Shown: piece after piece, positions 1 through 64,000 of the stretch
Layout: every line of letters starts with the position of its first letter
Position numbering within the stretch: the stretch's first letter is position 1
NCBI RefSeq assembly: GCF_014132355.1
Contig: NZ_BLZO01000118.1
Span: 161,001 to 225,000 of the forward strand
DNA from: Okeania sp. KiyG1
Lineage (GTDB): Bacteria; Cyanobacteriota; Cyanobacteriia; Cyanobacteriales; Microcoleaceae
Length of the DNA stretch: 64,000 bases
Reading direction: 5' to 3'
Notes under the pieces: generated by a model
Databases searched by the model: none
Seen by the model: the letters and a program-made list of their open reading frames with translations, nothing else
Told to the model about the DNA's origin: nothing
Position numbers and translations under genes: made by a program

Positions 1-3
1 TTA

Positions 4-17
4 ACTAAATATTTAGT
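4..17. promoter_or_regulatory. Perfect palindrome, possible TetR operator
   Basis: ACTAAATATTTAGT is a perfect 14-bp palindrome about 350 bp before the TetR gene. TetR dimers bind such AT-rich dyads, commonly next to the gene of the regulator or its target. The link to the downstream TetR protein is inference; the operator could serve a gene beyond the left edge. Confidence 0.35.
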
Positions 18-362
18 CAGTTATTAATATAAAGCTTTTAAATGTGGTTTGTCAAGAGTTAACGAAGCAAATGCTAATATTAACTAACTAAGAATTAAGG
101 CCATATTTTGGCCCGAGTAATTAGTGTAAAGCTTGGCCTTTTCAGAGTAAGGTATTAACGAAGTCAGAAGTCAGAAGTCAACCCACCCCTAACCCCGACC
201 GTGGACGGGAAGTAGGGGATTTGAGCAAGCCTCCAAAAACATTTCGTCATTTCCCGGCGGGGTTGCGCGACCCAATTATTTTGATAAACTTTTTGGGAGT
301 CTATTTATAACAGTTGTGAACCATCAAGGCAAAGAAAACCATCACCGAACAAGAAAGGAAGA

Positions 363-985
363 TTGCGCGATCGAGAAGCAACAAAAGCAGAAATTTTAGA
401 TGCAGCAGAAGAGGAATTTGCGAAATATGGTTTAGCTGGGGCCAAGATAGATGCGATCGCAGCTCGTACAGGAGTAACAAAAGCCATGATTTACTATTAC
501 TTCAAAAGTAAGGAGGTTCTGTATCAGGAGGTTTTTCAACGCTTGGTCAGCGAACTTAATCAAATGATTCAGCAGTCCCACCTGGAGCAGTTGTCAGCAG
601 AAGTAGCTTTGAAAATGGTCATACGTTCAGCGATCGCCTACGAAGCAGCTCATCCGTATAGAGGGAGACTGTGGTTCCATGAAGCAATTCAAAATCAGGG
701 TAAATACGGAGAATTAACTGGTTGGCAAAACAGCTTTGTATTTTTGATGGGTATTTTGGAGCGGGGAATAGCAGAAGGAAGTTTCCGGCAGATCGACCCA
801 TTTTTGACAACTATAAATATTCTAGGGATTTGTGTTTTTATTTTGATGCTCAGGAAAATCTCAGTTATCTCAAACCCGATCGACAACTTTTGAGTCAGGA
901 AATGATTGAAAAACAAACTCAAGAAGTCATCAATTTAGTTCTAGGTGGCGTGCTTTTATATTCAGAAAATTCTAGTAAAGTTTAA
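363..985 (+). pseudogene. TetR/AcrR-family transcriptional regulator, frameshifted near the C-terminus
   Basis: The N-terminus is a TetR helix-turn-helix (KAEILDAAEEEFAKYG, then GVTKAMIYYYFKSKEVLYQE), followed by an all-helical ligand/dimer domain. The frame is open upstream to 288 and reads PSPNKKGRLRDREATKAE, typical of a TetR N-terminus, yet the first usual start codon in that frame is TTG at 363; the true start may lie upstream or be lost. At 835-839 a run of five T ends the good match: the first frame stops at 893, whereas one extra T continues as CVFYFDAQENLSYLKPDRQ to the stop at 985. The gene is therefore either mildly frameshifted or carries a one-base error. It would repress an unidentified, probably efflux or stress, target. 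No other gene lies close by. Confidence 0.75.
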
Positions 986-1141
986 AATACAAAAAAAGTT
1001 AAATTTTTCTATAGTAATTTAATTAGTTTATTTTTACGTCTATAATTAACATTTAAGATTTTGTCATCGATATCAAGATAGAATATCCTCAGTATAGCTG
1101 TTTATATTGACGATCCCCAATCAATAAATTACTAATATTTT

Positions 1142-1828
1142 ATGTTAAAAAATAGAATTTTTCGATTGGTATTAAGTAGTATTTTATCCATAATAATTTG
1201 CTTAATTATTGGCTATTTTACTCCGAGAAATTGCTTGGATAATTCTTGCAATATGGCTTTATTAGACCAAGGTATATCTATCTATATTTATAATACTGGT
1301 ATCCATACAGATATTCTAGTTCCAGTCAGAACTAAAATTTGGAATTGGCAGCAATATTTAGACTTAAAATTAATAGCTAATCAATCAGCTTCTATCAAAT
1401 ATCTAGCTTTTGGCCTTGGTGATCGAGCTTATTTTCTCGAAACTTATAATGGGACATCATTGCCAATTGTGACAATTTTTAAGGCCATGTTCCTACAAAC
1501 ACCCTCTGCAATGAGGGTATTAGCATATAGAAATATTCCTCAACAATATGAAATTAAGTGTGCTATAATTACTCAAACTAATTACCGTAGGCTGATGGAA
1601 TTTATCAATAATTCCTTCCAGTTAGATACCCAAGGTAATAAAATCAACCTGCTCGTAGATAGTAATTATGGAGGCGGTTTTTATGCAGCAAAAAGTAATT
1701 ATTCGATTTTAAGAGCTTGTAATGATTGGACTGCAGAAGGTATGAAATTAGCAGGAGTAAAAACTCCTGTGTGGTCAGGACTTTCTAGTTCGATTATGTA
1801 TCATATTAACAGTAGGTGCAACTGTTAA
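1142..1828 (+). CDS. DUF2459 / TIGR02117-family membrane-anchored protein
   Basis: A 228-residue protein with one N-terminal membrane segment (about residues 8-26) and a soluble domain bearing the family signatures: [11 protein letters not shown], a [15 protein letters not shown] block, and a C-terminal segment with [15 protein letters not shown] and [13 protein letters not shown]. The family is found in proteobacteria and cyanobacteria and has no established biochemical role; the conserved His, Cys and Asp residues suggest an enzyme or binding protein facing the periplasm. The length matches the family. The stop is only 35 bp before the probable hisA start, so co-transcription with hisA is possible, but no functional link to histidine synthesis is evident. 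Confidence 0.75.
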
Positions 1829-1862
1829 AAAAATAGTAGTTTTGAATACAAAAATCTTGTCT

Positions 1863-2636
1863 ATGAATATTATTCCCGCAATCGATATACTAGATGGACG
1901 TTGTGTACGGTTATATCAAGGAGATTATAAACGAACGCACGTTTTTAATGATAACCCAGTTGATGTAGCAAAAAGGTGGGTAGATGAAGGAGCAACAAAG
2001 CTACATTTGGTAGACTTAGACGGTGCAAAAGCAGGTCAACCTGTCAATCAAAGGACAATAGAAGCGATTATCAAAGCAGTAGATGTACCAATACAATTAG
2101 GGGGAGGTTTACGCAACTATTCTGCAGTTGCAAGTGTGCTTGCTCTTGGGGTCAAACAAGCTATTTTAGGTACTGTAGCGCTCGAACGACCTCAGTTAAT
2201 ATGTAACCTCTGTCAAGAATTTCCCGGTAAAATTATTGTAGGCATTGATGCCAGAAATGGTAAAGTAGCTACTAAAGGGTGGTTAGAAACATCTGAGGTA
2301 TCAGCAACTGACCTCGCTCGGCAAATGGCTAAACTAAAAGTTGCAGCGATCGTCTATACAGATATTCAGCGAGATGGTACTCTCAAAGGGCCTAACATAC
2401 AATCCTTAAGGGAATTAGCTGCTGTAATTAATATTCCCATTATCGCTTCTGGCGGTATTAGTTCAATTACTGATTTGTTAAATCTGTTAGCACTAGAAGC
2501 CATGGGCGTAGAAGGTGCAATTGTTGGTCGTGCTTTGTACACTGGTGATATTAGTCTGACAGAAGCAAATCAAGCTGTAGGTCAAGGACGTTGGCAAGAT
2601 ATTCCTCCATATTTAGGATATTCTGCTTTTGCCTAA
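1863..2636 (+). CDS. hisA: Phosphoribosylformimino-5-aminoimidazole carboxamide ribotide isomerase
   Basis: This cytoplasmic (beta-alpha)8 barrel catalyses the Amadori isomerisation of ProFAR to PRFAR, the fourth step of histidine biosynthesis. Visible motifs are [13 protein letters not shown] with the N-terminal catalytic Asp, [30 protein letters not shown] with the second catalytic Asp, and the phosphate loops IIASGGIS and GAIVGRALY. The ORF can begin at a TTG at 1842, but ATG at 1863 gives [10 protein letters not shown], the normal start of cyanobacterial HisA, and is preferred. About 257 residues, full length. hisB, a later pathway gene, lies near 46 kb, so the his genes are dispersed as usual in cyanobacteria. 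Confidence 0.95.
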
Positions 2637-3624
2637 GCTTGAATCAGTTTAATTGCATCTACATCCAATTTATACCAATATGGAATAGGAAGTATAGCAG
2701 GGAACAAAAGTTAGACCCCGCATTGGTGACAGACGTGCTTGGTAGCGCACTTCTGCAACTCAACACTGGGAAAAACATTTCCCCTTATTCAGTTTATCAT
2801 TAGTATAAGTCAAACACTAACTCGTTCCTTGCTATTGTTTCTGTGTTTTTCATTCTTTATTCTCTAAAAGTCAGGGTATTTCTTAGAAGTCAGGAGTTAG
2901 GAGTCAGGACTCAGGAGTCAGAATAAATAGTTTAGATGCCATTTTTTAGTTCATAACTTATCTCATATGATGTCCGGTAGCATCGGTATTGTATAGTGAA
3001 GTAAGGAAGAAGGAAGAGGGAAGAGGGAAGAAGGAAGAGGGAAGAAAGCTTAAAAGCTTGAAAAAACGTAAATTTCCTGTAGATATTCACCCTTGATTTT
3101 ACACAAACGCGCCCCAGCGGACATGATATCATTAGTCAAAAGGATATCTCCTTTCATTAATTGATAATTGATAATGGATAATGGATAATTGATAATTACC
3201 TCTGGTTAAAACCGTTAAGGAATTGAATATAAGGAAATATTATTTCTTTATTTCCCGATCAAGGGAGGCTTCAAGGCGCGAATTATTTAATTATTAATTA
3301 TTCGGTAAAGGATGCACGATCGCCCTTACTATTCGTAAAATTATTTTTCAAAGATGGTATAGTAGTCGCAAAAAAAGATTTAATATTTTATTTAAGTAGT
3401 AGACTGACACAGCTAAAACTGTACACTCTTATTTTTGTTTCTAGTAGACTGACACAGCTTAAATGGTGCATTAGATTATGAGGGTGGGGGCGGGTTTACC
3501 CAGTCGTGGGTGACACCATTAACTTAACGCGGAACCCGCCCCTACTATTGCACCAACTGAATTTTTTAGGCGTGTCACGCCACTAGCTGTCTTTATCTTC
3601 CCACCCTCCTTCTTGAACTTACAA
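2637..3624. repeat. Non-coding spacer with small inverted-repeat elements
   Basis: No convincing gene. It holds a run of GGAGTCA-type heptamers near 2885-2925, an R1 element (2965-3129, ends related to ATATCATGTCCGG and CGGACATGATAT), and an R3 element (about 3154-3309) beginning TTCATTAATTGATAATTG and ending ATTATTCGGTAA. A 17-bp motif AGTAGACTGACACAGCT occurs twice (about 3400 and 3443). Confidence 0.7.
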
Positions 3625-4230
3625 TTATTTAGTAAAAATAGTTAGTAATACTGCTCCCAACAAATAGTGATTTGCTTGTAAATTTAATCCAGTTTCTTTA
3701 CCTAATTGTTCGCGAACTGTTGGACTATAAAGCTTAATTCCACCAGGAGAAATATTCAAAGACTGAAATTCATCTTGCCACTTAAAATAGGAATCAACTA
3801 AATAGAAAAATCCTCCTGGACGTAAAACTCGACTAACTTCATTAAATACTTGTTGAGGATGAGGATAATGTAAAAAACTAATTGTATTAAAAACGGCATC
3901 AAATTGTTCATTAGCAAAAGGCATCTCTTCAGCATTTCCTATTAAAAATGTTACACTTTCTGAATGACGATTACGACTATTAGCTTGATCGACCATTTCG
4001 GGAGATAAATCTAAACCAGTACCTTGAAGATTTGGAAAATTAATAGCAAGACGATGTAGAAGTTTTCCAGTCCCACAACCTAAATCTAATACATTTGCTG
4101 GACTTGGCAGATTTACATACTCCAATAATCTTTGATGTACTGCTTGATAAACTACAGATGGAAATAACCAATCATAATTAGGGGCCCAAAGATCGAAAAA
4201 TTTTTGTTTAGAGGAAATATTATTTGTCAT
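3625..4230 (-). CDS. Class I SAM-dependent methyltransferase
   Basis: A Rossmann-fold methyltransferase of the methyltransferase-11 type. Motif I VLDLGCGTGKLLHRLA binds SAM; GTGLDLSPEMVDQA holds the acidic residue for the ribose; GNAEEMPFANEQFDAVF and the post-motif LRPGGFFYLVD follow in normal order. The ORF opens at 4266, but ATG at 4230 (MTNNISSKQKFFDLW) removes twelve atypical residues and leaves a 36-bp gap after upp, so it is preferred. The substrate cannot be told; UbiE/COQ5-like small-molecule methyltransferases share this layout. Co-directional with and downstream of upp, hence probably the second gene of an operon. Confidence 0.8.
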   Translation of the reverse strand: MTNNISSKQKFFDLWAPNYDWLFPSVVYQAVHQRLLEYVNLPSPANVLDLGCGTGKLLHRLAINFPNLQGTGLDLSPEMVDQANSRNRHSESVTFLIGNAEEMPFANEQFDAVFNTISFLHYPHPQQVFNEVSRVLRPGGFFYLVDSYFKWQDEFQSLNISPGGIKLYSPTVREQLGKETGLNLQANHYLLGAVLLTIFTK

Positions 4231-4266
4231 ATAGCAGTTATGTTTGAGTTCATAGGAAAATAACAA

Positions 4267-4899
4267 TTATCTCGTTCCATACAAGCGATCGCCTGCATCT
4301 CCTAATCCTGGAATAATATAACCATGTGCATCTAATTTTTCATCAATAGCAGCAGTGTATAAAGGTATATCTGGGTGATAGTTATGGAAATTTTCAATTC
4401 CCTCTGGTGCTGCCAATAAACACAGAAACCGAATTGACTCTGGGTTAAATTCTTTAATCCGATCAACTGCTGCTATTGCTGAATTTCCAGTTGCCAACAT
4501 TGGGTCAATTATTAACACATCTCGCTGGTCAATATCATGGGGAACTTTGAAATAATATTCTACAGCAACTAAAGTGCTAGGGTCACGATACAAACCAATA
4601 TGTCCCACTCTTGCTGTAGGTATTAGCTCTAAAATTCCATCAAGAAGTCCTTGACCTGCTCGCATAATGGAAACAATCACCATTTTTTTTTCAGCAGCTA
4701 ACATGGGTGCTTCCATCAATTTCATTGGTGTCTGAATTTGTTGATATTTTATTGGTAAATCACGAGTTACTTCATAAGCTAATAACATTCCTATTTCTTT
4801 TAGCAGTTGGCGAAATTGAGCAGTGGTAGTCTCTATTCTGCGTAATAATGTCAATTTATGCTGAACTAATGGATGATTAATGATAGTAGTTTTTGTCAT
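4267..4899 (-). CDS. upp: Uracil phosphoribosyltransferase
   Basis: Converts uracil and PRPP to UMP (pyrimidine salvage; cytoplasm). 210 residues, the usual length. The order is typical: [12 protein letters not shown] at the N-terminus, [19 protein letters not shown], the PRPP-binding loop [15 protein letters not shown] and the uracil-binding C-terminal segment [14 protein letters not shown]. In the common form of the PRPP loop the residue after ATG is Gly; here it is Asn, a mild departure. In the yeast URC uracil-degradation pathway the UPRT step (URC6/FUR1) works with URC1 and URC4; homologues of both lie in this window (6.0-7.2 kb and 21.7-22.9 kb), so this enzyme may feed catabolism as well as salvage. 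Confidence 0.95.
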
Positions 4900-5118
4900 T
4901 TTATAATCTAGTTTTATTCATCAAATATTGTTCGTAACATTATTGTTTAAAAATGTTATAAATTATCATAAAATACAGAGACCTCTAAAACAAATTTAGG
5001 TAGTAATGTACAATAGTAGCGAGGTACATTTTTTTACTTGATTAAATTCTTTAAAAATCAAAATAAAGTATATACTTCACCACATTTAAAATAGTCTAAA
5101 TTACCAAATTTATTAACT

Positions 5119-5246
5119 AGACATCTCCAATAGTCATTTCAGTTATCAGTTATCAGTTGTCAAAAATAAAGTTAATTATCTTACTATATACATTAATTAT
5201 TTCCGCCTACTACTTACCACCTACTTGTTCTTTTCTGGAGATATGT
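5119..5246. repeat. R4 small inverted-repeat element
   Basis: It begins AGACATCTCC and ends near CTGGAGATATGT, an imperfect inverted copy. The interior holds CAGTTAT heptamers. The short ORF inside has no coding character. Other R4 copies: 34854-35002 and 42864-42931. Confidence 0.55.
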
Positions 5247-5324
5247 ACTAAATTAGTTGGCATTACTGAATTAAGGTATCAAAGTAGATTTATAGGGAAC
5301 AGGGAACAGTTAATATTAACAAGT

Positions 5325-5536
5325 AGGGCGTTGCTGAATTGAAGTATGAATGCACGATTTTTTGGTTCTGGTCAAGCCCCCGCGCATCCCCCGTTCAACA
5401 AAAAAGCGCAGCAACATCTGGCTTCCCCCTTTCTAAGGGGGACGGGAGGGGGATCAAGGGGGACTTTTAGAGTTTTATTACCCCCAAATTGGCTTGCTCG
5501 GGTAGCTCTGCATCATACCCAGAATCAGCAACGCCC
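5325..5536. mobile_element. R6 miniature inverted-repeat element, 212 bp, with target duplication
   Basis: Ends are AGGGCGTTGCTGAATT and AATCAGCAACGCCC, an inverted repeat, flanked on both sides by AAGT (5321-5324 and 5537-5540), a 4-bp target-site duplication. The interior is GC-rich spacer text, with no transposase. The ends resemble the R5 family at 50, 53 and 61 kb (AGGGCTTGCTGA), which also duplicate four bases, so both may be mobilised by the same kind of transposase. Confidence 0.75.
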
Positions 5537-5611
5537 AAGTAGTTCAAACAATCTAAAATAAAAATCCAAAATACAGAATTATTAAATCATACCCAGAATC
5601 AACAATGCCAA

Positions 5612-5986
5612 TTAGTTATATACTAATGCTTCCTTTTCTCTAGTAATTTCAATAGTAACTTTGCCACTAAAATCTGGTATTGGAGCTGCTAACTTAGTTA
5701 CACTAACCTTGACATTTTGTACTAATGATTCTTGCAAAATAGCCGTAGCGATCGCATCAGCTACTTTTTCTAACAAAGCAAACTTAGAATTTTTTATAAG
5801 CTTTTGGACAGTATTAATTATGCTGCTGTAATCTACAGTATCTTCCAAAGCATCGCTTTTACTTGCAGCATTCAAATCTAACCCTATAGTTAAATCTACT
5901 TCAAACCATTGTCCCAATATTTTTTCTTCTGGAAAAAAGCCGATGTACCCATAGCAGCGAATTCCAGTAATTGAGATTGAGTCCAT
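5612..5986 (-). CDS. folB: Dihydroneopterin aldolase
   Basis: FolB cleaves 7,8-dihydroneopterin to 6-hydroxymethyl-dihydropterin and glycolaldehyde in tetrahydrofolate biosynthesis. The 124 residues match the family: DSISITGIRCYGYIGFFPEEK at the N-terminus (conserved Gly and Glu of the pterin site), DTVDYSSI, FALLEKVADAIA with the active-site Lys, and VTKLAAPIPDFSGKVTIEI at the C-terminus. It follows the DUF1688 gene by 36 bp on the same strand, so the two are probably co-transcribed. folK, the next pathway step, is encoded divergently 2 kb away. Confidence 0.93.
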   Translation of the reverse strand: MDSISITGIRCYGYIGFFPEEKILGQWFEVDLTIGLDLNAASKSDALEDTVDYSSIINTVQKLIKNSKFALLEKVADAIATAILQESLVQNVKVSVTKLAAPIPDFSGKVTIEITREKEALVYN

Positions 5987-6022
5987 AATTACTAATTAAA
6001 AACTGTTCCATCACTCTTTATT

Positions 6023-7234
6023 TTAATCGGAGGCGAACCATCTTTTTCTTAATTCTTTTGCTATTTTTCGCCCTGCTGTCCATGTGCCTCCTTGTAAGAC
6101 TTTTATCAGTGGTAATTCTGAACTATTTAAGTTAAGTTTTTGTTGAATTACTTGAGCAACTTTGCCTAAAAGACTAATAGTTAATGCTCTCCATTCTACA
6201 ATAATTTCTGAACCTGGTAAATGTTGCTGTTGTAAAACTAGAGGGTTTTTAATTTGTATTAGTCCTATATCTATAAATAAGCCACCATTCCGATATTCTG
6301 CTAATCCAGTTAAATCATCTAATCCAATTATTTTTAAACCCAATTCTTGTAATGGTTCAAGCAATGAGTATGTTAACCATTGAGATAATTTATGAAAAGG
6401 TATATATTCATCCCCTAAACAGTCAGTTTTGAGCAGAGAATGAGACCAAACATCTCCTAAATTAATCCCTGAAATATTACTACGTCCTGGCCAAATATCA
6501 CCCAACCCCTCCAATACAGCATTTAATACTGAAGTAGCTTGAATTACTTCTTTATTGGCCTGATTTTGCCACAAATAATCAACCATATTTCCTGGACGTG
6601 GACTCTCAATGCCAAATAACTGAGGATGTTGATTTAACACTTGTCCTAAGCGTTGTAGCAATTCCAGACGACCTTCAAGACCCACCAATGGATTTTCTGG
6701 ACTAACTTGGAATCCTTGAGTTAAAGTCTGAAGATTAATTTGGGAAAGTCCTCTAGTATCTGCTTGCCAGGGAAAATCGGGATTACTAGAAAAAAAACCT
6801 TGGCAAAATAGTCGGAAACTACAAACTGCTAAACCTTCCGAACGGCTAAATATTAAGCTTGTTTCAGGTTCAGTGTATTGCCAGTTTATGCCCGCACCCG
6901 CATCTAGTAGTACACTAATAATGGCTAAATCAAATTTAACTTTGGCCTTTTCTAGAGGTGTGAGTCCTGCCAACATTTGGTCAAGTTCAGCTAGGCGAGG
7001 TATATCTCCTACTTGGAAATGTCGCCAACGACTATGGAAGGGTATATCTAGTTTGGGATACTGCTCCAGGATTACATTAATAACATAGTCGGCACATTTA
7101 TCTAGTTGAGTTAAATCGACTCGAAAATTATTGAGTTGGTCTTGACAAGCAAGATTAAATATGCAGTCGCATCTTTCTCGAATGGCCTGGGGAGTTCTTA
7201 GATATGTAATAACTTCTGGGATTTTTTTATTCAT
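6023..7234 (-). CDS. urc4: DUF1688 / URC4-like uracil catabolism protein
   Basis: A 403-residue protein recognisable as the DUF1688 family (yeast URC4, Aspergillus urg3). Distinctive stretches are RTPQAIRERCDCIFNLA, HSRWRHFQVGDIPRL, FDLAIISVLLDAGAG, RSEGLAVCSFRLFCQGFFSS, RPGNMVDYL, WPGRSNISGINLGDVWSH and FHKLSQWLTYSLLEPL. In fungi URC4 is needed, with URC1 and a uracil phosphoribosyltransferase, for the URC route of uracil degradation; its chemistry was not settled to my knowledge. Here upp lies 1.1 kb downstream on the same strand and the URC1 homologue is at 21.7-22.9 kb. folB follows directly. Full length, apparently intact, cytoplasmic. Confidence 0.85.
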   Translation of the reverse strand: MNKKIPEVITYLRTPQAIRERCDCIFNLACQDQLNNFRVDLTQLDKCADYVINVILEQYPKLDIPFHSRWRHFQVGDIPRLAELDQMLAGLTPLEKAKVKFDLAIISVLLDAGAGINWQYTEPETSLIFSRSEGLAVCSFRLFCQGFFSSNPDFPWQADTRGLSQINLQTLTQGFQVSPENPLVGLEGRLELLQRLGQVLNQHPQLFGIESPRPGNMVDYLWQNQANKEVIQATSVLNAVLEGLGDIWPGRSNISGINLGDVWSHSLLKTDCLGDEYIPFHKLSQWLTYSLLEPLQELGLKIIGLDDLTGLAEYRNGGLFIDIGLIQIKNPLVLQQQHLPGSEIIVEWRALTISLLGKVAQVIQQKLNLNSSELPLIKVLQGGTWTAGRKIAKELRKRWFASD

Positions 7235-7262
7235 TAAAAATCAAAGTTGAAGAATATAATAT

Positions 7263-7380
7263 TAGGATTTACGCATGAGGTACGAAAAACTAGGATTTGA
7301 GATTGCTTTCCCTCCCGGAATGCTGCGCAAACCCTGTCGGTCGCTTCGGACGAAAATAAGTTGCAGGTGCGTAAGTCCTG
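7263..7380. mobile_element. R2 miniature inverted-repeat element, 118 bp, with 5-bp target duplication
   Basis: Left end TAGGATTTACGCA and right end TGCGTAAGTCCTG are imperfect inverted repeats; AATAT flanks both sides (7258-7262, 7381-7385). No coding capacity. Same family as the elements at 21553-21643, 29397-29510 and 62906-62997. Confidence 0.75.
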
Positions 7381-8000
7381 AATATAAAAGGAATATATAG
7401 CATTTCTCATAAAGATGAGGTACATTTACGATCCCCCGCGCATCCCCCGTTTAACAAAAAGCGCAGCATCTTATGGTTTCCCCGATCTTCGGGGACGGGA
7501 GGGGGATCGATAAAGGGGGACTTTGAAACTTTTAAGCGGTTCCCCCTTATTAAGCTATGCTTTATAAATATCTTTCTTAAGATAAAACTTGACACAATCG
7601 ACAAGTTATGTATTAGCCTTCCAAAGATTTTTGCCAGAGAAAAAGTGTATTAAAAAGTAGATTTTTCTTGATAACTTAAGTAGTTTTTCCTATATAAATT
7701 GGTTCTTTCTCCTTTCTCCCCTGCTCCCTACTCCCCTTCCCTTCCTGGGAGGGGTTAGGGTGGGTCACACAAGGTTTTCAGGAGTTCCTTATAAGGGATA
7801 GCTTATTAAGGGGGTTAGGGGGGATCTAAAACTGTATCTAACCAATTTGAGAAACGCTATAATATAAATAGTAAATTAGAAAAAACTATCACAGGCATCA
7901 TGCTATTAAAAACGTTTTAGTTGATGAGAAACTTGGGTAGTTTATTGTTGGTTTTTCTAAATTTAATTCAGCAAAAAATCAGGTCAAAAATTCCCTAGTA
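7381..8000. other. Spacer upstream of folK
   Basis: Repeat text with CCCCCGCGCATCCCCCG and GGGGACGGGAGGGGGATC blocks shared with the R6 element at 5.4 kb, then AT-rich sequence ending in GAGAAACGCTATAAT, an end motif also seen near 29140. No gene seen. Confidence 0.6.
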
Positions 8001-8514
8001 ATGTCTCATCAAGTTCACTTCAGTCAATCAGAAAAACAAGAGAATAATGTAGCTGTTGCTCTTGGTAGTAATCTTGGTGATTCTTTAAGTATTCTAGAAA
8101 ATGCAATCCAAATTTTATCCAAAACTCCAGGTATTACCTTAAATACTTATTCTAGTTGGTATCGGACTAAACCTATCGGTCCAAAACAACCAGATTATCT
8201 GAATGGTTGTGCATTATTAAAAGTAGAATTAACTCCTCAAAATTGTTAGAAATTATTTTGGATATAGAAAACAATTTAAGCGAGTACGTTTAGTACATTG
8301 GGGACCTAGAACTTTAGACCTAGACTTAATCCTATATGATGATTTAATATTAGATATTCCGAATCTGCAAATCCCCCACCCTCGGATGAGAGAAAGAGCT
8401 TTTGTTCTCGTACCCCTAGCAGAAATAGCCCCTAATTGGATAGACCCAGTTTCGGGAAAGGCGATCGCTCAACTTCTAGAAGAGGTAGAATGTTCGGGAG
8501 TATCTAAGCTTTAA
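8001..8514 (+). pseudogene. folK: 2-amino-4-hydroxy-6-hydroxymethyldihydropteridine pyrophosphokinase, two frameshifts
   Basis: FolK (HPPK) transfers pyrophosphate from ATP to 6-hydroxymethyl-dihydropterin. The first frame gives VAVALGSNLGDSLSILENA, then TYSSWYRTKPIG and DYLNGCALL, and stops at 8249. One T added at 8243-8244 gives LLEIILDIENN; another T at 8275-8277 restores RVRLVHWGPRTLDLDLILYDD, then IPHPRMRERAFVLVPLAEIAPNW, to a stop at 8512-8514. All HPPK motifs are thus present in order, spread over three frames. Both lesions are single-T losses in short T tracts, so sequencing error is as likely as true decay; folate synthesis would need a working copy. The SDR gene starts 30 bp downstream. 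Confidence 0.88.
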
Positions 8515-8543
8515 GCTGGCAAGTTAAAATAGCAATTCTACTA

Positions 8544-9263
8544 ATGATCAAAAAAGCACTCGTAACAGGTTCCGCAGTGGGAATAGGTAGAGCGATCGCT
8601 CTCGATTTAGCAAGTAAAGGATTTGATGTAGCATTTCATTATAACCGCAGTGCAGAGGCAGCTAACCAAGCAACTCAAGAAGCAGCTACTTATGGAGTAA
8701 AATCTGTAGCTCTACAAGCAGATATTACCAAACCAGAGCAAGCTCAGTTTCTAGTAGAAAATGCAGCAGCACAATTGGGTGGTTTATCAGTAGTAGTTAA
8801 TAATGTGGGTAACTACCTGAGAAAACCAATTAGCAAAACATCTATAAAAGAGTGGCAGGAAGTTATTAATTCTAACCTCAATGCCACTTTTTATATTACT
8901 AAAGCAGCACTTCCCTATCTCAAAGCAGCAAATGGCGCACACATAGTTAATTTTGCTTGTGCTAGTGCCCAAAATATAGCAGCACGACGAACGAATACAG
9001 CTTATATGATTGCCAAAACTGGTATTATCATATATACTAAATCATTAGCTCTTGAATTAATTAAAGATAAAATTACTGTTAATGTAGTATCTCCTGGAGT
9101 CGCAGAAAATTCTTGGGATGTAGAAGAAATGATTCCTAAATTACCAGCTAAACGTCCAGCAAAGTTGACAGAAATTAACCATGCTGTTTGGTTTTTTATT
9201 AACCCTGATTCTGAGTATATTACAGGGCAAATTTTGGAAGTTTCTGGTGGTTGGAATTTATAG
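8544..9263 (+). CDS. Short-chain dehydrogenase/reductase, possibly a pteridine reductase
   Basis: A complete 239-residue classical SDR. It has TGSAVGIG (residues 9-16) for cofactor binding, NNVG (86-89), a Ser region around residue 141, and the catalytic YMIAK with Tyr154 and Lys158; VNVVSPGVAEN and ITGQILEVSGGW end the fold. The segment FHYNRSAEAA after beta-2 carries an Arg-Ser pair as in NADPH-dependent SDRs and resembles the HYHRSA motif of PTR1-type pteridine reductases. It lies 30 bp after folK, with a QueD-like pterin enzyme downstream and folB nearby, so a pterin or dihydrofolate substrate is a reasonable inference. A FabG-like activity remains possible. Confidence 0.82.
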   Translation: MIKKALVTGSAVGIGRAIALDLASKGFDVAFHYNRSAEAANQATQEAATYGVKSVALQADITKPEQAQFLVENAAAQLGGLSVVVNNVGNYLRKPISKTSIKEWQEVINSNLNATFYITKAALPYLKAANGAHIVNFACASAQNIAARRTNTAYMIAKTGIIIYTKSLALELIKDKITVNVVSPGVAENSWDVEEMIPKLPAKRPAKLTEINHAVWFFINPDSEYITGQILEVSGGWNL

Positions 9264-10001
9264 ATGGTTCATTAATTGATAATTGATAATGGATAATTGA
9301 TAATTACCTCTGGTTAAAACCACTCTTGATTGAATATAAGGAAATATTATTTCTTCTCTTGGTTGATTGGATATGGCGAGGGGACCTCGCCATCCCTCAA
9401 CCGCTTTTTTCCCCTTAAAAGGGAGGCTTTAAACCAGAATTATTTAATTATTAATAATTAATAATTCGGTAAGGCAGAAGGCAGAGGGCAGAGGGCAGAA
9501 GGGAAGAAAAGGCTAGAAGGGAGAAAGTTTTTTGATGACTGATTATTCGGAAATTATATAATATATTGCTGATAATTGCGGGAAATTTTATATTCAAAAA
9601 ATAGCTACAATCAAATAAGTAATAGAGAAAAATTTAACTTATGTAAGTTGGTAAACTTCTGACTAAGAAATTAAGCAGGAAGACTTTCATATCAAGTCTC
9701 ATTAATTAGCCATAATAAAAAAGATACATGATATTAGTTATCTAGGAGAAAAGGAAGGAGGAAAAAACTTAAACTTGACTAGATACTTCCCAAGAGTTGA
9801 GATATAGTAGATTCGGTGGTTAATGTGGTACAATTGACAAAATGAATATTTTTTACCGAATAATAAAGGTTTAAAGCCTCTACTTTAAAGGAGAAAAAAT
9901 TTTCCCTACCGCGTCAATCCTCTTCTTTTCAAGAATAGGTAATTGTTAATAATTAATAATTAATTGTTGAACTATTCCCTCTAATTATTCAGGATATAGT
10001 A
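9264..10001. repeat. Spacer with two R3 repeats
   Basis: R3 copy at about 9267-9473 (TTCATTAATTGATAATTG to TAATTCGGTAA) and a variant at about 9853-9970 (TTTACCGAATAATAAAGG to TAATTAATTGTTGAAC). Between them is AT-rich sequence with GAAGGGAAGAAAAGG and AGAAAGTTTTTTGATGACTG, text that also occurs near the right end of R1 elements. No gene seen. Confidence 0.65.
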
Positions 10002-10454
10002 ATGGTATTAAATGGAAAAAAAGAGGAAAAATGTCAAACTCTCAAAAATGAATCTAACTCAGAAACTTGGATAATAGGTAAAGAATTTAGATTTGAAGCT
10101 TCCCATCAACTACCTAATCACGATGGGAAATGTGCAAGATTACATGGTCATTCTTGGCGTGGTGTTATTTATATTTCTGGTAATGAATTAGTAAACTCTG
10201 GTGCAAAGCAGGGTATGATTATGGATTATGGAGATATAAAAAAACATCTAAAACCCCTTCTAGATGATTATTTAGACCACTACCACTTAAACGAAACTAC
10301 AGGCTTAGTTAATCCTACCAGTGAAGCGATCGCTAAATGGATTTATGAACAATTAGAACATAAAATTCCCGGACTTGTAGCAGTTAGAATTGATGAAACT
10401 TGTACGAGTCAATGTATTTATTCAAAAGGGAAAGGTAATTTTATTTATCTTTGA
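10002..10454 (+). CDS. queD: 6-carboxytetrahydropterin synthase / PTPS-family enzyme
   Basis: QueD converts dihydroneopterin triphosphate to 6-carboxy-tetrahydropterin in queuosine synthesis; the wider PTPS family also makes 6-pyruvoyl-tetrahydropterin. 150 residues. Zinc ligands are His35 (FEASHQL) and His48/His50 (LHGH); GKCARLHGH supplies the catalytic Cys44 in the spacing usual for QueD, and GMIMDYGDIK, LNPTSEAIAKW-like NPTSEAIAKW and RIDETCTSQCIY complete the fold. The first 20 residues are extra and lysine-rich, so translation could start later, but no better start is evident. With folB, folK and an SDR nearby it belongs to a pterin gene neighbourhood; a role in cyanobacterial tetrahydropterin synthesis cannot be excluded. 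Confidence 0.85.
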   Translation: MVLNGKKEEKCQTLKNESNSETWIIGKEFRFEASHQLPNHDGKCARLHGHSWRGVIYISGNELVNSGAKQGMIMDYGDIKKHLKPLLDDYLDHYHLNETTGLVNPTSEAIAKWIYEQLEHKIPGLVAVRIDETCTSQCIYSKGKGNFIYL

Positions 10455-11048
10455 GGGAGTAGGGAGTAGGGAGTAGGGGGAATTTTTAAAGGTTCTATGT
10501 TTTTTATTAACTAGCTCCTAGTTAGATAATTAAACTTAATAATTACGACCTAACTCGTGAATTATTTCTTCCTCAAGAAAATTAGGATTATTAATACAAC
10601 AATATATAGAGATTTATATCAGGTCTCATTAATTAGACGTAATAAAAATTATCTTCATCAATTATCTTGAGAATTTATCAAATTTTCTCCTACTCTGTAG
10701 GGACGTTACATGCAACGTCCCTACCCCCTACTCCCTAATAATGTTATTTGTGGGTATTTAAAGAGACATGATATTAGTTCTATGAAGAAAATGATAGGAA
10801 TTATGAGAGGGGGACCCGCATTATTCTCAAATTTGATTACAGCAAGAATTTAACTTCTGACTTCTAACTTCTGACTTCTGACTTCAGCTAGTTTGGTATT
10901 TAGAATAGGACTTACGCAGTAAAACCTATTTTCGTCATTATTCTCAAATTTGATTACAGTAAGAATTTAACTTCTGACTTCTAACTTCTGACTTCTGACT
11001 TCAACTATATCAGGTATACTAAAAAGTTAAAGTTTAGGGAATTAAAAA
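10455..11048. repeat. Spacer of tandem heptamers and palindromes
   Basis: It contains GGGAGTA repeats, the palindrome GTAGGGACGTTACATGC/AACGTCCCTAC near 10695, a lone R2 left end (TAGGACTTACGCAG, about 10910) and two copies of an about 60-bp block ending in CTTCTGACTTC repeats (about 10835-10885 and 10938-11003). No gene seen. Confidence 0.6.
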
Positions 11049-11651
11049 ATGGAAAACCAGAAACAACATAAATTAAATAACGATGAAATTAAGCAGCTTT
11101 TTATTAAGGGCGTTAACATTTTTTTGGCAGGGTCAGCAATTACATTAGTATTTGGATTTATGATTTGGTTTGTACATGGAACTATTATGGTTTCTGACTT
11201 ATCAGAGAAAATTGTTGCTAAAGGTTGGGGTGCTTTAATTGCACTAATGGCTGTATTTTTATCTTTTATTGTACCTTCAATTGTTACTCTTTTCGGATTT
11301 GCGGTAATGGCATTATTAGTGTGGTGGTTATCGCGGGTTTTTTCCCAATATGAAGAATTTCAACCTACTGCTTTAATTGTCTATCAATTAGTGGCACCAG
11401 TGGGAATGATAGCTGCTTTAATTTTAGCTTCACCAGTATTAATTTCCTATGCAGTTATTCGTTTATTTAATGGTAGTGGACAAGCGTTAATTTCGGAAGT
11501 TAAGGAAGCGTCAAGTATTTTATTGCCACTTGAATCTGATAATAAATTTATGAGTGGAACTCCAGCAGTTGAAACTCAATATTTAACAGGGAAAAAGTTT
11601 ATGAGTGGAACTCAAGCAGTTGAAACTCAATATTTAGAAGGAGAAAAATAA
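11049..11651 (+). CDS. Multi-pass membrane protein of unknown function with duplicated tail
   Basis: A 200-residue protein I do not recognise. A short charged N-terminus is followed by hydrophobic stretches at roughly residues 18-45, 58-95 and 103-135, enough for about four membrane helices, then a soluble tail. The tail ends in two nearly identical 17-residue units (KFMSGTPAVETQYLTGK, then KFMSGTQAVETQYLEGE), mirrored at DNA level by a tandem duplication at about 11545-11645. The duplication looks recent. Upstream is a repeat-filled spacer, so it probably has its own promoter; it is convergent with the next gene. Confidence 0.65.
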   Translation: MENQKQHKLNNDEIKQLFIKGVNIFLAGSAITLVFGFMIWFVHGTIMVSDLSEKIVAKGWGALIALMAVFLSFIVPSIVTLFGFAVMALLVWWLSRVFSQYEEFQPTALIVYQLVAPVGMIAALILASPVLISYAVIRLFNGSGQALISEVKEASSILLPLESDNKFMSGTPAVETQYLTGKKFMSGTQAVETQYLEGEK

Positions 11652-11713
11652 TAGATGGTTGATAGCTTCCAGCTTCTTTTAATGCCTTCATTCCTGCTAA
11701 TTGCAATACTTCT

Positions 11714-12382
11714 TTACTGATTCCACTTAACTGTTATATATTTTATTTCGCATTCATTATACCCAATCAAATTAGCCTTGACCTGATTTTTTTCCCATTG
11801 TATACCCCTGACGTGATACTTGTAGTAATTTCCATATTCTATCTGAGCTATCTCTATAGCTTTAGCTCCAGTATCTCCTCTGAGTATGAACTGTAAAAAA
11901 AACACTAATATCAGTGTATATAAAATGCCCAAAATAAATGCCAGTTTTGGTGGAGATACTGAACGTTTTGGCCTAACTTTTTTACCAATTACAGATATAT
12001 TTCTTAGTTTGATGTAAACCCAGAATGCAACAAAACCAGTTACTATTTCAACTAGAAGCGGAATAAAAAAACTAACTGGCAAGAGGCGAATTTGAGCCAA
12101 CCAAACTTCTTTTGTCATTAGCTCTAAAGGAAGTAATATGAATAACCAGCTAATAAAGCGAGAGAGCAAAAATGCTGCAACCCATCTAACTTCCTGCACA
12201 GGTTTTCGGTTTCCACAAAAGAGTAATACTCCTCCAATTACAGCCAAAGTGTTCAAAATAGATGAGTAGGATGAATTGCTCTGAGTTTGTACTCTTAGAT
12301 AGAGTATACATACAGTATTAAAAATGCTTGCTAAAATCAGAACAATACCTACCTGTCTGAAAATTACACGATTATTTTTCAT
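11714..12382 (-). CDS. Membrane protein of unknown function
   Basis: 222 residues with five probable transmembrane helices (about 9-29, 42-57, 67-86, 104-125 and 147-166) and a C-terminal soluble domain of about 55 residues (IEIAQIEYGNYYKYHVRG onward) likely exposed at one membrane face. No family motif recognised. It lies downstream of the REC-AlbA gene on the same strand but is separated by about 100 bp containing CAGTTAT tandem repeats, so membership of the same operon is uncertain. Confidence 0.6.
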   Translation of the reverse strand: MKNNRVIFRQVGIVLILASIFNTVCILYLRVQTQSNSSYSSILNTLAVIGGVLLFCGNRKPVQEVRWVAAFLLSRFISWLFILLPLELMTKEVWLAQIRLLPVSFFIPLLVEIVTGFVAFWVYIKLRNISVIGKKVRPKRSVSPPKLAFILGILYTLILVFFLQFILRGDTGAKAIEIAQIEYGNYYKYHVRGIQWEKNQVKANLIGYNECEIKYITVKWNQ

Positions 12383-12413
12383 TAGATATCTCTAGAAAAG
12401 AGGGAATAGGTCA

Positions 12414-12460
12414 TTTCAGTTATCAGTTATCAGTTATCAGTTATCAGTTATCAGTTGTGA
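12414..12460. repeat. Tandem CAGTTAT heptamers
   Basis: Several back-to-back copies of CAGTTAT, the short tandemly repeated repetitive sequence typical of filamentous cyanobacteria. Further arrays of the same unit occur near 5139, 23690, 37950 and 57147. Confidence 0.8.
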
Positions 12461-12479
12461 TAATGAATAATAATTTATT

Positions 12480-13546
12480 TCATCTAATTTCGGAAAAATG
12501 GTCGTAAATTTCAGGAATATCTAATTTTTTGTAGTATTTCCTGCTCGAATATAAAATTCCAAACCTTTGTCGGTTTTGAGGAATGCCTTTTTGAACGCTC
12601 TTTTAACATCAACAATACAAATTTCCTTTGTTTCTAATTTTTCAAAACGAATTTTGATGTATTTGTTGATGAAATTAGAACCTATATACTGAGAAATTAG
12701 ATTAATTAATGTTTGTTGAAATTTGTCTAAAGTTTTCTTGGATAGTAAAGAAATATCTTTTTCTAAACCGAAGATATTACCATTATCTTCAACTCCTATT
12801 AATAATGTTCCTCCTTGGGAGTTGAGAAAAGCAACTATTGTTTTTAAAGCAGCAAATTTTAACTTTTCATCCTTACAATTTCCTTTAACACTCCATTGTA
12901 AAGTGCTTTTAAATTCTAAAGTATCGCTTTCCCCTTGTTTAATCAATTCATCTACAGGTTTGAACTCGCCTATTTTACGAATAGTGGTTAAAAATCTTCT
13001 TAATTTTCGTTCCTCAATTTTTTGATTAAGTTCTTCTTCTGTATCTGCTGCTTCTATAACTGTTTGGTTAATAACTGCAATATATTCTCCCCAATATTGC
13101 TCTTCTAAGTATTCTTTATTTTCTTCAATCCATTGGTCATTTTTAACATTACCCCAACGGTTAAAATAAGTCATTGCCTCTTTAATAGACTCATCTAAAA
13201 TTTCAAAAACATTGCCTTTCATATTCTTGGAAATATAATCCCAAGCTCCTTTTTTAAAAGCTGTACGACAGTCAGTAACGGTATCATTTGCTGTTAAGAT
13301 AATCACAATAGAAGATTGAGCTTGGTCTAGGACAGCAAAACCACTATCATGTGTTTCCATCCGCATATCAGCAATAATAACATCAAAAGGATTTAAAGGA
13401 TTTTGTAGTTTTTCTGTTGCTTCTTTAGCATTAATTGCTGTTTCAATATTTTGATAACCAAACTCTTCTTTTAACCACTCTATTAATTCTTCGAGATAAT
13501 TCGTATTATCCTCAACTAATAGTAAATGAACATTCTTTATTTCCAT
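12480..13546 (-). CDS. Response regulator with C-terminal AlbA_2 (Schlafen-like) domain
   Basis: Residues 1-120 form a receiver domain: acidic pocket Glu12-Asp13 (LLLVEDN), phospho-acceptor Asp60 (VIIADMR), Thr85 (ILTAND) and Lys107. Residues 135-190 are a charged linker containing WGEYIAVINQTVIEAADTEEE, resembling DUF5678. From about 200 comes an AlbA_2 domain: GESDTLEFKSTLQW with Glu211-Phe-Lys, LKTIVAFLNSQGGTLLIGVEDNG, and FYIRAGNTTK. In the given frame a stop falls at 12521; one more A in the run at 12525-12530 would continue as LDIPEIYDHFSEI to a stop at 12480, which fits the usual end of AlbA_2 domains. The histidine kinase gene ends 33 bp upstream, so this is its likely phosphorelay partner, acting on nucleic acid or a nucleic-acid machine. 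Confidence 0.82.
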
Positions 13547-13579
13547 AGTTAATCTTGTGATATTTTGATTTAATTTTGA

Positions 13580-16500
13580 CTAGCGATCGCTATAAGGAAT
13601 ATACATTTGAAATCTTACACCATTTTCTCCTGTTTCTTGAATATGACCATCCATTTCAGTTAGGGTTCTACGAATAATATATAATCCTAAACCACTGCCT
13701 TGACCTTTTTTGGAAGTAGTAGTTAAGGGTTGAAATATCCATTCTTTTCTATCTTCACGAATACCTTTTCCATTGTCAGAAAATTCGATTAATAAATACT
13801 TTTTTTCTCCTGGCATTGTGAAACCTCTAATACCTTCAGGATTAGTAACATCTTGAGATTTCATTTTGATAATTAAATGTTGTTGGTATGAATTATGTTT
13901 CAGAGAATTTTCGACCATTTCATTTAAAGCACTTTTTATCTTTTCCTCATCTCCATAAAATTCTGAATCTCTGTTAGTAATTTCTAATTGAATTTCTGCA
14001 TTTTCAATTTTATTATTATCTTCCCACTTTTCAAAGATTGTTTGAACTGGAAAGTGTTTATATTTAATATTTATCCCTTCGTTTATTGCCTTCAAATCGT
14101 TCAGAGCATCTTGAGTTAATTCTAATTGAGTTAAAAGTTTTTCAAACTGGGAATAACTTTTAGATTCACTGTCAACTTTACGCATTGCCCGACGAGTTTT
14201 TGACTCAATAAGTGCTAATTCATTATTTACAAAGTCAGAAATATCATGGGCAGTTTGAGAAATAACAGATAAAATTTCTCGGTAGTTATCTTCGGGAATT
14301 TGGTCTACTTTATCTTGTTGTATTTCTCGGCGATCGGCAATTTTTCAACTAAGTTTTCCAGCTTTTCAATAATGTTATTTAAAATCGAATTTTCGTCTTG
14401 ATAGTTTCTTAAAATGCGATAGGCAATACTTTTGAGAATGCCAATTTCGTTATCAATTTTATGATACATTGCTCTGTTGAGCATTTGAGTATCTTTTAAC
14501 TTAGTTTCGGAGTTATTTCTCTTAAAGTATTCTTCTGAGTCTAAGTTAAGATTTAATATTTTTAAAGCATCAGCATAATGAGGCGAGTCTTGAGCAATTT
14601 CGTCTAGCTTTTCTATAGCTTTTTTGTGATAAGGATTATTAGCTAAAATACTTCTAGCAGTGTAGAGTAAAGTTTTGTCTTGTTCATCAGAATTATCAAT
14701 GGCTTCGTCAAAATATTGATGACCTATTTTTGGTTGTTTAATGGAGTAATATAATCTTCCTAGTATTAGTCGAATTACATTTGCACGGTATTGTAATAAA
14801 TCATTTAAATTAATTTTTTCTAGTTGTTCAATTGCTTGTTGATATTGACCTAATTCTTCTAGTGCTGTTGCATATTTGTATCGTACATAGTTATCATCTT
14901 TTAGCTTTAATGATTTCTCAAAAAACTGACAAGATTCGTCAAACTTGCCTAGTACCATTAAAGCAATAGCATAGCTAGTAAGAGTTTTCACATTATCAGC
15001 TTCCAATTTTAGAGCTTTTTCAAAATAAGGTAAGGATTCTTCTGTTTTCTCTAATTTCACTAAAGCACTAGCGTAGTAATTAATAGTTATAATATCATCA
15101 GGTTCTAGCTCTAGAGATTTTTCAAAATAAGGTAAAGAATCTTCTACTCTTTCTAACTTCATTAAAGCACTAGCGTAACTACCAACATTTATAACATCAT
15201 TAGGTTTCAGTTTTAGAGCTTTTTCAAACCAGGGTAGAGAATCTTCCACTCTTTCTAATTTTATTAAAGCATTAGCATAGCTGCCAATAGTTATAACATC
15301 ATTAGGTTCTAGTTGTAGAGATTTTTCAAAATGAGATAAAGAATCTTCTGTTTTTTCTAATCTGATTAAAGCATTAGCGTAATTATTAACAGTTTTAGTA
15401 TTATCAGGTTCTAGTTGTAGAGCTTTTTCAAATAAAGGTAAAGAATCTTCAACTTTACCTGATTTTACTAACGCATTTGCATACTTGCTAAGAAAATCAA
15501 CATTATTAGGCTTAAGTTTTAGAGCTTGTTCAAAAAAAAGTAATGACTCTTCGATTTTTCCCAATTTAAACTTGATTAGAGCATTAATATAGCTAATAGT
15601 AAAATTAACATCATTAGGTCTAACTTTTATATCTTTTTCAATCAGAGATAGGAATTCTTCTGTTTTCCCTACCTCTATAAAAGCATTTGCATAGTTAGTT
15701 ATGAAATCAAGATTGTTAGGCTTAAGTTGTAAAGCTTGTTCTACATACAGCAAAGATTCTTCTATTTTTTCTACTTTTATCAAGGCATCCGCATACCTGC
15801 TTATAAAATTGACATTATTAGGCTTAAGCTGTAAAGCTTTTTTAAATAAGGTAAAGACTCTTCGATTTTTCTGACTTTATTAACGCATTTGCATAGTTAA
15901 AAATAGCATCAATATTATCAGGATCTAGTTTTAGAGCTTGTTCAAACCAAAGTAAGGATTCTTGGGTTTTTCCTGATTTTATCAAATAATTGGCATAGCC
16001 AATAATCCCTTGTAGAGATATTCTGAAAAAAGGAAAAGATTCTACAGTTTTACCTGATTTCATTAAGGCATTAGCATAACTACTAATAGTTATAACATTA
16101 TCAGGTTCGAGTTTTAGAGATTTTTCAAATAAGGGTAAAGATGCTTCTACTCTTTCTAATTTCATTAAAGCACTAGCGTAGTAATTAATAGTTAAAACAT
16201 TATCAGGTTCCAGTTGTAGAGATTTTTCAAATAAAGGTAAAGATGCTTCTACTTTTTCTAATTTCATTAAAGCATTAGCATAATTATTAACAGTTATAAC
16301 ATTATTAGGTTTTAGTCGTAGAGCTTGTTCAAACAAAGGTAAAGAATCTTCAATTTTACCTGATTTTGTCAACGTATTTGCATAATTAATAATGAAGTCA
16401 ATATTATTAGATTTAAGTTGTAAAGCTTGTTTTAAATAAGATAAAGACTCTTCAATTTTGCCTGATTTTACTAACGCATTTGCATACCTATTAATCAAAT

Positions 16501-17975
16501 CAGTATTATTAGGTTTCAGTCGTAGAGCTTTTTCAAATAAAGGTAAAGAATCTTCAACTTTACCTGATTTTACTAACGCATTTGCATACTTGCTAAGAAA
16601 ATCAACATTATTAGGCTTAAGCTTTAGAGCTTGTTCAAAAAAAAGTAATGACTCTTCGATTTTTCCCAATTTAAACTTGATTAGAGCATTAATATAGCTA
16701 ATAGTAAAATTAACATCATTAGGTCTAACTTTTATATCTTTTTCAATCAGAGATAGGAATTCTTCTGTTTTCCCTACCTCTATAAAAGCATTTGCATAGT
16801 TAGTTATGAAATCAAGATTGTTAGGCTTAAGTTGTAAAGCTTGTTCTACATACAGCAAAGATTCTTCTATTTTTTCTACTTTTATCAAGGCATCCGCATA
16901 CCTGCTTATAAAATTGACATTATTAGGCTTAAGCTGTAAAGCTTTTTTAAATAAGGTAAAGACTCTTCGATTTTTTCTAACTTTATTAACGCATTTGCAT
17001 AGTTAAAAATAGCATCAATATTATCAGGATCTAGTTTTAGAGCTTGTTCAAACCAAAGTAATGATTCTTGGGTTTTTCCTGATTTTATCAAATAATTGGC
17101 ATAGCCAATAATCCCTTGTAGAGATATTATGAAAAAAGGAAAAGATTCTACAGTTTTACCTGATTTCATTAAAGCATTAGCATAATTACTAATAGTTATA
17201 ACATTATCAGGTTCGAGTTTTAGAGATTTTTCCAATAAAGGTAAAGATTCTTTTACTCTTTCTAACTTAATTAAAGCACTAGCGTAGTAATTAATAGTTA
17301 GAACATTATCAGCTTCCAGTTGTATAACTTTATCAAAAAAGGGAAAGACTCTTCCAATCTATCTAATTTAATTAAAGCATTAGCATAGCTAGTAATAGCT
17401 TTAACATTATTAGGCTCAATTTCTAGAGTTTTTTCAAATAAAGGTAAGGATTTTTCTATCTTACCTGACTTTATTAAAGCATTAGCATATTTATTGATAG
17501 CTTTAACATTATTCGGTTTTAATTGCGTTGCTTTTTCAAACCAAGGTAAAGAATCTTCGACTTTACCCAACTTCACTAAAGCATTACCATAGCAAATAAT
17601 AGCTACAACATTATCAGATTCAAATGCTAGAACATTTTTAGCAAAAGGTAATGCTTCTTCCGCCCTATTTAATTTCGTTAAAGCATTAGCATAACCACAA
17701 ATATTGTTAATAAAATTAGATTTAAGCCCTACAATTTTTTCCCAACTACCCAAAGAAACATCAACTTTACCCACTGCCAGAAAACCAATACCACAACCAA
17801 CAAAACTCATCACAATATCAAACTCAAACTCCAAAATTTCTTCCCATAAATCCAATGCTTCTTCAAACTTATCCTCCTCCATTAAAGCATCAGCATCCCT
17901 ACTCATTAGCTCCAAACTATTCAGAATATTTCCTTCAGTAATTAAACTGTTAATTTTATCCCTAGACATAATCAA
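13580..17975 (-). pseudogene. Giant TPR-sensor histidine kinase, split by frameshifts
   Basis: One reading unit of about 4.4 kb. It starts MSRDKINSLITEGNILN and runs through roughly thirty 34-residue TPR units of the form NYANALIKSGKIEESLPLFEKALQLKPNN, then a helical region with SQTAHDISDFVNNELALIESK (a candidate H-box), and a HATPase domain (N-box LNEMVENSLKHN, G1 FSDNGKGI, G2 GQGSGLGLYIIRR). Five frame breaks separate the pieces, at A/T runs near 14341, 15838, 15866, 16943 and 17335; in each, one added base restores the TPR or kinase frame. The kinase piece has no start codon of its own before an in-frame stop, which supports fusion to the TPR array. Cytoplasmic, no membrane segment. It lies between the P-loop ATPase and the REC-AlbA gene. 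The TPRs probably sense a protein partner. Confidence 0.82.
15440..17195. repeat. Near-identical intragenic duplication in the TPR array, period about 1.1 kb
   Basis: The stretch at about 15440-16090 recurs almost unchanged at about 16545-17195; a shared landmark, ACCTGATTTTACTAACGCA, lies at 15457 and 16562. The offset is 1105 bp, becoming 1106 after a T-run difference. The encoded segments both contain VEKIEESLLYVEQALQLKPN and VRPNDVNFTISYINAL. This points to recent unequal recombination between TPR units. Confidence 0.85.
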
Positions 17976-18118
17976 ATATCTCCTTAAAAAACAATATCAG
18001 ACTTTTTCCAAACCATTTTTAAATGCCACCCGATCGCTGCTAACTAATAACCACCTCAAGACAACTCCCTTCCCTTAATCTTTGACAAAACTCAGAAAGA
18101 GAAAATAATTATTTGATT

Positions 18119-19588
18119 TTAACTGTTTAACTTCCGACGTTTAATACCACCTTTGCGTTGAACTTCAAAACCATATCTATAAATATCAGGCATATTAATT
18201 CGCCGATCTAAGCGACGAATTTCCACAATGCCTAATTCTTCTAAGTATTTTAAAATTTCTTGAGGTTTCCTAGAAGGAGGTTCTTGATGCCATTTTGTAT
18301 TTTCTAGTATCTTCAGAAAATTTTCTTCCTCAGTTAGAAGATTGAGATTTTTAAGACCTATTTTAAGAGCTTCTAACCAGGGATATTCTTCCAGCGTAAG
18401 TTCTTCTATTCGATCTTTAGAAGTACCCATTAAAGCTACTTGTAAATCAGAAGGTTCTAATAAGCGATTTTCTGGTAAATCCTTTTCCTCAAATTTTTTC
18501 AATCTACGTTCTGCTGCTAAAGAGAATAACTTTAAAAAAGAACGAGGAACAATTCTCCTTTTAGCATCTTGAAGGTGATTAGGAATCCATTTATAAGTGT
18601 AACTTTCTTGAGCATTATCTCCCATCCATTCCCCAACTATTTTTTCCATTAATAATTCAAAACAAGACTCATCTAATGCTGGCAATATACCCAATATTTC
18701 ATCCTTTTTTGAAATTAAACCAGGAACTATTTGTAAATAATCATTCATTTCTTCTCCAGAGTTAGCCAAACGCTTCACAAATACCTGATATAACCATGAA
18801 GTTTCCCACTCTAAACTAACTTGATATCCTCTGAATTTAGAAGCATCTGGAAATCCTAAAAAATCTTGTCGAAATAAATCTGTGCGTAGAAATATTTTGG
18901 GTCTAATTCGTTCCCAACGACGCCATCTATCTAGCCAAAATGCTAATAGTTCAGCGATAGGAGCGGCAAGTTCTAAATAAGAAAGAACAATTCGATCTAG
19001 CTCATCATAAGTGATAAATAACCAGCGAACGCTTGCCAATAATTCCTCATCTAATTTATCCAAAGCATAGTTGATACTTTCAAAGTTCTCCTGAACATCT
19101 GGAAACCAGTCGGAAAGGAATAATAAATTGTTATTTAAACTATTACGAGCTTCCTCTGGTATTTCCTCAACCCAACTATGACTTGATAATTCTTTTTCTT
19201 CCTGAAATATTACTCTTAATATCAATCCGATCCAAAAAATCCGCCAATCAATTCTATCCCTATATTTCATGTACTTTTCTGCGATATATGGTGCAGGAAA
19301 TTTTCTTTCTCCAGTCTTACTACGACCAGATCCAGCAATCCATATTGTTGTTTCTAAAGGGGGTAAACCTCTAACATTTAAATTTTTTACTAAAGCTTGG
19401 CGACCAGAATAATTTGCTAATAAACGAAAAAATTCTGTTTTACCAGCACCTCTGTCACCTAATATTAAAAGTGTGTCAACTTCCAAAGCCATTCGGTAGC
19501 TAGGTAAGGGTAAAAAATTTTTGAGGAATATATTTTCATCATTACTTTCATGTTCCGCTACACCTCTTCCTGCTGCAACATTAGCCAT
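18119..19588 (-). CDS. P-loop NTPase, STAND/KAP-like, of a cyanobacterial conflict-type family
   Basis: 489 residues. Walker A is LLILGDRGAGKTEFF (residues 44-51) and a Walker B-like WLFITYDELDR occurs near residue 195; the later part (RIRPKIFLRTDLFRQDFL, PRSFLKLFSLAAERR) resembles the sensor and winged-helix region of KAP/ORC-type ATPases, and the C-terminal 70 residues (ILKYLEELGIVEIRRLDRRIN) look like a winged helix. It may belong with cyanobacterial Sll1717-like ATPases, but I cannot confirm that. Only 43 bp separate it from the KGGVGR ATPase upstream, so the two are probably translated from one message and may work as a pair. The TPR kinase follows 143 bp downstream. Soluble, apparently intact. 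Confidence 0.75.
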   Translation of the reverse strand: MANVAAGRGVAEHESNDENIFLKNFLPLPSYRMALEVDTLLILGDRGAGKTEFFRLLANYSGRQALVKNLNVRGLPPLETTIWIAGSGRSKTGERKFPAPYIAEKYMKYRDRIDWRIFWIGLILRVIFQEEKELSSHSWVEEIPEEARNSLNNNLLFLSDWFPDVQENFESINYALDKLDEELLASVRWLFITYDELDRIVLSYLELAAPIAELLAFWLDRWRRWERIRPKIFLRTDLFRQDFLGFPDASKFRGYQVSLEWETSWLYQVFVKRLANSGEEMNDYLQIVPGLISKKDEILGILPALDESCFELLMEKIVGEWMGDNAQESYTYKWIPNHLQDAKRRIVPRSFLKLFSLAAERRLKKFEEKDLPENRLLEPSDLQVALMGTSKDRIEELTLEEYPWLEALKIGLKNLNLLTEEENFLKILENTKWHQEPPSRKPQEILKYLEELGIVEIRRLDRRINMPDIYRYGFEVQRKGGIKRRKLNS

Positions 19589-19631
19589 AATTTCTAATAG
19601 CTTTTTTTATTAAAATTAGTCATTTTTATAC

Positions 19632-20996
19632 CTAATTTTCTTTATTCAATTTACGCTGAAAAATACTGCAAAGTCTTTCTGCAAGTTGTTGATAAGGTTT
19701 ACCTGTTAAAACATCAATAAGATATGACAAACGACTATCTTCCTCCGGAGTAGAATCTCGCTTAAATAAACTTATTTCTCTACGCAACTCACTTTGCCAA
19801 TCTATAATTATTGGATAAAAACTAGCTTCTCGATCATCCGATTTAGGAACATCTTCCCTATAGTAATGCTCTTTAAAAACAATGTAAGCTTTCTCTCGAA
19901 AAGCTCCAAGTTCCTGTTCTGACCATTTTACATCTAATCCCGGAGCTAAAGCATGGATGAGTAATACTGGCAGCGGTTTAGAAGCTAAAGGTTTTGCTAG
20001 ACGACGAATAACATGAGTTAAACCGTTCCAACTTTGACGAGATTGAGTGCCAAAAATGACTGCTGCATGGGATAAGTCAGCGATCGCCAACCCACCAATA
20101 TCGTGAAATCCTGTTCTAGTATCCAGCAAAATAAAGTCTAGTTTTCTTGCTGCTGCATTCAGTTCTTTAAACATATCATGCCATGTTTTTAACAGTGGGT
20201 TATTGAAATCGAGTAAATTCTGGCAATCAAGTCTTGCCAACTTTTCCAGATAGTTATTATCTACATTTCCTGCAGTCAGTATAGGCAAACTTTTTTCTAC
20301 ATCTCCTAACAATATTGGATCGTTAACTAATTGCAAATGAGTGCTGAGTTTCCAATTTTTACCTTGGATATTTTTCTCTAACAAATAATCGATCGCCCCT
20401 GGAAAACTCTCCTCTGTATCTGGAAAAAAAATAGTTGATATACCAGGAGATTCTAAATCTAAATCAACTATAGCTACTCGATAACCGTGACGAGCTAATG
20501 TCAGAGCAGTTGCTACTAATGTTGTGGTGCGACCAACTCCACCTTTGAAGGAAAAAAATGAAACTATTGCTGGTTTATAACCTTTATCTACTACTTCCTG
20601 AGACCAAGGAAGCTCAACTTCTTTTTGATTTGTCCATGCTTGTTTAGCAACATGACGCTCTAACACATACCAACAAGGTTGACTTTCATCATCCCATTCT
20701 GCGATAACTCTTTCTTCCCGGATGACATCTATCAATTTTTTATAACCATCTTTTTCCCCTTGTGGTAACCAAATATCTTTACCGTAGTAGGGACCGAGTT
20801 TGCGATCGAGAGATTTTTCCAGATCGTCTAGGATATCCTTTTCCAGATTGCTATTTTCCAGAGGTTCCAAGAAAAGCCGAATTTTTCCCTTAACATCCCG
20901 AATGATAGTTATTGATTCTAGTTCGTCTTTTATGGAAGATTCCTCAAAACATTCTTGTACTTTGTCAAATGTTTCACCGAAAGTTATATCAATCAT
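19632..20996 (-). CDS. KGGVGR-motif variant ParA/MinD-like ATPase
   Basis: 454 residues. The N-terminal 140 residues are an unassigned domain (FGETFDKVQECFEESSIKDE onward, with a conserved WYVLERHVAKQAW). The ATPase core begins at VSFFSFKGGVGRTTTLVATA, a deviant Walker A at residues 151-158 in which Arg replaces the usual Lys of KGGVGKTT; Walker A-prime is VAIVDLDLESPGIST and Walker B is DFILLDTRTGFHDIGG. Such variant ATPases are soluble dimerising switches often found in regulated NTPase modules of cyanobacteria rather than in plasmid partitioning. No parB or parS-like array is visible. First gene of a minus-strand run with the P-loop NTPase, TPR kinase and REC-AlbA genes. Confidence 0.85.
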   Translation of the reverse strand: MIDITFGETFDKVQECFEESSIKDELESITIIRDVKGKIRLFLEPLENSNLEKDILDDLEKSLDRKLGPYYGKDIWLPQGEKDGYKKLIDVIREERVIAEWDDESQPCWYVLERHVAKQAWTNQKEVELPWSQEVVDKGYKPAIVSFFSFKGGVGRTTTLVATALTLARHGYRVAIVDLDLESPGISTIFFPDTEESFPGAIDYLLEKNIQGKNWKLSTHLQLVNDPILLGDVEKSLPILTAGNVDNNYLEKLARLDCQNLLDFNNPLLKTWHDMFKELNAAARKLDFILLDTRTGFHDIGGLAIADLSHAAVIFGTQSRQSWNGLTHVIRRLAKPLASKPLPVLLIHALAPGLDVKWSEQELGAFREKAYIVFKEHYYREDVPKSDDREASFYPIIIDWQSELRREISLFKRDSTPEEDSRLSYLIDVLTGKPYQQLAERLCSIFQRKLNKEN

Positions 20997-21116
20997 TTAA
21001 AGTTCCTTGCTATAGCATTTCCCAACCTCGTGAGGTACAGTTATGGAGATCCCCCCTAACCCCCCTTGAGAAGGGGGGAACTGGAAGTCCCCCTTTTTAA
21101 GGGGGATTTAGGGGGA

Positions 21117-21659
21117 TCATAAATGCACTTCATAACTGTGGGAATTGCTTATAGATATCCTACCATCCAAAATTAGTCTGGGAATAATTTCGTTATAGAT
21201 TTCCGCTGCTCGTTCAACTGCTTCTGTTGCCTGCTTTTCATTCCACAAACCAGACCTAAAATAACGTCGCTGTGGATGATAGTCAGTTAAAACAGTTCCG
21301 TTTGTCCGGGAAATTGACAGTTGAGAATCAAGAATAGGATAAATTATCCGCAACCTTTCAATACTTTGACCTTCAAGTTCTGTTAAATTGTGACCGAATT
21401 TTTGACAATCTTTATTGTCAATACATTGCTCTACTAGAACTTTGAAAGTACATTCTACCACATAACCCGCCAAATAAACTGCATTATCCCAACGATGTCG
21501 AGCGAGCAAAACTTCCGCATCATGTAAATGTCTTCCCGCAGCTTGGATAAATCAGGACTTACGCAGACACTCTACATATAGTGAGGGCGAATACCATTCG
21601 CCCCTACAGATGGTGTTTTAAATGTCAATTTGCGTAAGTCCTGTAAATGATTCTTCCAT
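21117..21659 (-). pseudogene. HEPN-domain protein, 5-prime end interrupted by an R2 element
   Basis: Reading on the minus strand from ATG at 21659, the first codons encode MEESF; the 91-bp R2 element (21553-21643) then intervenes. Without the element and one copy of its 5-bp target duplication, the frame continues without interruption as MEESFIQAAGRHLHDAEV, LLARHRWDNAVYLAGYVVEC and on to the stop at 21117. This is a HEPN fold: RWDNAVYLAGYVVECTFKVL is the signature helix, with a later helix RAAEIYNEIIPRLI. A clear catalytic R-x4-6-H motif is not seen, so nuclease activity is doubtful. A remnant could be translated from TTG at 21509. The intact gene would start 3 bp after the urc1 stop. HEPN proteins often act as toxins or accessory subunits. 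Confidence 0.85.
21553..21643. mobile_element. R2 miniature element (91 bp) inserted in the HEPN gene
   Basis: CAGGACTTACGCA and TGCGTAAGTCCTG are perfect inverted ends. TAAAT is duplicated on both sides (21548-21552, 21644-21648). The interior contains GGGCGAATACCATTCGCCCC, a self-complementary core shared with other spacer repeats. No transposase is encoded, so movement in trans is implied. Confidence 0.9.
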
Positions 21660-21662
21660 GTT

Positions 21663-22910
21663 TTAATCAGTTAAATTTCTGCCTTTAATCTCTGACAAAA
21701 CATTCTCATCCGGCACCTCTCCATCTGTATAATAACCCGCCGCTTTCTTCGCCGCAATTTCCACCTGCGCATCTTCCGGCACCAAATCATCAGGAATAGG
21801 TACTCGCTCCACTATCTCAATACCAGAATTAACAATAGCGTTATACTTCATATCGCTCATCGACACCAAACGGTCAATCTTACTCACACCCAACCAATGC
21901 AAAACATCTGGCATCAATTCCTGAAACCGCATATCTTGTACCCCCGCTACACATTCAGTCCGAGCAAAATAAGCATCTGCGCGATCGCCTCCTTCCTGTC
22001 TTTTCCGAGCATTGTAAACCAAAAACTTAGTCACCTCTCCCAACGCTCTTCCCTCTTTACGAAAATAAACTATCACACCCACTCCACCCTCCTGCGCTGT
22101 CTGAATACAAACTTCAATACCATGCACCAAATAGGGGCGACAAGTACAAATATCAGAACCGAAAACATCCGAACCATTACACTCATCGTGAACCCTGACT
22201 GCCAATTTTTTTGTGGGGTCAGCAACATCAGCAACATTTCCCACTATATATACTGTCGTACCACCAATAGGAGGCAAAAACAAATGTAAATCTGGGCGCG
22301 TTACCAACTCCGGAAACATTCCACCCATTTGTTGAAACAACACCCGACGCAAGTCACTTTCTTCCACATTCAGTCGTTTAGAAATTCCTGGCAAATGCCA
22401 AACTGGGTCGATCGCTGCTTTCGTTACCAATAAATTACCATTATCTTTAACAATATTGCCATCAACTTTCAATACACCCTTAGCAACAGCATCCTGTAAT
22501 TCTGGCATATTAATATTTGCCTTCGTGATTGCAATAGTAGGTAGGATGTTATATCCCTGTTCATAGTAAGACGCAAATACCTCTTCCACCACCGCCCCCC
22601 AAGGATCGAGACAGACAATTTTATCGGGGTCATACCAGCTCGGATGAGGGCCAATATGTGCTACCGGAGAAGTATTTGTTAAATCAGCACGGTGATTTGA
22701 TTGTAGTTTACCAGAAGCGATCGCCAAAGCACGATAAACAGCATAAGAACCGGAATGAGTACCAATGACATTACGATGGTTAGGATTACTCAAAGACCCG
22801 ATCGCAGGTCCCCGCTCTATGGGGTCTTGAGCGCCCCACTGCACGGGAATTGGTTTTTTGTCGGCAGGACCAGGATGAGAGGTTAATACAATATGCTTAT
22901 GCTTTGCCAT
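21663..22910 (-). CDS. urc1: URC1-like protein of the GTP cyclohydrolase II family
   Basis: 415 residues from ATG at 22910 (MAKHKHIVLTSHPGPADKK); the ORF extends to 22979 but the upstream residues are atypical. The C-terminal half is a RibA-type fold: VRVHDECNGSDVFGSDICTCR supplies the three zinc Cys, followed by GGVGVIVYFRKEGRALGEV with the catalytic Arg. The N-terminal half (GAQDPIERGPAIGSL, HRNVIGTHSGSYAVYRALA, HIGPHPSWYDPDKIVCLDPWG) is specific to the URC1/Urg1 branch, not riboflavin synthesis. In fungi URC1 acts with URC4 and UPRT in uracil breakdown. An NMT1-type binding protein is divergent upstream, a HEPN gene follows, and urc4 and upp lie 15 kb away. Confidence 0.87.
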   Translation of the reverse strand: MAKHKHIVLTSHPGPADKKPIPVQWGAQDPIERGPAIGSLSNPNHRNVIGTHSGSYAVYRALAIASGKLQSNHRADLTNTSPVAHIGPHPSWYDPDKIVCLDPWGAVVEEVFASYYEQGYNILPTIAITKANINMPELQDAVAKGVLKVDGNIVKDNGNLLVTKAAIDPVWHLPGISKRLNVEESDLRRVLFQQMGGMFPELVTRPDLHLFLPPIGGTTVYIVGNVADVADPTKKLAVRVHDECNGSDVFGSDICTCRPYLVHGIEVCIQTAQEGGVGVIVYFRKEGRALGEVTKFLVYNARKRQEGGDRADAYFARTECVAGVQDMRFQELMPDVLHWLGVSKIDRLVSMSDMKYNAIVNSGIEIVERVPIPDDLVPEDAQVEIAAKKAAGYYTDGEVPDENVLSEIKGRNLTD

Positions 22911-22979
22911 TTTTCTTAACTTTGAGATAATAATTATATTATTTGTTTTGATGAAAATAAGCATAGCATAATTCAACAA

Positions 22980-23722
22980 AATATAACTTCAAGCAGGTTT
23001 AACCTTCTGAAAAGAATGTGAAAATGTATTACATAATTATCGCCAATATAGTATAATATCCTATAACTCAAATGAACATTTATATAGTCATATAATGTGA
23101 CTTTTTAGATTAGTATTCAAATGAATATTAGTTCTAAGTATTCAGCCGTCAGTTATCAACAAATGATAACTGATAACTGATAATTGAAAAAACTGTCAGC
23201 GTAAGCATTTCCTGCGGAATGCTGCGCAAACAGCTATTAGCTGTCAGCTAGCCTCCTCCGGAGGAACTGCGGACTTCAGCAACAAAATTTTCTCCTTAAG
23301 GACAGTGTTTAAATTAACAACTGACTTTAAGGGCAAGGGAATTCATTAATTGATAATTGATAATGGATAATTGATAATTACCTCGGGTTTTAACCGTTAC
23401 GGAATTGAATATAAGGAAATATTATTTCTTCTCTTGGTTGATTGGATATGGCGAGGTTCCCTCGCCATCCCTCAACCGCTTATTTCCCCGATCAAGGGGA
23501 GGCTTCAAGGCGCGAATTATTTAATTATTAATTATTAATTATTCGGTAACTTTTGTAGTAAGATAATTAAATATTGCTTTGATCCTAAACTAAAAGCAAT
23601 AGCTGATAGCTGAAGTCCGCAGTTCCGACCATAGGAGGCTGGCTGACTGCTGAATGCTTACCTGTCAGCTATCAACTAATGATAACTGATAACTGTTAAC
23701 TGATAACTGATAACTGAAAAAG
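22980..23722. repeat. Spacer between urc1 and the binding-protein gene
   Basis: An AT-rich stretch follows urc1, then CTGTCAGCTA-type repeats, an R3 element at about 23342-23551 and a TAACTGATAACTGATAACTG array up to the next start codon. The divergent promoters of the two genes must lie here, but none stands out. Confidence 0.6.
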
Positions 23723-24766
23723 ATGAATTATATTAATCGTCGTCAATTTATTCAGTATAGTAGCCTCGCTATTAGTACCAGCATATTAACAAGTTGTGCT
23801 ACTCCTGATAACTCCAATTCTACTGCTAAAAATAACAAAAATCTTGACAAAGTAACCTATGGAACTAATTGGTATGCTCAAGGCGAACATGGAGGCTTTT
23901 ATCAAGCAATTGCTACAGGTATTTATGAAGATTATGGATTAGATGTTACTATTAAAATGGGCAATGCTCAAGTGAATGGAACTCAGCTATTAGTAGGGGG
24001 AGTAATTGACTTTTATATGGGGGTTAGTATAGAGGCAATTAATTCTGTAGAAGCTGGAATTCCTACCATTACAGTTGCAGCTATTTTCCAAAAAGACCCT
24101 CAAGTATTAATTGCTCATCCAGGAGTCGGAAATGACTCTTTAGAACAACTAAAAGGCAAGCCGATTTTAGTATCCCCTTTATCCGAAAAAGGTTACTGGT
24201 CGTTTCTTAGAGCTAAGTTTGGTTATACAGACGACCAAAGACGTCCTTACAATTTTAGTGTAGCTCCATTTTTACTAGATAAAAACTCAATTCAACAAGG
24301 TTATCTAACCTCCGAACCTTTTACAATTGAGCAAAAAGGAGGCTTTAAACCTGTAGTTATGTTATTAGCAGATGCCGGTTATAAACCTTACGCTACTACT
24401 ATAGCAACAACAACAAAAATGGTAGAAGAAAATCCTGATTTAGTGCAGAGATTTGTCGATGCTTCAATTAAAGGTTGGTATAGTTATTTAGAAAATCCTG
24501 AACCAGCTAATCAATTAATCAAAAAAGATAATCCAGAAATGACAGATGAGTTATTAGCTTATAGCTTAGAAAAAATGAAAGAATATGGCATTATTACTTC
24601 TGGAGATGCTGCCACAAAAGGTATTGGTGCGATGACCGATGAACGATGGAAATCATTCTTTGATGCTGTTGTAGAGGCTGGAATAGTCAAGCCAGATACT
24701 AACTATAAAGAAGGTTATACTTTACAATTTGTTAATCAGGAAGCAGGAAATATAATTAATAATTAA
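23723..24766 (+). CDS. ABC transporter substrate-binding protein, NMT1/THI5-like
   Basis: 347 residues. The N-terminus combines a twin-arginine motif (NRRQFIQYSS) with a lipobox (ILTSC), so it is probably an exported lipoprotein. The mature part is an NMT1-like periplasmic binding fold: TNWYAQGEHGGFYQAIATGIYEDYGLDV, a GVSIEAINSVEAGIP hinge and LDKNSIQQGYLTSEPF. Characterised members bind pyrimidine precursors of thiamin (for example formyl-aminopyrimidine); others bind nitrogenous or sulfonated compounds. It is divergent to urc1, so a pyrimidine or uracil-related ligand is attractive but inferred. The permease and ATPase are not in the neighbourhood. The last codons run into AATAATTAATAATT repeats, suggesting the natural stop may have been moved slightly. 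Confidence 0.82.
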   Translation: MNYINRRQFIQYSSLAISTSILTSCATPDNSNSTAKNNKNLDKVTYGTNWYAQGEHGGFYQAIATGIYEDYGLDVTIKMGNAQVNGTQLLVGGVIDFYMGVSIEAINSVEAGIPTITVAAIFQKDPQVLIAHPGVGNDSLEQLKGKPILVSPLSEKGYWSFLRAKFGYTDDQRRPYNFSVAPFLLDKNSIQQGYLTSEPFTIEQKGGFKPVVMLLADAGYKPYATTIATTTKMVEENPDLVQRFVDASIKGWYSYLENPEPANQLIKKDNPEMTDELLAYSLEKMKEYGIITSGDAATKGIGAMTDERWKSFFDAVVEAGIVKPDTNYKEGYTLQFVNQEAGNIINN

Positions 24767-25064
24767 TAATTAATAATTAATAATTAATAATGTAAGCATT
24801 CAGCTATTAGCTGTCAGCTGTTAGCTCTCATGAAGGGGTAATAGACTGTTTCAGCCAGCTTTTGCTTTTATAGCAAGTATAAATTATGCCTCAAAAAGTA
24901 ATAGCTGATAGCTGACTGCTGTTTGCGCAGCATTCCGAAGGAAATGCTTACTTAATAATTACCTTTTCTTTATAAGAAGAGGTAATTCTGAATTCTAAAT
25001 TCTAAATTTTTGAAGATTCCTGTATAATAAAAATTAGCCAACAAAATTACGCAAGAAGAAAATT

Positions 25065-25637
25065 ATGTCTATTAATCTAAGCAAAGGTGAAAGAGTAAAT
25101 CTTTCCAAAGAATCTCCTAATTTGAAACAAGCAGGTATTGGCTTGGGATGGGATGTAAATACTACAGATACAGGAGCAGACTTTGACTTAGATGCCTCTA
25201 TATTTATGTTAGGAGCTAATGGAAAAATTCCGGCAGAAAAATACTTTGTTTTCTACAATAATCTCATATCACCAGATAGTTCAGTCAAACATTCAGGAGA
25301 TAGTAGAACAGGAGAAGGTTCTGGAGATGATGAAGTAATAGAAATTGATTTAACAAAAGTAGACCAAGCTATTCAAGAAATAGTATTTGTAGTGACTATC
25401 CATGAAGCAGATGCCAGAAGACAAAACTTTGGACAAGTTAGAAATTCTTTTATTAGAATCTACGATATTACCACCGAAGAAGAAGTAGCTAAATATGAAT
25501 TAGAAGAAGATTTTTCACGAGAAACAGCTTTGGAATTTGGCAGACTTTATCGCAAAGATAATGATTGGAGATTCCAAGCTGTCGGACAAGGTTATAACTC
25601 TGGTTTACAAGGATTTGTTGATAAATATGCCTCTTAA
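25065..25637 (+). CDS. TerD-family protein
   Basis: 190 residues, full length. TerD domains bind calcium through aspartates; here MSINLSKGERVNLSKESP, GLGWDVN, DFDLDASIFML, YFVFYNNLISPD, VKHSGDSRTGEGSGDDE and the strand pair IVFVVTIHEADARRQNFGQV are all typical. The family occurs in Ter operons linked with tellurite resistance, phage inhibition and membrane stress in proteobacteria; the precise role is unknown. A vWA-domain gene lies 226 bp downstream, another usual member of Ter clusters, but no TerC or TerB is in this window. A GTAAGCATTCAGCTGTCAG repeat follows the stop. Confidence 0.92.
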   Translation: MSINLSKGERVNLSKESPNLKQAGIGLGWDVNTTDTGADFDLDASIFMLGANGKIPAEKYFVFYNNLISPDSSVKHSGDSRTGEGSGDDEVIEIDLTKVDQAIQEIVFVVTIHEADARRQNFGQVRNSFIRIYDITTEEEVAKYELEEDFSRETALEFGRLYRKDNDWRFQAVGQGYNSGLQGFVDKYAS

Positions 25638-25863
25638 ATCGTAAGCATTCAGCTGTCAGCCTTCAGCCATCAGCTATTGCTTTTAGAGACTGTTTGTAAA
25701 GTTAGGAATTTGGCAATCAATGAATAATATTTTTTGGTTTAATTAAACTTAATCAATTATAGCACTACAAGAATTGGGCGCGGACATTTTTTTAATCCTA
25801 AAACCCTTTTACAGTTTGCTATTCCCTATTCCCTATTCCCTAGTGCGTAGCGCCATAAAAATT

Positions 25864-26643
25864 ATGCCCATATCTCTAGAAAAAATTGAAAGAGATGCTC
25901 CCAGATTAATCGATCTTGCTAAAAAAGCAGATATTTCAATCCTTAAGGCAAATCTAACAAATCATCAGGCTAAAGTTGCACTTTGCCTAGATATTTCTGG
26001 CTCGATGTCCTTCCTTTATTCATCTGGTAAAATTCAAACTTTAGCAGAAAAAATATTAGCTCTAGGATGTCGGTTCGATGATAACGGTTCTATAGACATT
26101 TTTCTGTTTGGACAAAATCCTCATCGGGTAGGAGAAATGACTTTAGGTAACTTCCAAGATTTTATTCCTAACATAGAACAACAACATCGTCTAGAAGCAG
26201 GAACTTATTATGGCAAAGTCATGAAAATGATTAGAAAGTTCTATTTTCCAGAGGGAAATGGCGATAGTAGAGATTCTCCTTTTGCTGCAGATGAACCAAT
26301 TTATGTAATGTTTGTCACTGATGGGGCAACTTCTGATGAAGAGGAAACACAAAACCAGTTAAAATGGTCGTCTTTTGAGCCAATTTTTTGGCAGTTTATG
26401 GGTATTGGTAAGCCACGGAAAGATGTTTCTGGAGAAGGACTTTCAGGTTTTGTGGGTAAAGCATTAGCTACTGATTTTAGCTTTCTGGAAAAACTTGATG
26501 AAATGAAGGGTTATACTGACAATGCAACTTTCTTTAATGTAGAAGACCCAGAAAGTATTTCCGATGACGAGCTTTACGATATATTAATGGCAGAATATCC
26601 TACTTGGGTAAAGTTTGCTTATTCTAAAAAGTTACTTCAATAG
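25864..26643 (+). CDS. vWA-domain protein of the TerY/TerF type
   Basis: About 259 residues from ATG at 25864 (MPISLEKIERDAPRLIDLAKK); the upstream open frame to 25774 translates ATTCCCT repeats, so the later start is chosen. The vWA fold carries a MIDAS motif (VALCLDISGSMSFLY), the Thr in LEAGTYYGKVM and the Asp in VMFVTDGATSDEE, which together bind a divalent metal. Such proteins are scaffolds in Ter stress systems, joined with TerD. It follows terD on the same strand. The C-terminus (YDILMAEYPTWVKFAYSK) fits the cyanobacterial TerF-like group. Intact. Confidence 0.87.
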   Translation: MPISLEKIERDAPRLIDLAKKADISILKANLTNHQAKVALCLDISGSMSFLYSSGKIQTLAEKILALGCRFDDNGSIDIFLFGQNPHRVGEMTLGNFQDFIPNIEQQHRLEAGTYYGKVMKMIRKFYFPEGNGDSRDSPFAADEPIYVMFVTDGATSDEEETQNQLKWSSFEPIFWQFMGIGKPRKDVSGEGLSGFVGKALATDFSFLEKLDEMKGYTDNATFFNVEDPESISDDELYDILMAEYPTWVKFAYSKKLLQ

Positions 26644-26660
26644 AAAATTTTGATTTTTAG

Positions 26661-26825
26661 TTAAATATAACTTCAAAATCAAAAGGTGAAGATTATGTAG
26701 AACAATACTTTTTTGAAATAGAGCAACAGTTTTCCCAAGTCTATGAAAACCACCACACTATACCTAAGTGGTTGTGGCAAAAGATTCAACCAGTCTTGGA
26801 GCAGAAGAAGGAAGTATTTCACTGA
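26661..26825 (+). pseudogene. Short coding remnant after the vWA gene
   Basis: The frame after an in-frame TAG reads SKSKGEDYVEQYFFEIEQQ and TIPKWLWQKIQPVLEQKKE, with amphipathic, non-repetitive composition and no start codon. It looks like the C-terminal 50 residues of a lost or truncated gene. I do not recognise the family. Confidence 0.4.
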
Positions 26826-26847
26826 TTTGTTGTTCAGCTCTCAATTA

Positions 26848-27178
26848 CTAACTAACAGCAAATTCAGTTAAACTACGTTTATAGGGGGCATGAAATCCTA
26901 AGACAATATCTTTTTTTAGGAACTCCAGCAGTTATTAACTGATTGGCAATTCCGATTTCTGTTCCATCTCTTTGAATCCATATTTTATTATCTCTTAAAT
27001 CAACATGAATAATCACACCATAGATTCTTTTTTGTTCTTTCCAGCCAATATTTAAGACTTGGTAATGATGGCGTTTGGTGTCAAAAATAAGTTGAATTTC
27101 TGTGTTATTTTTTCCATCATTAACTGAATGTTCGGTGATAATTTTTTGGATAAGTTGAGAATAATTTATTCTTTCCAT
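26848..27178 (-). pseudogene. xisI: XisI-family fdxN-element excision controlling factor, frameshifted
   Basis: The product matches XisI (about 110 residues): INYSQLIQKIITEH, IQLIFDTKRHHYQVLNIGW, GVIIHVDLRDNKIWIQRDGTE and IANQLITAGVPKK. XisI acts with XisF and XisH in excising the fdxN element of Nostoc heterocysts, yet orphan homologues are very common in cyanobacteria, often as TA-like genes. In the given frame the end is PKKRYCLRISCPL. Reading the T run at 26911-26917 (minus-strand A7) as six gives PKKDIVLGFHAPYKRSLTEF and a stop at 26848, the proper family end. No xisH is adjacent. A second, more decayed copy of its 3-prime end lies near 58.5 kb. Confidence 0.87.
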
Positions 27179-27388
27179 AATACGACTTCCTGTTTGATAG
27201 AATTAAAAATTAAGAGTTTAAATTGAAATAGCACTCAGCAGTCAGCGGTCAGCGGTCAGCTCTAAAGGCATATTATGGGTGACTCAAACCCCCATTACAG
27301 GCACACCACGCGCTTTTTCAAATAAGCTTGGGGGACTTCAACCCGCCGATTTGAGCTGATAGCTGATAGCTGATAGCTGATAGCTTAT

Positions 27389-28027
27389 TTAATACATAAT
27401 TCCCTTACCTTTTTCATTAAACTCTTTAAAAGTTTGCTCTGATAACTCCTGGGTAGTCATTGCTTTTAACACAGAAAATGGTAATGTCAGATGATTAGCA
27501 CCTGCCAATAAAGTGGCCACAGCTTCATCAGGAGATTTTATACTTGCTGCTAAAATTTCTGTACCGCTACCCTGCACTACCTCAGCCATTTCCCGTACCA
27601 ACTTTAAACCATCTCCCAATAATCTTGTTGCCCGGTTAACATAAGCGATCGCATATTTAGCACCCCCTTCTGCAGCTACTACTGCTTGAGCGGGATGATA
27701 TATTCCAGTGACAGAACAACTAATTTCTCGATACAGATGAGATAGTGCTTGAAAACCAGTGGCAGTTGCCGGAATATTCAGAACTATTTTATGACCAATT
27801 AATTTCGATGCAGCTTTCGCTTCTGCCATCATGTCATCAAAATTAGTAGCAGTAAGTTGATAATATAGTTCTCCAGAAACAATTTCTGAAAGTTCTTTTA
27901 ATGTAGCTTCTGGAGACAAATCGCTTTTTACTAACAAAGTAGGGTTAGTTGTCACACCAGATATCCAACCAAATTTACTGGCAACTCTAGCTTCTGTTAC
28001 TATTGCTGAATCAAGATAAAGAACCAT
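27389..28027 (-). CDS. Transaldolase-family protein (FSA/TalC type) lacking the Schiff-base lysine
   Basis: 212 residues of the small transaldolase/fructose-6-phosphate aldolase fold: LYLDSAIVTEA, GVTTNPTLLVK, YYQLTATN, GIYHPAQAVVAAEGGAKYAIAYVNR, ILAASIKSPDEAV and HLTLPFSVLKAM all align. In E. coli FSA the Schiff-base lysine sits in VVKVPVT; here the matching segment is IVLNIPATATG with Asn84 (codon AAT) at that place. As written the enzyme should not form the normal Schiff base. This could be a one-base error, a lost function or a changed role. ATG at 28027 is the natural start. Confidence 0.88.
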   Translation of the reverse strand: MVLYLDSAIVTEARVASKFGWISGVTTNPTLLVKSDLSPEATLKELSEIVSGELYYQLTATNFDDMMAEAKAASKLIGHKIVLNIPATATGFQALSHLYREISCSVTGIYHPAQAVVAAEGGAKYAIAYVNRATRLLGDGLKLVREMAEVVQGSGTEILAASIKSPDEAVATLLAGANHLTLPFSVLKAMTTQELSEQTFKEFNEKGKGIMY

Positions 28028-28116
28028 TTTTTCTCCTATTAAAATTAATCTGGAAAGTCTGAAGCTAATGGCTAATAGCTGACGACTGTTTGCGCAGCAT
28101 TCCGGAGGAACTGCTT

Positions 28117-28264
28117 ATATCATGTCCGGTTGAATACTTACACTTTGGAGGTCCGAAGGCAGGAGGCAACCCACCCCTAACCCCTCCCTGGAGGGGGAGG
28201 CAGAAGGGAAGAAAAGGCGCTCATGAGAAAAAGTTTTTTATCACTGATTATCCGGACATGATAT
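28117..28264. mobile_element. R1 miniature inverted-repeat element, 148 bp
   Basis: Ends ATATCATGTCCGGTTGAATA and ATCCGGACATGATAT. The interior carries CCACCCCTAACCCCTCCC and, near the right end, AGAAAAAGTTTTTTATCAC, both shared with the copies at 29235 and 34747. No coding capacity. Confidence 0.82.
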
Positions 28265-28279
28265 TACTTCTAAATGCCT

Positions 28280-28333
28280 AATTCCCAATTCTAAATTCCC
28301 AATTCTAAATTCTAAATTCTAAATTCTAAATTC
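28280..28333. repeat. Tandem AATTCTA heptamers
   Basis: Successive copies of AATTCTAAATTCTA separate the R1 element from the DUF218 stop. The same unit recurs near 38570, 45900 and 47080. Confidence 0.75.
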
Positions 28334-28999
28334 TTAACTAATTCCCTCAAAAGGTCCTAAAAAAGTAGGGCGAGGGCGAGTAATATGAACTTCCCATAAT
28401 GCTTTTAATACTGCCAAAATTTCACGGGTTGAATAACGCCTCATGGAATCATTTCTAAACTTTCCCCAATCTGGCGTACCTAAACCTGTAGCATCTACTC
28501 CCAGTTGACGACAGGTATAAACTGCACGAGGTAAATGATAACGTTGAGTTACTAAAACTGCTTGGGTAATGCCAAATATTTCTTTAGCACGATAACAACT
28601 TTCATAAGTGCTAAAACCAGCATAATCTAAAGTAATATCATCAACAGATACACCACGGGAAATTGCATATTCTTCCATTGCCTTGACTTCATTATAATCA
28701 GGGGTGCCATTGTCACCAGTCATCAAAATTTTTTTTACACTACCAATGTTGTATAAATTAACGGCTCCTTGTACTCGATCCGCTAACATTGGTGTGGGAG
28801 TACCATCTTCCCATATTCCGGCCCCAAAAACTATAGCAATTGGTTGCTCTGGCACTTCTTCCGGGTTTTTGTATCGATATTTGCTTGTCGCTATTCTGAC
28901 ATAAATGTTTAAAGCTAGAGGAATTAGTAGCATTGTTAATATTAAAGCTAGAAAAATTAAGCGTTGATTGAGTAAAAATAATTTAGGTAACATAGGCAA
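28334..28999 (-). CDS. DUF218 (SanA/ElyC/YdcF-like) membrane-anchored protein
   Basis: 221 residues with one N-terminal helix (about 10-32), then a DUF218 domain: AIVFGAGIWEDGTPTPMLADR, KKILMTGDNGTPDYNEV, LDYAGFSTYESCYRAKEIFG, AVLVTQRYHLPRAVYTCRQLG. SanA-type members affect envelope permeability (vancomycin sensitivity in E. coli); the enzyme chemistry is unknown though the acidic and His residues hint at a hydrolase-like site. The domain probably lies in the periplasm. The start may be ATG at 28999 or the Met two codons later. Intact; no operon partner on its strand nearby. Confidence 0.85.
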   Translation of the reverse strand: MPMLPKLFLLNQRLIFLALILTMLLIPLALNIYVRIATSKYRYKNPEEVPEQPIAIVFGAGIWEDGTPTPMLADRVQGAVNLYNIGSVKKILMTGDNGTPDYNEVKAMEEYAISRGVSVDDITLDYAGFSTYESCYRAKEIFGITQAVLVTQRYHLPRAVYTCRQLGVDATGLGTPDWGKFRNDSMRRYSTREILAVLKALWEVHITRPRPTFLGPFEGIS

Positions 29000-29234
29000 T
29001 AATTAATTAAAAAATAAATAGTATAGCAATTCCCAAAAAGAGTGAGGTACAAAATTTTTTGGTTCTAGGGAACAGGGAACAGGGAACAGGGAATAGGGAA
29101 TAGAAGACAAATAAAGATAGGTGTACCTCATTAGGTTGAGAAACGCTATGTTTATTGAGAGATATTTCGAGTCACCTTGAAAGGGAGGTTCTATAAAACA
29201 TCCCTTTATTCGTTTTCGCACCCATATATATGTA
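29000..29234. repeat. Repeat spacer with inverted ends
   Basis: ATAGCAATTCCCAAAAAGAG (about 29023) and TTGAGAAACGCTAT (about 29136) form an imperfect inverted pair around GGGAACA tandem repeats. The motif recurs at 7.8, 21.0 and 58.5 kb. No gene seen. Confidence 0.5.
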
Positions 29235-29533
29235 ATATCATGTCCGGTTAAACAGTGATAAATAAATAACTACGGAGTCCTCAGGAGTCAACCCACCCCT
29301 CGCCCCTCCCCTCCCAACCCACCCTAACCCATCCCAGGAGGGGAGGGGAAGAAAGAAGAACAACTGGAGTTGAAGGAGAAAGTTTTTTTATAACTACAGG
29401 ACTTACGCAGAGACACTAAATCCAGTGAGGGCGCAATTCGGAGCTTTGCGTTAGCAAATGCCATTCGCCCCTACAGATGGTGGTTTAACAGTCAATTTGC
29501 GTAAGTCCTGAACTAATTATCCGGACATGATAT
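29235..29533. mobile_element. R1 element carrying a nested R2 element
   Basis: The outer ends are ATATCATGTCCGGTTAAAC and ATCCGGACATGATAT. Inside, an R2 element occupies 29397-29510 with AACTA duplicated on both sides (29392-29396, 29511-29515). The R2 copy therefore arrived after the R1 copy. Confidence 0.88.
29397..29510. mobile_element. Nested R2 element, 114 bp, with 5-bp target duplication
   Basis: CAGGACTTACGCA and TGCGTAAGTCCTG ends; 5-bp duplication AACTA. The interior contains GCCATTCGCCCCTACAGATG, shared with the copy in the HEPN gene. Confidence 0.9.
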
Positions 29534-29617
29534 AAGTGTCAAAAACATCAACTTATATTAATTTTGACTTTTAACTTTTAACTTTTAACTTTTGACTTTT
29601 GACTTTTGACTTTTGAT

Positions 29618-30822
29618 TTACTTTTGATGTGCCAAACCAATTGCTTCAGAAATAGAATTTAATCCTCTTTCATCTAACTTTTGCAATAATCCTTGGAGAA
29701 TTTGTTTAACCATTCCCGGTCCTTGATAGACCCATCCTGTGTAAATTTGAATTAGACTTGCCCCCGCAGTAATTTTATCCCAAGCATCTTCTACAGTAAA
29801 TATACCACCTACACCAATAATTGGTAATTTTCCTTGAGTTTCTTGCCAGATAAATTTAATTATTTCCGTCGATCTTTGAGTTAATGGCGCGCCACTAATT
29901 CCACCTGCTTCTTCACTGACAAGTCTACCAGTTTTAGCAATAATTTTAGTTTTTAATCCATCACGAGAAATAGTTGTATTAGTGGCAATAATTCCAGAAA
30001 TTTGATATTGTTGAATTAGGTCTAGTATGGAAGCGATCGCTTCCTTTTCTAAATCTGGTGCAATCTTAACTAAAATTGGCTTAATGCCTTGATTTTCTCC
30101 TTGTAAATCTGCTAAAATGTTACTTAAATTTTCAGCATTTTGGAGGGAACGTAGCCCCGGAGTATTAGGAGAAGAAACATTGACGACAAAATAATCACCC
30201 CAATTTTTTAACAATCTAAAACTACCTAAATAATCGGTTGCTGCGGCCTCTAAAGATGTTATCTTGGATTTACCAATATTTATACCATAAGGAAAAAATT
30301 ACGATTAAAATAATAATTATTCTCCCGTATGCTGAGAGTATCTGGAATATTTTTTCCTTGAGATTGTAATCTCATAGCTAAAGCAGCAGCACCTTGATTA
30401 TTAAATCCCATTCTATTCAAAGCAGCTCGATCTATTGGCAAACGAAATAATCTTGGTTGAGGATTTCCCGGTTGTTCATGAAGAGTAACTGTACCAAGTT
30501 CAGCAAACCCAAAACCTAATTGAGGCAAGGCATTAATGGCCACACCATCTTTATCAAATCCTGCAGCTAAACCCACAGGATTTTTAAAGTTTAATCCCCA
30601 TAAAGTTTGTTCTAGGCGAGTATCCTCAAAACATAAAGATTGTTGCATCATTGTCTGCAACCCATTTATTAGTTTACTAGAGGAATTAGTATCCATAAAA
30701 CTGAGAATATTTAGGACTTGATGATGTACCCATTCTGGATCGGATTTTAATACAGAAAATAGAGTCGGAAATATGACAGAACGATAAATATTTAACACTT
30801 TATTCTCAATGGTAGTTGACAA
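29618..30822 (-). pseudogene. pyrD: Dihydroorotate dehydrogenase (quinone), frameshifted
   Basis: Class 2 PyrD oxidises dihydroorotate to orotate on the membrane with quinone as acceptor, FMN-dependent. The N-terminal part has the membrane-associating helices, [34 protein letters not shown] and NRMGFNNQG. It stops soon after 30297; the C-terminal part continues in another frame as [38 protein letters not shown] and [17 protein letters not shown]. One extra A in the run at 30293-30298 joins them. Between PDT and GINIGKSK lie about 17 residues ([16 protein letters not shown]) that are not usual in the family, so a small in-frame insertion may also be present. Essential pathway, hence a sequencing error is plausible. 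Confidence 0.88.
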
Positions 30823-31710
30823 TTAAAAACTAAAAATGGGCGTTGGTAAATTAGGGTATGATATTAATCTTAATTACTTAAGAGTCAACCCACCCTAACC
30901 CCTCCCCCGACCGTGGAGGGGAGGGAAGAAAGAAAAAGAAATCAGGAATAGAAGGAGAAAGTTTTTTGTTTGCTGGCGCACAACGCACGTTAACGCGGAG
31001 TGCAGAACGGAGTTCTATCCCGCTCCGATCCGGACATGATATTATACATCTTTTCACCAACGCCATGAAAACTCAAATTTTGATCGAGTATAATATTAAT
31101 ATGATAGGACTCTTTGCGATCGAAGCATACTAATTAGTTCTTGATCGTCAATATATCATTTAGAGCGAGTGAACTTGAATATTACTGATAAATGAAAGAA
31201 ACAGTAGAAAGAGTAGAGATATGCAAGGTTTCAACAAGATAATTTAATACAACCTCTCTTTTCGATCGCCAAAAACAAGATATTTTATTAATAATTGTTT
31301 ATCTAAAGTTAATATAGCGTTTTTATCTGGGATGTGGAGACCAAGTGCGATGAAAAAGGTATGGAGGGAATAGTAAAGGAGGGAAAACAGCATTAAATAG
31401 TAGCAAACACAAGGATATAAGGTAATTTATCGGCGTACTTTTTTTTGATAAAAAACCTCAATCTATATTTACATCTCAAATAAAAACACTATATATATTA
31501 GTAAAAAATATTGAGAATATTATGGCCAGTTAAATACTGATAAATAAACAGTAATAGGGAGTGGCGAATATGGGTTATGAGGTCATAAATCAAGGAATAG
31601 AGCATAGAAATAGAAAGTTTTAGGTCGCTAATAAACTAATTAAACTGACATACTAGAATCTATTTCTTATCTTCTCAAAATAACTATTAAATAATGAGGA
31701 TAATCCATCG
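30823..31710. other. Spacer with an R1 element end, upstream of the GAF sensor
   Basis: An R1-like element spans about 30855-31042: its right end CGGACATGATAT is clear, its left end degraded. A further degraded left end, ATATTATGGCCAGTTAAATA, is at about 31519. The rest is AT-rich with no ORF of note. The promoter of the GAF sensor should lie here but is not distinct. Confidence 0.55.
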
Positions 31711-34700
31711 ATGTTCAAAAAAAATGAATCAGGAAAAAATCATAATAATCTGATTGCTTTAGAAAGCATAATTAGAGCAATTAGAGAAGAAGAAGATTTA
31801 GATATCCTCATTAAAAAAGTCATCAATTATCTCCAGTCAGAATTTGATTGTTGTTTGATTTGGGTATGTTTTTACGATCGATTAGCAAATAAAATAGTAG
31901 GCAAAGGAGGAATTACTCCCAATGGTGAAATTTCTGCTCTCAAACAAAAATTTACAATAAATCATGGAGATATATTAGAACAAGTATTACTGGAAAAAAA
32001 AGCAATTAAAGTTGCTGACTTAAGGGCAGAAAAGCAAGTTGGGGAATGGGTGAAAATAGCACAAACTTATCAGATTAAAGGTACAATTTTCTTTCCTATA
32101 CATGACAAAGAAAAATGTTTTGGTATTGCCTTAATGGGTTCACAAGAGTGGGGAAGCTCTTTAGAGTCAGCAGAAAAAGCACTACTATCTTTAATTTGGG
32201 GCGAACTAGGGCAAACATTACAAAAAATAGAAAAAGAATGGCAACAGCAACAAGCAAAACGACCTGATGAACCAATACTCTCACTGCTATCTCAATTAGG
32301 AAAATTAACAACCCTAGACCGACGCCTCGAAACAGTTGCAGAAATAACTCATAAATTTTTACAGCCATCCCGCACAAATATTTACTGGTATTATCCCAAT
32401 GGACGCTATTTTTGGCGTCGTGCGAGTAATCATCAAGTAATAGTAGAATGGAGCGACTTTAAACGTCCTGCTTCTGGCATTACATTGCAAGACTTAGGTG
32501 AATTCTATAATGTGCTATTAACTGGACAAATTATTTGCATCGGAGAATATCACACTTCTGTAGACAGCGATATTACTCGCAGACTTACCAGACAAATTAG
32601 AGCTACTTCCGTATTAGCAGCACCAATTATCTTAGAAGACGAACTATTAGGATTTATTGCCGTAGAAGAACAACACAACCGTCCATGGCAAGATGATGAA
32701 AAAAACTATTTGCAAGGAGTAGGTCAACTGCTAGCTTTAACTTCTCCCCTCTCAGAAATGGAGGATAAAATTCGTCAAGCTAAATTAGACCAAACCTTAA
32801 CAGCAGGGATAACTCGTGCTATTTACGGTGATGATGATTGGCAAAAAACCCTAAAAACAACAGCAGAAAAAATATCTCAGCGCTTAGGTACTAAATATTT
32901 TATGTTGGCTATCTGCAACAGAGGACAGTTTGAAGTTGTTTATCAAAATCGTTCTACCCTAAGTCGAACAGTCAAAACTTCTCTACCCCCCCCCTCAGCA
33001 AGAAAGATATGACCTTGTTAGGCCGAAATACTGAAGTAGTAGGCATTGAAAATTGGTCAGAAAGTAATATATTGGGTGCTTGGCAGGAAAATTTTGAGAA
33101 ACTAGGAGTACGTTCTCTTCTGTTGTGCAACACAATAGGAACTGGGCAACAGGAACAAGAAGAATTTATTACAAAAAAATCAAGGCGATCGGTACAACCA
33201 ACCTGAAGGACTCGTAATTATTGGCGATGAAATCCCTCGCACCTGGAGTCGCAATGAACGAGAATTAGTACAAATTGTTAGTCAGCAGTTAGGTTTTCTC
33301 CTGCATCAAAAACATATTAATCAGATAATCAACAAGCAGCAGCAATATACGCAATATCTTCAGTCTGGTTTAACTACTTTACAACCAACGACAATACCCA
33401 CAAATTCAACAAAAATATCGATCGATTCTTCCAACTCCTTATTATTACAAGAAGTGAAAAATTTGGAACCAGTGGGAGAACAGAGTGTATTAGGAAATTT
33501 ATCACTGGACCATCTCGAACGAAATTTTCTCGAATTTATTGCTCAAGCAATTGTGGGAATAGCAGAGATAAACCTGCAAACTGTTCCCCTAGTTGGTTTA
33601 ATTACCTGGTATCCAGTATCACAAACAGGTAGAGTTATGAGCTACAGTTATCTTGAGTCTCATATTACTAGCACTGACAAAATTTCGATACCAGTTCGCA
33701 CTGATTCTTGGATTAAACAAATAATTTCCACAAATGGTTGGTTGCATCTGAGCGTGAGTGATGTACCAGCAAAAACTCTACGGTGGCTCAATATTCTTCA
33801 TAGCGGTCAGGTCATTGCAACTGCTTTGCGTACTGCTGTTGAACATCAGCCAACTGGTATATTATTACTTGCAGACCCTCACAAAGTTTTATGGCAAAAA
33901 ACAGAAGTGCCACAACCACAAAATTCTCCTACTGAAACTCTGAAAAATTTATTGACTCATTTGGTTTCTCAGTTTGCATGGTCGCGTCGCTATTTGATAG
34001 TCAAGACTACTTTGGAATCTCAGCGAGAGGAACTAGAGTGGTTGAATTGGTATAAACAAAGGCGTTTAGAAGAACTTTACCGTACTGTTGGTTCTGGTTT
34101 TAAACAGTTAAGTGAATTGAATTATACTCCATCAGAAAATCCAGCCCAACAGAAAAATGTGTTGACAAATCTACGTTATCAGCAATTACTACGGCAAATT
34201 GGGAATGTTTTATCATCTACTACTTCATTATTGAAGCAAGAAAAATGGCGTTTACAAGCAAATTTTGATGTTGTATCTGTAGCTAATTTGTTGAGGCGAT
34301 CGCTCATTCGTATTGATTCCCAAGTTAAGAAAAGACAACTGCAATTAGAAGTTCATCGGGAAGGAAATTTGAATATTTATGGAGATAGTATTAAATTAGA
34401 ATTAGTTGTTTACGAGCTTTTGATTAGTGCCTGTCGTCGTTCTCAAACAAGAGGAAAAATCGAGATTAAATGCCAAACTTTAGATGAAGAATGGTTAGAA
34501 ATTTTTATCCTTGATACAGGTAAGATTAGCTCAAAATTAATAACAGAATTTAACTCCACTTCTATCCCAGATGTATTAGAACCTTCTCCATTAGTTTCGC
34601 CTCCAGGCAAGCATTTAATTATCTGTAGGCGAGTAATTCAACAAATGGGAGGAGAACTGGAGTTAAATTTACAAGAAAGTGGTTTAGTTGAAAGTAGGTT

Positions 34701-34725
34701 ACTTTTACCCTTAGCTCACCTTTGA
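31711..34725 (+). pseudogene. Multi-GAF sensor with degenerate histidine-kinase end, two frame breaks
   Basis: A soluble product of about 1000 residues. Residues 1-165 and about 190-345 are GAF domains (CCLIWVCFYDRLANKIVG; TSVLAAPIILEDELLGFIAVEE), a third GAF-like segment follows (LGTKYFMLAICNRGQFEVVY), then long helices and a C-terminal region resembling a HATPase with weak N and G boxes (LELVVYELLISACRRS, GKHLIICRRVIQQMGGELEL). A C9 run at 32986-32994 shifts the frame into TLLGRNTEVVGIENWSES; an A7 run at 33173-33179, read as six, restores GDRYNQPEGLVIIGDEIPR onward to 34725. No clear phospho-acceptor His is visible, so it may be an ATP-binding sensor rather than an active kinase. Confidence 0.72.
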
Positions 34726-34746
34726 TTTCTACAAAATTTGATATTT

Positions 34747-35026
<280 letters not shown>

Positions 35027-35142
35027 TTACTTATAATCCTGAAAAGTGTTACAATGTAAAATTTAAACTAATTGACAGAAAAAGATAAATTCAAGCTCTT
35101 TGGCCTATTAGAGAATATTTGTCAAATAAATATTAAACTACA

Positions 35143-35250
35143 TAGGGTGTGAAGTGTGTTATTTAAACCACACCTCCTACAGCACGCGGTGCCTGAGACA
35201 TAAAGCCAACCATTATTCCAGAAATGGTAAGTGTCCCGTCACACACCCTA
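35143..35250. repeat. Single inverted-repeat element
   Basis: TAGGGTGTG at the left and CACACCCTA at the right form a 9-bp inverted repeat over 108 bp; the interior is GC-richer than the flanks. Only one copy was noticed in the window. Confidence 0.5.
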
Positions 35251-35288
35251 CTTAATCAGCATATTAGTAAAAATTAAAAATCTTAGCT

Positions 35289-37468
35289 ATGACTGACAAA
35301 TACCAAGCAAACAATGTAGCTCAACTTATTTATACTACAGCTATTAGTGTAATTGAAGACTGTAGCAGTAAAATTTTTCTAATATTTTAGATGCTCATAT
35401 TATTCAGTTTCAAGGTAATTCAATTATCCTGAATCCCACAGAGAACCAACAACTAAAAATAGCAATTGAACAGTTATATAGTAATTACAAAACAAAGCAA
35501 ATATCACCATTACATATGGCCAATATAGATTTTCTTCTTGGTCGAGAGGAGTATGCTAATAATCAAATAGATCGAGCATTAGATAAATTTAAAAATAGCC
35601 TATTAATCTGGGAAGATAGTACAAAAATTTTACCAGGAGAAGTAGTTACTCAACAAATCAATGAAAGGTTAGAAAAAATAGGAGTTGTTCTCTTTCATAT
35701 CGGATTATGTTATGAGCATCAAGGCAATTTAAACATTCCAGTAGAACAAAAAAATAATTCTTGGCAACAAGCAAAAAATAATTTTCAGCAAAGCTTAGAT
35801 TTATTTGCTCAAATAGACCGACAAGAATTAGTAGCTAAATTCATCATTCAGCAAGGTGAAGTGCTAAAAAAATTAGAAGCATGGAGGGATCTATACAAGC
35901 TTGCTCAACACGCTTTAGAACTACATTTAACTTACGGTACAGAAGAGCAAATTGCTCAAGATTACGGATTTTTGGCTGAAGCAGCAATGCACGAGTCAAA
36001 ATGGGACCACGCTAGTCAATTAGCAGAATTAGCAGTTGCCATTCAACATCAATCCGTGGACGATCCTCTAGAAATTGCACAATATCAGAATTCTTATTTC
36101 TCAATTTTAACTGAATCTCAAAGTAATTTAGAAGAGTGGCAAGCTACTGTTAATCAACTAGAAAAAGCGCGACGACAAACAAACCCCCATCATGATTTGC
36201 ACTCTTATATTTCTATACTAAAAGCATTAAAAAAACTTTATTTTGACCAAGACCAATATGGAAAGTCTGCCAGAATTAAGGAAGAAAAATTACGCATCGA
36301 GCATCAATATGGATTAAAAGCTTTTATAGGAATAAATCCATTACAAGTACAACAAAATCCCAATAATAATCCGATAATTCCTAGAGAAATTAAAGTTTCC
36401 AGTCGTCTAGAAGACGTGAATAACTTAGTGGCAAGAATCAAAAGTCAGAAGCATAAACTAATAGTTATACATGGTGACTCTGGTGTGGGTAAAAGTTCTT
36501 TAATTAATTCTGGGTTAATACCTACTCTACTCGCAGAAAATTCAGAAGATAATCAAGCAATTTTACCCATACTACTACGAGTTTATACAGATTGGATGAG
36601 AAACTCTAACTCTGCAACTTGGAATCTAGAATATGTACTAGAAAAATTGCGTACAAACAATCAAAACAATAATGTAAAAGTATTAATTTTAGACCAGTTT
36701 GAAGAATTATTTACTGTCTGTCCTAAACCAGCTCAAAGACTACCACTTTATCAATTTTTATATGACTGTTTAAGATTGAATTGTGTCAAAGTAGTTTTAT
36801 CTATCCAAACAAATTACTTACATTACTTATTAGAATGCGACCGCCTGACAAACTTAGAAGCAGTCATTAACTATGAAATTTTATCTAAGGAAATTCTTTA
36901 CTACATAAGTAATTTTGAGCCAAATCAGGGTCAAGAAATTATTAAAAATCTAATTGAACCTGCTCAATTAAATTGGGAGCCAGATTTAATTTCTCAAGTA
37001 GTAAAAGATTTAAGTGCAGCAGATAATACAGTACACCCCATTGAATTGCAAGTAGTAGGTAGTCAGCTTCAAGAAGAAGCAATTACAACTGTTGAAGCAT
37101 ATCATAAATTAGGAGATAATCCAGTCCAAAAACTCACAATAAATTTTATAGATGGAGTCATAAAAGATTGTGGTTTTCTTAATGGACGAACAGCAATATC
37201 TGTCTTATACTTATTAACAGATGAACGTGGTACTCGCCCTCTAAAAAATTGTGTAGAATTAGCATCAGATTTATTAATGGAAACCAATAAATTAGATGTA
37301 GTTTTAGATGTATTAGTTGCTCGAGGATTAGTTTTACTGTTGCCAGATTTACCAGAAGATAGGTATCAATTAGCCCATAATTATTTAGTTCCTTTAGTTC
37401 GAGAACAGAAACAGGAAGGAGAAAAATCAATTTCTGAATTTGAATTTGAGAGAGATATGATGTATTGA
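35289..37468 (+). pseudogene. STAND NTPase with helical N-terminal domain, one frameshift
   Basis: From ATG at 35289 (MTDKYQANNVAQLIYTTAIS) the frame stops after SKIFLIF; one T added at 35374-35378 continues as NILDAHIIQFQGNSIILNP into the main frame, giving about 726 residues. The first 70 residues could be an effector-associated or adaptor domain. TPR-like helices follow (EYANNQIDRALDKFKNSLLI). The NTPase has Walker A IHGDSGVGKSSLINSG (about residue 395) and Walker B VLILDQFEELFTV (about 466), as in nSTAND1 ATPases. The product ends about 10 residues after LAHNYLVPLVREQ, right at R4/GGGAGTA repeat sequence, so WD40 or other C-terminal repeats usual in such proteins may have been lost. Confidence 0.75.
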
Positions 37469-38622
37469 CATCTCTAGAAAAGAGGGAGTAGGGAGTAGGG
37501 GAGTAGGGGAGTAGGGAGTAGGGAGTAGGGAGTAGGGAGCAGGGGAGTAGGGAGTAGGGGAGTAGGGGAGTAGGGGAGTAGAGAGTAGGGAGTAGGGGAG
37601 TAGGGGAATAGGGGAGTAGAGGAGTAGGGAGTAGGGGAGTAGGAGATTGAATATTGAAATAATTATAGAATTATCAACATATATTATCAAAATAATTGGG
37701 TCGCGCAACCCCGCCTTTTAAGGCGAAATATTTTTGGAGAGAAGCTCAAATCCCCGTTACAAAAATAACTTCTGACTTCTGACTTCTGACTTCTGACTTC
37801 GTTAAATAACCGGATTCTATATGATAACTGAAATGACAAGATATAATTATTTATCTTAACTTCATTTTTAACTCAGTTTCATTTAAGGTATATACACCAT
37901 TATTAAAATTGAAAATATTATAATTTTACCAAAAAATAAGGGTTATTTCAGTTATCAGTTATCAGTTATCACTTATCAGTACCTCCGATTAAAGTTGGAG
38001 GCTTGCAAATACTGAATTGAAGATTTTTTCATCCCCTTAAAAGGGGAGGCTTTAGACCTCATTTTTTGGTAAAAATACAGATAATTATCAATAAAATATT
38101 CAAACTCCAATATCAATAAACGAACCTGTTAAAAATATTATAGCAGTCACTATTACTGTATTTGACATATAAAAAGCTTAAAACTCAGACAATGCAAGAT
38201 TTTTCCTTCTTATATCATGTCCGGTAACATCCTTTGTATATAGAATCAAGTCACAATTAAAAGAAACCTCTCTGTCTTCCTTCCACCAAAGTATAAGTAT
38301 TCAAGCGGACGATATTACTTCTTACCGAATAATTAATAATTAAATAATTCGCGCCTTGAAGCATCCCCTTTTAAGGGGAAAAAAAGAAATAATATTTCCT
38401 TATATTCAATCAAGGACGGTTTTAACCAGAGGTAATTATCAATTATCAATTATCAATTAATTAATTCTTCCTTCTTACCGAAAAATTCATGTATAAAGCC
38501 TCTCCATTAATGGGGAAAAAAGAAAAAAAATCCTTTGATCGAATCCTCTTAACTTATAAGAATAGGTAATTCTAAATTCTAAATTCTAAATTCTAAATTC
38601 TTGAATTCTTCCTTATTGAATT
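37469..38622. repeat. Repeat cluster: GGGAGTA minisatellite, R1 and R3 elements
   Basis: About 37480-37650 is a long (GGGAGTA/GGGGAGTA)n array. CTTCTGA and CAGTTAT heptamers follow. An R1 element spans 38212-38315 (ATATCATGTCCGGTAAC to GCGGACGATAT), an inverted R3 copy about 38325-38463, a shorter R3 variant to about 38560, and AATTCTA heptamers up to the DUF3179 start. No gene seen. Confidence 0.7.
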
Positions 38623-39645
38623 ATGAAAAAAATAGCTAAAATAATCCTTAATACTACTTTATTTGCTAGCTTGGGTTTGAGTTCTATAGTCGTACAAGCA
38701 GGTAGTTGGGATAACTTTAAAATTCGCTATTTTCATCTCACACAATATCTAAATAATCAAGATAGAGAACTCCAAGATATTCAAGCACAAAATCTCGACC
38801 CTCAGAAATATAGTCGAATTAATTTAGCTGAACTTTTGAACGGCGGACCCCCAAAAGATGGTATTCCTTCTATTGATAATCCAAAATTTGATACAGCTAC
38901 AACAACACCTTTTTCTACTAATGAAACAGTAATTGGTATAGAAATAAACGGTGAGGCAGTTGCTTATCCTTTTGGCATTATGAATTGGCATGAAATTGTT
39001 AATGATACAGTCGGAGGAATGAATATTACTGTTTCTTATTGCCCTCTTTGTGACACGATAATCGCATTTGAACGTGGCAATACAACTTATGGAGTTTCTG
39101 GCAAACTTTATCAAAGTTGTTTAGTTATGTACGACCGTTCTAATGATACTCTTTATTCTCAACCTTGGGGTATTGGTATTCTTGGTCGGAATGTTAATAG
39201 TAATTTGAATAGAATTTCTGCGATTAAAACTACTCTGGGAAATTGGTTAGCAGCCCATCCTGATAGTAAGATTTTATCTACAAAAACAGGTTATAAACGT
39301 GACTATTTTAACTATCCTTACGGCAGCTACTATACTGATAAAATGTTGATTTTTCCAGTCAGAAATCAAGACCAAATTAACCAACATCCCAAAGCTATTA
39401 TTAGTTATGTTTGGGAAGCAGACCGAGAAACACCTGAAAATTATTTCTCAGGTAATAGCGTTCAGTTTTTACACTCAGAAATTAAGCAAGTAAAAGAAAA
39501 AATTGTAGAATTTAATGGGCGAAAAATACGCGCTAAATGGGACAGTCAAATGCAAACCGTTATTGTTGAAGAATTCGATGGTACAACTATCCCTAGTTCC
39601 ACAGCTTTCGCTTTTGTTTATCCAGCATTTTTTCCACAACAATAG
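38623..39645 (+). CDS. DUF3179-domain exported protein
   Basis: 340 residues with a cleavable signal peptide (KKIAKIILNTTLFASLGLSS, likely cut after VVQA). DUF3179 signatures: GGPPKDGIPSIDNPKF, GIEINGEAVAYPFGIMNWHEIVND, NITVSYCPLCDTIIAFER with a CxxC pair, GVSGKLYQSCLVMYDR and SQPWG. The family is common in bacteria and archaea with no firm function; exported, probably periplasmic. The start follows a run of AATTCTA repeats; no strong ribosome-binding site stands out. Standalone gene, intact, flanked by repeats on both sides. Confidence 0.88.
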   Translation: MKKIAKIILNTTLFASLGLSSIVVQAGSWDNFKIRYFHLTQYLNNQDRELQDIQAQNLDPQKYSRINLAELLNGGPPKDGIPSIDNPKFDTATTTPFSTNETVIGIEINGEAVAYPFGIMNWHEIVNDTVGGMNITVSYCPLCDTIIAFERGNTTYGVSGKLYQSCLVMYDRSNDTLYSQPWGIGILGRNVNSNLNRISAIKTTLGNWLAAHPDSKILSTKTGYKRDYFNYPYGSYYTDKMLIFPVRNQDQINQHPKAIISYVWEADRETPENYFSGNSVQFLHSEIKQVKEKIVEFNGRKIRAKWDSQMQTVIVEEFDGTTIPSSTAFAFVYPAFFPQQ

Positions 39646-39722
39646 CCATGTAGGGCCGAATGGCATTTGTCCTCACTTTGCTGTGAAATGGGCATCTTGC
39701 CCGTTCCCGTTCCCGTTCCTGG

Positions 39723-39921
39723 GAGGAGTTCTGAAAAGTCCCTTATGCTACATCCAAGCCCCCTAAATCCCCCAATTTTGGGGGACTTCTTATGCTACAT
39801 CCAAGCCCCCTAAATCCCCCAATTTTGGGGGACTTAAAGATAGCAAATTGACTCTTGTTCCCCCCAAAGTTGGGGGGCGGCGGGGGGCAAAATTCAGTAT
39901 CAAAAAACTTTTCAGATATCC
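39723..39921. mobile_element. R7 inverted-repeat element with internal duplication
   Basis: Begins GAGGAGTTCTGAAAAG and ends CTTTTCAGATATCCTC. The interior has CTTATGCTACATCCAAGCCC twice in tandem, each followed by CCCAATTTTGGGGGAC. A second R7 copy is at 44634-44785. Confidence 0.65.
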
Positions 39922-39933
39922 TCTGAGAGAATG

Positions 39934-41085
39934 CTAAACCCTAAGCCGCAAAAAGTCACATAAACTCCAATGATACAGACTATAACACATTTCTCCCCCA
40001 ATTTCTTGCTGATGTAAAAATTCTACCCAAGTTTCCAGCACCTCTTCTATATCATATTCATCAACATCTATGAATTGAGGGTTGCCAGAACATAGCGATC
40101 GCTCTATCGCCTCTACAGAAACTGCTTCCTCTTGCTCGACTAACACTTTCAGCACTCCTAACTCAATTTCTGACAAACCCTCACCCCCCATTTTTTGCCA
40201 CAAACCCTGGTAATATTCCTCTAAACCTGCCGTAGGGACGTTCCATGGAACCTTCCAAGGGCGAATGCCATTCGCCCCTACAGTCGTCTCCCTCCCTTCC
40301 AAAGTCCAGTCCCCCCCTTCCCAAGGGGGGTTAGGGGGGATCTCACCCAAAACCCGACTCAAATACATAAAATTATTCCCACTCTCAACCACCAACTCTC
40401 GACAAAATTCCGCTTCACTCTGATAATTTTCAGCAACCCAAGATTTAATATTTGCTCCGACTCCCGGAATTGCCAAATAATGCTCAACATAAGCTCGTGC
40501 ATCTTCCTGGTTTTGTTCTGGATATTCCTCTAAATTCAGTGTTTCCGCAGGAGTTTCAATTAATAAACCAGACTTTGCTCTCAGAAATGGTCTGCGTGCG
40601 AGGAGGAAATAGACTTGTTTCGGCAAATATCTGGGTAGGTAGAATATATTGGAGTCTCGTGGTTGACTTTGTGGGTCGAGGTTGTCGCATCCATCCACAA
40701 CTACGATCAATTTTTCCTCTGCTGTCAAGTTGTCGCTAATTTTCTGGAGTAATAGGGATAGATACCAACTACCTTCGGTAACATTGTCGGGAAGGGTGGG
40801 GTTTTGCTTGTCTATTTTTTGGATGAGTTGGGTGCATAAGGTGATGAGAAATTCGTCAGCGCGGTTTTTGCCCTCAACTTCCGCAGTGTAATAAACAGTT
40901 TGCGGGTTTTGGATGGTGTAGTTGGCGAAGATGGCACTTTTACCGCTACCGGGGGAACCGATGAGAGTGAAGTAACCGTGGTTGTGGTTTTGGAGGAAGT
41001 TGTTGATACTGGTGGAGATGAGGGGGCGATCGACATAATTTTCGGTTTTTTGTCGAATGGGTAGTCTTGTATATGTAGTGATAAC
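39934..41085 (-). pseudogene. NACHT/STAND-like NTPase, N-terminally truncated, with repeat-derived in-frame insert
   Basis: The minus-strand frame is open from 41085 to the stop at 39934. It encodes VDRPLISTSINNFLQNHN, Walker A TLIGSPGSGKSAIFANYT, Walker B EEKLIVVVDGCDNLDPQS and a sensor-like YFLLARRPFLRAKSG, closely parallel to the NTPase at 43-44.5 kb. No ATG, GTG or TTG is found before the P-loop and a TAA precedes the open part, so the N-terminal domain is missing. From about 40231 to 40352 the coding strand is ordinary spacer repeat (GCGAATGCCATTCGCCCC and CCCAAGGGGGGTTAGGGG), read in frame as PPNPPWEGGDWTLEGRETTV and on; the paralogue lacks it. Probably non-functional. Confidence 0.75.
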
Positions 41086-41159
41086 TTAATTAAATTATTA
41101 ATTTCTGATACAATTATCCCAAATATTACCTGATAATTTGTTTAAAAATAAAATTTTAA

Positions 41160-41183
41160 TTATGGAGGCGATCGCCTCCATAA
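41160..41183. promoter_or_regulatory. Perfect 24-bp palindrome centred on HIP1
   Basis: TTATGGAGGCGA followed directly by its reverse complement, with GCGATCGC at the centre. It lies in the 240-bp gap between the truncated NTPase and the lysozyme gene and could act as a hairpin (terminator-like for the lysozyme gene is unlikely as no T tract follows) or a binding site. Confidence 0.4.
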
Positions 41184-41329
41184 TAGATCCAATTATATAG
41201 TCATCAAGATTTGAGCCTATTGATTGTGAGGTTGTTGAACCGGATTTGATTTTATTCAGTTTATTCAACAAATCCCTTTTTATATATGACTTTCAACTAG
41301 CTTGTCACCCCGTAAGCTAATGGTTATGT

Positions 41330-42835
41330 TTAATTGGGTTGAGGACAACTACCTAAACCCCAATCTACATATAAATCACGGGGGTCTGTATCCCGTAACC
41401 AAGTAACAAATCTTTTATAGTCTGCAACAGTGTGAATTCCTACACAACCAGCAGTACCGGGGAAAGGAGGATGATTCCAGTCAATATGAATTTCAATCGC
41501 ACTTCTTCTTGTGTAATTGGGTCCTTTGTAATCTATGGGAACAGTAACAGGACCTATACCTTTATTAAAAATAGCACCATAATACTTATCTTTGCCACCA
41601 GCCCATATAATATTGTTAATGTACCATTTACCTTCAGGAAGTGGTGTCATAGACATTGGAATGCTATCTATTCCTTTACGGAAATGTTGTTTATTACGTT
41701 GTCCTGAACAAACATTCAAACTATCTTTTACTTTTCCATTCTTGATATATTCCAAAATCAAGATATACACACCATAACAATCTTTGCGATTTGTTTTGGT
41801 TAATCGAAGATATGTTCCTTGTGTGGGTGGAGGAGGTTGAATTATATGTTTTTCTGTACCCCATAATTTAGCCCATGTCTTCGGTCCTACCTTGCCATCA
41901 GCTTCTCCTGAACCAAAAACATCAGCTTGAAAACTTCTGACTGCATCATCAGTACCACTACCAAAAATACCGTCAATTTCTCGTTTGTAATAACCTAAAT
42001 CTTTGAGACGCTCTTGCATTTCTTGGATATCATGTCCGGGAGCATCTTCATCACTCATTCCTTTAATGAGCAAATCTCGTTCTAAGGTTGGTGGATTTTC
42101 AACACTAGAAAATAATGTTTGGGTATGCCCAACAAACTCAATTCGCTCTCCATCTGGAATTTTTTCCCCAACAGATGCGATGTGAAAATTTTTAGCTTTG
42201 GGATATTGGTTTAAAAGATTGGTTAAATCTTCTTTTAGATTACCTTTAAGAGTGACAATTTCTACTACTTTATCTTTATTGTAGGCAACAACTATTAAGT
42301 CTTCTCCTTCTGGATATCCTTTAAGCCAAGTCACCGAATGTTCAACTGATGGTTCAAAATCAAGAGGTGTTCCAAAACCATCTTTTTTACGAAATAAGAG
42401 TTCTTCTTCTTTACGACGCTTGGCTAGCCCTTCTAATACTTGTTTTACTCCATTTATTGTGGCTTTATTCCAATGTTTAAACTCCGATGCCGCCCCTTCA
42501 TAATCTTTTTGATTGAGTTTACGACGTAAGGTACTGTTCTTAAATGCTCCTATTCCTACATTATAAGTAAAAGAAACTAAAGCATCGAACTGATTTTGAT
42601 TAATCTCAACACTAATTAGTTGAGTAATAGCATCAGCTTTTTCTTGACATTCATCAAGGAGAAAGCCCTCTGCTTGTTGATCTGTAATTCTGTCACCTTT
42701 TTTAACTTTTTTTCCATCAGGATATACTGTTGTGCCATATCCGATAGTCCAAACTTTAGCAGGACATAGGTATGCACTAAGCTTACATCCTTCCCATTTT
42801 TTGATTAAGTCTATACAGTTTTGTGAAATTTTCAT
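41330..42835 (-). CDS. GH24 lysozyme fused to peptidoglycan-binding and L,D-transpeptidase-like domains
   Basis: About 501 residues from ATG at 42835, preceded by GGAGAAATTACC, a good ribosome-binding site; the upstream open frame to 42859 is unlikely. Residues 5-150 are a phage-type lysozyme: KKWEGCKLSAYLCPAKVWTI has Glu15, Cys24 and Thr30 in the exact spacing of the T4 Glu-Asp-Thr triad, with Cys in place of Asp, then GYGTT and FDALVSFTYNVGIGAF. Around 275-335 is a PG_binding_1 domain (GHDIQEMQERLKDLGYYKRE, VGPKTWAKLWG). The last 150 residues resemble a YkuD-like fold ending EIHIDWNHPPFPGTAGCVGIH, with His and Cys at suitable places. No signal peptide is seen. It could be a prophage-derived or antibacterial cell-wall enzyme. 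Confidence 0.8.
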   Translation of the reverse strand: MKISQNCIDLIKKWEGCKLSAYLCPAKVWTIGYGTTVYPDGKKVKKGDRITDQQAEGFLLDECQEKADAITQLISVEINQNQFDALVSFTYNVGIGAFKNSTLRRKLNQKDYEGAASEFKHWNKATINGVKQVLEGLAKRRKEEELLFRKKDGFGTPLDFEPSVEHSVTWLKGYPEGEDLIVVAYNKDKVVEIVTLKGNLKEDLTNLLNQYPKAKNFHIASVGEKIPDGERIEFVGHTQTLFSSVENPPTLERDLLIKGMSDEDAPGHDIQEMQERLKDLGYYKREIDGIFGSGTDDAVRSFQADVFGSGEADGKVGPKTWAKLWGTEKHIIQPPPPTQGTYLRLTKTNRKDCYGVYILILEYIKNGKVKDSLNVCSGQRNKQHFRKGIDSIPMSMTPLPEGKWYINNIIWAGGKDKYYGAIFNKGIGPVTVPIDYKGPNYTRRSAIEIHIDWNHPPFPGTAGCVGIHTVADYKRFVTWLRDTDPRDLYVDWGLGSCPQPN

Positions 42836-42863
42836 GGTAATTTCTCCAAAATTAAACATCCAA

Positions 42864-42931
42864 TAGACCTCTCCGGAAATTTGGATTTTACAGGTTTTTA
42901 CAGAGGTTTTGGTAAATTATCGGAGATGTCT
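42864..42931. repeat. Short R4 element
   Basis: AGACCTCTCC at the left and GGAGATGTCT at the right; 68 bp in all, within the spacer between the NTPase and lysozyme genes. The remaining spacer to 43100 is AT-rich without visible features. Confidence 0.5.
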
Positions 42932-43127
42932 AATCTGTTCATTCTGTTTGTATCCTTATATACCATTATTTTATGATCAAAAAATTTATTTACATACATT
43001 TTGATAAGTAAATTTACTTAACTACACTTATCTTAATTTCCTTGTCTAAATATCAAAATATTAAAACCCTACATACTTTGATATATCTAAATTTGAGGAT
43101 GATTACTTACCATAAATACTAACAGCT

Positions 43128-44483
43128 TTAGGTAATGGCATTGCTGTTTCGTTTGAAACGGAAGCGACCTCGGAAATACCAGATACAGTAAGCATTAAAC
43201 TTATTTTTCTGGGGTCTATCCTCCATTCCCATCCGCACCCAATGTTGTTGATAATAATCTTGCAAACCATCAGGCAACTCCCTCAAACTCAAATCTGAAT
43301 AAAAACCCTTAGCAATATCCGGTAACACATAACGCAGATACATGAAATTATTTTCACTCTTGTCTGCTACCTGCTCAATAAAATCTTCCTTTTTAATATC
43401 CCGCTCTTGCACCCACATTTGCAACTTCTCCCCATAGTCTGGGTCTGCACTCAACATAAAACCGATATATTCTTTCACATCATCTCGACTCAAACCCCGA
43501 TATTCACTCGCTCTCAAATCTAGTTCTGTCATCCCCACTCCTGGAGAAACATTTAAACGTTTGTTCTCTCGTTCATAAGGTCGCCTAGTCAAGAAAAAAT
43601 AAACCCCATCGGGCAAAGTCGTCGGAAAATCGAGAATATTACCACCTCCACTTTGCTCCACCTCATCCAAAGCATCAACCACAATAACCAACTTTTGCCC
43701 CCCAAGATTTTCACTCACCTTTTGCAGCAAAGCAGACAAATTTACCTTATCCGTATTTCCCAACTCGTAGCGTCTAATTAATTGTTTGCGGATACTCTCC
43801 AGAAAAAGTTCAGGTCTATTACGACCATCAGCACGAATATTAAAATGACAGGGACACTTATGGTCATAAACATATTTAGCAGCAATAGCACTTTTGCCCA
43901 TCCCCGCATCCCCAACCAAAGTAAAATAACCATTAGGGTTGCCTTGAATAAAATTCTCAAATTCCTCAAACACAAATTCCCGACCACAAAAAGCCTTAAT
44001 TTTTTCCATAATTAAAGACTTAAATTCAGCCGGATATTCATCAAAATTCCAATCTGGATAAGGCCGAAATTCTGGAGATTTAGTCCGCTTTGCTACACTA
44101 ATAAAAACTTGACCAAACTCTTCTAATTCTGACCGAACATTAATCTCGGATTCTTTTATTTCATCCCCTAAAGCATAAGATTGAATAAATTCATCAACCT
44201 TATTCCAGAAACTTATAGGAGAATTAGCAGTATAGGCACTCCAAAAAGCATTTTTTATTTCTTTCTCTCGAAAAAGCTTCAAAATAGACTCATCCTTACC
44301 CACGCCATATTCCACCAAAGCATAAACATAAACCCCATCAACATCTTTCGGAGGTTGTGTAGGGTCAAGCTTTAATTTTTTTAAAGTATTAACAACAAGT
44401 TCATTTCGTTGAGCTGCATCGATCGCTTGAGGAACAGCAGATTTAGCAGTATTAATAATCGTTTTAACAATATTATCTAACAT
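43128..44483 (-). CDS. STAND/NACHT-like NTPase
   Basis: 451 residues. Residues 1-150 form an unassigned helical domain (MLDNIVKTIINTAKSAVPQA onward; NAFWSAYTANSPISFWNKVDEF). It is followed by FCGREFVFEEFENFIQ, Walker A FTLVGDAGMGKSAIAAKYV, a second strand LESIRKQLIRRYELG, and Walker B QKLVIVVDALDEVE, then LTRRPYERENK and a C-terminal helical part (NNFMYLRYVLPDIAKG, QDYYQQHWVRMG). After this the sequence KNKFNAYCIWYFRGRFRFKR looks unnatural; the next frame (SLMLTVSGISEVASVSNET) stays open to 43103, so a one-base run error near the end is likely. Homologous to the truncated NTPase at 40 kb, on the other side of the lysozyme gene. Confidence 0.75.
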   Translation of the reverse strand: MLDNIVKTIINTAKSAVPQAIDAAQRNELVVNTLKKLKLDPTQPPKDVDGVYVYALVEYGVGKDESILKLFREKEIKNAFWSAYTANSPISFWNKVDEFIQSYALGDEIKESEINVRSELEEFGQVFISVAKRTKSPEFRPYPDWNFDEYPAEFKSLIMEKIKAFCGREFVFEEFENFIQGNPNGYFTLVGDAGMGKSAIAAKYVYDHKCPCHFNIRADGRNRPELFLESIRKQLIRRYELGNTDKVNLSALLQKVSENLGGQKLVIVVDALDEVEQSGGGNILDFPTTLPDGVYFFLTRRPYERENKRLNVSPGVGMTELDLRASEYRGLSRDDVKEYIGFMLSADPDYGEKLQMWVQERDIKKEDFIEQVADKSENNFMYLRYVLPDIAKGFYSDLSLRELPDGLQDYYQQHWVRMGMEDRPQKNKFNAYCIWYFRGRFRFKRNSNAIT

Positions 44484-44532
44484 AAATTAGACCTCAAATT
44501 AGGAATAGTAAATCAAGCGCAGAGGGTTTTTT

Positions 44533-45002
44533 TTACGATTTTTCAATTAGACCTAGAGCAAAGTTTAAGAGTTCCACCCGTTTTTCTTCCGAAAGGAAAT
44601 TAATCAGAGCAGTAACTTTATCGGTTGTAGTTAGAGGTTGTCTGAGAAGCCTCATTTGCTACATCCAAGCCCCCTAAATCCCCCAAAATTGGGGGACTTT
44701 TAGAAGCAAATTGATTCTTGTTCCCCCCAAAATTGGGGGGCTAGGGGGGAAAAATTCAGCATCAAAAAACTTTTCAGATATCCTCTTAACCATTGCTTAG
44801 TTTGAGCTTGCCAAACAACAATAAATTGATTATTACTTAGACTACATAAAGCTAAAGTTTCTCCCTGTTCATTAGAAAATTCAACTTCATATTTTCCATC
44901 ATTATAACATTCAACAATTGTCCCTCGATCGCCTATAAATTGTTGCTCCGAAGGTAAATTAACTAATAATTCAACAACATCAAATAATTCAGGTTTAATC
45001 AT
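44533..45002 (-). pseudogene. DUF4926-type small protein interrupted by an R7 element
   Basis: From ATG at 45002 the frame gives MIKPELFDVVELLVNLP, FIGDRGTIVECYNDGKYEVEF and FIVVWQAQTKQWL, a DUF4926 domain (a fold common in TA-like gene pairs). It then runs into the R7 element and ends at 44700 with repeat-derived residues. Deleting the element (44634-44785) and one TTA duplication joins QTKQWL to TTTDKVTALINFLSEEKRVE and LLNFALGLIEKS in the same frame, stop at 44533, giving 104 residues. So the element split one gene. The start overlaps the end of the truncated PIN gene by a few bases, implying translational coupling. Confidence 0.85.
44634..44785. mobile_element. R7 element (152 bp) inside the DUF4926 gene, 3-bp target duplication
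   Basis: Left end GAGGTTGTCTGAGAAG, right end CTTTTCAGATATCCTC: imperfect inverted repeats. TTA flanks both sides (44631-44633, 44786-44788). The interior has CCCCAAAATTGGGG-type palindromes. No ORF of its own. Confidence 0.8.
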
Positions 45003-45123
45003 TATCTTTTTCTATTCCTAATCCATCTGGTCTTTCTCTCTTAATTATCTCACGATGATAACTGGTTAATTTAGGGTCATTCTGGTTCCACCAAACAAAA
45101 ATATGAGTGTCTAGAACAATCAT
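44995..45123 (-). pseudogene. Truncated VapC-type PIN toxin
   Basis: The 42-codon frame reads MIVLDTHIFVWWNQNDPKL, the N-terminal strand and first catalytic Asp of a PIN-domain ribonuclease, then a tail PDGLGIEKDND that does not belong to the fold. Over 80 residues are missing, so it is a deletion remnant. Its ATG overlaps the stop of the upstream antitoxin gene (ATGA), the usual arrangement of a type II vapBC pair. Confidence 0.8.
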
Positions 45124-45401
45124 AAAACCTCTTTATAACTATTCTCCATATCCCAGTCTTCTACAGAAATAGCTGGTTCTTGGGGATCGGCATAGTAAAA
45201 ATAGGGCTGGTTATTTGCCAATGGATTAGAAGGATATTCCTTTTTATTTTCACTAATATTAACAACTCCAACCAGCTTATTTTGAATAGCCTCATTTAAT
45301 ATTTCTGAAGCGAGTTCTTCTACAGATACTTGTTTTTTAGCCGCTGCTTTTATCAAAAACTCTTGAGCCTCTGGAGTAATATTAACATTCGTTTTAATCA
45401 T
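45120..45401 (-). CDS. VapB-like antitoxin of a type II toxin-antitoxin pair
   Basis: 93 residues. The N-terminal 40 (KTNVNITPEAQEFLIKAAAK, VSVEELASEILNEAIQNK) look like a ribbon-helix-helix DNA-binding and dimer region; the acidic C-terminus (PYFYYADPQEPAISVEDWD) would wrap the toxin. It overlaps the truncated PIN toxin by four bases (ATGA). With the toxin cut short the antitoxin is now orphaned here, and may still repress its own promoter or neutralise a toxin encoded elsewhere. No promoter seen. Confidence 0.75.
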   Translation of the reverse strand: MIKTNVNITPEAQEFLIKAAAKKQVSVEELASEILNEAIQNKLVGVVNISENKKEYPSNPLANNQPYFYYADPQEPAISVEDWDMENSYKEVL

Positions 45402-45426
45402 AATCTTTTCCTCACATATAGAGTAA

Positions 45427-45600
45427 TTAATCTAGACGATTAACTAAGTTAAAATAATTACTTCTAACTCTTTCTAAACTGCGTTTTTCTTCATCAGTTA
45501 AAGAAGGTAAATTGTCTTGCCATTCTCGAAAAAATTGACTATCAGTTGTTAGTTGAAGTCCAAAGTTTTCTTGTAATTCTTCTAGAGTAATATCCTGCAT
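45427..45600 (-). pseudogene. Truncated N-terminus of a cyanobacterial nuclease-like protein
   Basis: From ATG at 45600 the frame gives MQDITLEELQENFGLQL, FFREWQDNLPSLTDEEKRS and VRSNYFNLVNRLD then stop: 57 residues. This matches my recollection of the first quarter of about 200-residue cyanobacterial proteins annotated as type I restriction-like or PD-(D/E)XK proteins; the catalytic part is absent. The open frame to 45732 upstream is repeat sequence. Family identity is uncertain. Confidence 0.5.
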
Positions 45601-45715
45601 TAATGAATCATGGATAATGAATAATTGATAATTGATAATACATATTGACCGTATTTTACTCGTAATACTTACAGCAGTTTTCAGCTCAATGAACCACGTT
45701 AAAAAAATGATAACC

Positions 45716-45775
45716 CAGTAGGGACGTTGCATACAACGTCCCTATAAGGGCGAATGCCATTCGCCCCTACATGAA
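45716..45775. repeat. Two palindromic spacer repeats
   Basis: TAGGGACGTTGCATACAACG (continuing TCCCTA) followed by AGGGCGAATGCCATTCGCCC; both are self-complementary and recur elsewhere in the window, for example at 10.7, 21.6, 29.4 and 40.2 kb. Confidence 0.7.
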
Positions 45776-45939
45776 ATTAGGTTGAATAGTTATCATTAGG
45801 AATAAAGTAGATTTCATTGAGCATGACATATAGTTGTCGCGGGCAAGATGCCCGCACTACCCAGGTTTTATCATTCTGCTAACTCCCGACTCCTGAGTTC
45901 TGAATTCTAAATTCTGAATTCTAAATTCTAAATTCTTAA

Positions 45940-46581
45940 CTATAAAACCCCCTTAGAACTAGGAATTTCCCCAACTCGCCTGGGGTCAATTTCCGTAGCC
46001 ATCCGTAGAGAACGAGCAAAAGCTTTAAACCCTGCTTCAATAATATGATGAGAATTAATCCCCGCCAACTGTCGAATATGCAAAGTCATCAAACTATTAT
46101 TAGCCACAGCCACAAAAAATTCCCGCACCAACTGAGTATCATAACTACCAACCCGTTGAGTAGGCATTTCCAAACCATAACTCAAATGAGGACGACCAGA
46201 AAAATCCAAGGCCACCTGAACCAACGCCTCATCCAAAGGAGCCAGAAAATGACCAAAACGCACAATACCCTTGCGATCGCCCAACGCCTGCTTTAAAGCC
46301 TGGCCTAAAGTAATACCTACATCCTCATTAGTATGATGGTCATCAATTTCAATATCCCCTACCGCATGAATTTCCAAATCAATTAGTCCATGAGAAGAAA
46401 TTTGATGCAACATATGGTCCAGAAAAGGAATCCCAGTATTAGCCTTACAATTGCCCACACCATCAAGATTGAGACTAACAGTTACATCAGTTTCTCCAGT
46501 AGTTCGTTTTACTGAAGCCACTCTAGCAGGTAAATCCAGTTTTGCTGTAGTAGATTGAGAAAGGCGATCGCTTATCTGCAT
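45940..46581 (-). CDS. hisB: Imidazoleglycerol-phosphate dehydratase
   Basis: HisB removes water from imidazole glycerol phosphate to give imidazole acetol phosphate in histidine synthesis. 213 residues, monofunctional as in other cyanobacteria. The metal-binding His motifs [14 protein letters not shown] and [19 protein letters not shown] are intact, with [27 protein letters not shown] and [16 protein letters not shown] between them. The C-terminus [16 protein letters not shown] is the usual end. ATG at 46581 follows an AT-rich leader. AATTCTA repeats follow the stop. fabI lies 540 bp upstream on the same strand, with repeats in between. Confidence 0.96.
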
Positions 46582-47120
46582 AATAAAAATATAAATATAA
46601 ATTTTGAATTTTAATTTTTCAATATTAGGGGCAGGTTCCGCACTATATGTTAATTGCTCAACATTAAATTTAGATGAACCCGCCCCATCCCCCTATGTCA
46701 GTCCAGTAGGTTGGGTTGACGCAGGAAACCCAACAACAACCTAGCAAACCCAACCTTAACTTAAGTCAATCGGGAAACTCTACTGCTATAAATAGCAGTT
46801 GCCATCATAATTAGGACATTCTCAAATATAGTCCGTATCACAAATGTGGGGGCGAATGGCTATTTACCCCTACTGACTTCACCTATACTTTCTTCACTTC
46901 TGACTTTTGACTTCAACACCTACTTTCTTCACTTTTGACTTTTGAATTTTGACTTTTGACTTAAATTGATACTTTCTTCACTTTTGACTTTTGAATTTTG
47001 ACTTTTGACTTAAATTGATACTTTCTTCACTTTTGACTTTTGACTTAAAACTTACATTTATACTTTCTTCACTTCAGAATTCAGAATTCTAAATTCTAAA
47101 TTCTAAATTCTAAATTCTAA
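46582..47120. repeat. Spacer between fabI and hisB
   Basis: It contains a GTTGGGTTGACGCAGGAAAC...AACCCAACC-type repeat near 46710-46765 and three near-tandem units of CTTTTGACTTTTGA plus TACTTTCTTCACTT between about 46880 and 47070, then AATTCTA heptamers. No gene seen. Confidence 0.65.
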
Positions 47121-47897
47121 TTACATTCCCATAATTTCATAACCAGCATCCACATAGATAACCTGACCAGTAATGCCACTCGCCAGATCGCTACATAGAA
47201 AAGCAGCAGTATTACCCACTTCAATTTGAGTCACAGTCCGATGCAATGGAGCTATTTGTTCCACATGATGAATCATATCCTTAATACCACCCACTGCCGA
47301 AGAAGCCAAAGTTTTAATTGGACCAGCAGAAATAGCATTAACCCGAATATTTTTCTGGCCAAGTTCCGCAGCTAAATAACGAACATTCATCTCCAAAGCA
47401 GACTTAGCAATGCCCATCACATTATAATTAGGAACAACCCGCACGCCCCCCAAATAAGTCAGAGTTACAATACTCCCTCCTTCAGTCATCAGTTCCTTCG
47501 CCTGAGAACTCAAATCAATCAGAGAATAAGAACTAATTTCCAAAGCACGAGTAAACCCTTCACGACTAGTATTACTGAAATCCCCAGATAATTCTTCCTT
47601 ACCAGCAAAGGCCAAACAATGAATCAAAATATCCAACTTACCCCATTTTTCCCCTACTTGGGTAAAAGTAGCCTTAACCTGCTCGTCATCCTGAACATTA
47701 CAAGGTAAATATAAAGAAGGACTCAAAGGTTCTACCAATTCCCAAACCTTCTTTTCAAATCTACCCTTATCATCTGGCAGAAAAGTAACCCCCAAATTTG
47801 CCCCAGCTTTGTGAAGTTGTTGAGCAATACCCCACGCAATAGAACGATTATTTGCAATACCTGTTACCAGAGCATTTTTTCCTGTTAAATCTAACAT
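47121..47897 (-). CDS. fabI: Enoyl-[acyl-carrier-protein] reductase (NADH)
   Basis: FabI reduces trans-2-enoyl-ACP in the last step of each fatty-acid elongation cycle. 258 residues, the normal length. NAD-binding GIANNRSIAWGIA at the N-terminus, VQDDEQVK, HCLAFAGKEELSGDF, the catalytic pair in YLGGVRVVPNYNVMGIAKSAL (Tyr and Lys with six residues between), and NAISAGPIKTLASSAVGG, GQVIYVDAGYEIMGM at the end. The start MLDLTGKNALVTGIANN is typical of cyanobacteria. Intact; hisB follows downstream as in several cyanobacterial genomes, as far as I recall. Confidence 0.96.
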   Translation of the reverse strand: MLDLTGKNALVTGIANNRSIAWGIAQQLHKAGANLGVTFLPDDKGRFEKKVWELVEPLSPSLYLPCNVQDDEQVKATFTQVGEKWGKLDILIHCLAFAGKEELSGDFSNTSREGFTRALEISSYSLIDLSSQAKELMTEGGSIVTLTYLGGVRVVPNYNVMGIAKSALEMNVRYLAAELGQKNIRVNAISAGPIKTLASSAVGGIKDMIHHVEQIAPLHRTVTQIEVGNTAAFLCSDLASGITGQVIYVDAGYEIMGM

Positions 47898-48210
47898 AAT
47901 ACCTTGATTTATTGAGAAACTATAGTAAAATCTTCAATCAAATAATAAAGTCTAAAATTTAATTTCATACATAGACGCTATAATACATAGAATCTTTGAC
48001 ATCAGGCAAATTTATAGATAATATTAGCACCTATGGCCATAATTAGAAATTAAATTTCTCAGTTTCACTGCCCTAATCTATACAAATATAAAAGTAAAGT
48101 AAGTATTTTAGAAATATATATAGCAATATGTAGAAACTTAATAGTATATTTCAGGAACTGAGCTATTAAGGTTTAAGAGACGTTTAGTTAGTTATTAGAG
48201 AGTAAGGAAA

Positions 48211-48882
48211 TTGGTCGTGACGTATGATAGACCGCTAGCAGCAGTTTTCCGTAATATATCTGGTGGGTCATATCCACCAGTGGTAGAAACTTTTGAACGG
48301 GGCAAGACAATATTTTTTCCAGGAGACCCTGCAGAGCGCGTCTACGTTCTAATTAAAGGCGCAGTGAAGCTATCGAGGGTGTATGAAGCAGGAGATGAAA
48401 TTACAGTGGCCTTACTCCGGGAAAATAGTGTATTTGGAGTGTTGTCTCTAATTACAGGCCATAAGTCTGACCGTTTCTACCATGCAGTGGCTTTTACGCC
48501 AGTAGAATTAATATCTGTGCCAATTGACCAGGTGGAGAAAGCTCTCAGAGAAGATCCAGATTTGTCAGTTGTTTTATTGCGTGGACTTTCATCTCGAATC
48601 TTACAGACAGAGATGATGATTGAAACTTTGGCACACCGGGATATGGGGTCTAGACTGGTTAGCTTTTTGTTAATTCTTTGTCGAGATTTTGGAGTTCCTA
48701 GTAAAGACGGGATTACTATAGACTTGAAATTGTCTCATCAAGCAATTGCAGAAGCAATTGGCTCAACAAGGGTGACAGTTACTCGTTTGCTCGGGGACCT
48801 GCGGCAAGATGGAATGATATCTATTCACAAGAAGAAAATTACAGTACATAACCCAGTGGCTTTAAGTCAACAATTTACTTAA
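48211..48882 (+). CDS. ntcA: Global nitrogen regulator NtcA
   Basis: CRP/FNR-family activator of nitrogen assimilation in cyanobacteria, responding to 2-oxoglutarate and PipX. 223 residues. Cyclic-nucleotide-like fold with [37 protein letters not shown] and [10 protein letters not shown]; the helix-turn-helix is [20 protein letters not shown]. The start is non-ATG: TTG at 48211 gives [10 protein letters not shown], aligning with the MIVTQDKALA start of Anabaena NtcA, though AAGGA at 48204-48208 is better spaced for GTG at 48217. No GTA-N8-TAC autoregulatory site was spotted in the 300 bp upstream. The gene is intact. Confidence 0.96.
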
Positions 48883-49006
48883 TTTAGAGATGCCAATATC
48901 TGTAAAAATCAAGATGAAATAACTGCTAAGGGTAAATCCAAAAATTTTATAATGGCAATCTGAGAAAATAATACTATTCTCTCTGAAAATTTTAATAGAG
49001 ATTGCC

Positions 49007-49068
49007 TTTTGACATGTTCTCCCAATCCCGCGCTGTCTCGTAGAACAGCGTCGGGAGGATGTCAAATT
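49007..49068. repeat. Palindromic hairpin element downstream of ntcA
   Basis: TTTTGACATGTTCTCCC pairs imperfectly with GGGAGGATGTCAAA around CGCTGTCTCGTAGAACAGCG. The start resembles the IS200/IS605-like left ends at 62484 and 63137, so it may be a fragment of the same group, or a terminator for ntcA. Confidence 0.5.
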
Positions 49069-49180
49069 TAATAGCTAGTCAAATAAATCATTACTGTCTA
49101 TAATTTTTAATATTAGGCATATAGTCTGAGATAATAGACTAAAGGCCACCTCACAATTAAACTACTACCAGCAGCCATTA

Positions 49181-49813
49181 ATGACCGCCGGTATTATCCT
49201 AGTATTAGCAATTCTGGTTTTAGGTGGTGTCATCGCTACTATTAGCGATCGCCTAGGTACAAAAGTAGGTAAGGCAAGACTACGACTTTTTAACCTTAGG
49301 CCACGCGATACTGCCGCATTGGTCACTATGCTTACTGGCAGTATCCTTTCAGCATTAACCTTAGTTATCCTATTTGCAACTAGCAAACCATTAAGAAAAG
49401 GTGTTTTCAGAATAGATGAAATCCAAACCAAACTTAATGAAACTCGTAAGGAAGTGACAAAAGCTGAATTTGAAACAACTCGAATCAAAAATGAATTACA
49501 AAAAGCAAGAGCTGATTTAGAATTAGCTCTAACTCAGTTGAATCAAGTTAATCAGTCTTTGGAAAAAGCTTTAGTCCAAAAAGCAGAAATAGAATTCCAA
49601 CTAAAAATAACTAAAGAGCAATTAAATCAAGTTCAAGCAGTAAAAACCCGTACTCAAGAAGAACTAAGGCAAGTTCAAAAAGCAAAAGCTAGAACTGAAG
49701 CCGAACTTAATTTAACTCAAAACCAACTCAATAGTATAGTACAACAAAAAGACACCCTGAGACAAGAAATTGAACAATTGCAAATAGAGCGTCAAAAAAT
49801 ATTAAAAGATTAA
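49181..49813 (+). CDS. DUF3084-family membrane/coiled-coil protein, short form
   Basis: 210 residues. Two N-terminal membrane helices (ILVLAILVLGGVIATI and MLTGSILSALTLVILFATS) frame a short conserved loop KVGKARLRLFNLRPRDTAA, the DUF3084 signature; a long coiled coil then fills residues 85-208 (QTKLNETRKEVTKAEFE, RTQEELRQVQKAKARTEAEL). Usual cyanobacterial members are about twice as long, with a C-terminal globular part. Here the ORF ends inside the coiled coil and R3 repeat sequence starts about 35 bp on, so the C-terminal half has probably been lost. A RuvX-like nuclease gene, its usual neighbour, lies 870 bp downstream beyond inserted repeats. Confidence 0.8.
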   Translation: MTAGIILVLAILVLGGVIATISDRLGTKVGKARLRLFNLRPRDTAALVTMLTGSILSALTLVILFATSKPLRKGVFRIDEIQTKLNETRKEVTKAEFETTRIKNELQKARADLELALTQLNQVNQSLEKALVQKAEIEFQLKITKEQLNQVQAVKTRTQEELRQVQKAKARTEAELNLTQNQLNSIVQQKDTLRQEIEQLQIERQKILKD

Positions 49814-50605
49814 TAATATAGTCTTGTTTATACAGGCAAGGTAGATCGTGTTTTACCGAATAATTAAGGTAAAAATCCTCTCTCTCGCCGTGGAGAAACA
49901 ATGAATTAATTTTCCTTTTATTCAATCCTCTTCCTTTTAGGGAGAGGTAATTATTAATTATCCATTATCAATTATCAATGATTGAACTTGGCTTTTATCT
50001 ACTCCCTAAAATCACATTTTTTTGACCGAATAAATAATATCATGTGCCCCTTCCAGGGGAGCTACGCTATCGGTAGAACAGTTATAATTAGGGCTTGCTG
50101 ATTAAATCTAAAAGTATTTACAGATAAAGGTAAGTGCCTTTTTGGGGTCGAATTGCAGTGCCTGGTAATCAGCTCTTCACGCTCAAAAAGGAGCATATTT
50201 TAGGCGCATAGTTGGGCAGAAAAATCACTATATCCAAAACGCCCGCTCCTACCTCCTCGCTCCCGACCCTTTTCTCCTGTCTCCCCCTCCCCTCCACGGT
50301 CGGGGTTAGGGGTGGGTTGGGAGGGGAGGGGCGAGGGGTGGGTTGTCTCCTACCCTCACCCATAAGAATTTTTCAGTAAACCCTAGTTAGGCTCTTAGTT
50401 TTGCTTGAGCAATAATAGTAAGTATTGTAGAGGTTCAAGCCCAACTACAAACAAAAATTTTATTATTTATAAGTAATTATCCGAACATGATATAATTCAA
50501 CTTTAAAGGCTTTTATTTAAAGAAAAATCAAACAAATACTGTTCGCCAATCCTATAATTTTCAGGAAAGGTAACAATTAATTGTTAATTCTTAATTGTTT
50601 AACTT
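49814..50605. repeat. Nested repeat cluster between the DUF3084 and RuvX-like genes
   Basis: R3 variant at about 49851-49982; then an R1 element from about 50037 (ATATCATGTGCC) to about 50493 (CCGAACATGATAT) enclosing an R5 element at 50090-50384 (AGGGCTTGCTGATTAA to TTCAGTAAACCCT). This mass of elements replaces the missing 3-prime half of the DUF3084 gene. Confidence 0.75.
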
Positions 50606-50689
50606 ATGCAACTGAGAAAAGCTACAACAAAAAGTAAAAACTCAAAAAACAAAATTAATCCTAGTCAGCAAAAAAATATTCAAACATGA
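50606..50689 (+). CDS. Small basic ORF overlapping the RuvX-like start
   Basis: 27 codons (MQLRKATTKSKNSKNKINPS, QQKNIQT), ending in ATGA overlap with the next gene. Its Lys/Ser/Asn-rich sequence could be a leader peptide or the tail of the lost DUF3084 C-terminus. No further support, so treat as tentative. Confidence 0.3.
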   Translation: MQLRKATTKSKNSKNKINPSQQKNIQT

Positions 50690-51153
50690 TTTTAGGATTT
50701 GACCCAGGTAGCCAAAAGTGTGGAATTGCACTTATGGATAGAGAAAAACAACTACACTACCACCAAGTTGTAGAATCTCTAGAAGTTGTCACAACAATCA
50801 AAAATTTACATCAAAAATTTGACATTGATTTAATTGTGATTGGCGACCAAACCCACTCAAAAACTTGGAAACAAAGCCTCACAGAAATAATTTCAAAAAC
50901 AGTACCAATCATCAAAATAGATGAACGTTATTCTAGCTTAGAAGCTCGCGATCGCTATTGGCAAATGTATCCTCCTCAAGGTATTTTTCGTCTAATTCCT
51001 TTAGGAATGAGAATTCCACCTCAACCAGTAGATGATATTGTCGCTATAATTTTGATAGAAAGATACTTAAAAATCACTCTCTCTATAAGTAAAAATTCAG
51101 CCGTCAGTCATCAGCTATTGTTTCTAGTTTTAGATAACAATTTTATTAATTAA
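50686..51153 (+). CDS. RuvX/YqgF-like RNase H-fold nuclease
   Basis: 155 residues. ILGFDPGSQKCGIALMD supplies the first catalytic Asp; LIVIGDQTHSKTW holds a second acidic position, IIKIDERYSSLEARDRYW the Glu, and PPQPVDDIVAIILIERYL the last Asp: the RuvC/YqgF arrangement. It may process pre-16S rRNA or resolve DNA junctions; cyanobacteria carry this second, divergent form next to DUF3084. The last about 20 residues (KNSAVSHQLLFLVLDNN) are encoded by CAGCCGTCAGTCATCAGC repeat sequence, so the natural stop was displaced by a repeat. The core domain is complete. Confidence 0.82.
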   Translation: MILGFDPGSQKCGIALMDREKQLHYHQVVESLEVVTTIKNLHQKFDIDLIVIGDQTHSKTWKQSLTEIISKTVPIIKIDERYSSLEARDRYWQMYPPQGIFRLIPLGMRIPPQPVDDIVAIILIERYLKITLSISKNSAVSHQLLFLVLDNNFIN

Positions 51154-51396
51154 TGCCAAATTAGAGCTTACTACAAAAACTGAGTCTTATTGCTGAAGTC
51201 CGCAGTTCCTCCGCAGGAGGCTAGCTGAAAGCTAATAGCTGTTAGCTCCGCATTCCGCAGGAAATGCTTATCTCTATAATTTATAGTTAATTTGATTATA
51301 TTCATACAATTAACCTATTTCTAAAGTTAAGACAGCTATAATAAAATAATAAGTAAAAATTTAATAGCTTAAAATAAAGTCAGAAAATATAGATCC
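51154..51396. repeat. Spacer with CTGAAAGCTAATAGCTG-type repeats
   Basis: Contains GCTGAAGTCCGCAGTTCC and CGCAGGAAATGCTTA blocks repeated at 23.2, 23.6 and 24.9 kb, then an AT-rich leader to the pentapeptide gene. No gene seen. Confidence 0.55.
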
Positions 51397-52257
51397 ATGA
51401 AAGAACAAGAACTGATCCAGCGATACGAACAAGGAGAAAGAGACTTTAGTGGCCTGAATTTAGCTGGAGCTGACTTGAGAGGAGCAATTCTAATAGGCGT
51501 TAATCTCTCCAAAGCTAATTTAACAGGAGCAAATCTAAGTAGAGCATTCCTCACAAAAACTCAACTCAATCAGGCATTATTACACAGAGCTAACCTGAGC
51601 TTTGCCAAAATGGGTGAAACTAAAATGGCCGAAGCTAACCTGATCAAAGCTAATCTCAGTGGAGCTTTTTTAATAAAATCAAAACTTCCTAGAGCTAATC
51701 TGACAGGAGCTAATCTGACAGGAGCTAATCTGGCAAGAACTAATTTATGGAGTGCCAACCTATGTAGTGCTACTTTAGAATCTACTAATCTACGAGAATC
51801 TAATCTCACGGGTGTTAACCTTAATTGGGCTAATATGTTCGACGCAAAATTAATGGCAGCTAAACTATTTGCAGCTCAACTGACAGGAGTTAACTTTAGA
51901 AAAGCTTACTTGAACGGAATAGATTTGAGTGGAGCAGATTTGAATGGAGTTAACTTTAGTGAAGCTAAGTTAAATGGGGCAAACTTAGAAGGAGCAAATT
52001 TAATAGCAGCCAACTTCAGCAATGCTCTAATGCGTAGTATTAAATTAAATAGTGCAGATTTAACAAAAGCAAATTTAACACAAGCTTGTTTAGTTAGAGC
52101 AAATTTGAATTGGAGTAAACTTTATGACGCTAATTTGAGTGAAGCTAATTTGGATAGAGCAACATTTATCGGAGCAAATCTAGAAAAAGTAAAGTTTGTA
52201 AATACAACATTACCAGAATCAACAAGATTATATTTTAGTTTTGCCACTGCCAGATAA
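51397..52257 (+). CDS. Pentapeptide-repeat protein
   Basis: 286 residues, nearly all A(D/N)LXX repeats, for example LAGADLRGAILIGVNLSKAN, LTGANLTGANLARTNLWSAN and LSGADLNGVNFSEAKLNGAN. About fifty units would coil into a right-handed quadrilateral beta-helix. A short N-terminus (MKEQELIQRYEQGERDFSG) is the common cap in cyanobacteria. No signal peptide or membrane helix, so cytoplasmic. Some members mimic DNA and inhibit gyrase, but most cyanobacterial ones have no known role. Intact and alone between repeat spacers. Confidence 0.92.
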   Translation: MKEQELIQRYEQGERDFSGLNLAGADLRGAILIGVNLSKANLTGANLSRAFLTKTQLNQALLHRANLSFAKMGETKMAEANLIKANLSGAFLIKSKLPRANLTGANLTGANLARTNLWSANLCSATLESTNLRESNLTGVNLNWANMFDAKLMAAKLFAAQLTGVNFRKAYLNGIDLSGADLNGVNFSEAKLNGANLEGANLIAANFSNALMRSIKLNSADLTKANLTQACLVRANLNWSKLYDANLSEANLDRATFIGANLEKVKFVNTTLPESTRLYFSFATAR

Positions 52258-53402
52258 TTCAGCTTTTAATTAAACTCAATAGCATTCCGTAAGGAAAAGC
52301 GACTCTGATAAGAGCGGGTCTCCTCGCCATATCCATAAGACCAAAAGAAGAAAAAATTTTCATTATTAGTCAATCCTCTTCTTTTCAAAAAGAGGTAATT
52401 GTTAATTATTAATTATTAATTGTTGAAATACAGTTGATGACTAAAAAGATGAACAGTTGATTTGAGTTAATTGAACAATGTTCCTACTTATTTTCCCAGA
52501 CTTGATATGATGATCGGAACAATTATTCTCTCATAATTGTTCAAATGAATATAATATTTATATATTTTTGATTTTTAATTAAATAAAAAATCGACAAAAA
52601 TCGTAATCTGCTGAAAAATCTAAAAATAATGATATAGTTATTGTATAAGGGTTACTATGGCTTCACGCTTGACTTTTAATTCAACGCAAATATACCCACT
52701 AGGTCAACCTAAGCCAAAAGTTTTAAGTATGACAATAGATTCTACGGATTTTAGAGCCACTTAAGCGTACTACCTAAGTAGGGCTTGCTGATTAATTCTC
52801 AAAGTATTGATAAATAAAGACTAAAGCCTTTTTGGACTTCAAAAAAGTGCCAGCTTTTCGGTGCAAAGAGCTGCATAAAGCTAGTCTTTTGGACTGACTA
52901 TGGTAGAAAAATCACTCTTATACCATTTTGATAAATGTTTGTTACAAATGGTAGAAGTAAGAAAGAAGGAAGAAGGAAGAAGGAAGAGGGGAAAAATATT
53001 GAGAAAAAGGTAAAAACGATAGGTATAAATATCTAAAATAAACTGGAGCAGCTATTTTTAAGCATATTCGATAAAACTCTACCCTTTTGTAGCATTCTTT
53101 TTCAAAGTGGTATTACAATTCTTACCGAATAATTAATAATTAAATAATTCTGCTTTAAAGCCTCCCCTTTTAAGGGGAAATAAAGAAATAATATTTCCTT
53201 ATATTCAATTCCGTAGCGGTTTTAACCAGAGGTAATTATCAATTATCCATTATCAATTAATGAATCCTACCTCCTCGCTCATTCCCATTTCTCCTGACTT
53301 CCCCTCCACCGGAGGGGTTAGGGGTGGGTTTCCTACCCCTACTAAAAGACTTTTTCAGCAAACCCTAAGTATTAGTTAGGTAGACAAAAAGTATATATAA
53401 AA
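52258..53402. repeat. Spacer with R5 element enclosing an R3 element
   Basis: After an R3-like part near 52350-52433 and an AT-rich stretch, an R5 element fills 52780-53366, flanked by AAGT on both sides (52776-52779, 53367-53370). It encloses an inverted R3 copy at about 53134-53265 (TTACCGAATAATTAATAATT to ATTATCAATTAATGAAT). No gene seen. Confidence 0.8.
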
Positions 53403-56400
53403 ATGAATCAAAACCGCATCCAAACCTATATAAATCTAATTCAAGAACTATTAAATAGCCCCACAGAGAGAGCAGATAAAATCCTAGCAACTAACCAAGA
53501 ATTACTAGATAAAGGATTACTCCAAACAATAATAATGATGGCACAGACATCAGCAGAAAAAGGAAACCAAGAAGCTCAAGAACTCTTACTCACATTTGCA
53601 GTAGAACTCTCAGAAAAATTAGAAATTTCAATTACAGAAAATACCTCAATTACAGCAACCCCATTAGAATATTTGATATTCTTAACCCAGGTATTACAAG
53701 CAACCCACGAAAGCAAAAACGATCCTCAAATTATCTACCCTATTTTGCAAGAAAACCTCAACAAACTAGACCAAGGTTTATTAGAAACCTTCCAAACTTG
53801 GGCGACCTCAACCTTAGTAGAAATTAAACCAGAAGAAGCTCATAGTATTGCTGCAGATATAGTTAACTTCAGTAACCAGATCCAAGAATTTCCCCTTGGA
53901 AACAAAGCAAATAATTTAGAAATAGCAATTACTGGATATAGAACAGCATTAACTGTATACAATAATGCTTCTAAAACTCATCATTGGGTAAGTATTATCA
54001 ACAATCTTGGCACTGCTTATCTCAATAGAATTTATGGAGATAAATCTGTAAATATTGAGCAAGCAATAGAAATTTATCAACCAGCATTAAAAGTAATAGA
54101 TAGAAAAGATAGTCCCCTAGATTGGGCAATAATTCAAAGTAATTTAGGCAATGCTTATAGTCATAGAATTGAAGGGGATAAAGCCAAAAATATTGAACAA
54201 TCAATAGTTGCTTATCAAAGAGCATTGGAAATTATTACCCAAGAAAATTTCCCCCAACAATGGGCAGCTATTCAAAATAATTTAGCTAATACCTACTTAA
54301 CGCGAATTACAGGAAAAGTCGGCGAGAATATTGAATTAGCAATAGATGCTTACCAAAAAGCATTGCAAGTTATTAATCAAGAAGAAAAGCCTCTAGACTG
54401 GGCAGTAACTCAAAGCAATCTTGGTAATGCTTATCTAAATAGAATGACAGAAAATGTAGAGGAAAATATTGAGCAAGTAATTGCAACTTATCAGCAAGCA
54501 TTAAAAATTATTAATAGGGAAAATTCCCCCAACAATGGGCAAATATTCAAAAAAATCTGGGTAATGCTTACTTAAATAGATTCACAGGGAAAAAAAGCCA
54601 AAATATTGAATTAGCTATTACAGCTTATCAACAAGCATTAACAGAAATTACTCCCATCGATCGTCTATTAGATTGGGTAATAATTTCCATAAATCTTGCC
54701 ACTGCTTACCTCCACAGAGACACAGCAGAAATAGTCGAAAATATTGAACTATCAATTGCAGTTTATCAACAAGTGCTGCAAGTTATTAATCCAGAAAAAT
54801 TTGCTTTATGGTGGGGAGTTATTCAAAAAAATCTTGGTGATGCTTATAGTTATAAAGTCAGAGAAAATATAGAAAATATTACTGATTTTTATCAAAATCT
54901 TGAATTAGCAATTACAGCATATCAACAAGCATTAAATATTTTTACTATAGAAAATTTTCCAATTGAATGTCTACAAATTAATCGTAAATTAGGCGATTTA
55001 GGATTTCAAAAGGAAAATTGGCAACTTGCTATTGAAAGTTATCAAGTAGCAATTAAGTTGCTAGAAATAACTCAAAGTTTGGCAAATACCGAAATATCTT
55101 ACCAAGAGATGTTAGCTGAATCCATTTATATGTATGGCAACATAGTAGAATGTTATGTCAAGATTGAGGAATATGAACAAGCATTAGAATATGTAGAAGC
55201 TTCTCGTTCTCGTCGTTTAGTAGAGTTAATGATGATCAACGACATTTATAAAAATGAGGAAAAGCCAGCAGAAGTAGAAGAATATTATGATTTACAACAA
55301 CAAATTAATCAGCTCAGTTTTGATACTGCTAGAATTAATAAACCAATTACAGTGGGAAGTCAGTTTAGTATCAAAGAGATTAAATCAGAGAATCAAGAAA
55401 AGATTTTTTTCTTGAAAGAAAAACAGCAAAAAATTTGGCAAAAAATTTGGAATAGCGACCGCGTACTAGCGGAACAATTACAAGTTACATATCTGGGTTT
55501 TTCAGATATTCAGCAGTTAGTAAAGGATGGACAAACTGCCATTATAGATTTTTATTCAACCAGAAATAATACCTATATATTCCTTCTGACTCAGCAGCAA
55601 CTTACTGTTCATATTTGTCAAGGAGAAGGAGTTGATAAGTTACAAACTTGGATACATGATAATTGGTTGAAACTCCATGCAGAAAATAGTAGTGAATGGC
55701 AAAATAAAATGGAGGATTTTCTTTCAGAATTATCAGAAAAATTAGAATTAAATCAACCGATAGAACAACTGAATGAGATAAAAGAATTAATTATTATTCC
55801 CCATTTATATCTACATCAAATACCTTACGCTGCTTTACCAGTTACTAGAGAAAAAGAAACAAAGTATTTGTGTGATTATTTCCGTTTAAGAATTTTACCT
55901 AGTTGTCAAATTCTCAATTATTGCTCAGAGCTATGTCCCGTAAAGCACGCTTCGCGATCGCCCATTAATAATCCCCGTAAAATAGGAATTGTGGAAACTC
56001 CTATAACAAATAAGTTTTATACAAGATATGAATGTGAAACTATAGCAAATATGTACTTAATTTCTCCCCAAAAACGTCTGCAATATAGTCAGGCAAAAAT
56101 TAATAATTACCACAATTTTATTCAACAACTACAAGTGCTGCATTCCAGTCACACTTCTCAAGTAAATATTGTCAATCCCTTAGCATCAAAACTAAAATTA
56201 TTTGATGGAGATATAGTTCTTAGTAAAGTTTTTACCTGGCGTTTACCAGAATTATTTGATGTATTTCTTTCCAGTTGCGAAATTAATCTCAATCAAACCA
56301 AAATTTCTGACGATATTCTCACATTTGCTACTGCTTTTATTAGTGCAGGTGCCCGTCATGTAATTAGTTCATTATGGTTAGTAGAAGATTTAGCCACAGC

Positions 56401-56683
56401 ATTATTTTGCATTTTCTACTATCAACATCGCCAAAAATATAGCCGTTCAGAAGCATTTAAAAAAGCACAAAATCAACTTCGTTATTTAACAGGAACTCAG
56501 CTTAGTAATTATAGAAAGCAGCTAGAAGGATATCTAGAACAATACATGAAACACGAAAATTCAGAAAAAATACAACAAAAAAAAGAACTCTTATCATGGT
56601 TTTGTCAACAGAGTCTTCCATTTACTCATCCTTACTACTGGGCAGGTTTTATTTCCCAAGGTATTTCAACAATTAATAATTAA
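53403..56683 (+). pseudogene. TPR-CHAT caspase-like protease, one frameshift
   Basis: About 1093 residues. The N-terminal domain (RIQTYINLIQELLNSPTERA, ELLDKGLLQTIIMMAQ) is the kind usually heading cyanobacterial CHAT proteins. Long TPR-like repeats follow (SNLGNAYLNR, NIEQAIEIYQPALKVI). A missing T at 54524-54525 breaks the frame after INREN; the other frame continues NFPQQWANIQKNLGNAYLNR to the end. The CHAT domain lies in the last 330 residues: LQVLHSSHTSQVNI near 56140 supplies the catalytic His and DVFLSSCEINLNQT near 56275 the Cys; GARHVISSLWLVED follows. CHAT proteases cleave partners on activation, as in the gRAMP-bound Craspase, but no CRISPR genes are here. It is probably an immunity or regulated-death protease. 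Confidence 0.85.
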
Positions 56684-57209
56684 TAATTAATAATTAATAA
56701 TTACCTCAGGTTTTAACCGTTACGGAATTGAATTAAGCAGAAATCTTATTTCTTTTTTTTTCTCCTTGCTCATGAGAGGCTTTCAACCTTTGGTGATTAA
56801 TTATCAATTATCAATTATCCATTATCCATTGGTAAAAATATCTCTACTTATATCATTATCAGCAGTTGTCAATTTATCTTTTCTGTACCAGGCTTAATAC
56901 TCCACCTTACTTTATACCAATTTGAAAAAAGAATGCTATGCTTAAGTGATACTTCAACTATTATTCAACTATTATTCAACTATTAAGTAATTAACACAAG
57001 CTGAATAAACTTTTTGGTAATTAGCATGCTAGTTATTCTTAATTATTCTTATTTTTACCGAAAAATTGTGGTCTCAAGCCTCCTGTACTTTTAAGGGGAT
57101 AAAAAAAATAGAATCTTCCATATTTCAAGCCTCCTTATTGCAGGAGTACTGATAACTGATAACTGATAACTGATAACTGAAATGACTACTCCCCCGCTCA
57201 AGAAAATAA
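56684..57209. repeat. Spacer with R3-derived repeats and CAGTTAT heptamers
   Basis: R3 copy at about 56690-56832, a second partial copy at about 57050-57140 and TAACTGATAACTGATAACTG up to 57180. ACTATTATTCAACTATTATT tandem repeats at about 56950. No gene seen. Confidence 0.6.
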
Positions 57210-57859
57210 TTATCTTGTTATCCGTTGATAAAGAATAGCCTTACCTTGTCTTTTTCCAGAATCTTTCCACCCTCTTTGTTCCAGATCGCCTAATCTATTA
57301 AGAGTAGTTATATACGCAGGAGAACAACCTAAAACCTTCCCTAATTCCCGTGCCGTTTTTAATTCTTGAACATCATCATTCAACAAGCTTTTTGTCATTT
57401 CTTTTTGTTCGATAACTGTTGTCATTGATGATTGTTCATATTCATATTTATCCCTGGATACAAGGTTTTCTTTTTCTATACTGTGTAACTCCTTTTTTTT
57501 CTTAGGAGTTACTAAATCTTCAGCATCATCTATTTCTTTAACTTCTTTAATCAATTTTTTTCTATATATTTATCTATATAACTATCCAGTTTATTCCCAA
57601 TATACTTTCCTATTGCCACATTAATTTTAGTTTCCAAACTAAGCGACAAAATACCTCGTTCGCCATCTATTTCTTCTCCTAAATAAAGATTAATAAACAA
57701 ATTTAAAACTTCAAAAGCTGTAGAATCATTCTCCTTACATTTTACTTGGAAGCGTTGCCATTTATCATGAGCTAATTTAAAATCGATCCTAACTTTATCT
57801 TCTCTATCATTGCTATACATATTAACTAAATACCTAGATAAGGGACGGAATTTAGGCAT
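57210..57859 (-). pseudogene. Probable DNA-binding protein, split by a frameshift
   Basis: The upstream piece (57551-57859) reads KVRIDFKLAHDKWQRFQVKC, ending GNKLDSYIDKYIEKN; the downstream piece (57210-57554) begins MIKEVKEIDDAEDLVTPKKK. Adding one base to the T run at 57555-57561 joins them as IDKYIEKKLIKEVKEIDD, giving about 217 residues. The N-terminal region resembles a ribbon-helix-helix or other small DNA-binding fold; the C-terminus, ELKTARELGKVLGCSPAYIT, looks like a helix-turn-helix. The centre is charged. The start may be ATG at 57820. I cannot name the family; plasmid- or TA-associated regulators have this kind of build. Confidence 0.6.
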
Positions 57860-58460
57860 ACATTACCCTTGAACGCCTAAAGCCATTTATCTACCACTTA
57901 TGGTATTGTCTATAATTATAGACAAAAAGTCAAATAATTTTTGCAATTCTATTGATTAATAAAAAATTAATTAACCTCGAACGAGTAATTGATAATTATC
58001 ATCAATAATTCACTTAATCTGAAAGTTTCAAATTATAAATATCAATACAGGATACTAATCAATATTTAGTAATTTTCTGTTGATTTTTCAGCAAAAATTC
58101 TTGAGTAATTTTATCATTAAATTTACTCAAGAAACAAATTGAAAAAGGAAGAAGCGGTGCGACCCCGCATCGGCGACAGACCCAAGGGAATGCGCACTCC
58201 TGTGAAGAAGAAGGAAGAAAAAATGGCATTGCATAATTGCGGGATGATTTTGTCACCAGAGCAGAAAGCATAATCCCCGTGTCCCCCTCTCCTCGTGTCC
58301 CCGTGTCCCCGTGTCCCCGTGGAGCGCCGAAATCATCCCAGTATTCAGCAACACCGAAAAAATGGATGGGGATAGTCAACGACCGGCCACTCCGTGTCTT
58401 ATAACCCCAACCAATTGTCAACACCGTGTAGACGGTGGGATATTAAGCCCAAAATAAAAA
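57860..58460. other. Spacer with GTGTCCCC tandem repeats
   Basis: AT-rich leader, then GCGACCCCGCATCGGCGACA (a block also seen near 2715) and a GTGTCCCC tandem array at about 58281-58321. The long open frame across it is low-complexity and not credible as a gene. Confidence 0.55.
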
Positions 58461-58727
58461 GATTACTAACTAACAGTAAATTCAGTTAAATTACGTTTAT
58501 ACCAATTCCCAAAAGTGTTGCTATACTTGGGCAGTACTTCAGTTGTCAACTGATCGGTACAAGCAAAATTACTTTGCATGCTAATTTCAGCTAATTTAAT
58601 GTTAATTATTCTTATGTTTACTTCTCCCCACTCCCCCACTCCCATTTCCTCCAGGGAGGGGTTAGGGTGGGTCCCCTACTCAACAAAATGTAGAAAAGTT
58701 TTTGAGAAATGGTATTATAGGGGGCAT
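58461..58727 (-). pseudogene. Remnant of a second xisI 3-prime end, interrupted by an inverted-repeat element
   Basis: ACTAACTAACAGTAAATTCA to ACGTTTATA, then GGGGGCAT at 58719, match the end of xisI at 26848-26891 with a few substitutions. Between them lies an element of about 220 bp with ends ATACCAATTCCCAAAA and TTGAGAAATGGTAT, which are inverted repeats. The rest of that xisI copy is gone. Confidence 0.65.
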
Positions 58728-58762
58728 AATTGAAAAAAGCTAAAATTGAAACGTTATCTAAT

Positions 58763-59568
58763 TTAAAAGACACTGCCAGTTTCTTCAATTAATAAACTAG
58801 ATTTATCCAAATTAAAATTATTAGTCTCAGTCATAGTTAACTTCAAAAGACCATTTTTAACAATAAACTGAGGTTGTACCAATAAAAACCTCCCTTATCC
58901 CGATAAAAAGTAATATTGACAGGAACTTTTAATTTCCTTAAAATAACTTCAGACTTTCCTGACAACTGGCGTTGTGTAGTATCTCCAATTATCTCATAGG
59001 AAATTGTAGCAGCAGTATTATTTGCAAGTTTGATATTGACCAAACCATTTACAGGTTGAATAACTCCAATAGGCAATTGTCTTGCTCCAGGTAAAGGAGC
59101 TGTAGAATCATTAACAAATAATTGTTTTGAAGGTTGAATAGGTTGAATTTGAACAGTATTTGATGGCGATACAGTCGAAGACGGTTTTTCTGGAGAAGGT
59201 TGTTTTGAGGGTTGAATAGGCTGATTTTGAACAGTATTTGATGGTGATACAGTCGAAGGCGGTTTTTCTGGAGAAAGTTGTTTTGAGGGTTGAGAAGGCT
59301 GAGTTGGAACAGTATTTGATGGCGATACAGTCGAAGACGGTTTTTCTGGAGAAAGTTGTTTTGAGGGTTGAGTAGGTTGAGTTGGAACAGTATTTGATGG
59401 TGATACAGTCAAAGACGGTTTTTCTGGAGACGATTGAGAATCAAAACGAGGCAACTGTGCTAGGCTAAGACTAGGTAAAGTTATACTTGATAGCAATATA
59501 ATTATCAGTCCACAAATTTGCTTCTTTAGTCTAGTATTTATGCTGAATAACTGGAAATAAAACTGCAT
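58763..59568 (-). CDS. Exported protein with four Pro/Ser-rich tandem repeats
   Basis: The start MQFYFQLFSINTRLKKQICG is followed by a hydrophobic stretch ending SLSLA, a probable signal peptide. Then come four 27-residue units of the pattern SPEKPSSTVSPSNTVPTQP plus QPSKQL, a flexible linker or wall-spanning spacer, and a C-terminal domain (PLPGARQLPIGVIQPVNGLV, AATISYEIIGDTTQRQLSG, KVPVNITFYRDKGG) that may bind cell-surface or periplasmic partners. In the given frame a stop falls at 58843; one more A in the run at 58884-58888 gives FLLVQPQFIVKNGLLKLTMT and ends at 58763. The C-terminal domain resembles some uncharacterised cyanobacterial beta-sandwich domains, but I cannot name it. Confidence 0.68.
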
Positions 59569-59652
59569 AATTATTTGCCTAAATAATCTAAATATTTTGT
59601 TATTAGTTAAATACCTATTATTATATCAGGAAAATCTTAGAGTAAATGGTTT

Positions 59653-60849
59653 ATGAAAAGTTACGATTGGATTGTAGTTGGGGGCGGAATAACAGGAGCA
59701 GCTCTCAGTTATGAGTTGGCAAAAAAAGGTTTTACCGTACTCCTGTTAGAAAAATACCCTACTTTAAAAAGTGCAACCCGTTATAGTTATGCTATTTTAC
59801 CCTACTGGTCTGGTACTACAGATTTGACCAATCAACTTTTTCAGGAAGGAAAAGAACGTCATCATTGCCTATCTGAAGAATTAGAAACAGATACCCAATT
59901 TAGAGAGTTAGATTTATTGCTAACTATCGCCCTAGAAGATGACCCAGAAAAAATAGCTGCTACCTTCAACCACTGCAATACTGTACCTCGCCTAATAAGT
60001 GTCCAAGAAGCTTGTGAAATGGAACCCTTACTAAATAAAGAAGCGATCGCAGGAGTTTTAACTGTTCGTAGCGGTCATGTTTCTCCAGAAGAAATGACTT
60101 TAGCCTACTGTCAAGCATTTACCAGGTTAGGAGGTCAAACTGAAACAGCTCAAGTAACGGGGTTAGTCAAAACAGGCGATAATGCTCCGCATCGCTACCG
60201 CGAACGTATAACCGGAGTCTACACAACTACTCAAACTTATCACGCTGCCAATGTAGTTATTTGTGCAGGCGGAATTTCTCGTCATTTCCTAAAATCAGCA
60301 GGTATCCATACCCGTATTTATTTCACCCATGCTGAGATGCTAGAAACTCCTCCTACAGATTTACAACTACATACTACTGTAATGTCAGCAATACAAGAAC
60401 GTTTTCAATGTGAAGCTGCTACAAGTACAACTGAGTTTGAAAAAATGTGGGATGAACCTGGTCACGAGTTTGTGCCATTTAGCTTAGATACTGGTGCAAT
60501 TCAATTTAAAAACGGTAGCATTAGAATAGGTCAAATTTCCCGCGTACTCACGGACCCCCACGCAAAAGTCGATCCTGCTCAAAGTGAAATTGCTATGCGA
60601 TCGGAGATCGGAAAAATTTTACCAGCATTAGAAAATTTACCCGCAACCTGGTATCACTGCCTAATAGCATATAGCGCTGACAGCTTACCCCTCATTGGAG
60701 CTATTCCTAATCAAGAAGGGATACATATTTTTTCTGGGTTCAGTAGTCCCTTTGCATTTGTACCTCCCCTAGCTAAAAGATTCGCTAATTATGTAGCTGG
60801 AGAAAATGATGAGATTATCAAGCAATTATCTCCTCATCGCTTTGTCTAA
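59653..60849 (+). CDS. FAD-dependent oxidoreductase of the DAO family
   Basis: 398 residues. The FAD-binding motif WIVVGGGITGAALSYELAKKG is at the N-terminus (Gly-x-Gly-x-x-Gly), followed by LLLEKYP with the ribose-binding Glu. The middle has the DAO fold (GVLTVRSGHVSPEEMTLAYC, AANVVICAGGISRHFL), and the C-terminus SADSLPLIGAIPNQEGIHIF and SGFSSPFAFVPPLAKRFA gives the second FAD contact typical of glycine or D-amino-acid oxidases. The substrate is not clear; no thiO-type neighbour is present. No signal peptide. Intact; its start is 84 bp from the divergent repeat-protein gene, so the two may share a promoter region. Confidence 0.88.
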   Translation: MKSYDWIVVGGGITGAALSYELAKKGFTVLLLEKYPTLKSATRYSYAILPYWSGTTDLTNQLFQEGKERHHCLSEELETDTQFRELDLLLTIALEDDPEKIAATFNHCNTVPRLISVQEACEMEPLLNKEAIAGVLTVRSGHVSPEEMTLAYCQAFTRLGGQTETAQVTGLVKTGDNAPHRYRERITGVYTTTQTYHAANVVICAGGISRHFLKSAGIHTRIYFTHAEMLETPPTDLQLHTTVMSAIQERFQCEAATSTTEFEKMWDEPGHEFVPFSLDTGAIQFKNGSIRIGQISRVLTDPHAKVDPAQSEIAMRSEIGKILPALENLPATWYHCLIAYSADSLPLIGAIPNQEGIHIFSGFSSPFAFVPPLAKRFANYVAGENDEIIKQLSPHRFV

Positions 60850-61315
60850 CTAATTAGTCTTCTTCATATTTATATCCTTACCGAATAATTAAGGTTTAAA
60901 GCCTCTACTTTAAAGGAGAAAAAAGAAAAAAATTTTCCTGAAGCGTCAATCCTCTTCTTTTCAAGGAGAGGTAATTATTAATTATTAATTAGGGCTTGCT
61001 GATTAAATCTAAAAGCATTGAGATATAAAGGCAAGTGCCTTTTTGGGGCCTTTAAAAGTGCCTGGTTTTCAGCTCTTCATGCTCATTCATGGATCGTATT
61101 TTAGGCAAGACTTGGGCAGAAAAATCACTCTTACAATTCTTACTCCTACCTCCTCGCTCATTCCCCATTCTTCCTGTCTCCTGTCTCCTACCCCTACTAA
61201 AAGACCTTTGAGCGCAAACCCTAATTATTAATTGTTGAACTACATTCCGTAATTTCTTATGTTACATTGTATTATGTAGTATAGCTCGACAAGCAATAGT
61301 AACTTAAAATCAAAT
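60850..61315. repeat. R3 element interrupted by an R5 element
   Basis: An R3 variant begins TTACCGAATAATTAAGG at about 60880 and ends ATTATTAATTGTTGAAC near 61240. It is split by an R5 element at 60991-61222 (AGGGCTTGCTGATTAAATC to GCGCAAACCCT) with AATT duplicated on both sides (60987-60990, 61223-61226). Confidence 0.82.
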
Positions 61316-62506
61316 ATGCCATACGAAAAACTAAAACTCTCAACCCCAAAACCAGTATTGTCTTGGGCAAATCATCCCCTAGAAAATAAAGAACACCAAA
61401 TGGCAAAAAATGTAGCATCCTTGCCATTTGTCTTCAAGCACGTTGCCCTAATGCCAGATGTGCATTTAGGCAAAGGAGCATTAGTAGGTTCTGTAATTGC
61501 CACAAAAGAAGCAATTATTCCTGCTGCTGTAGGCGTAGATATTGGTTGCGGAATGTGCGCAATAAAAATGCCTTTTGTTGCCAACCAACTAGAAGGCAAA
61601 CTCAAAAAAATCCGACAAGATATTGAAGCAGCTATTCCTGTAGGATTTTCTGAAAACAAAGAAATCGAAAAATCTGTCACCAACTGGCAGCGCTGGAAAA
61701 ACTTCAAAGAGTTACATCCAGGAGTAAAAATCTGGAGAGTAAAGCTCTCAAACAAATGGGGTCTCTTGGTGGAGGCAACCACTTTATCGAACTTTGTCTG
61801 GATACAGAAAACAATGTTTGGTTAATGTTGCATTCAGGTTCCCGTCACATTGGAAATAAATTAGCTCAATGTCATATTAACACTGCTAAAGAATTAGCAA
61901 AATTAGCAGATATGAAATTACCAGATTTAGATTTAGCCTACTTTGTAACTGGAACACCAGAATTTGCAGCTTACTGGCGCGATCTACAATGGGCACATAA
62001 AATTATGCTCGATTTAATCGAGATGTAATGATGGCTCGTTTTAAGCGAATTGTTGAAAAGCATTTAGCAGGAGGTAAACCAACAAAACCGCTATTAGATG
62101 TGAACTGTCATCACAATTATGCAGAAAAAGAAGTACATTTTGGCGAGGAAGTTTATGTAACTCGTAAAGGTGCTGTGCGAGCACAAGAAGAAGATTATGG
62201 AATTATACCCGGTTCAATGGGAGCAAAATCCTTCATTGTCAAAGGAAAAGGAAACCATGAAAGTTATTGTAGCTGTAGTCATGGTGCTGGCCGAATTATG
62301 TCTCGCACTCAAGCTAAAAACGTTTTTCTGTTGATGATTTAGTGAAGCAAACAGAGGGAGTAGAGTGTCGAAAAGATGGAGGTGTTATTGATGAAATTCC
62401 TGGTGCTTATAAATCTATTGAGGAAGTAATAAATCAACAAAGTGATTTAGTAGAAGTTGTGGCAACTCTTAAACAAGTTGTCTGTTTGACATACTCTCCG
62501 GCCTAA
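61316..62506 (+). pseudogene. rtcB: RtcB-type RNA ligase, three frameshifts and an altered 3-prime end
   Basis: RtcB seals RNA 2-prime,3-prime-cyclic phosphate or 3-prime-phosphate ends to 5-prime-OH ends with GTP and Mn. Motifs in order: VALMPDVHLGKGALVGSVI and VGVDIGCGMCAIKM in the first frame; MGSLGGGNHFIELCLD, WLMLHSGSRHIGN in the second; DVNCHHNYAEKE, VTRKGAVRAQEEDYGIIPGS and SYCSCSHGAGRIMSR (guanylylated His) in the third; then DDLVKQTEGVECRKDGG in a fourth. Breaks lie at A/T runs 61726-61730, 62016-62017 and 62323-62327; one added base repairs each. The end reads QVVCLTYSPA rather than the usual QVxCVKG, because IS200/IS605-like sequence starts at about 62484. Confidence 0.9.
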
Positions 62507-62525
62507 AGGCGCGGAGATTCTCCTG
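62484..62525. mobile_element. IS200/IS605-like left end, hairpin 1
   Basis: TTTGACATACTCTCCGGCC then TAAAGGCGCGGAGATTCTC, an imperfect hairpin typical of the left end of IS200/IS605-family elements in cyanobacteria. It directly follows the last sense codons of rtcB. No transposase ORF follows. Confidence 0.6.
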
Positions 62526-62905
62526 AAACCAGGATTCTTGGTTCAACGAGTCCACTTAAATTAAACACCTTGCGACATCTAACCCAGAGATGGTTCTCTC
62601 CCCAAGCGTTTGCTCTATTTCAAGAGCCTGTTCCCGTATGCCCTACGGTACAGTTCAAACCTTAAAAAACTTTGGTTCTCTGATACTTGTTGCTTAGAGC
62701 TTTTCCATGTACAAGCATTCCTGTACAAAACCCCATAACTCTAGTTTTCAAGGTGCAAACGCTACAAGTTAGGTAGCTATAGGTTTTTAGAGCGGTTGAA
62801 TACCTTTCCGCTTTTTTAAGCATAACATAAAGTCCCCCTAAAAGGGGGAGGCTTTAAACCCAATTTTTCGGTAAAAGGCTAATTAATTTTTTGTGGTTTT
62901 ATTGG

Positions 62906-62997
62906 CAGGACTTACGCAAAATCCTCGTGTTATATGCTAACTGTTGTGTAAGGTAGTTGCAGGACATCCTACAGGTATGATTGCTGTGTAAGTCCTA
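62906..62997. mobile_element. R2 element, decayed copy
   Basis: CAGGACTTACGCA at the left and GTGTAAGTCCTA at the right; flanks ATTGG and ATTGA suggest an eroded 5-bp duplication. Just upstream is a partial R3 sequence (about 62820-62878). Confidence 0.65.
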
Positions 62998-63136
62998 ATT
63001 GACTAAAAACAAAGTTAGTTGCTTACTAAAAAATTGTTGGAGCTGATATTGGCGATTTTCCTCCAGGAGGCTAGGCGATCGCACTAGAAATGGATCCGAA
63101 AGATTGTGGAATTCTCTAGTAGGAATATATCGAAAG

Positions 63137-63855
63137 TTTGACTACTCCCCGCAGCTATTGCCGAGGGGATTCTAAGTTGATACTACGCAACAGGATAAAT
63201 CCTTGTTGCTTCGTTTCTCATGATTCTGACCAAAGATATGTTCTTTGGGGACGATGTCATTGTGCCCCTACACAGTCGGCTTAAGTCTAAACTTAGCTTT
63301 CTGCTTACTTTTGTTTAAACGTTTGTACATCCAGATAATAGCACCGGACAACTAAAGAAGTCTTGTCTAAACGACTCGCTTGTTTTCATCCCCCGGTTAA
63401 AACACGCTTGCTCTCAACGTCGCTTTTCGGTAAGTAGCCTACAGAGATTTCTGGTCTACTTATCAATAGGTCTTTCCTTGGTTAGCTAGAGCGTCGAGAA
63501 GCCTCACACCATAATTGAAAATTTGGTGTGAGATGAATCGACGGTAAATTAATGGGAATCGATGTCCCATTAATTTACGAATTTTATGTTATGATAGACT
63601 AAAGCTGGTTTGAGTTAACAACCGCCAGCGATGAATCATGAAAATAAAATAAGATTAGGGGTTATATCCCAGAAATCCTAGTAATCCGTTGGGAATGTAA
63701 AATCTGATTGCGACGCTAGGTCAGCAGCTTTTTTATTGGCAAAAAGGGCGGCGGAGCATCCCGTCCTTAGAGCTTCGTGGAGTCCGACGGGATACCGGGA
63801 CTGCGAAACGAGAAGCCCACACTATAGCTTCAGGTTAGTGTGGGAGTATGTCACA
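63137..63855 (+). mobile_element. Decayed IS200/IS605-type element with tnpB tail
   Basis: Left end TTTGACTACTCCCCGCAGC with GAGGGGATTCTAAG (hairpin 2). Right end AGAAGCCCACACTA...TTAGTGTGGGAGTATGTCAC, a hairpin and terminal motif as seen after tnpB genes. Before the right end the frame 63701-63838 encodes RSIPSLELRGVRRDTGTAKR and EAHTIASG, which looks like the C-terminus of a cyanobacterial TnpB. The rest of tnpB is not recognisable and no tnpA is seen, so the element is non-autonomous. A further hairpin, CTCACACCATAATTG/TTTGGTGTGAG, lies at about 63503-63535. Confidence 0.6.
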
Positions 63856-63882
63856 AAGACTCTATTGTGGTCAAAAAAACTA

Positions 63883-63948
63883 GAGCAACCTAATATGGGT
63901 GATAACGAGCAAGGTTTGAAACCTAGGGTTGCTCATTTTAAGGTTACC
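63883..63948. terminator. Hairpin dyad near the right edge
   Basis: GAGCAACCTAATATGGGT and ACCTAGGGTTGCTC form an imperfect stem, followed by ATTTTA. It could be a terminator or repeat; there is no gene beside it to decide. Confidence 0.3.
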
Positions 63949-64000
63949 TCGATGTTACTGACCTATGGAAGCCCACCAATATCGGCGATAATAACTACAT

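Follow-up and report, generated by a model that had tools for sequence, protein, structure and literature searches.

Whether the four minus-strand genes that lie in a row in this part of the Okeania sp. KiyG1 genome form one functional module or belong to separate systems is the question raised by the locus. The earlier note, made on the 64,000-nucleotide stretch of DNA analysed here (the window), had described a KGGVGR ATPase, a GDRGAGKT NTPase, a giant kinase with about thirty TPRs and a REC-AlbA regulator as a single candidate module. The gene positions, with gaps of 43, 143 and 33 bp, agree with that description, and both NTP-binding proteins were recognized by family profiles (NF047398, E 8.9e-52, for the ATPase; NF047389, Sll1717 family, E 6.5e-28, for the NTPase). 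As judged from comparative sequence analysis, however, the row is two independent conflict-type units sharing one insertion site, denoted unit 1 and unit 2 in Table 1.

Table 1. Position of the features of the two units and adjacent elements in the window
Feature	Position	Strand	Basis
REC-DUF5678-AlbA_2 response regulator (unit 2 effector)	12521-13546	minus	Pfam, alignment A1, residue tallies, G001 model, SLFN profile
TPR-repeat histidine kinase gene (unit 2 sensor), five ORFs in the assembly	13580-17975	minus	Intact homologues
P-loop NTPase, Sll1717 family, PDC-M28C (unit 1)	18119-19588	minus	PADLOC, NF047389, alignment A6
KGGVGR variant ParA/MinD-type ATPase, PDC-M28B (unit 1)	19632-20996	minus	PADLOC, NF047398
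HEPN gene, PDC-M28A (unit 1), upstream of the ATPase	21117-21509	minus	PADLOC, intact homologues, alignment A5
91-bp MITE within the 5' part of the HEPN gene	21553-21643	no strand	Inverted ends, genome pattern count
222-aa protein after REC-AlbA; membrane-type by eye	11714-12382	minus	ORF list, relatives

One module or two units

Relatives of unit 2 were collected with two short peptide patterns, and the best 80 of the resulting 133 were examined; 41 loci (L107-L147) constitute the core set. The remaining L148-L186 were set aside as generic receivers, of which L148 may be a distant relative. Neither a kinase core nor the regulator was present in any of the 18 PDC-M28 loci that were fetched. 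Conversely, PDC-M28 was found beside the kinase-regulator pair in the window and in 1 of the 41 core loci (from the best 80 of 133), a count made with L144 left out of the PADLOC scan and with 10 of the 41 loci holding less than 12 kb of DNA, where distant neighbours could go unnoticed. Moreover, at the same chromosomal site G002 and G005 carry unit 1 only and G017 carries unit 2 only, and the M28 profiles matched in PADLOC, namely A, B and C, cover neither the kinase nor the regulator. The independence of unit 1 is thereby established at the level of sequence.

A single new module of four genes, or five with HEPN, would be in keeping with the shared strand and small gaps of all genes in both the window and G001, and in the latter the NTPase frame continues in frame into the TPRs. 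Set against the counts and the single-unit relatives, such a module is very improbable for this locus, and as a general unit the comparative data already refute it. The in-frame NTPase-TPR joint of G001 hints at a possible Okeania wiring of unit 2 to the PDC-M28 NTPase. The 222-aa protein accompanies unit 2 in 2/41 core loci, these being only the two Okeania copies, and is probably not a core part of it.

Unit 1, the PDC-M28 cassette

The ATPase-NTPase pair is already catalogued together with HEPN as PDC-M28A-C. The adjacent genes, separated by 43 bp, matched PDC-M28B (E 1.3e-60) and PDC-M28C (E 7.3e-69), and the HEPN gene directly upstream of the ATPase matched PDC-M28A (E 2.5e-4). Unit 1 thus holds all three families in the gene order of other cyanobacterial loci, and in some relatives the B and C families are fused. 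On these profile matches, unit 1 is the known PADLOC phage defence candidate PDC-M28, a stand-alone cassette, albeit the literature searched (open-licence PMC only) yielded no description of PDC-M28 itself.

The HEPN gene had been overlooked in the four-gene reading. In the window it is cut near its start by the MITE, which separates the 5' part; intact homologues matched both Pfam HEPN (PF05168; E 2.9e-6 and 4.4e-6) and PDC-M28A (9.1e-12 in G001, and 1.7e-13). The MITE has the inverted ends CAGGACTTACGCA / TGCGTAAGTCCTG, and its pattern fits 52 places in the genome, as compared to 0 for the same pattern read backwards. The RNase motif of HEPN proteins is R-x4-6-H, of which no invariant instance was seen by eye in alignment A5 (14 sequences). 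The P-loop NTPase displays a Walker A motif (GDRGAGKTE) and a Walker B-like motif (LFITYDELDR), and gave no Pfam match at E 0.01.

Unit 2, the kinase-regulator pair

The kinase lies directly upstream of the regulator in 39/39 testable core loci (41 loci from the best 80 of 133; L144 and L147 begin at a contig edge). The two genes belong together, as the earlier note had proposed; one orphan kinase without a regulator was found, in G274. Core loci occur in Cyanobacteria, giant sulfur bacteria, Anaerolineales and Desulfobacterota. The spread is patchy, with matches in 11/386 genomes, of which 5 represent the REC-AlbA regulator family and 6 share the AlbA domain only. The IMG/VR viral contigs and PLSDB plasmids searched lacked REC-AlbA, and their 10 plasmid and 2 viral-contig matches comprised the AlbA domain only. 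Likewise, nothing specific to the kinase-regulator pair was matched in PHROGs, and no fixed defence neighbour besides PDC-M28, itself not fixed, was apparent by eye. No description of a REC-AlbA/Schlafen regulator was recognized among the papers listed in the literature search (open-licence PMC).

The HATPase_c domain of the kinase (Pfam E 3.5e-18) is located in the ORF at 13580-14185. Two histidines are conserved: the first (YHKI, codon 14461-14463) in 37/37 aligned kinases, and the second (TAHDI, codon 14246-14248), which falls between two ORFs in the window, in 36/37. The tally and the kinase tree cover 37/41 core loci, with L127, L144, L145 and L147 left out. Tandem Repeats Finder detected arrays of 102 bp (34 codons) together with a 306-bp period at 14957-17693, corresponding to ~27 units of 34 codons. 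The TPR part is less conserved than the kinase core, and a long TPR array is not a feature of all the kinases, since those of L119 (339 aa) and L133 (371 aa) have complete ORFs but are short.

The giant kinase of the earlier note stands as a TPR/HATPase_c coding sequence of about 27 repeat units, but not as a single frame. It is distributed over five ORFs (17298-17975, 16906-17235, 15842-16888, 14305-15783 and 13580-14185), while intact relatives in G017, G058, G020 and G030 are 961-1200 aa long. An intact pair of kinase and regulator is also available in Lyngbya sp. CCAP 1446/10 (L114, 1098-4700 and 4707-5765). This five-ORF state is probably an assembly error. A decayed pseudogene with real frame breaks would explain the split kinase together with the lost end of the regulator, the frame of which stops ~11 aa short of the relatives' end (alignment A1), and damaged-looking copies do exist elsewhere (split and truncated in G044, shortened in G286, split in L134 and L145). 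Still, frame-changing gaps also affect the window counterparts of 7/20 G001 ORFs lying outside the region (10 gaps in 22.7 kb), mostly of one base and in homopolymers, and apart from the frame breaks the motifs of the window kinase and regulator are kept. As the breaks also hit other conserved window genes, a dead unit 2 gene becomes less likely, and we regard decay as an unlikely explanation. The contrast between the window and G001 is not clean, since the reverse comparison revealed frame-changing gaps in 6/24 ORFs, of which four correspond in position to genes already affected in the first comparison; the breaks inside the TPR stretch were each judged by eye.

Effector domains of the regulator

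The presence of REC and AlbA_2 in one regulator was borne out by Pfam matches to Response_reg (1.3e-14), SLFN_AlbA_2 (PF04326; 8.5e-21) and DUF5678 (2.1e-6), and the sequence contains the E-x4-EFK motif. The receiver domain spans ~13214-13522, with the phospho-acceptor Asp codon at 13367-13369. In alignment A3, comprising 30/36 AlbA core loci and the window (without L113, L120, L121, L123, L134 and L139), D57, T86 and K108 are retained in 31/31 sequences and D13 in 30/31, with one gap. The acceptor Asp is found in 35/35 AlbA core loci holding the position, L134 being split. L140 encodes a regulator of 289 aa without the DUF5678 stretch.

The AlbA_2 domain (~12527-12931) contains the putative catalytic triad E206, E211 and D254 (Glu codons 12929-12931 and 12914-12916, Asp codon 12785-12787). 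The acidic positions are retained, with the first Glu in 36/36, the second Glu in 34/36 and the Asp in 34/36 AlbA core loci; losses affect two of the three residues in L139 and one in L109. A conflict-type nucleic-acid effector, as suggested in the earlier note, is plausible. Profile A7, built from the AlbA domains of 12 regulators and 4 other proteins, retrieved solved Schlafens as top matches (SLFN11, 3.3e-9; 5yd0, 8.8e-9), and these alignments bring the ESxxxEFK and GV(E/D)D positions into register. The RNase triad of rat SLFN13 is given as E205/E210/D248 in the portion of PMC5862951 consulted, and by our own count of the numbering the aligned AlbA positions coincide with it.

Only one AlbA_2 stretch per regulator is apparent from Pfam and from the structure predicted by AlphaFold for the G001 homologue (pLDDT 88.7). 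As SLFN13 has two lobes, pairing of AlbA domains must be assumed for a comparable arrangement. The REC-AlbA matches listed by Foldseek and VIA-align were response regulators and receiver domains; PorX was among the best Foldseek matches listed, and no Schlafen entry occurred among the 50 best listed per search. Both effector types were assigned from sequence profiles, and the fold-search lists say nothing against Schlafen or Toprim folds. Outside regulators, relatives of the AlbA domain reside on GmrSD and Eco57I/N6-methylase proteins.

In 5/41 core loci (from the best 80 of 133), originating from Anaerolineales and a Desulfonema bin, the regulator carries a Toprim domain resembling the Retron-Eco2 RNase instead of the AlbA_2 found in the window. 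EGxTD and DxD are invariant in alignment A4, with E217, D221, D282 and D284 in 5/5 sequences. Four of the five matched NF038237 (retron Ec67/Eco2) at 2.5e-9 to 3e-4, modest scores far under the full-length cut-off, L143 giving no match; the comparison with PDB Retron Ec67 reached 0.0021. By our own reading of the alignment, the metal-B site Ser of Eco2 is not kept. The REC-Toprim structure was predicted with intermediate confidence (pLDDT 75), and the 50 best Foldseek matches listed for it were all receiver or other signalling-protein structures, with no Toprim entry. The kinases that accompany Toprim regulators are not grouped in a single clade, although the tree is weak there (long branches, 3 Toprim rows). 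As far as primary structure goes, the same REC-DUF5678 chassis is joined to effector domains of two different kinds.

Proposed mechanism and alternatives

We favour, with modest confidence, a reading with two conflict-type units, of which unit 2 is a phosphorelay-gated RNase with exchangeable effectors, most likely serving abortive defence. The fast-changing TPR array would bind some protein cue, upon which the kinase would autophosphorylate and then phosphorylate the aspartate in the REC domain of the regulator. Once activated, REC would pair or free the effector at the C-terminus, which in most regulators is an AlbA_2 domain bearing the E/E/D triad of the SLFN13 type and in others the Retron-Eco2-like Toprim, and the effector would cut RNA, possibly tRNA, leading to growth stop. 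We infer phosphotransfer, nuclease activity and an RNA target, and further a REC-driven pairing of two AlbA lobes. The protein cue is likewise predicted, and a defence role is probable from the company that unit 2 keeps and its patchiness. A more elaborate version, in which unit 2 would be the first known representative of a phosphorelay-driven class of abortive immunity, the TPRs sense an invader protein, the kinase turns this into a phosphate signal, REC dimerises a Schlafen-like clamp, the RNases of this abortive immunity are exchangeable and the Okeania copy is wired to PDC-M28, is put forward tentatively as one possibility.

The majority of response regulators act on transcription, domains of the AlbA type are nucleic-acid binders, and AlbA_2 is also found in regulators not considered nucleases. 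The pair could accordingly be an ordinary two-component regulator of expression or translation with a non-catalytic nucleic-acid binder as output, a reading to which the deviating triads of L139 and L109 lend support. We consider it improbable, because the triad is kept in most copies and a pure binder is unlikely to be exchanged for a nuclease-type domain, as the Toprim loci would require, on the same chassis. Alternatively, a phosphorelay-gated RNase could serve cell physiology (stress, starvation or programmed death in filaments) rather than phage defence. Many carriers are filamentous cyanobacteria or giant sulfur bacteria, and neither PDC-M28 nor, by eye, any other defence neighbour is fixed. 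The very patchy spread over several phyla, the two effector types and the AlbA kin in restriction-type proteins speak against such a role, to which we assign a low probability.

Few signalling devices are as common in bacteria as two-component systems, the outputs of which are mostly transcription factors or nucleotide enzymes. If the proposal is true, unit 2 would tie this form of signalling to cell-suicide RNases of two unrelated folds in several phyla, and would raise the testable question of whether a histidine kinase can act as a phage sensor. The four-gene module is at the same time resolved into two systems that are distinct but occupy a single variable site.

Comparison with known systems

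Unit 1 has the families and gene order of PADLOC PDC-M28 (A HEPN, B KGGVGR ParA, C Sll1717-type NTPase), from which the window differs by its MITE-cut HEPN gene. Among the PDC-M28 profiles matched, none represents the kinase or REC-AlbA, PDC-M29A being the accession next after M28C. A dyad of HEPN (MAE_18760 family) and ParA/Soj ATPase has been postulated as a toxin-antitoxin in the part of PMC3710099 consulted; unit 1 resembles it in that the HEPN gene adjoins a ParA-type ATPase, but adds a third NTPase gene, and its HEPN matches PF05168.

The unit 2 regulator shares the AlbA_2 family and the E/E/D triad positions with SLFN13 and SLFN11, but has one AlbA lobe, a receiver domain and a partner kinase. 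The Toprim RNase of Retron-Eco2 (Ec67) is described as required for phage defence in the text of PMC12405507 available to us; the Toprim regulators keep its E, D, DxD and later E, but are receiver-controlled and devoid of a reverse transcriptase domain. The exchangeable effectors of the vWA-MoxR conflict systems, known from multicellular bacteria, sporadically include receiver domains, whereas the authors report no histidine kinase domains among them in the excerpt of PMC7159879 consulted; unit 2 likewise combines a receiver domain with an effector, but differs in its core genes and its kinase.

According to the sections of PMC12839542 consulted, PorX joins REC to a PglZ phosphodiesterase that is oligonucleotide-directed, PglZ being common to BREX defence. 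Unit 2 is similarly a response regulator with a predicted enzymatic output, but of different effector families: the window regulator had no Pfam match to PglZ at E 0.01, and carries AlbA_2 instead. Near BREX loci, the same sections describe a Schlafen RNase in fusion with a wHTH and a minimal histidine kinase. Unit 2 likewise links a Schlafen domain with a histidine-kinase-type ATPase; whereas the BREX-adjacent fusion is one protein, unit 2 divides these functions between a separate TPR kinase and a REC-bearing effector.

A catalogued unit and a kinase–regulator pair

The earlier note had read four neighbouring genes as one module. Profile searches of the window confirmed its domain assignments for all four and the ORF coordinates its intergenic gaps; the named genes are present, but a HEPN gene had been overlooked. 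The region holds two units: unit 1, comprising HEPN, KGGVGR ATPase and Sll1717-type P-loop NTPase genes, and unit 2, a TPR histidine kinase with a REC-DUF5678-AlbA_2 response regulator. Between the regulator and the membrane-type gene, at 12416-12456, the 7-bp unit TCAGTTA is repeated in tandem 5.9 times without mismatch.

Genes of the region in order of transcription
Gene	Position	Strand	Unit	Order
HEPN	21117-21509	-	1	first
KGGVGR ATPase	19632-20996	-	1	second
P-loop NTPase	18119-19588	-	1	third
TPR histidine kinase	13580-17975	-	2	fourth
REC-DUF5678-AlbA_2 regulator	12521-13546	-	2	fifth
Membrane-type protein	11714-12382	-		last

PADLOC already lists unit 1: the ATPase matches PDC-M28B (1.3e-60), the NTPase PDC-M28C (7.3e-69), and intact relatives of the HEPN protein match PDC-M28A as well as Pfam HEPN. 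A PDC-M28C match at E 1e-10 was found in 35 of 386 cyanobacterial genomes, and is strong (1.6e-60 or better) in 11 of these, counting the window's own. Eighteen unit 1 loci were fetched, 11 of the strong type and 7 with an ATPase–NTPase fusion. HEPN lies upstream in 10 of the 11, the DNA of the other (L079) stopping before that point, and was detected by BLAST in 5/7 fused loci; in the shortened copy of L088 the ATPase is missing. The window's genome has a second KGGVGR ATPase/Sll1717-type NTPase locus (G000:C131:45151-46402, L002), where overlapping frames suggest another frame break.

Of 60 genomes, 6 encode a full REC-AlbA regulator, counting that of the window. Searching the phylum sample at 1e-20 gave matches in 11 of 386 genomes: three carry the family proper (the window's genome, G020 and G030), G044 has a fragment and G286 a shortened form, and six have only the AlbA domain in common. 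The kinase core is rare: at 1e-35 it matches in 5 of 373 genomes of cyanobacteria, and the regulator adjoins it in four of the five, cut short in G044. The fifth, G274, carries an orphan family TPR kinase of 1006 aa with no adjoining regulator (L192:5583-8603). The G044 locus (L044:8017-12804) is a damaged unit 2, in which other ORFs split the TPR kinase and the REC match ends after residue 67.

A pattern scan of 84,980 species, one genome each, returned 133 relatives, among the best 80 of which 41 (L107-L147) were taken as core members. Their hosts are Cyanobacteria, Anaerolineales, Desulfobacterota, Thiotrichales-type giants (Thiomargarita, Parabeggiatoa, Thioploca) and one bin labelled Dichelobacter. 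The kinase lies directly upstream of the regulator in 39 of these 41 loci, the other two starting at a contig edge; full kinase ORFs span 339-1200 aa, and the kinase of L145 is split. A spirochaete bin encodes a distant 539-aa kinase with a receiver of 196 aa (L148:8383-10582); this receiver gives a good score against the receiver profile of the family and is too short to leave space for an AlbA or Toprim part.

Adjacency at a variable site

The single four-gene module is rejected. Neither the kinase core nor REC-AlbA was found in the fetched DNA of the 18 unit 1 loci, and PDC-M28 occurs in one of the 41 core loci among the best 80 of 133 relatives, L107, that of G001 (Okeania SIO3B5, same genus). 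In G286 both families are present 3.1 Mb apart, the shortened regulator being without a kinase. The units also separate at the same chromosomal site, flanked by SDR, 6-PTPS-like and 200-aa protein genes on one side and by RibA and NMT1-like genes on the other. Both lie between these flanks in the window, and both are seen at the RibA/NMT1 side in G001, whose contig stops before reaching the opposite flank. Unit 1 alone is present in G002 and G005; G011 combines unit 1 with a RibA remnant, and G017 has unit 2 alone with a RibA remnant. G003, in which a TPR-type match adjoins RibA at the contig end, and G004, whose contig starts too near the NMT1-like gene, were left out of the comparison. Since several relatives carry one unit alone at the shared site, the adjacency is a local matter of a variable site. 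As a caveat, the reading frame of the PDC-M28 NTPase in G001 runs on into TPR sequence without a shift, right before an N run marking an assembly gap (L039:4406-6388), so that a local NTPase–TPR–kinase fusion is possible.

State of the genes in the window

What had been taken for a single giant kinase gene is five ORFs in the window; intact homologues measure 961 (G020), 1042 (G017), 1124 (G058) and 1200 aa (G030). Judged by eye, the breaks resemble one-base shortfalls, chiefly at homopolymer runs. Assembly error is the likelier cause, because conserved ORFs elsewhere are also gapped and genome completeness is lower. Frame-changing gaps in the window hit 7 of 20 G001 ORFs outside the region (10 gaps over 22.7 kb), the reverse comparison affected 6 of 24 ORFs, four of them the same genes by position, and completeness is 92, against 96-99 in five same-genus genomes. 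Genes with such gaps, mostly of one base, include 29621-30798, 31711-34725, 35289-37464 and 53381-56683, pointing to homopolymer errors in the window assembly.

A 91-bp MITE (21553-21643) with inverted ends CAGGACTTACGCA interrupts the HEPN gene near its start, within its 5' part; the G001 copy is uninterrupted. Counted genome-wide, the MITE pattern fits 52 places and the backwards-read pattern none. A second pair of MITE-type CAGGACTTACGCA ends lies at 29397-29510.

Predicted signalling and output of unit 2

Among the best 80 of 133 relatives, the first kinase histidine (YHKI..N) is kept in 37/37 aligned kinases and the second (TAHDI) in 36/37, so that phosphorylation may occur at the first. 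In alignments of the core regulators from the same set, the phosphorylation residues are invariant or almost so. Conservation is lower in the TPR-bearing portion than in the kinase core (for example, 40 vs 75 per cent in L109 and 41 vs 66 in L114), as would be expected of a diversifying sensor.

The AlbA profile of the regulators matches solved Schlafens. The acidic positions of the effector domain proposed earlier are indeed retained, with E, E and D kept in 36, 34 and 34 of the 36 AlbA core loci (best 80 of 133). By our own count of the numbering they match the triad of SLFN13, for which PMC5862951 describes mutations that abolish or reduce cleavage. SLFN11 matches the AlbA profile well in its second lobe and weakly in its first; in the regulators, a receiver dimer could supply the two lobes. 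AlbA relatives outside the regulators are found on GmrSD and Eco57I/N6-methylase proteins, which is restriction-type company.

In five core loci (L142, L143, L144, L146 and L147, best 80 of 133) a different domain follows REC-DUF5678, with invariant EGxTD and DxD. It matches PADLOC RT-Toprim in L147 (1.4e-10), L146 (1.7e-6) and L142 (3e-4), NCBIfam retron Ec67 in four of the five, and the Retron Ec67 structure at 0.0021. Profile searches gave neither an RT-Toprim nor an Ec67 match for L143, yet it aligns with the other four. A single Anaerolineales genome, HSG24, carries three Toprim copies (L143, L146, L147) and one AlbA copy (L133). Beside its kinase/REC-Toprim pair, L146 also encodes an ATPase resembling PD-T4-4_A (4.3e-52) and a receiver that stands free (8396-9799, 10308-10769). 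That two unrelated RNase-type domains share one switch argues, at the level of sequence, for a predicted output of catalysis on nucleic acid.

Comparison with known systems

We recognised no description of the kinase/REC-AlbA pair among the open-licence papers searched. The Toprim of Retron-Eco2 is described in PMC12405507 as an RNase required for phage defence, and in the available text of PMC7159879 conflict effectors include receiver domains, without histidine kinases. Unit 2 is best regarded as a predicted two-component system with an exchangeable RNase-type output, whose parts are of known kinds and whose combination appears new to us.
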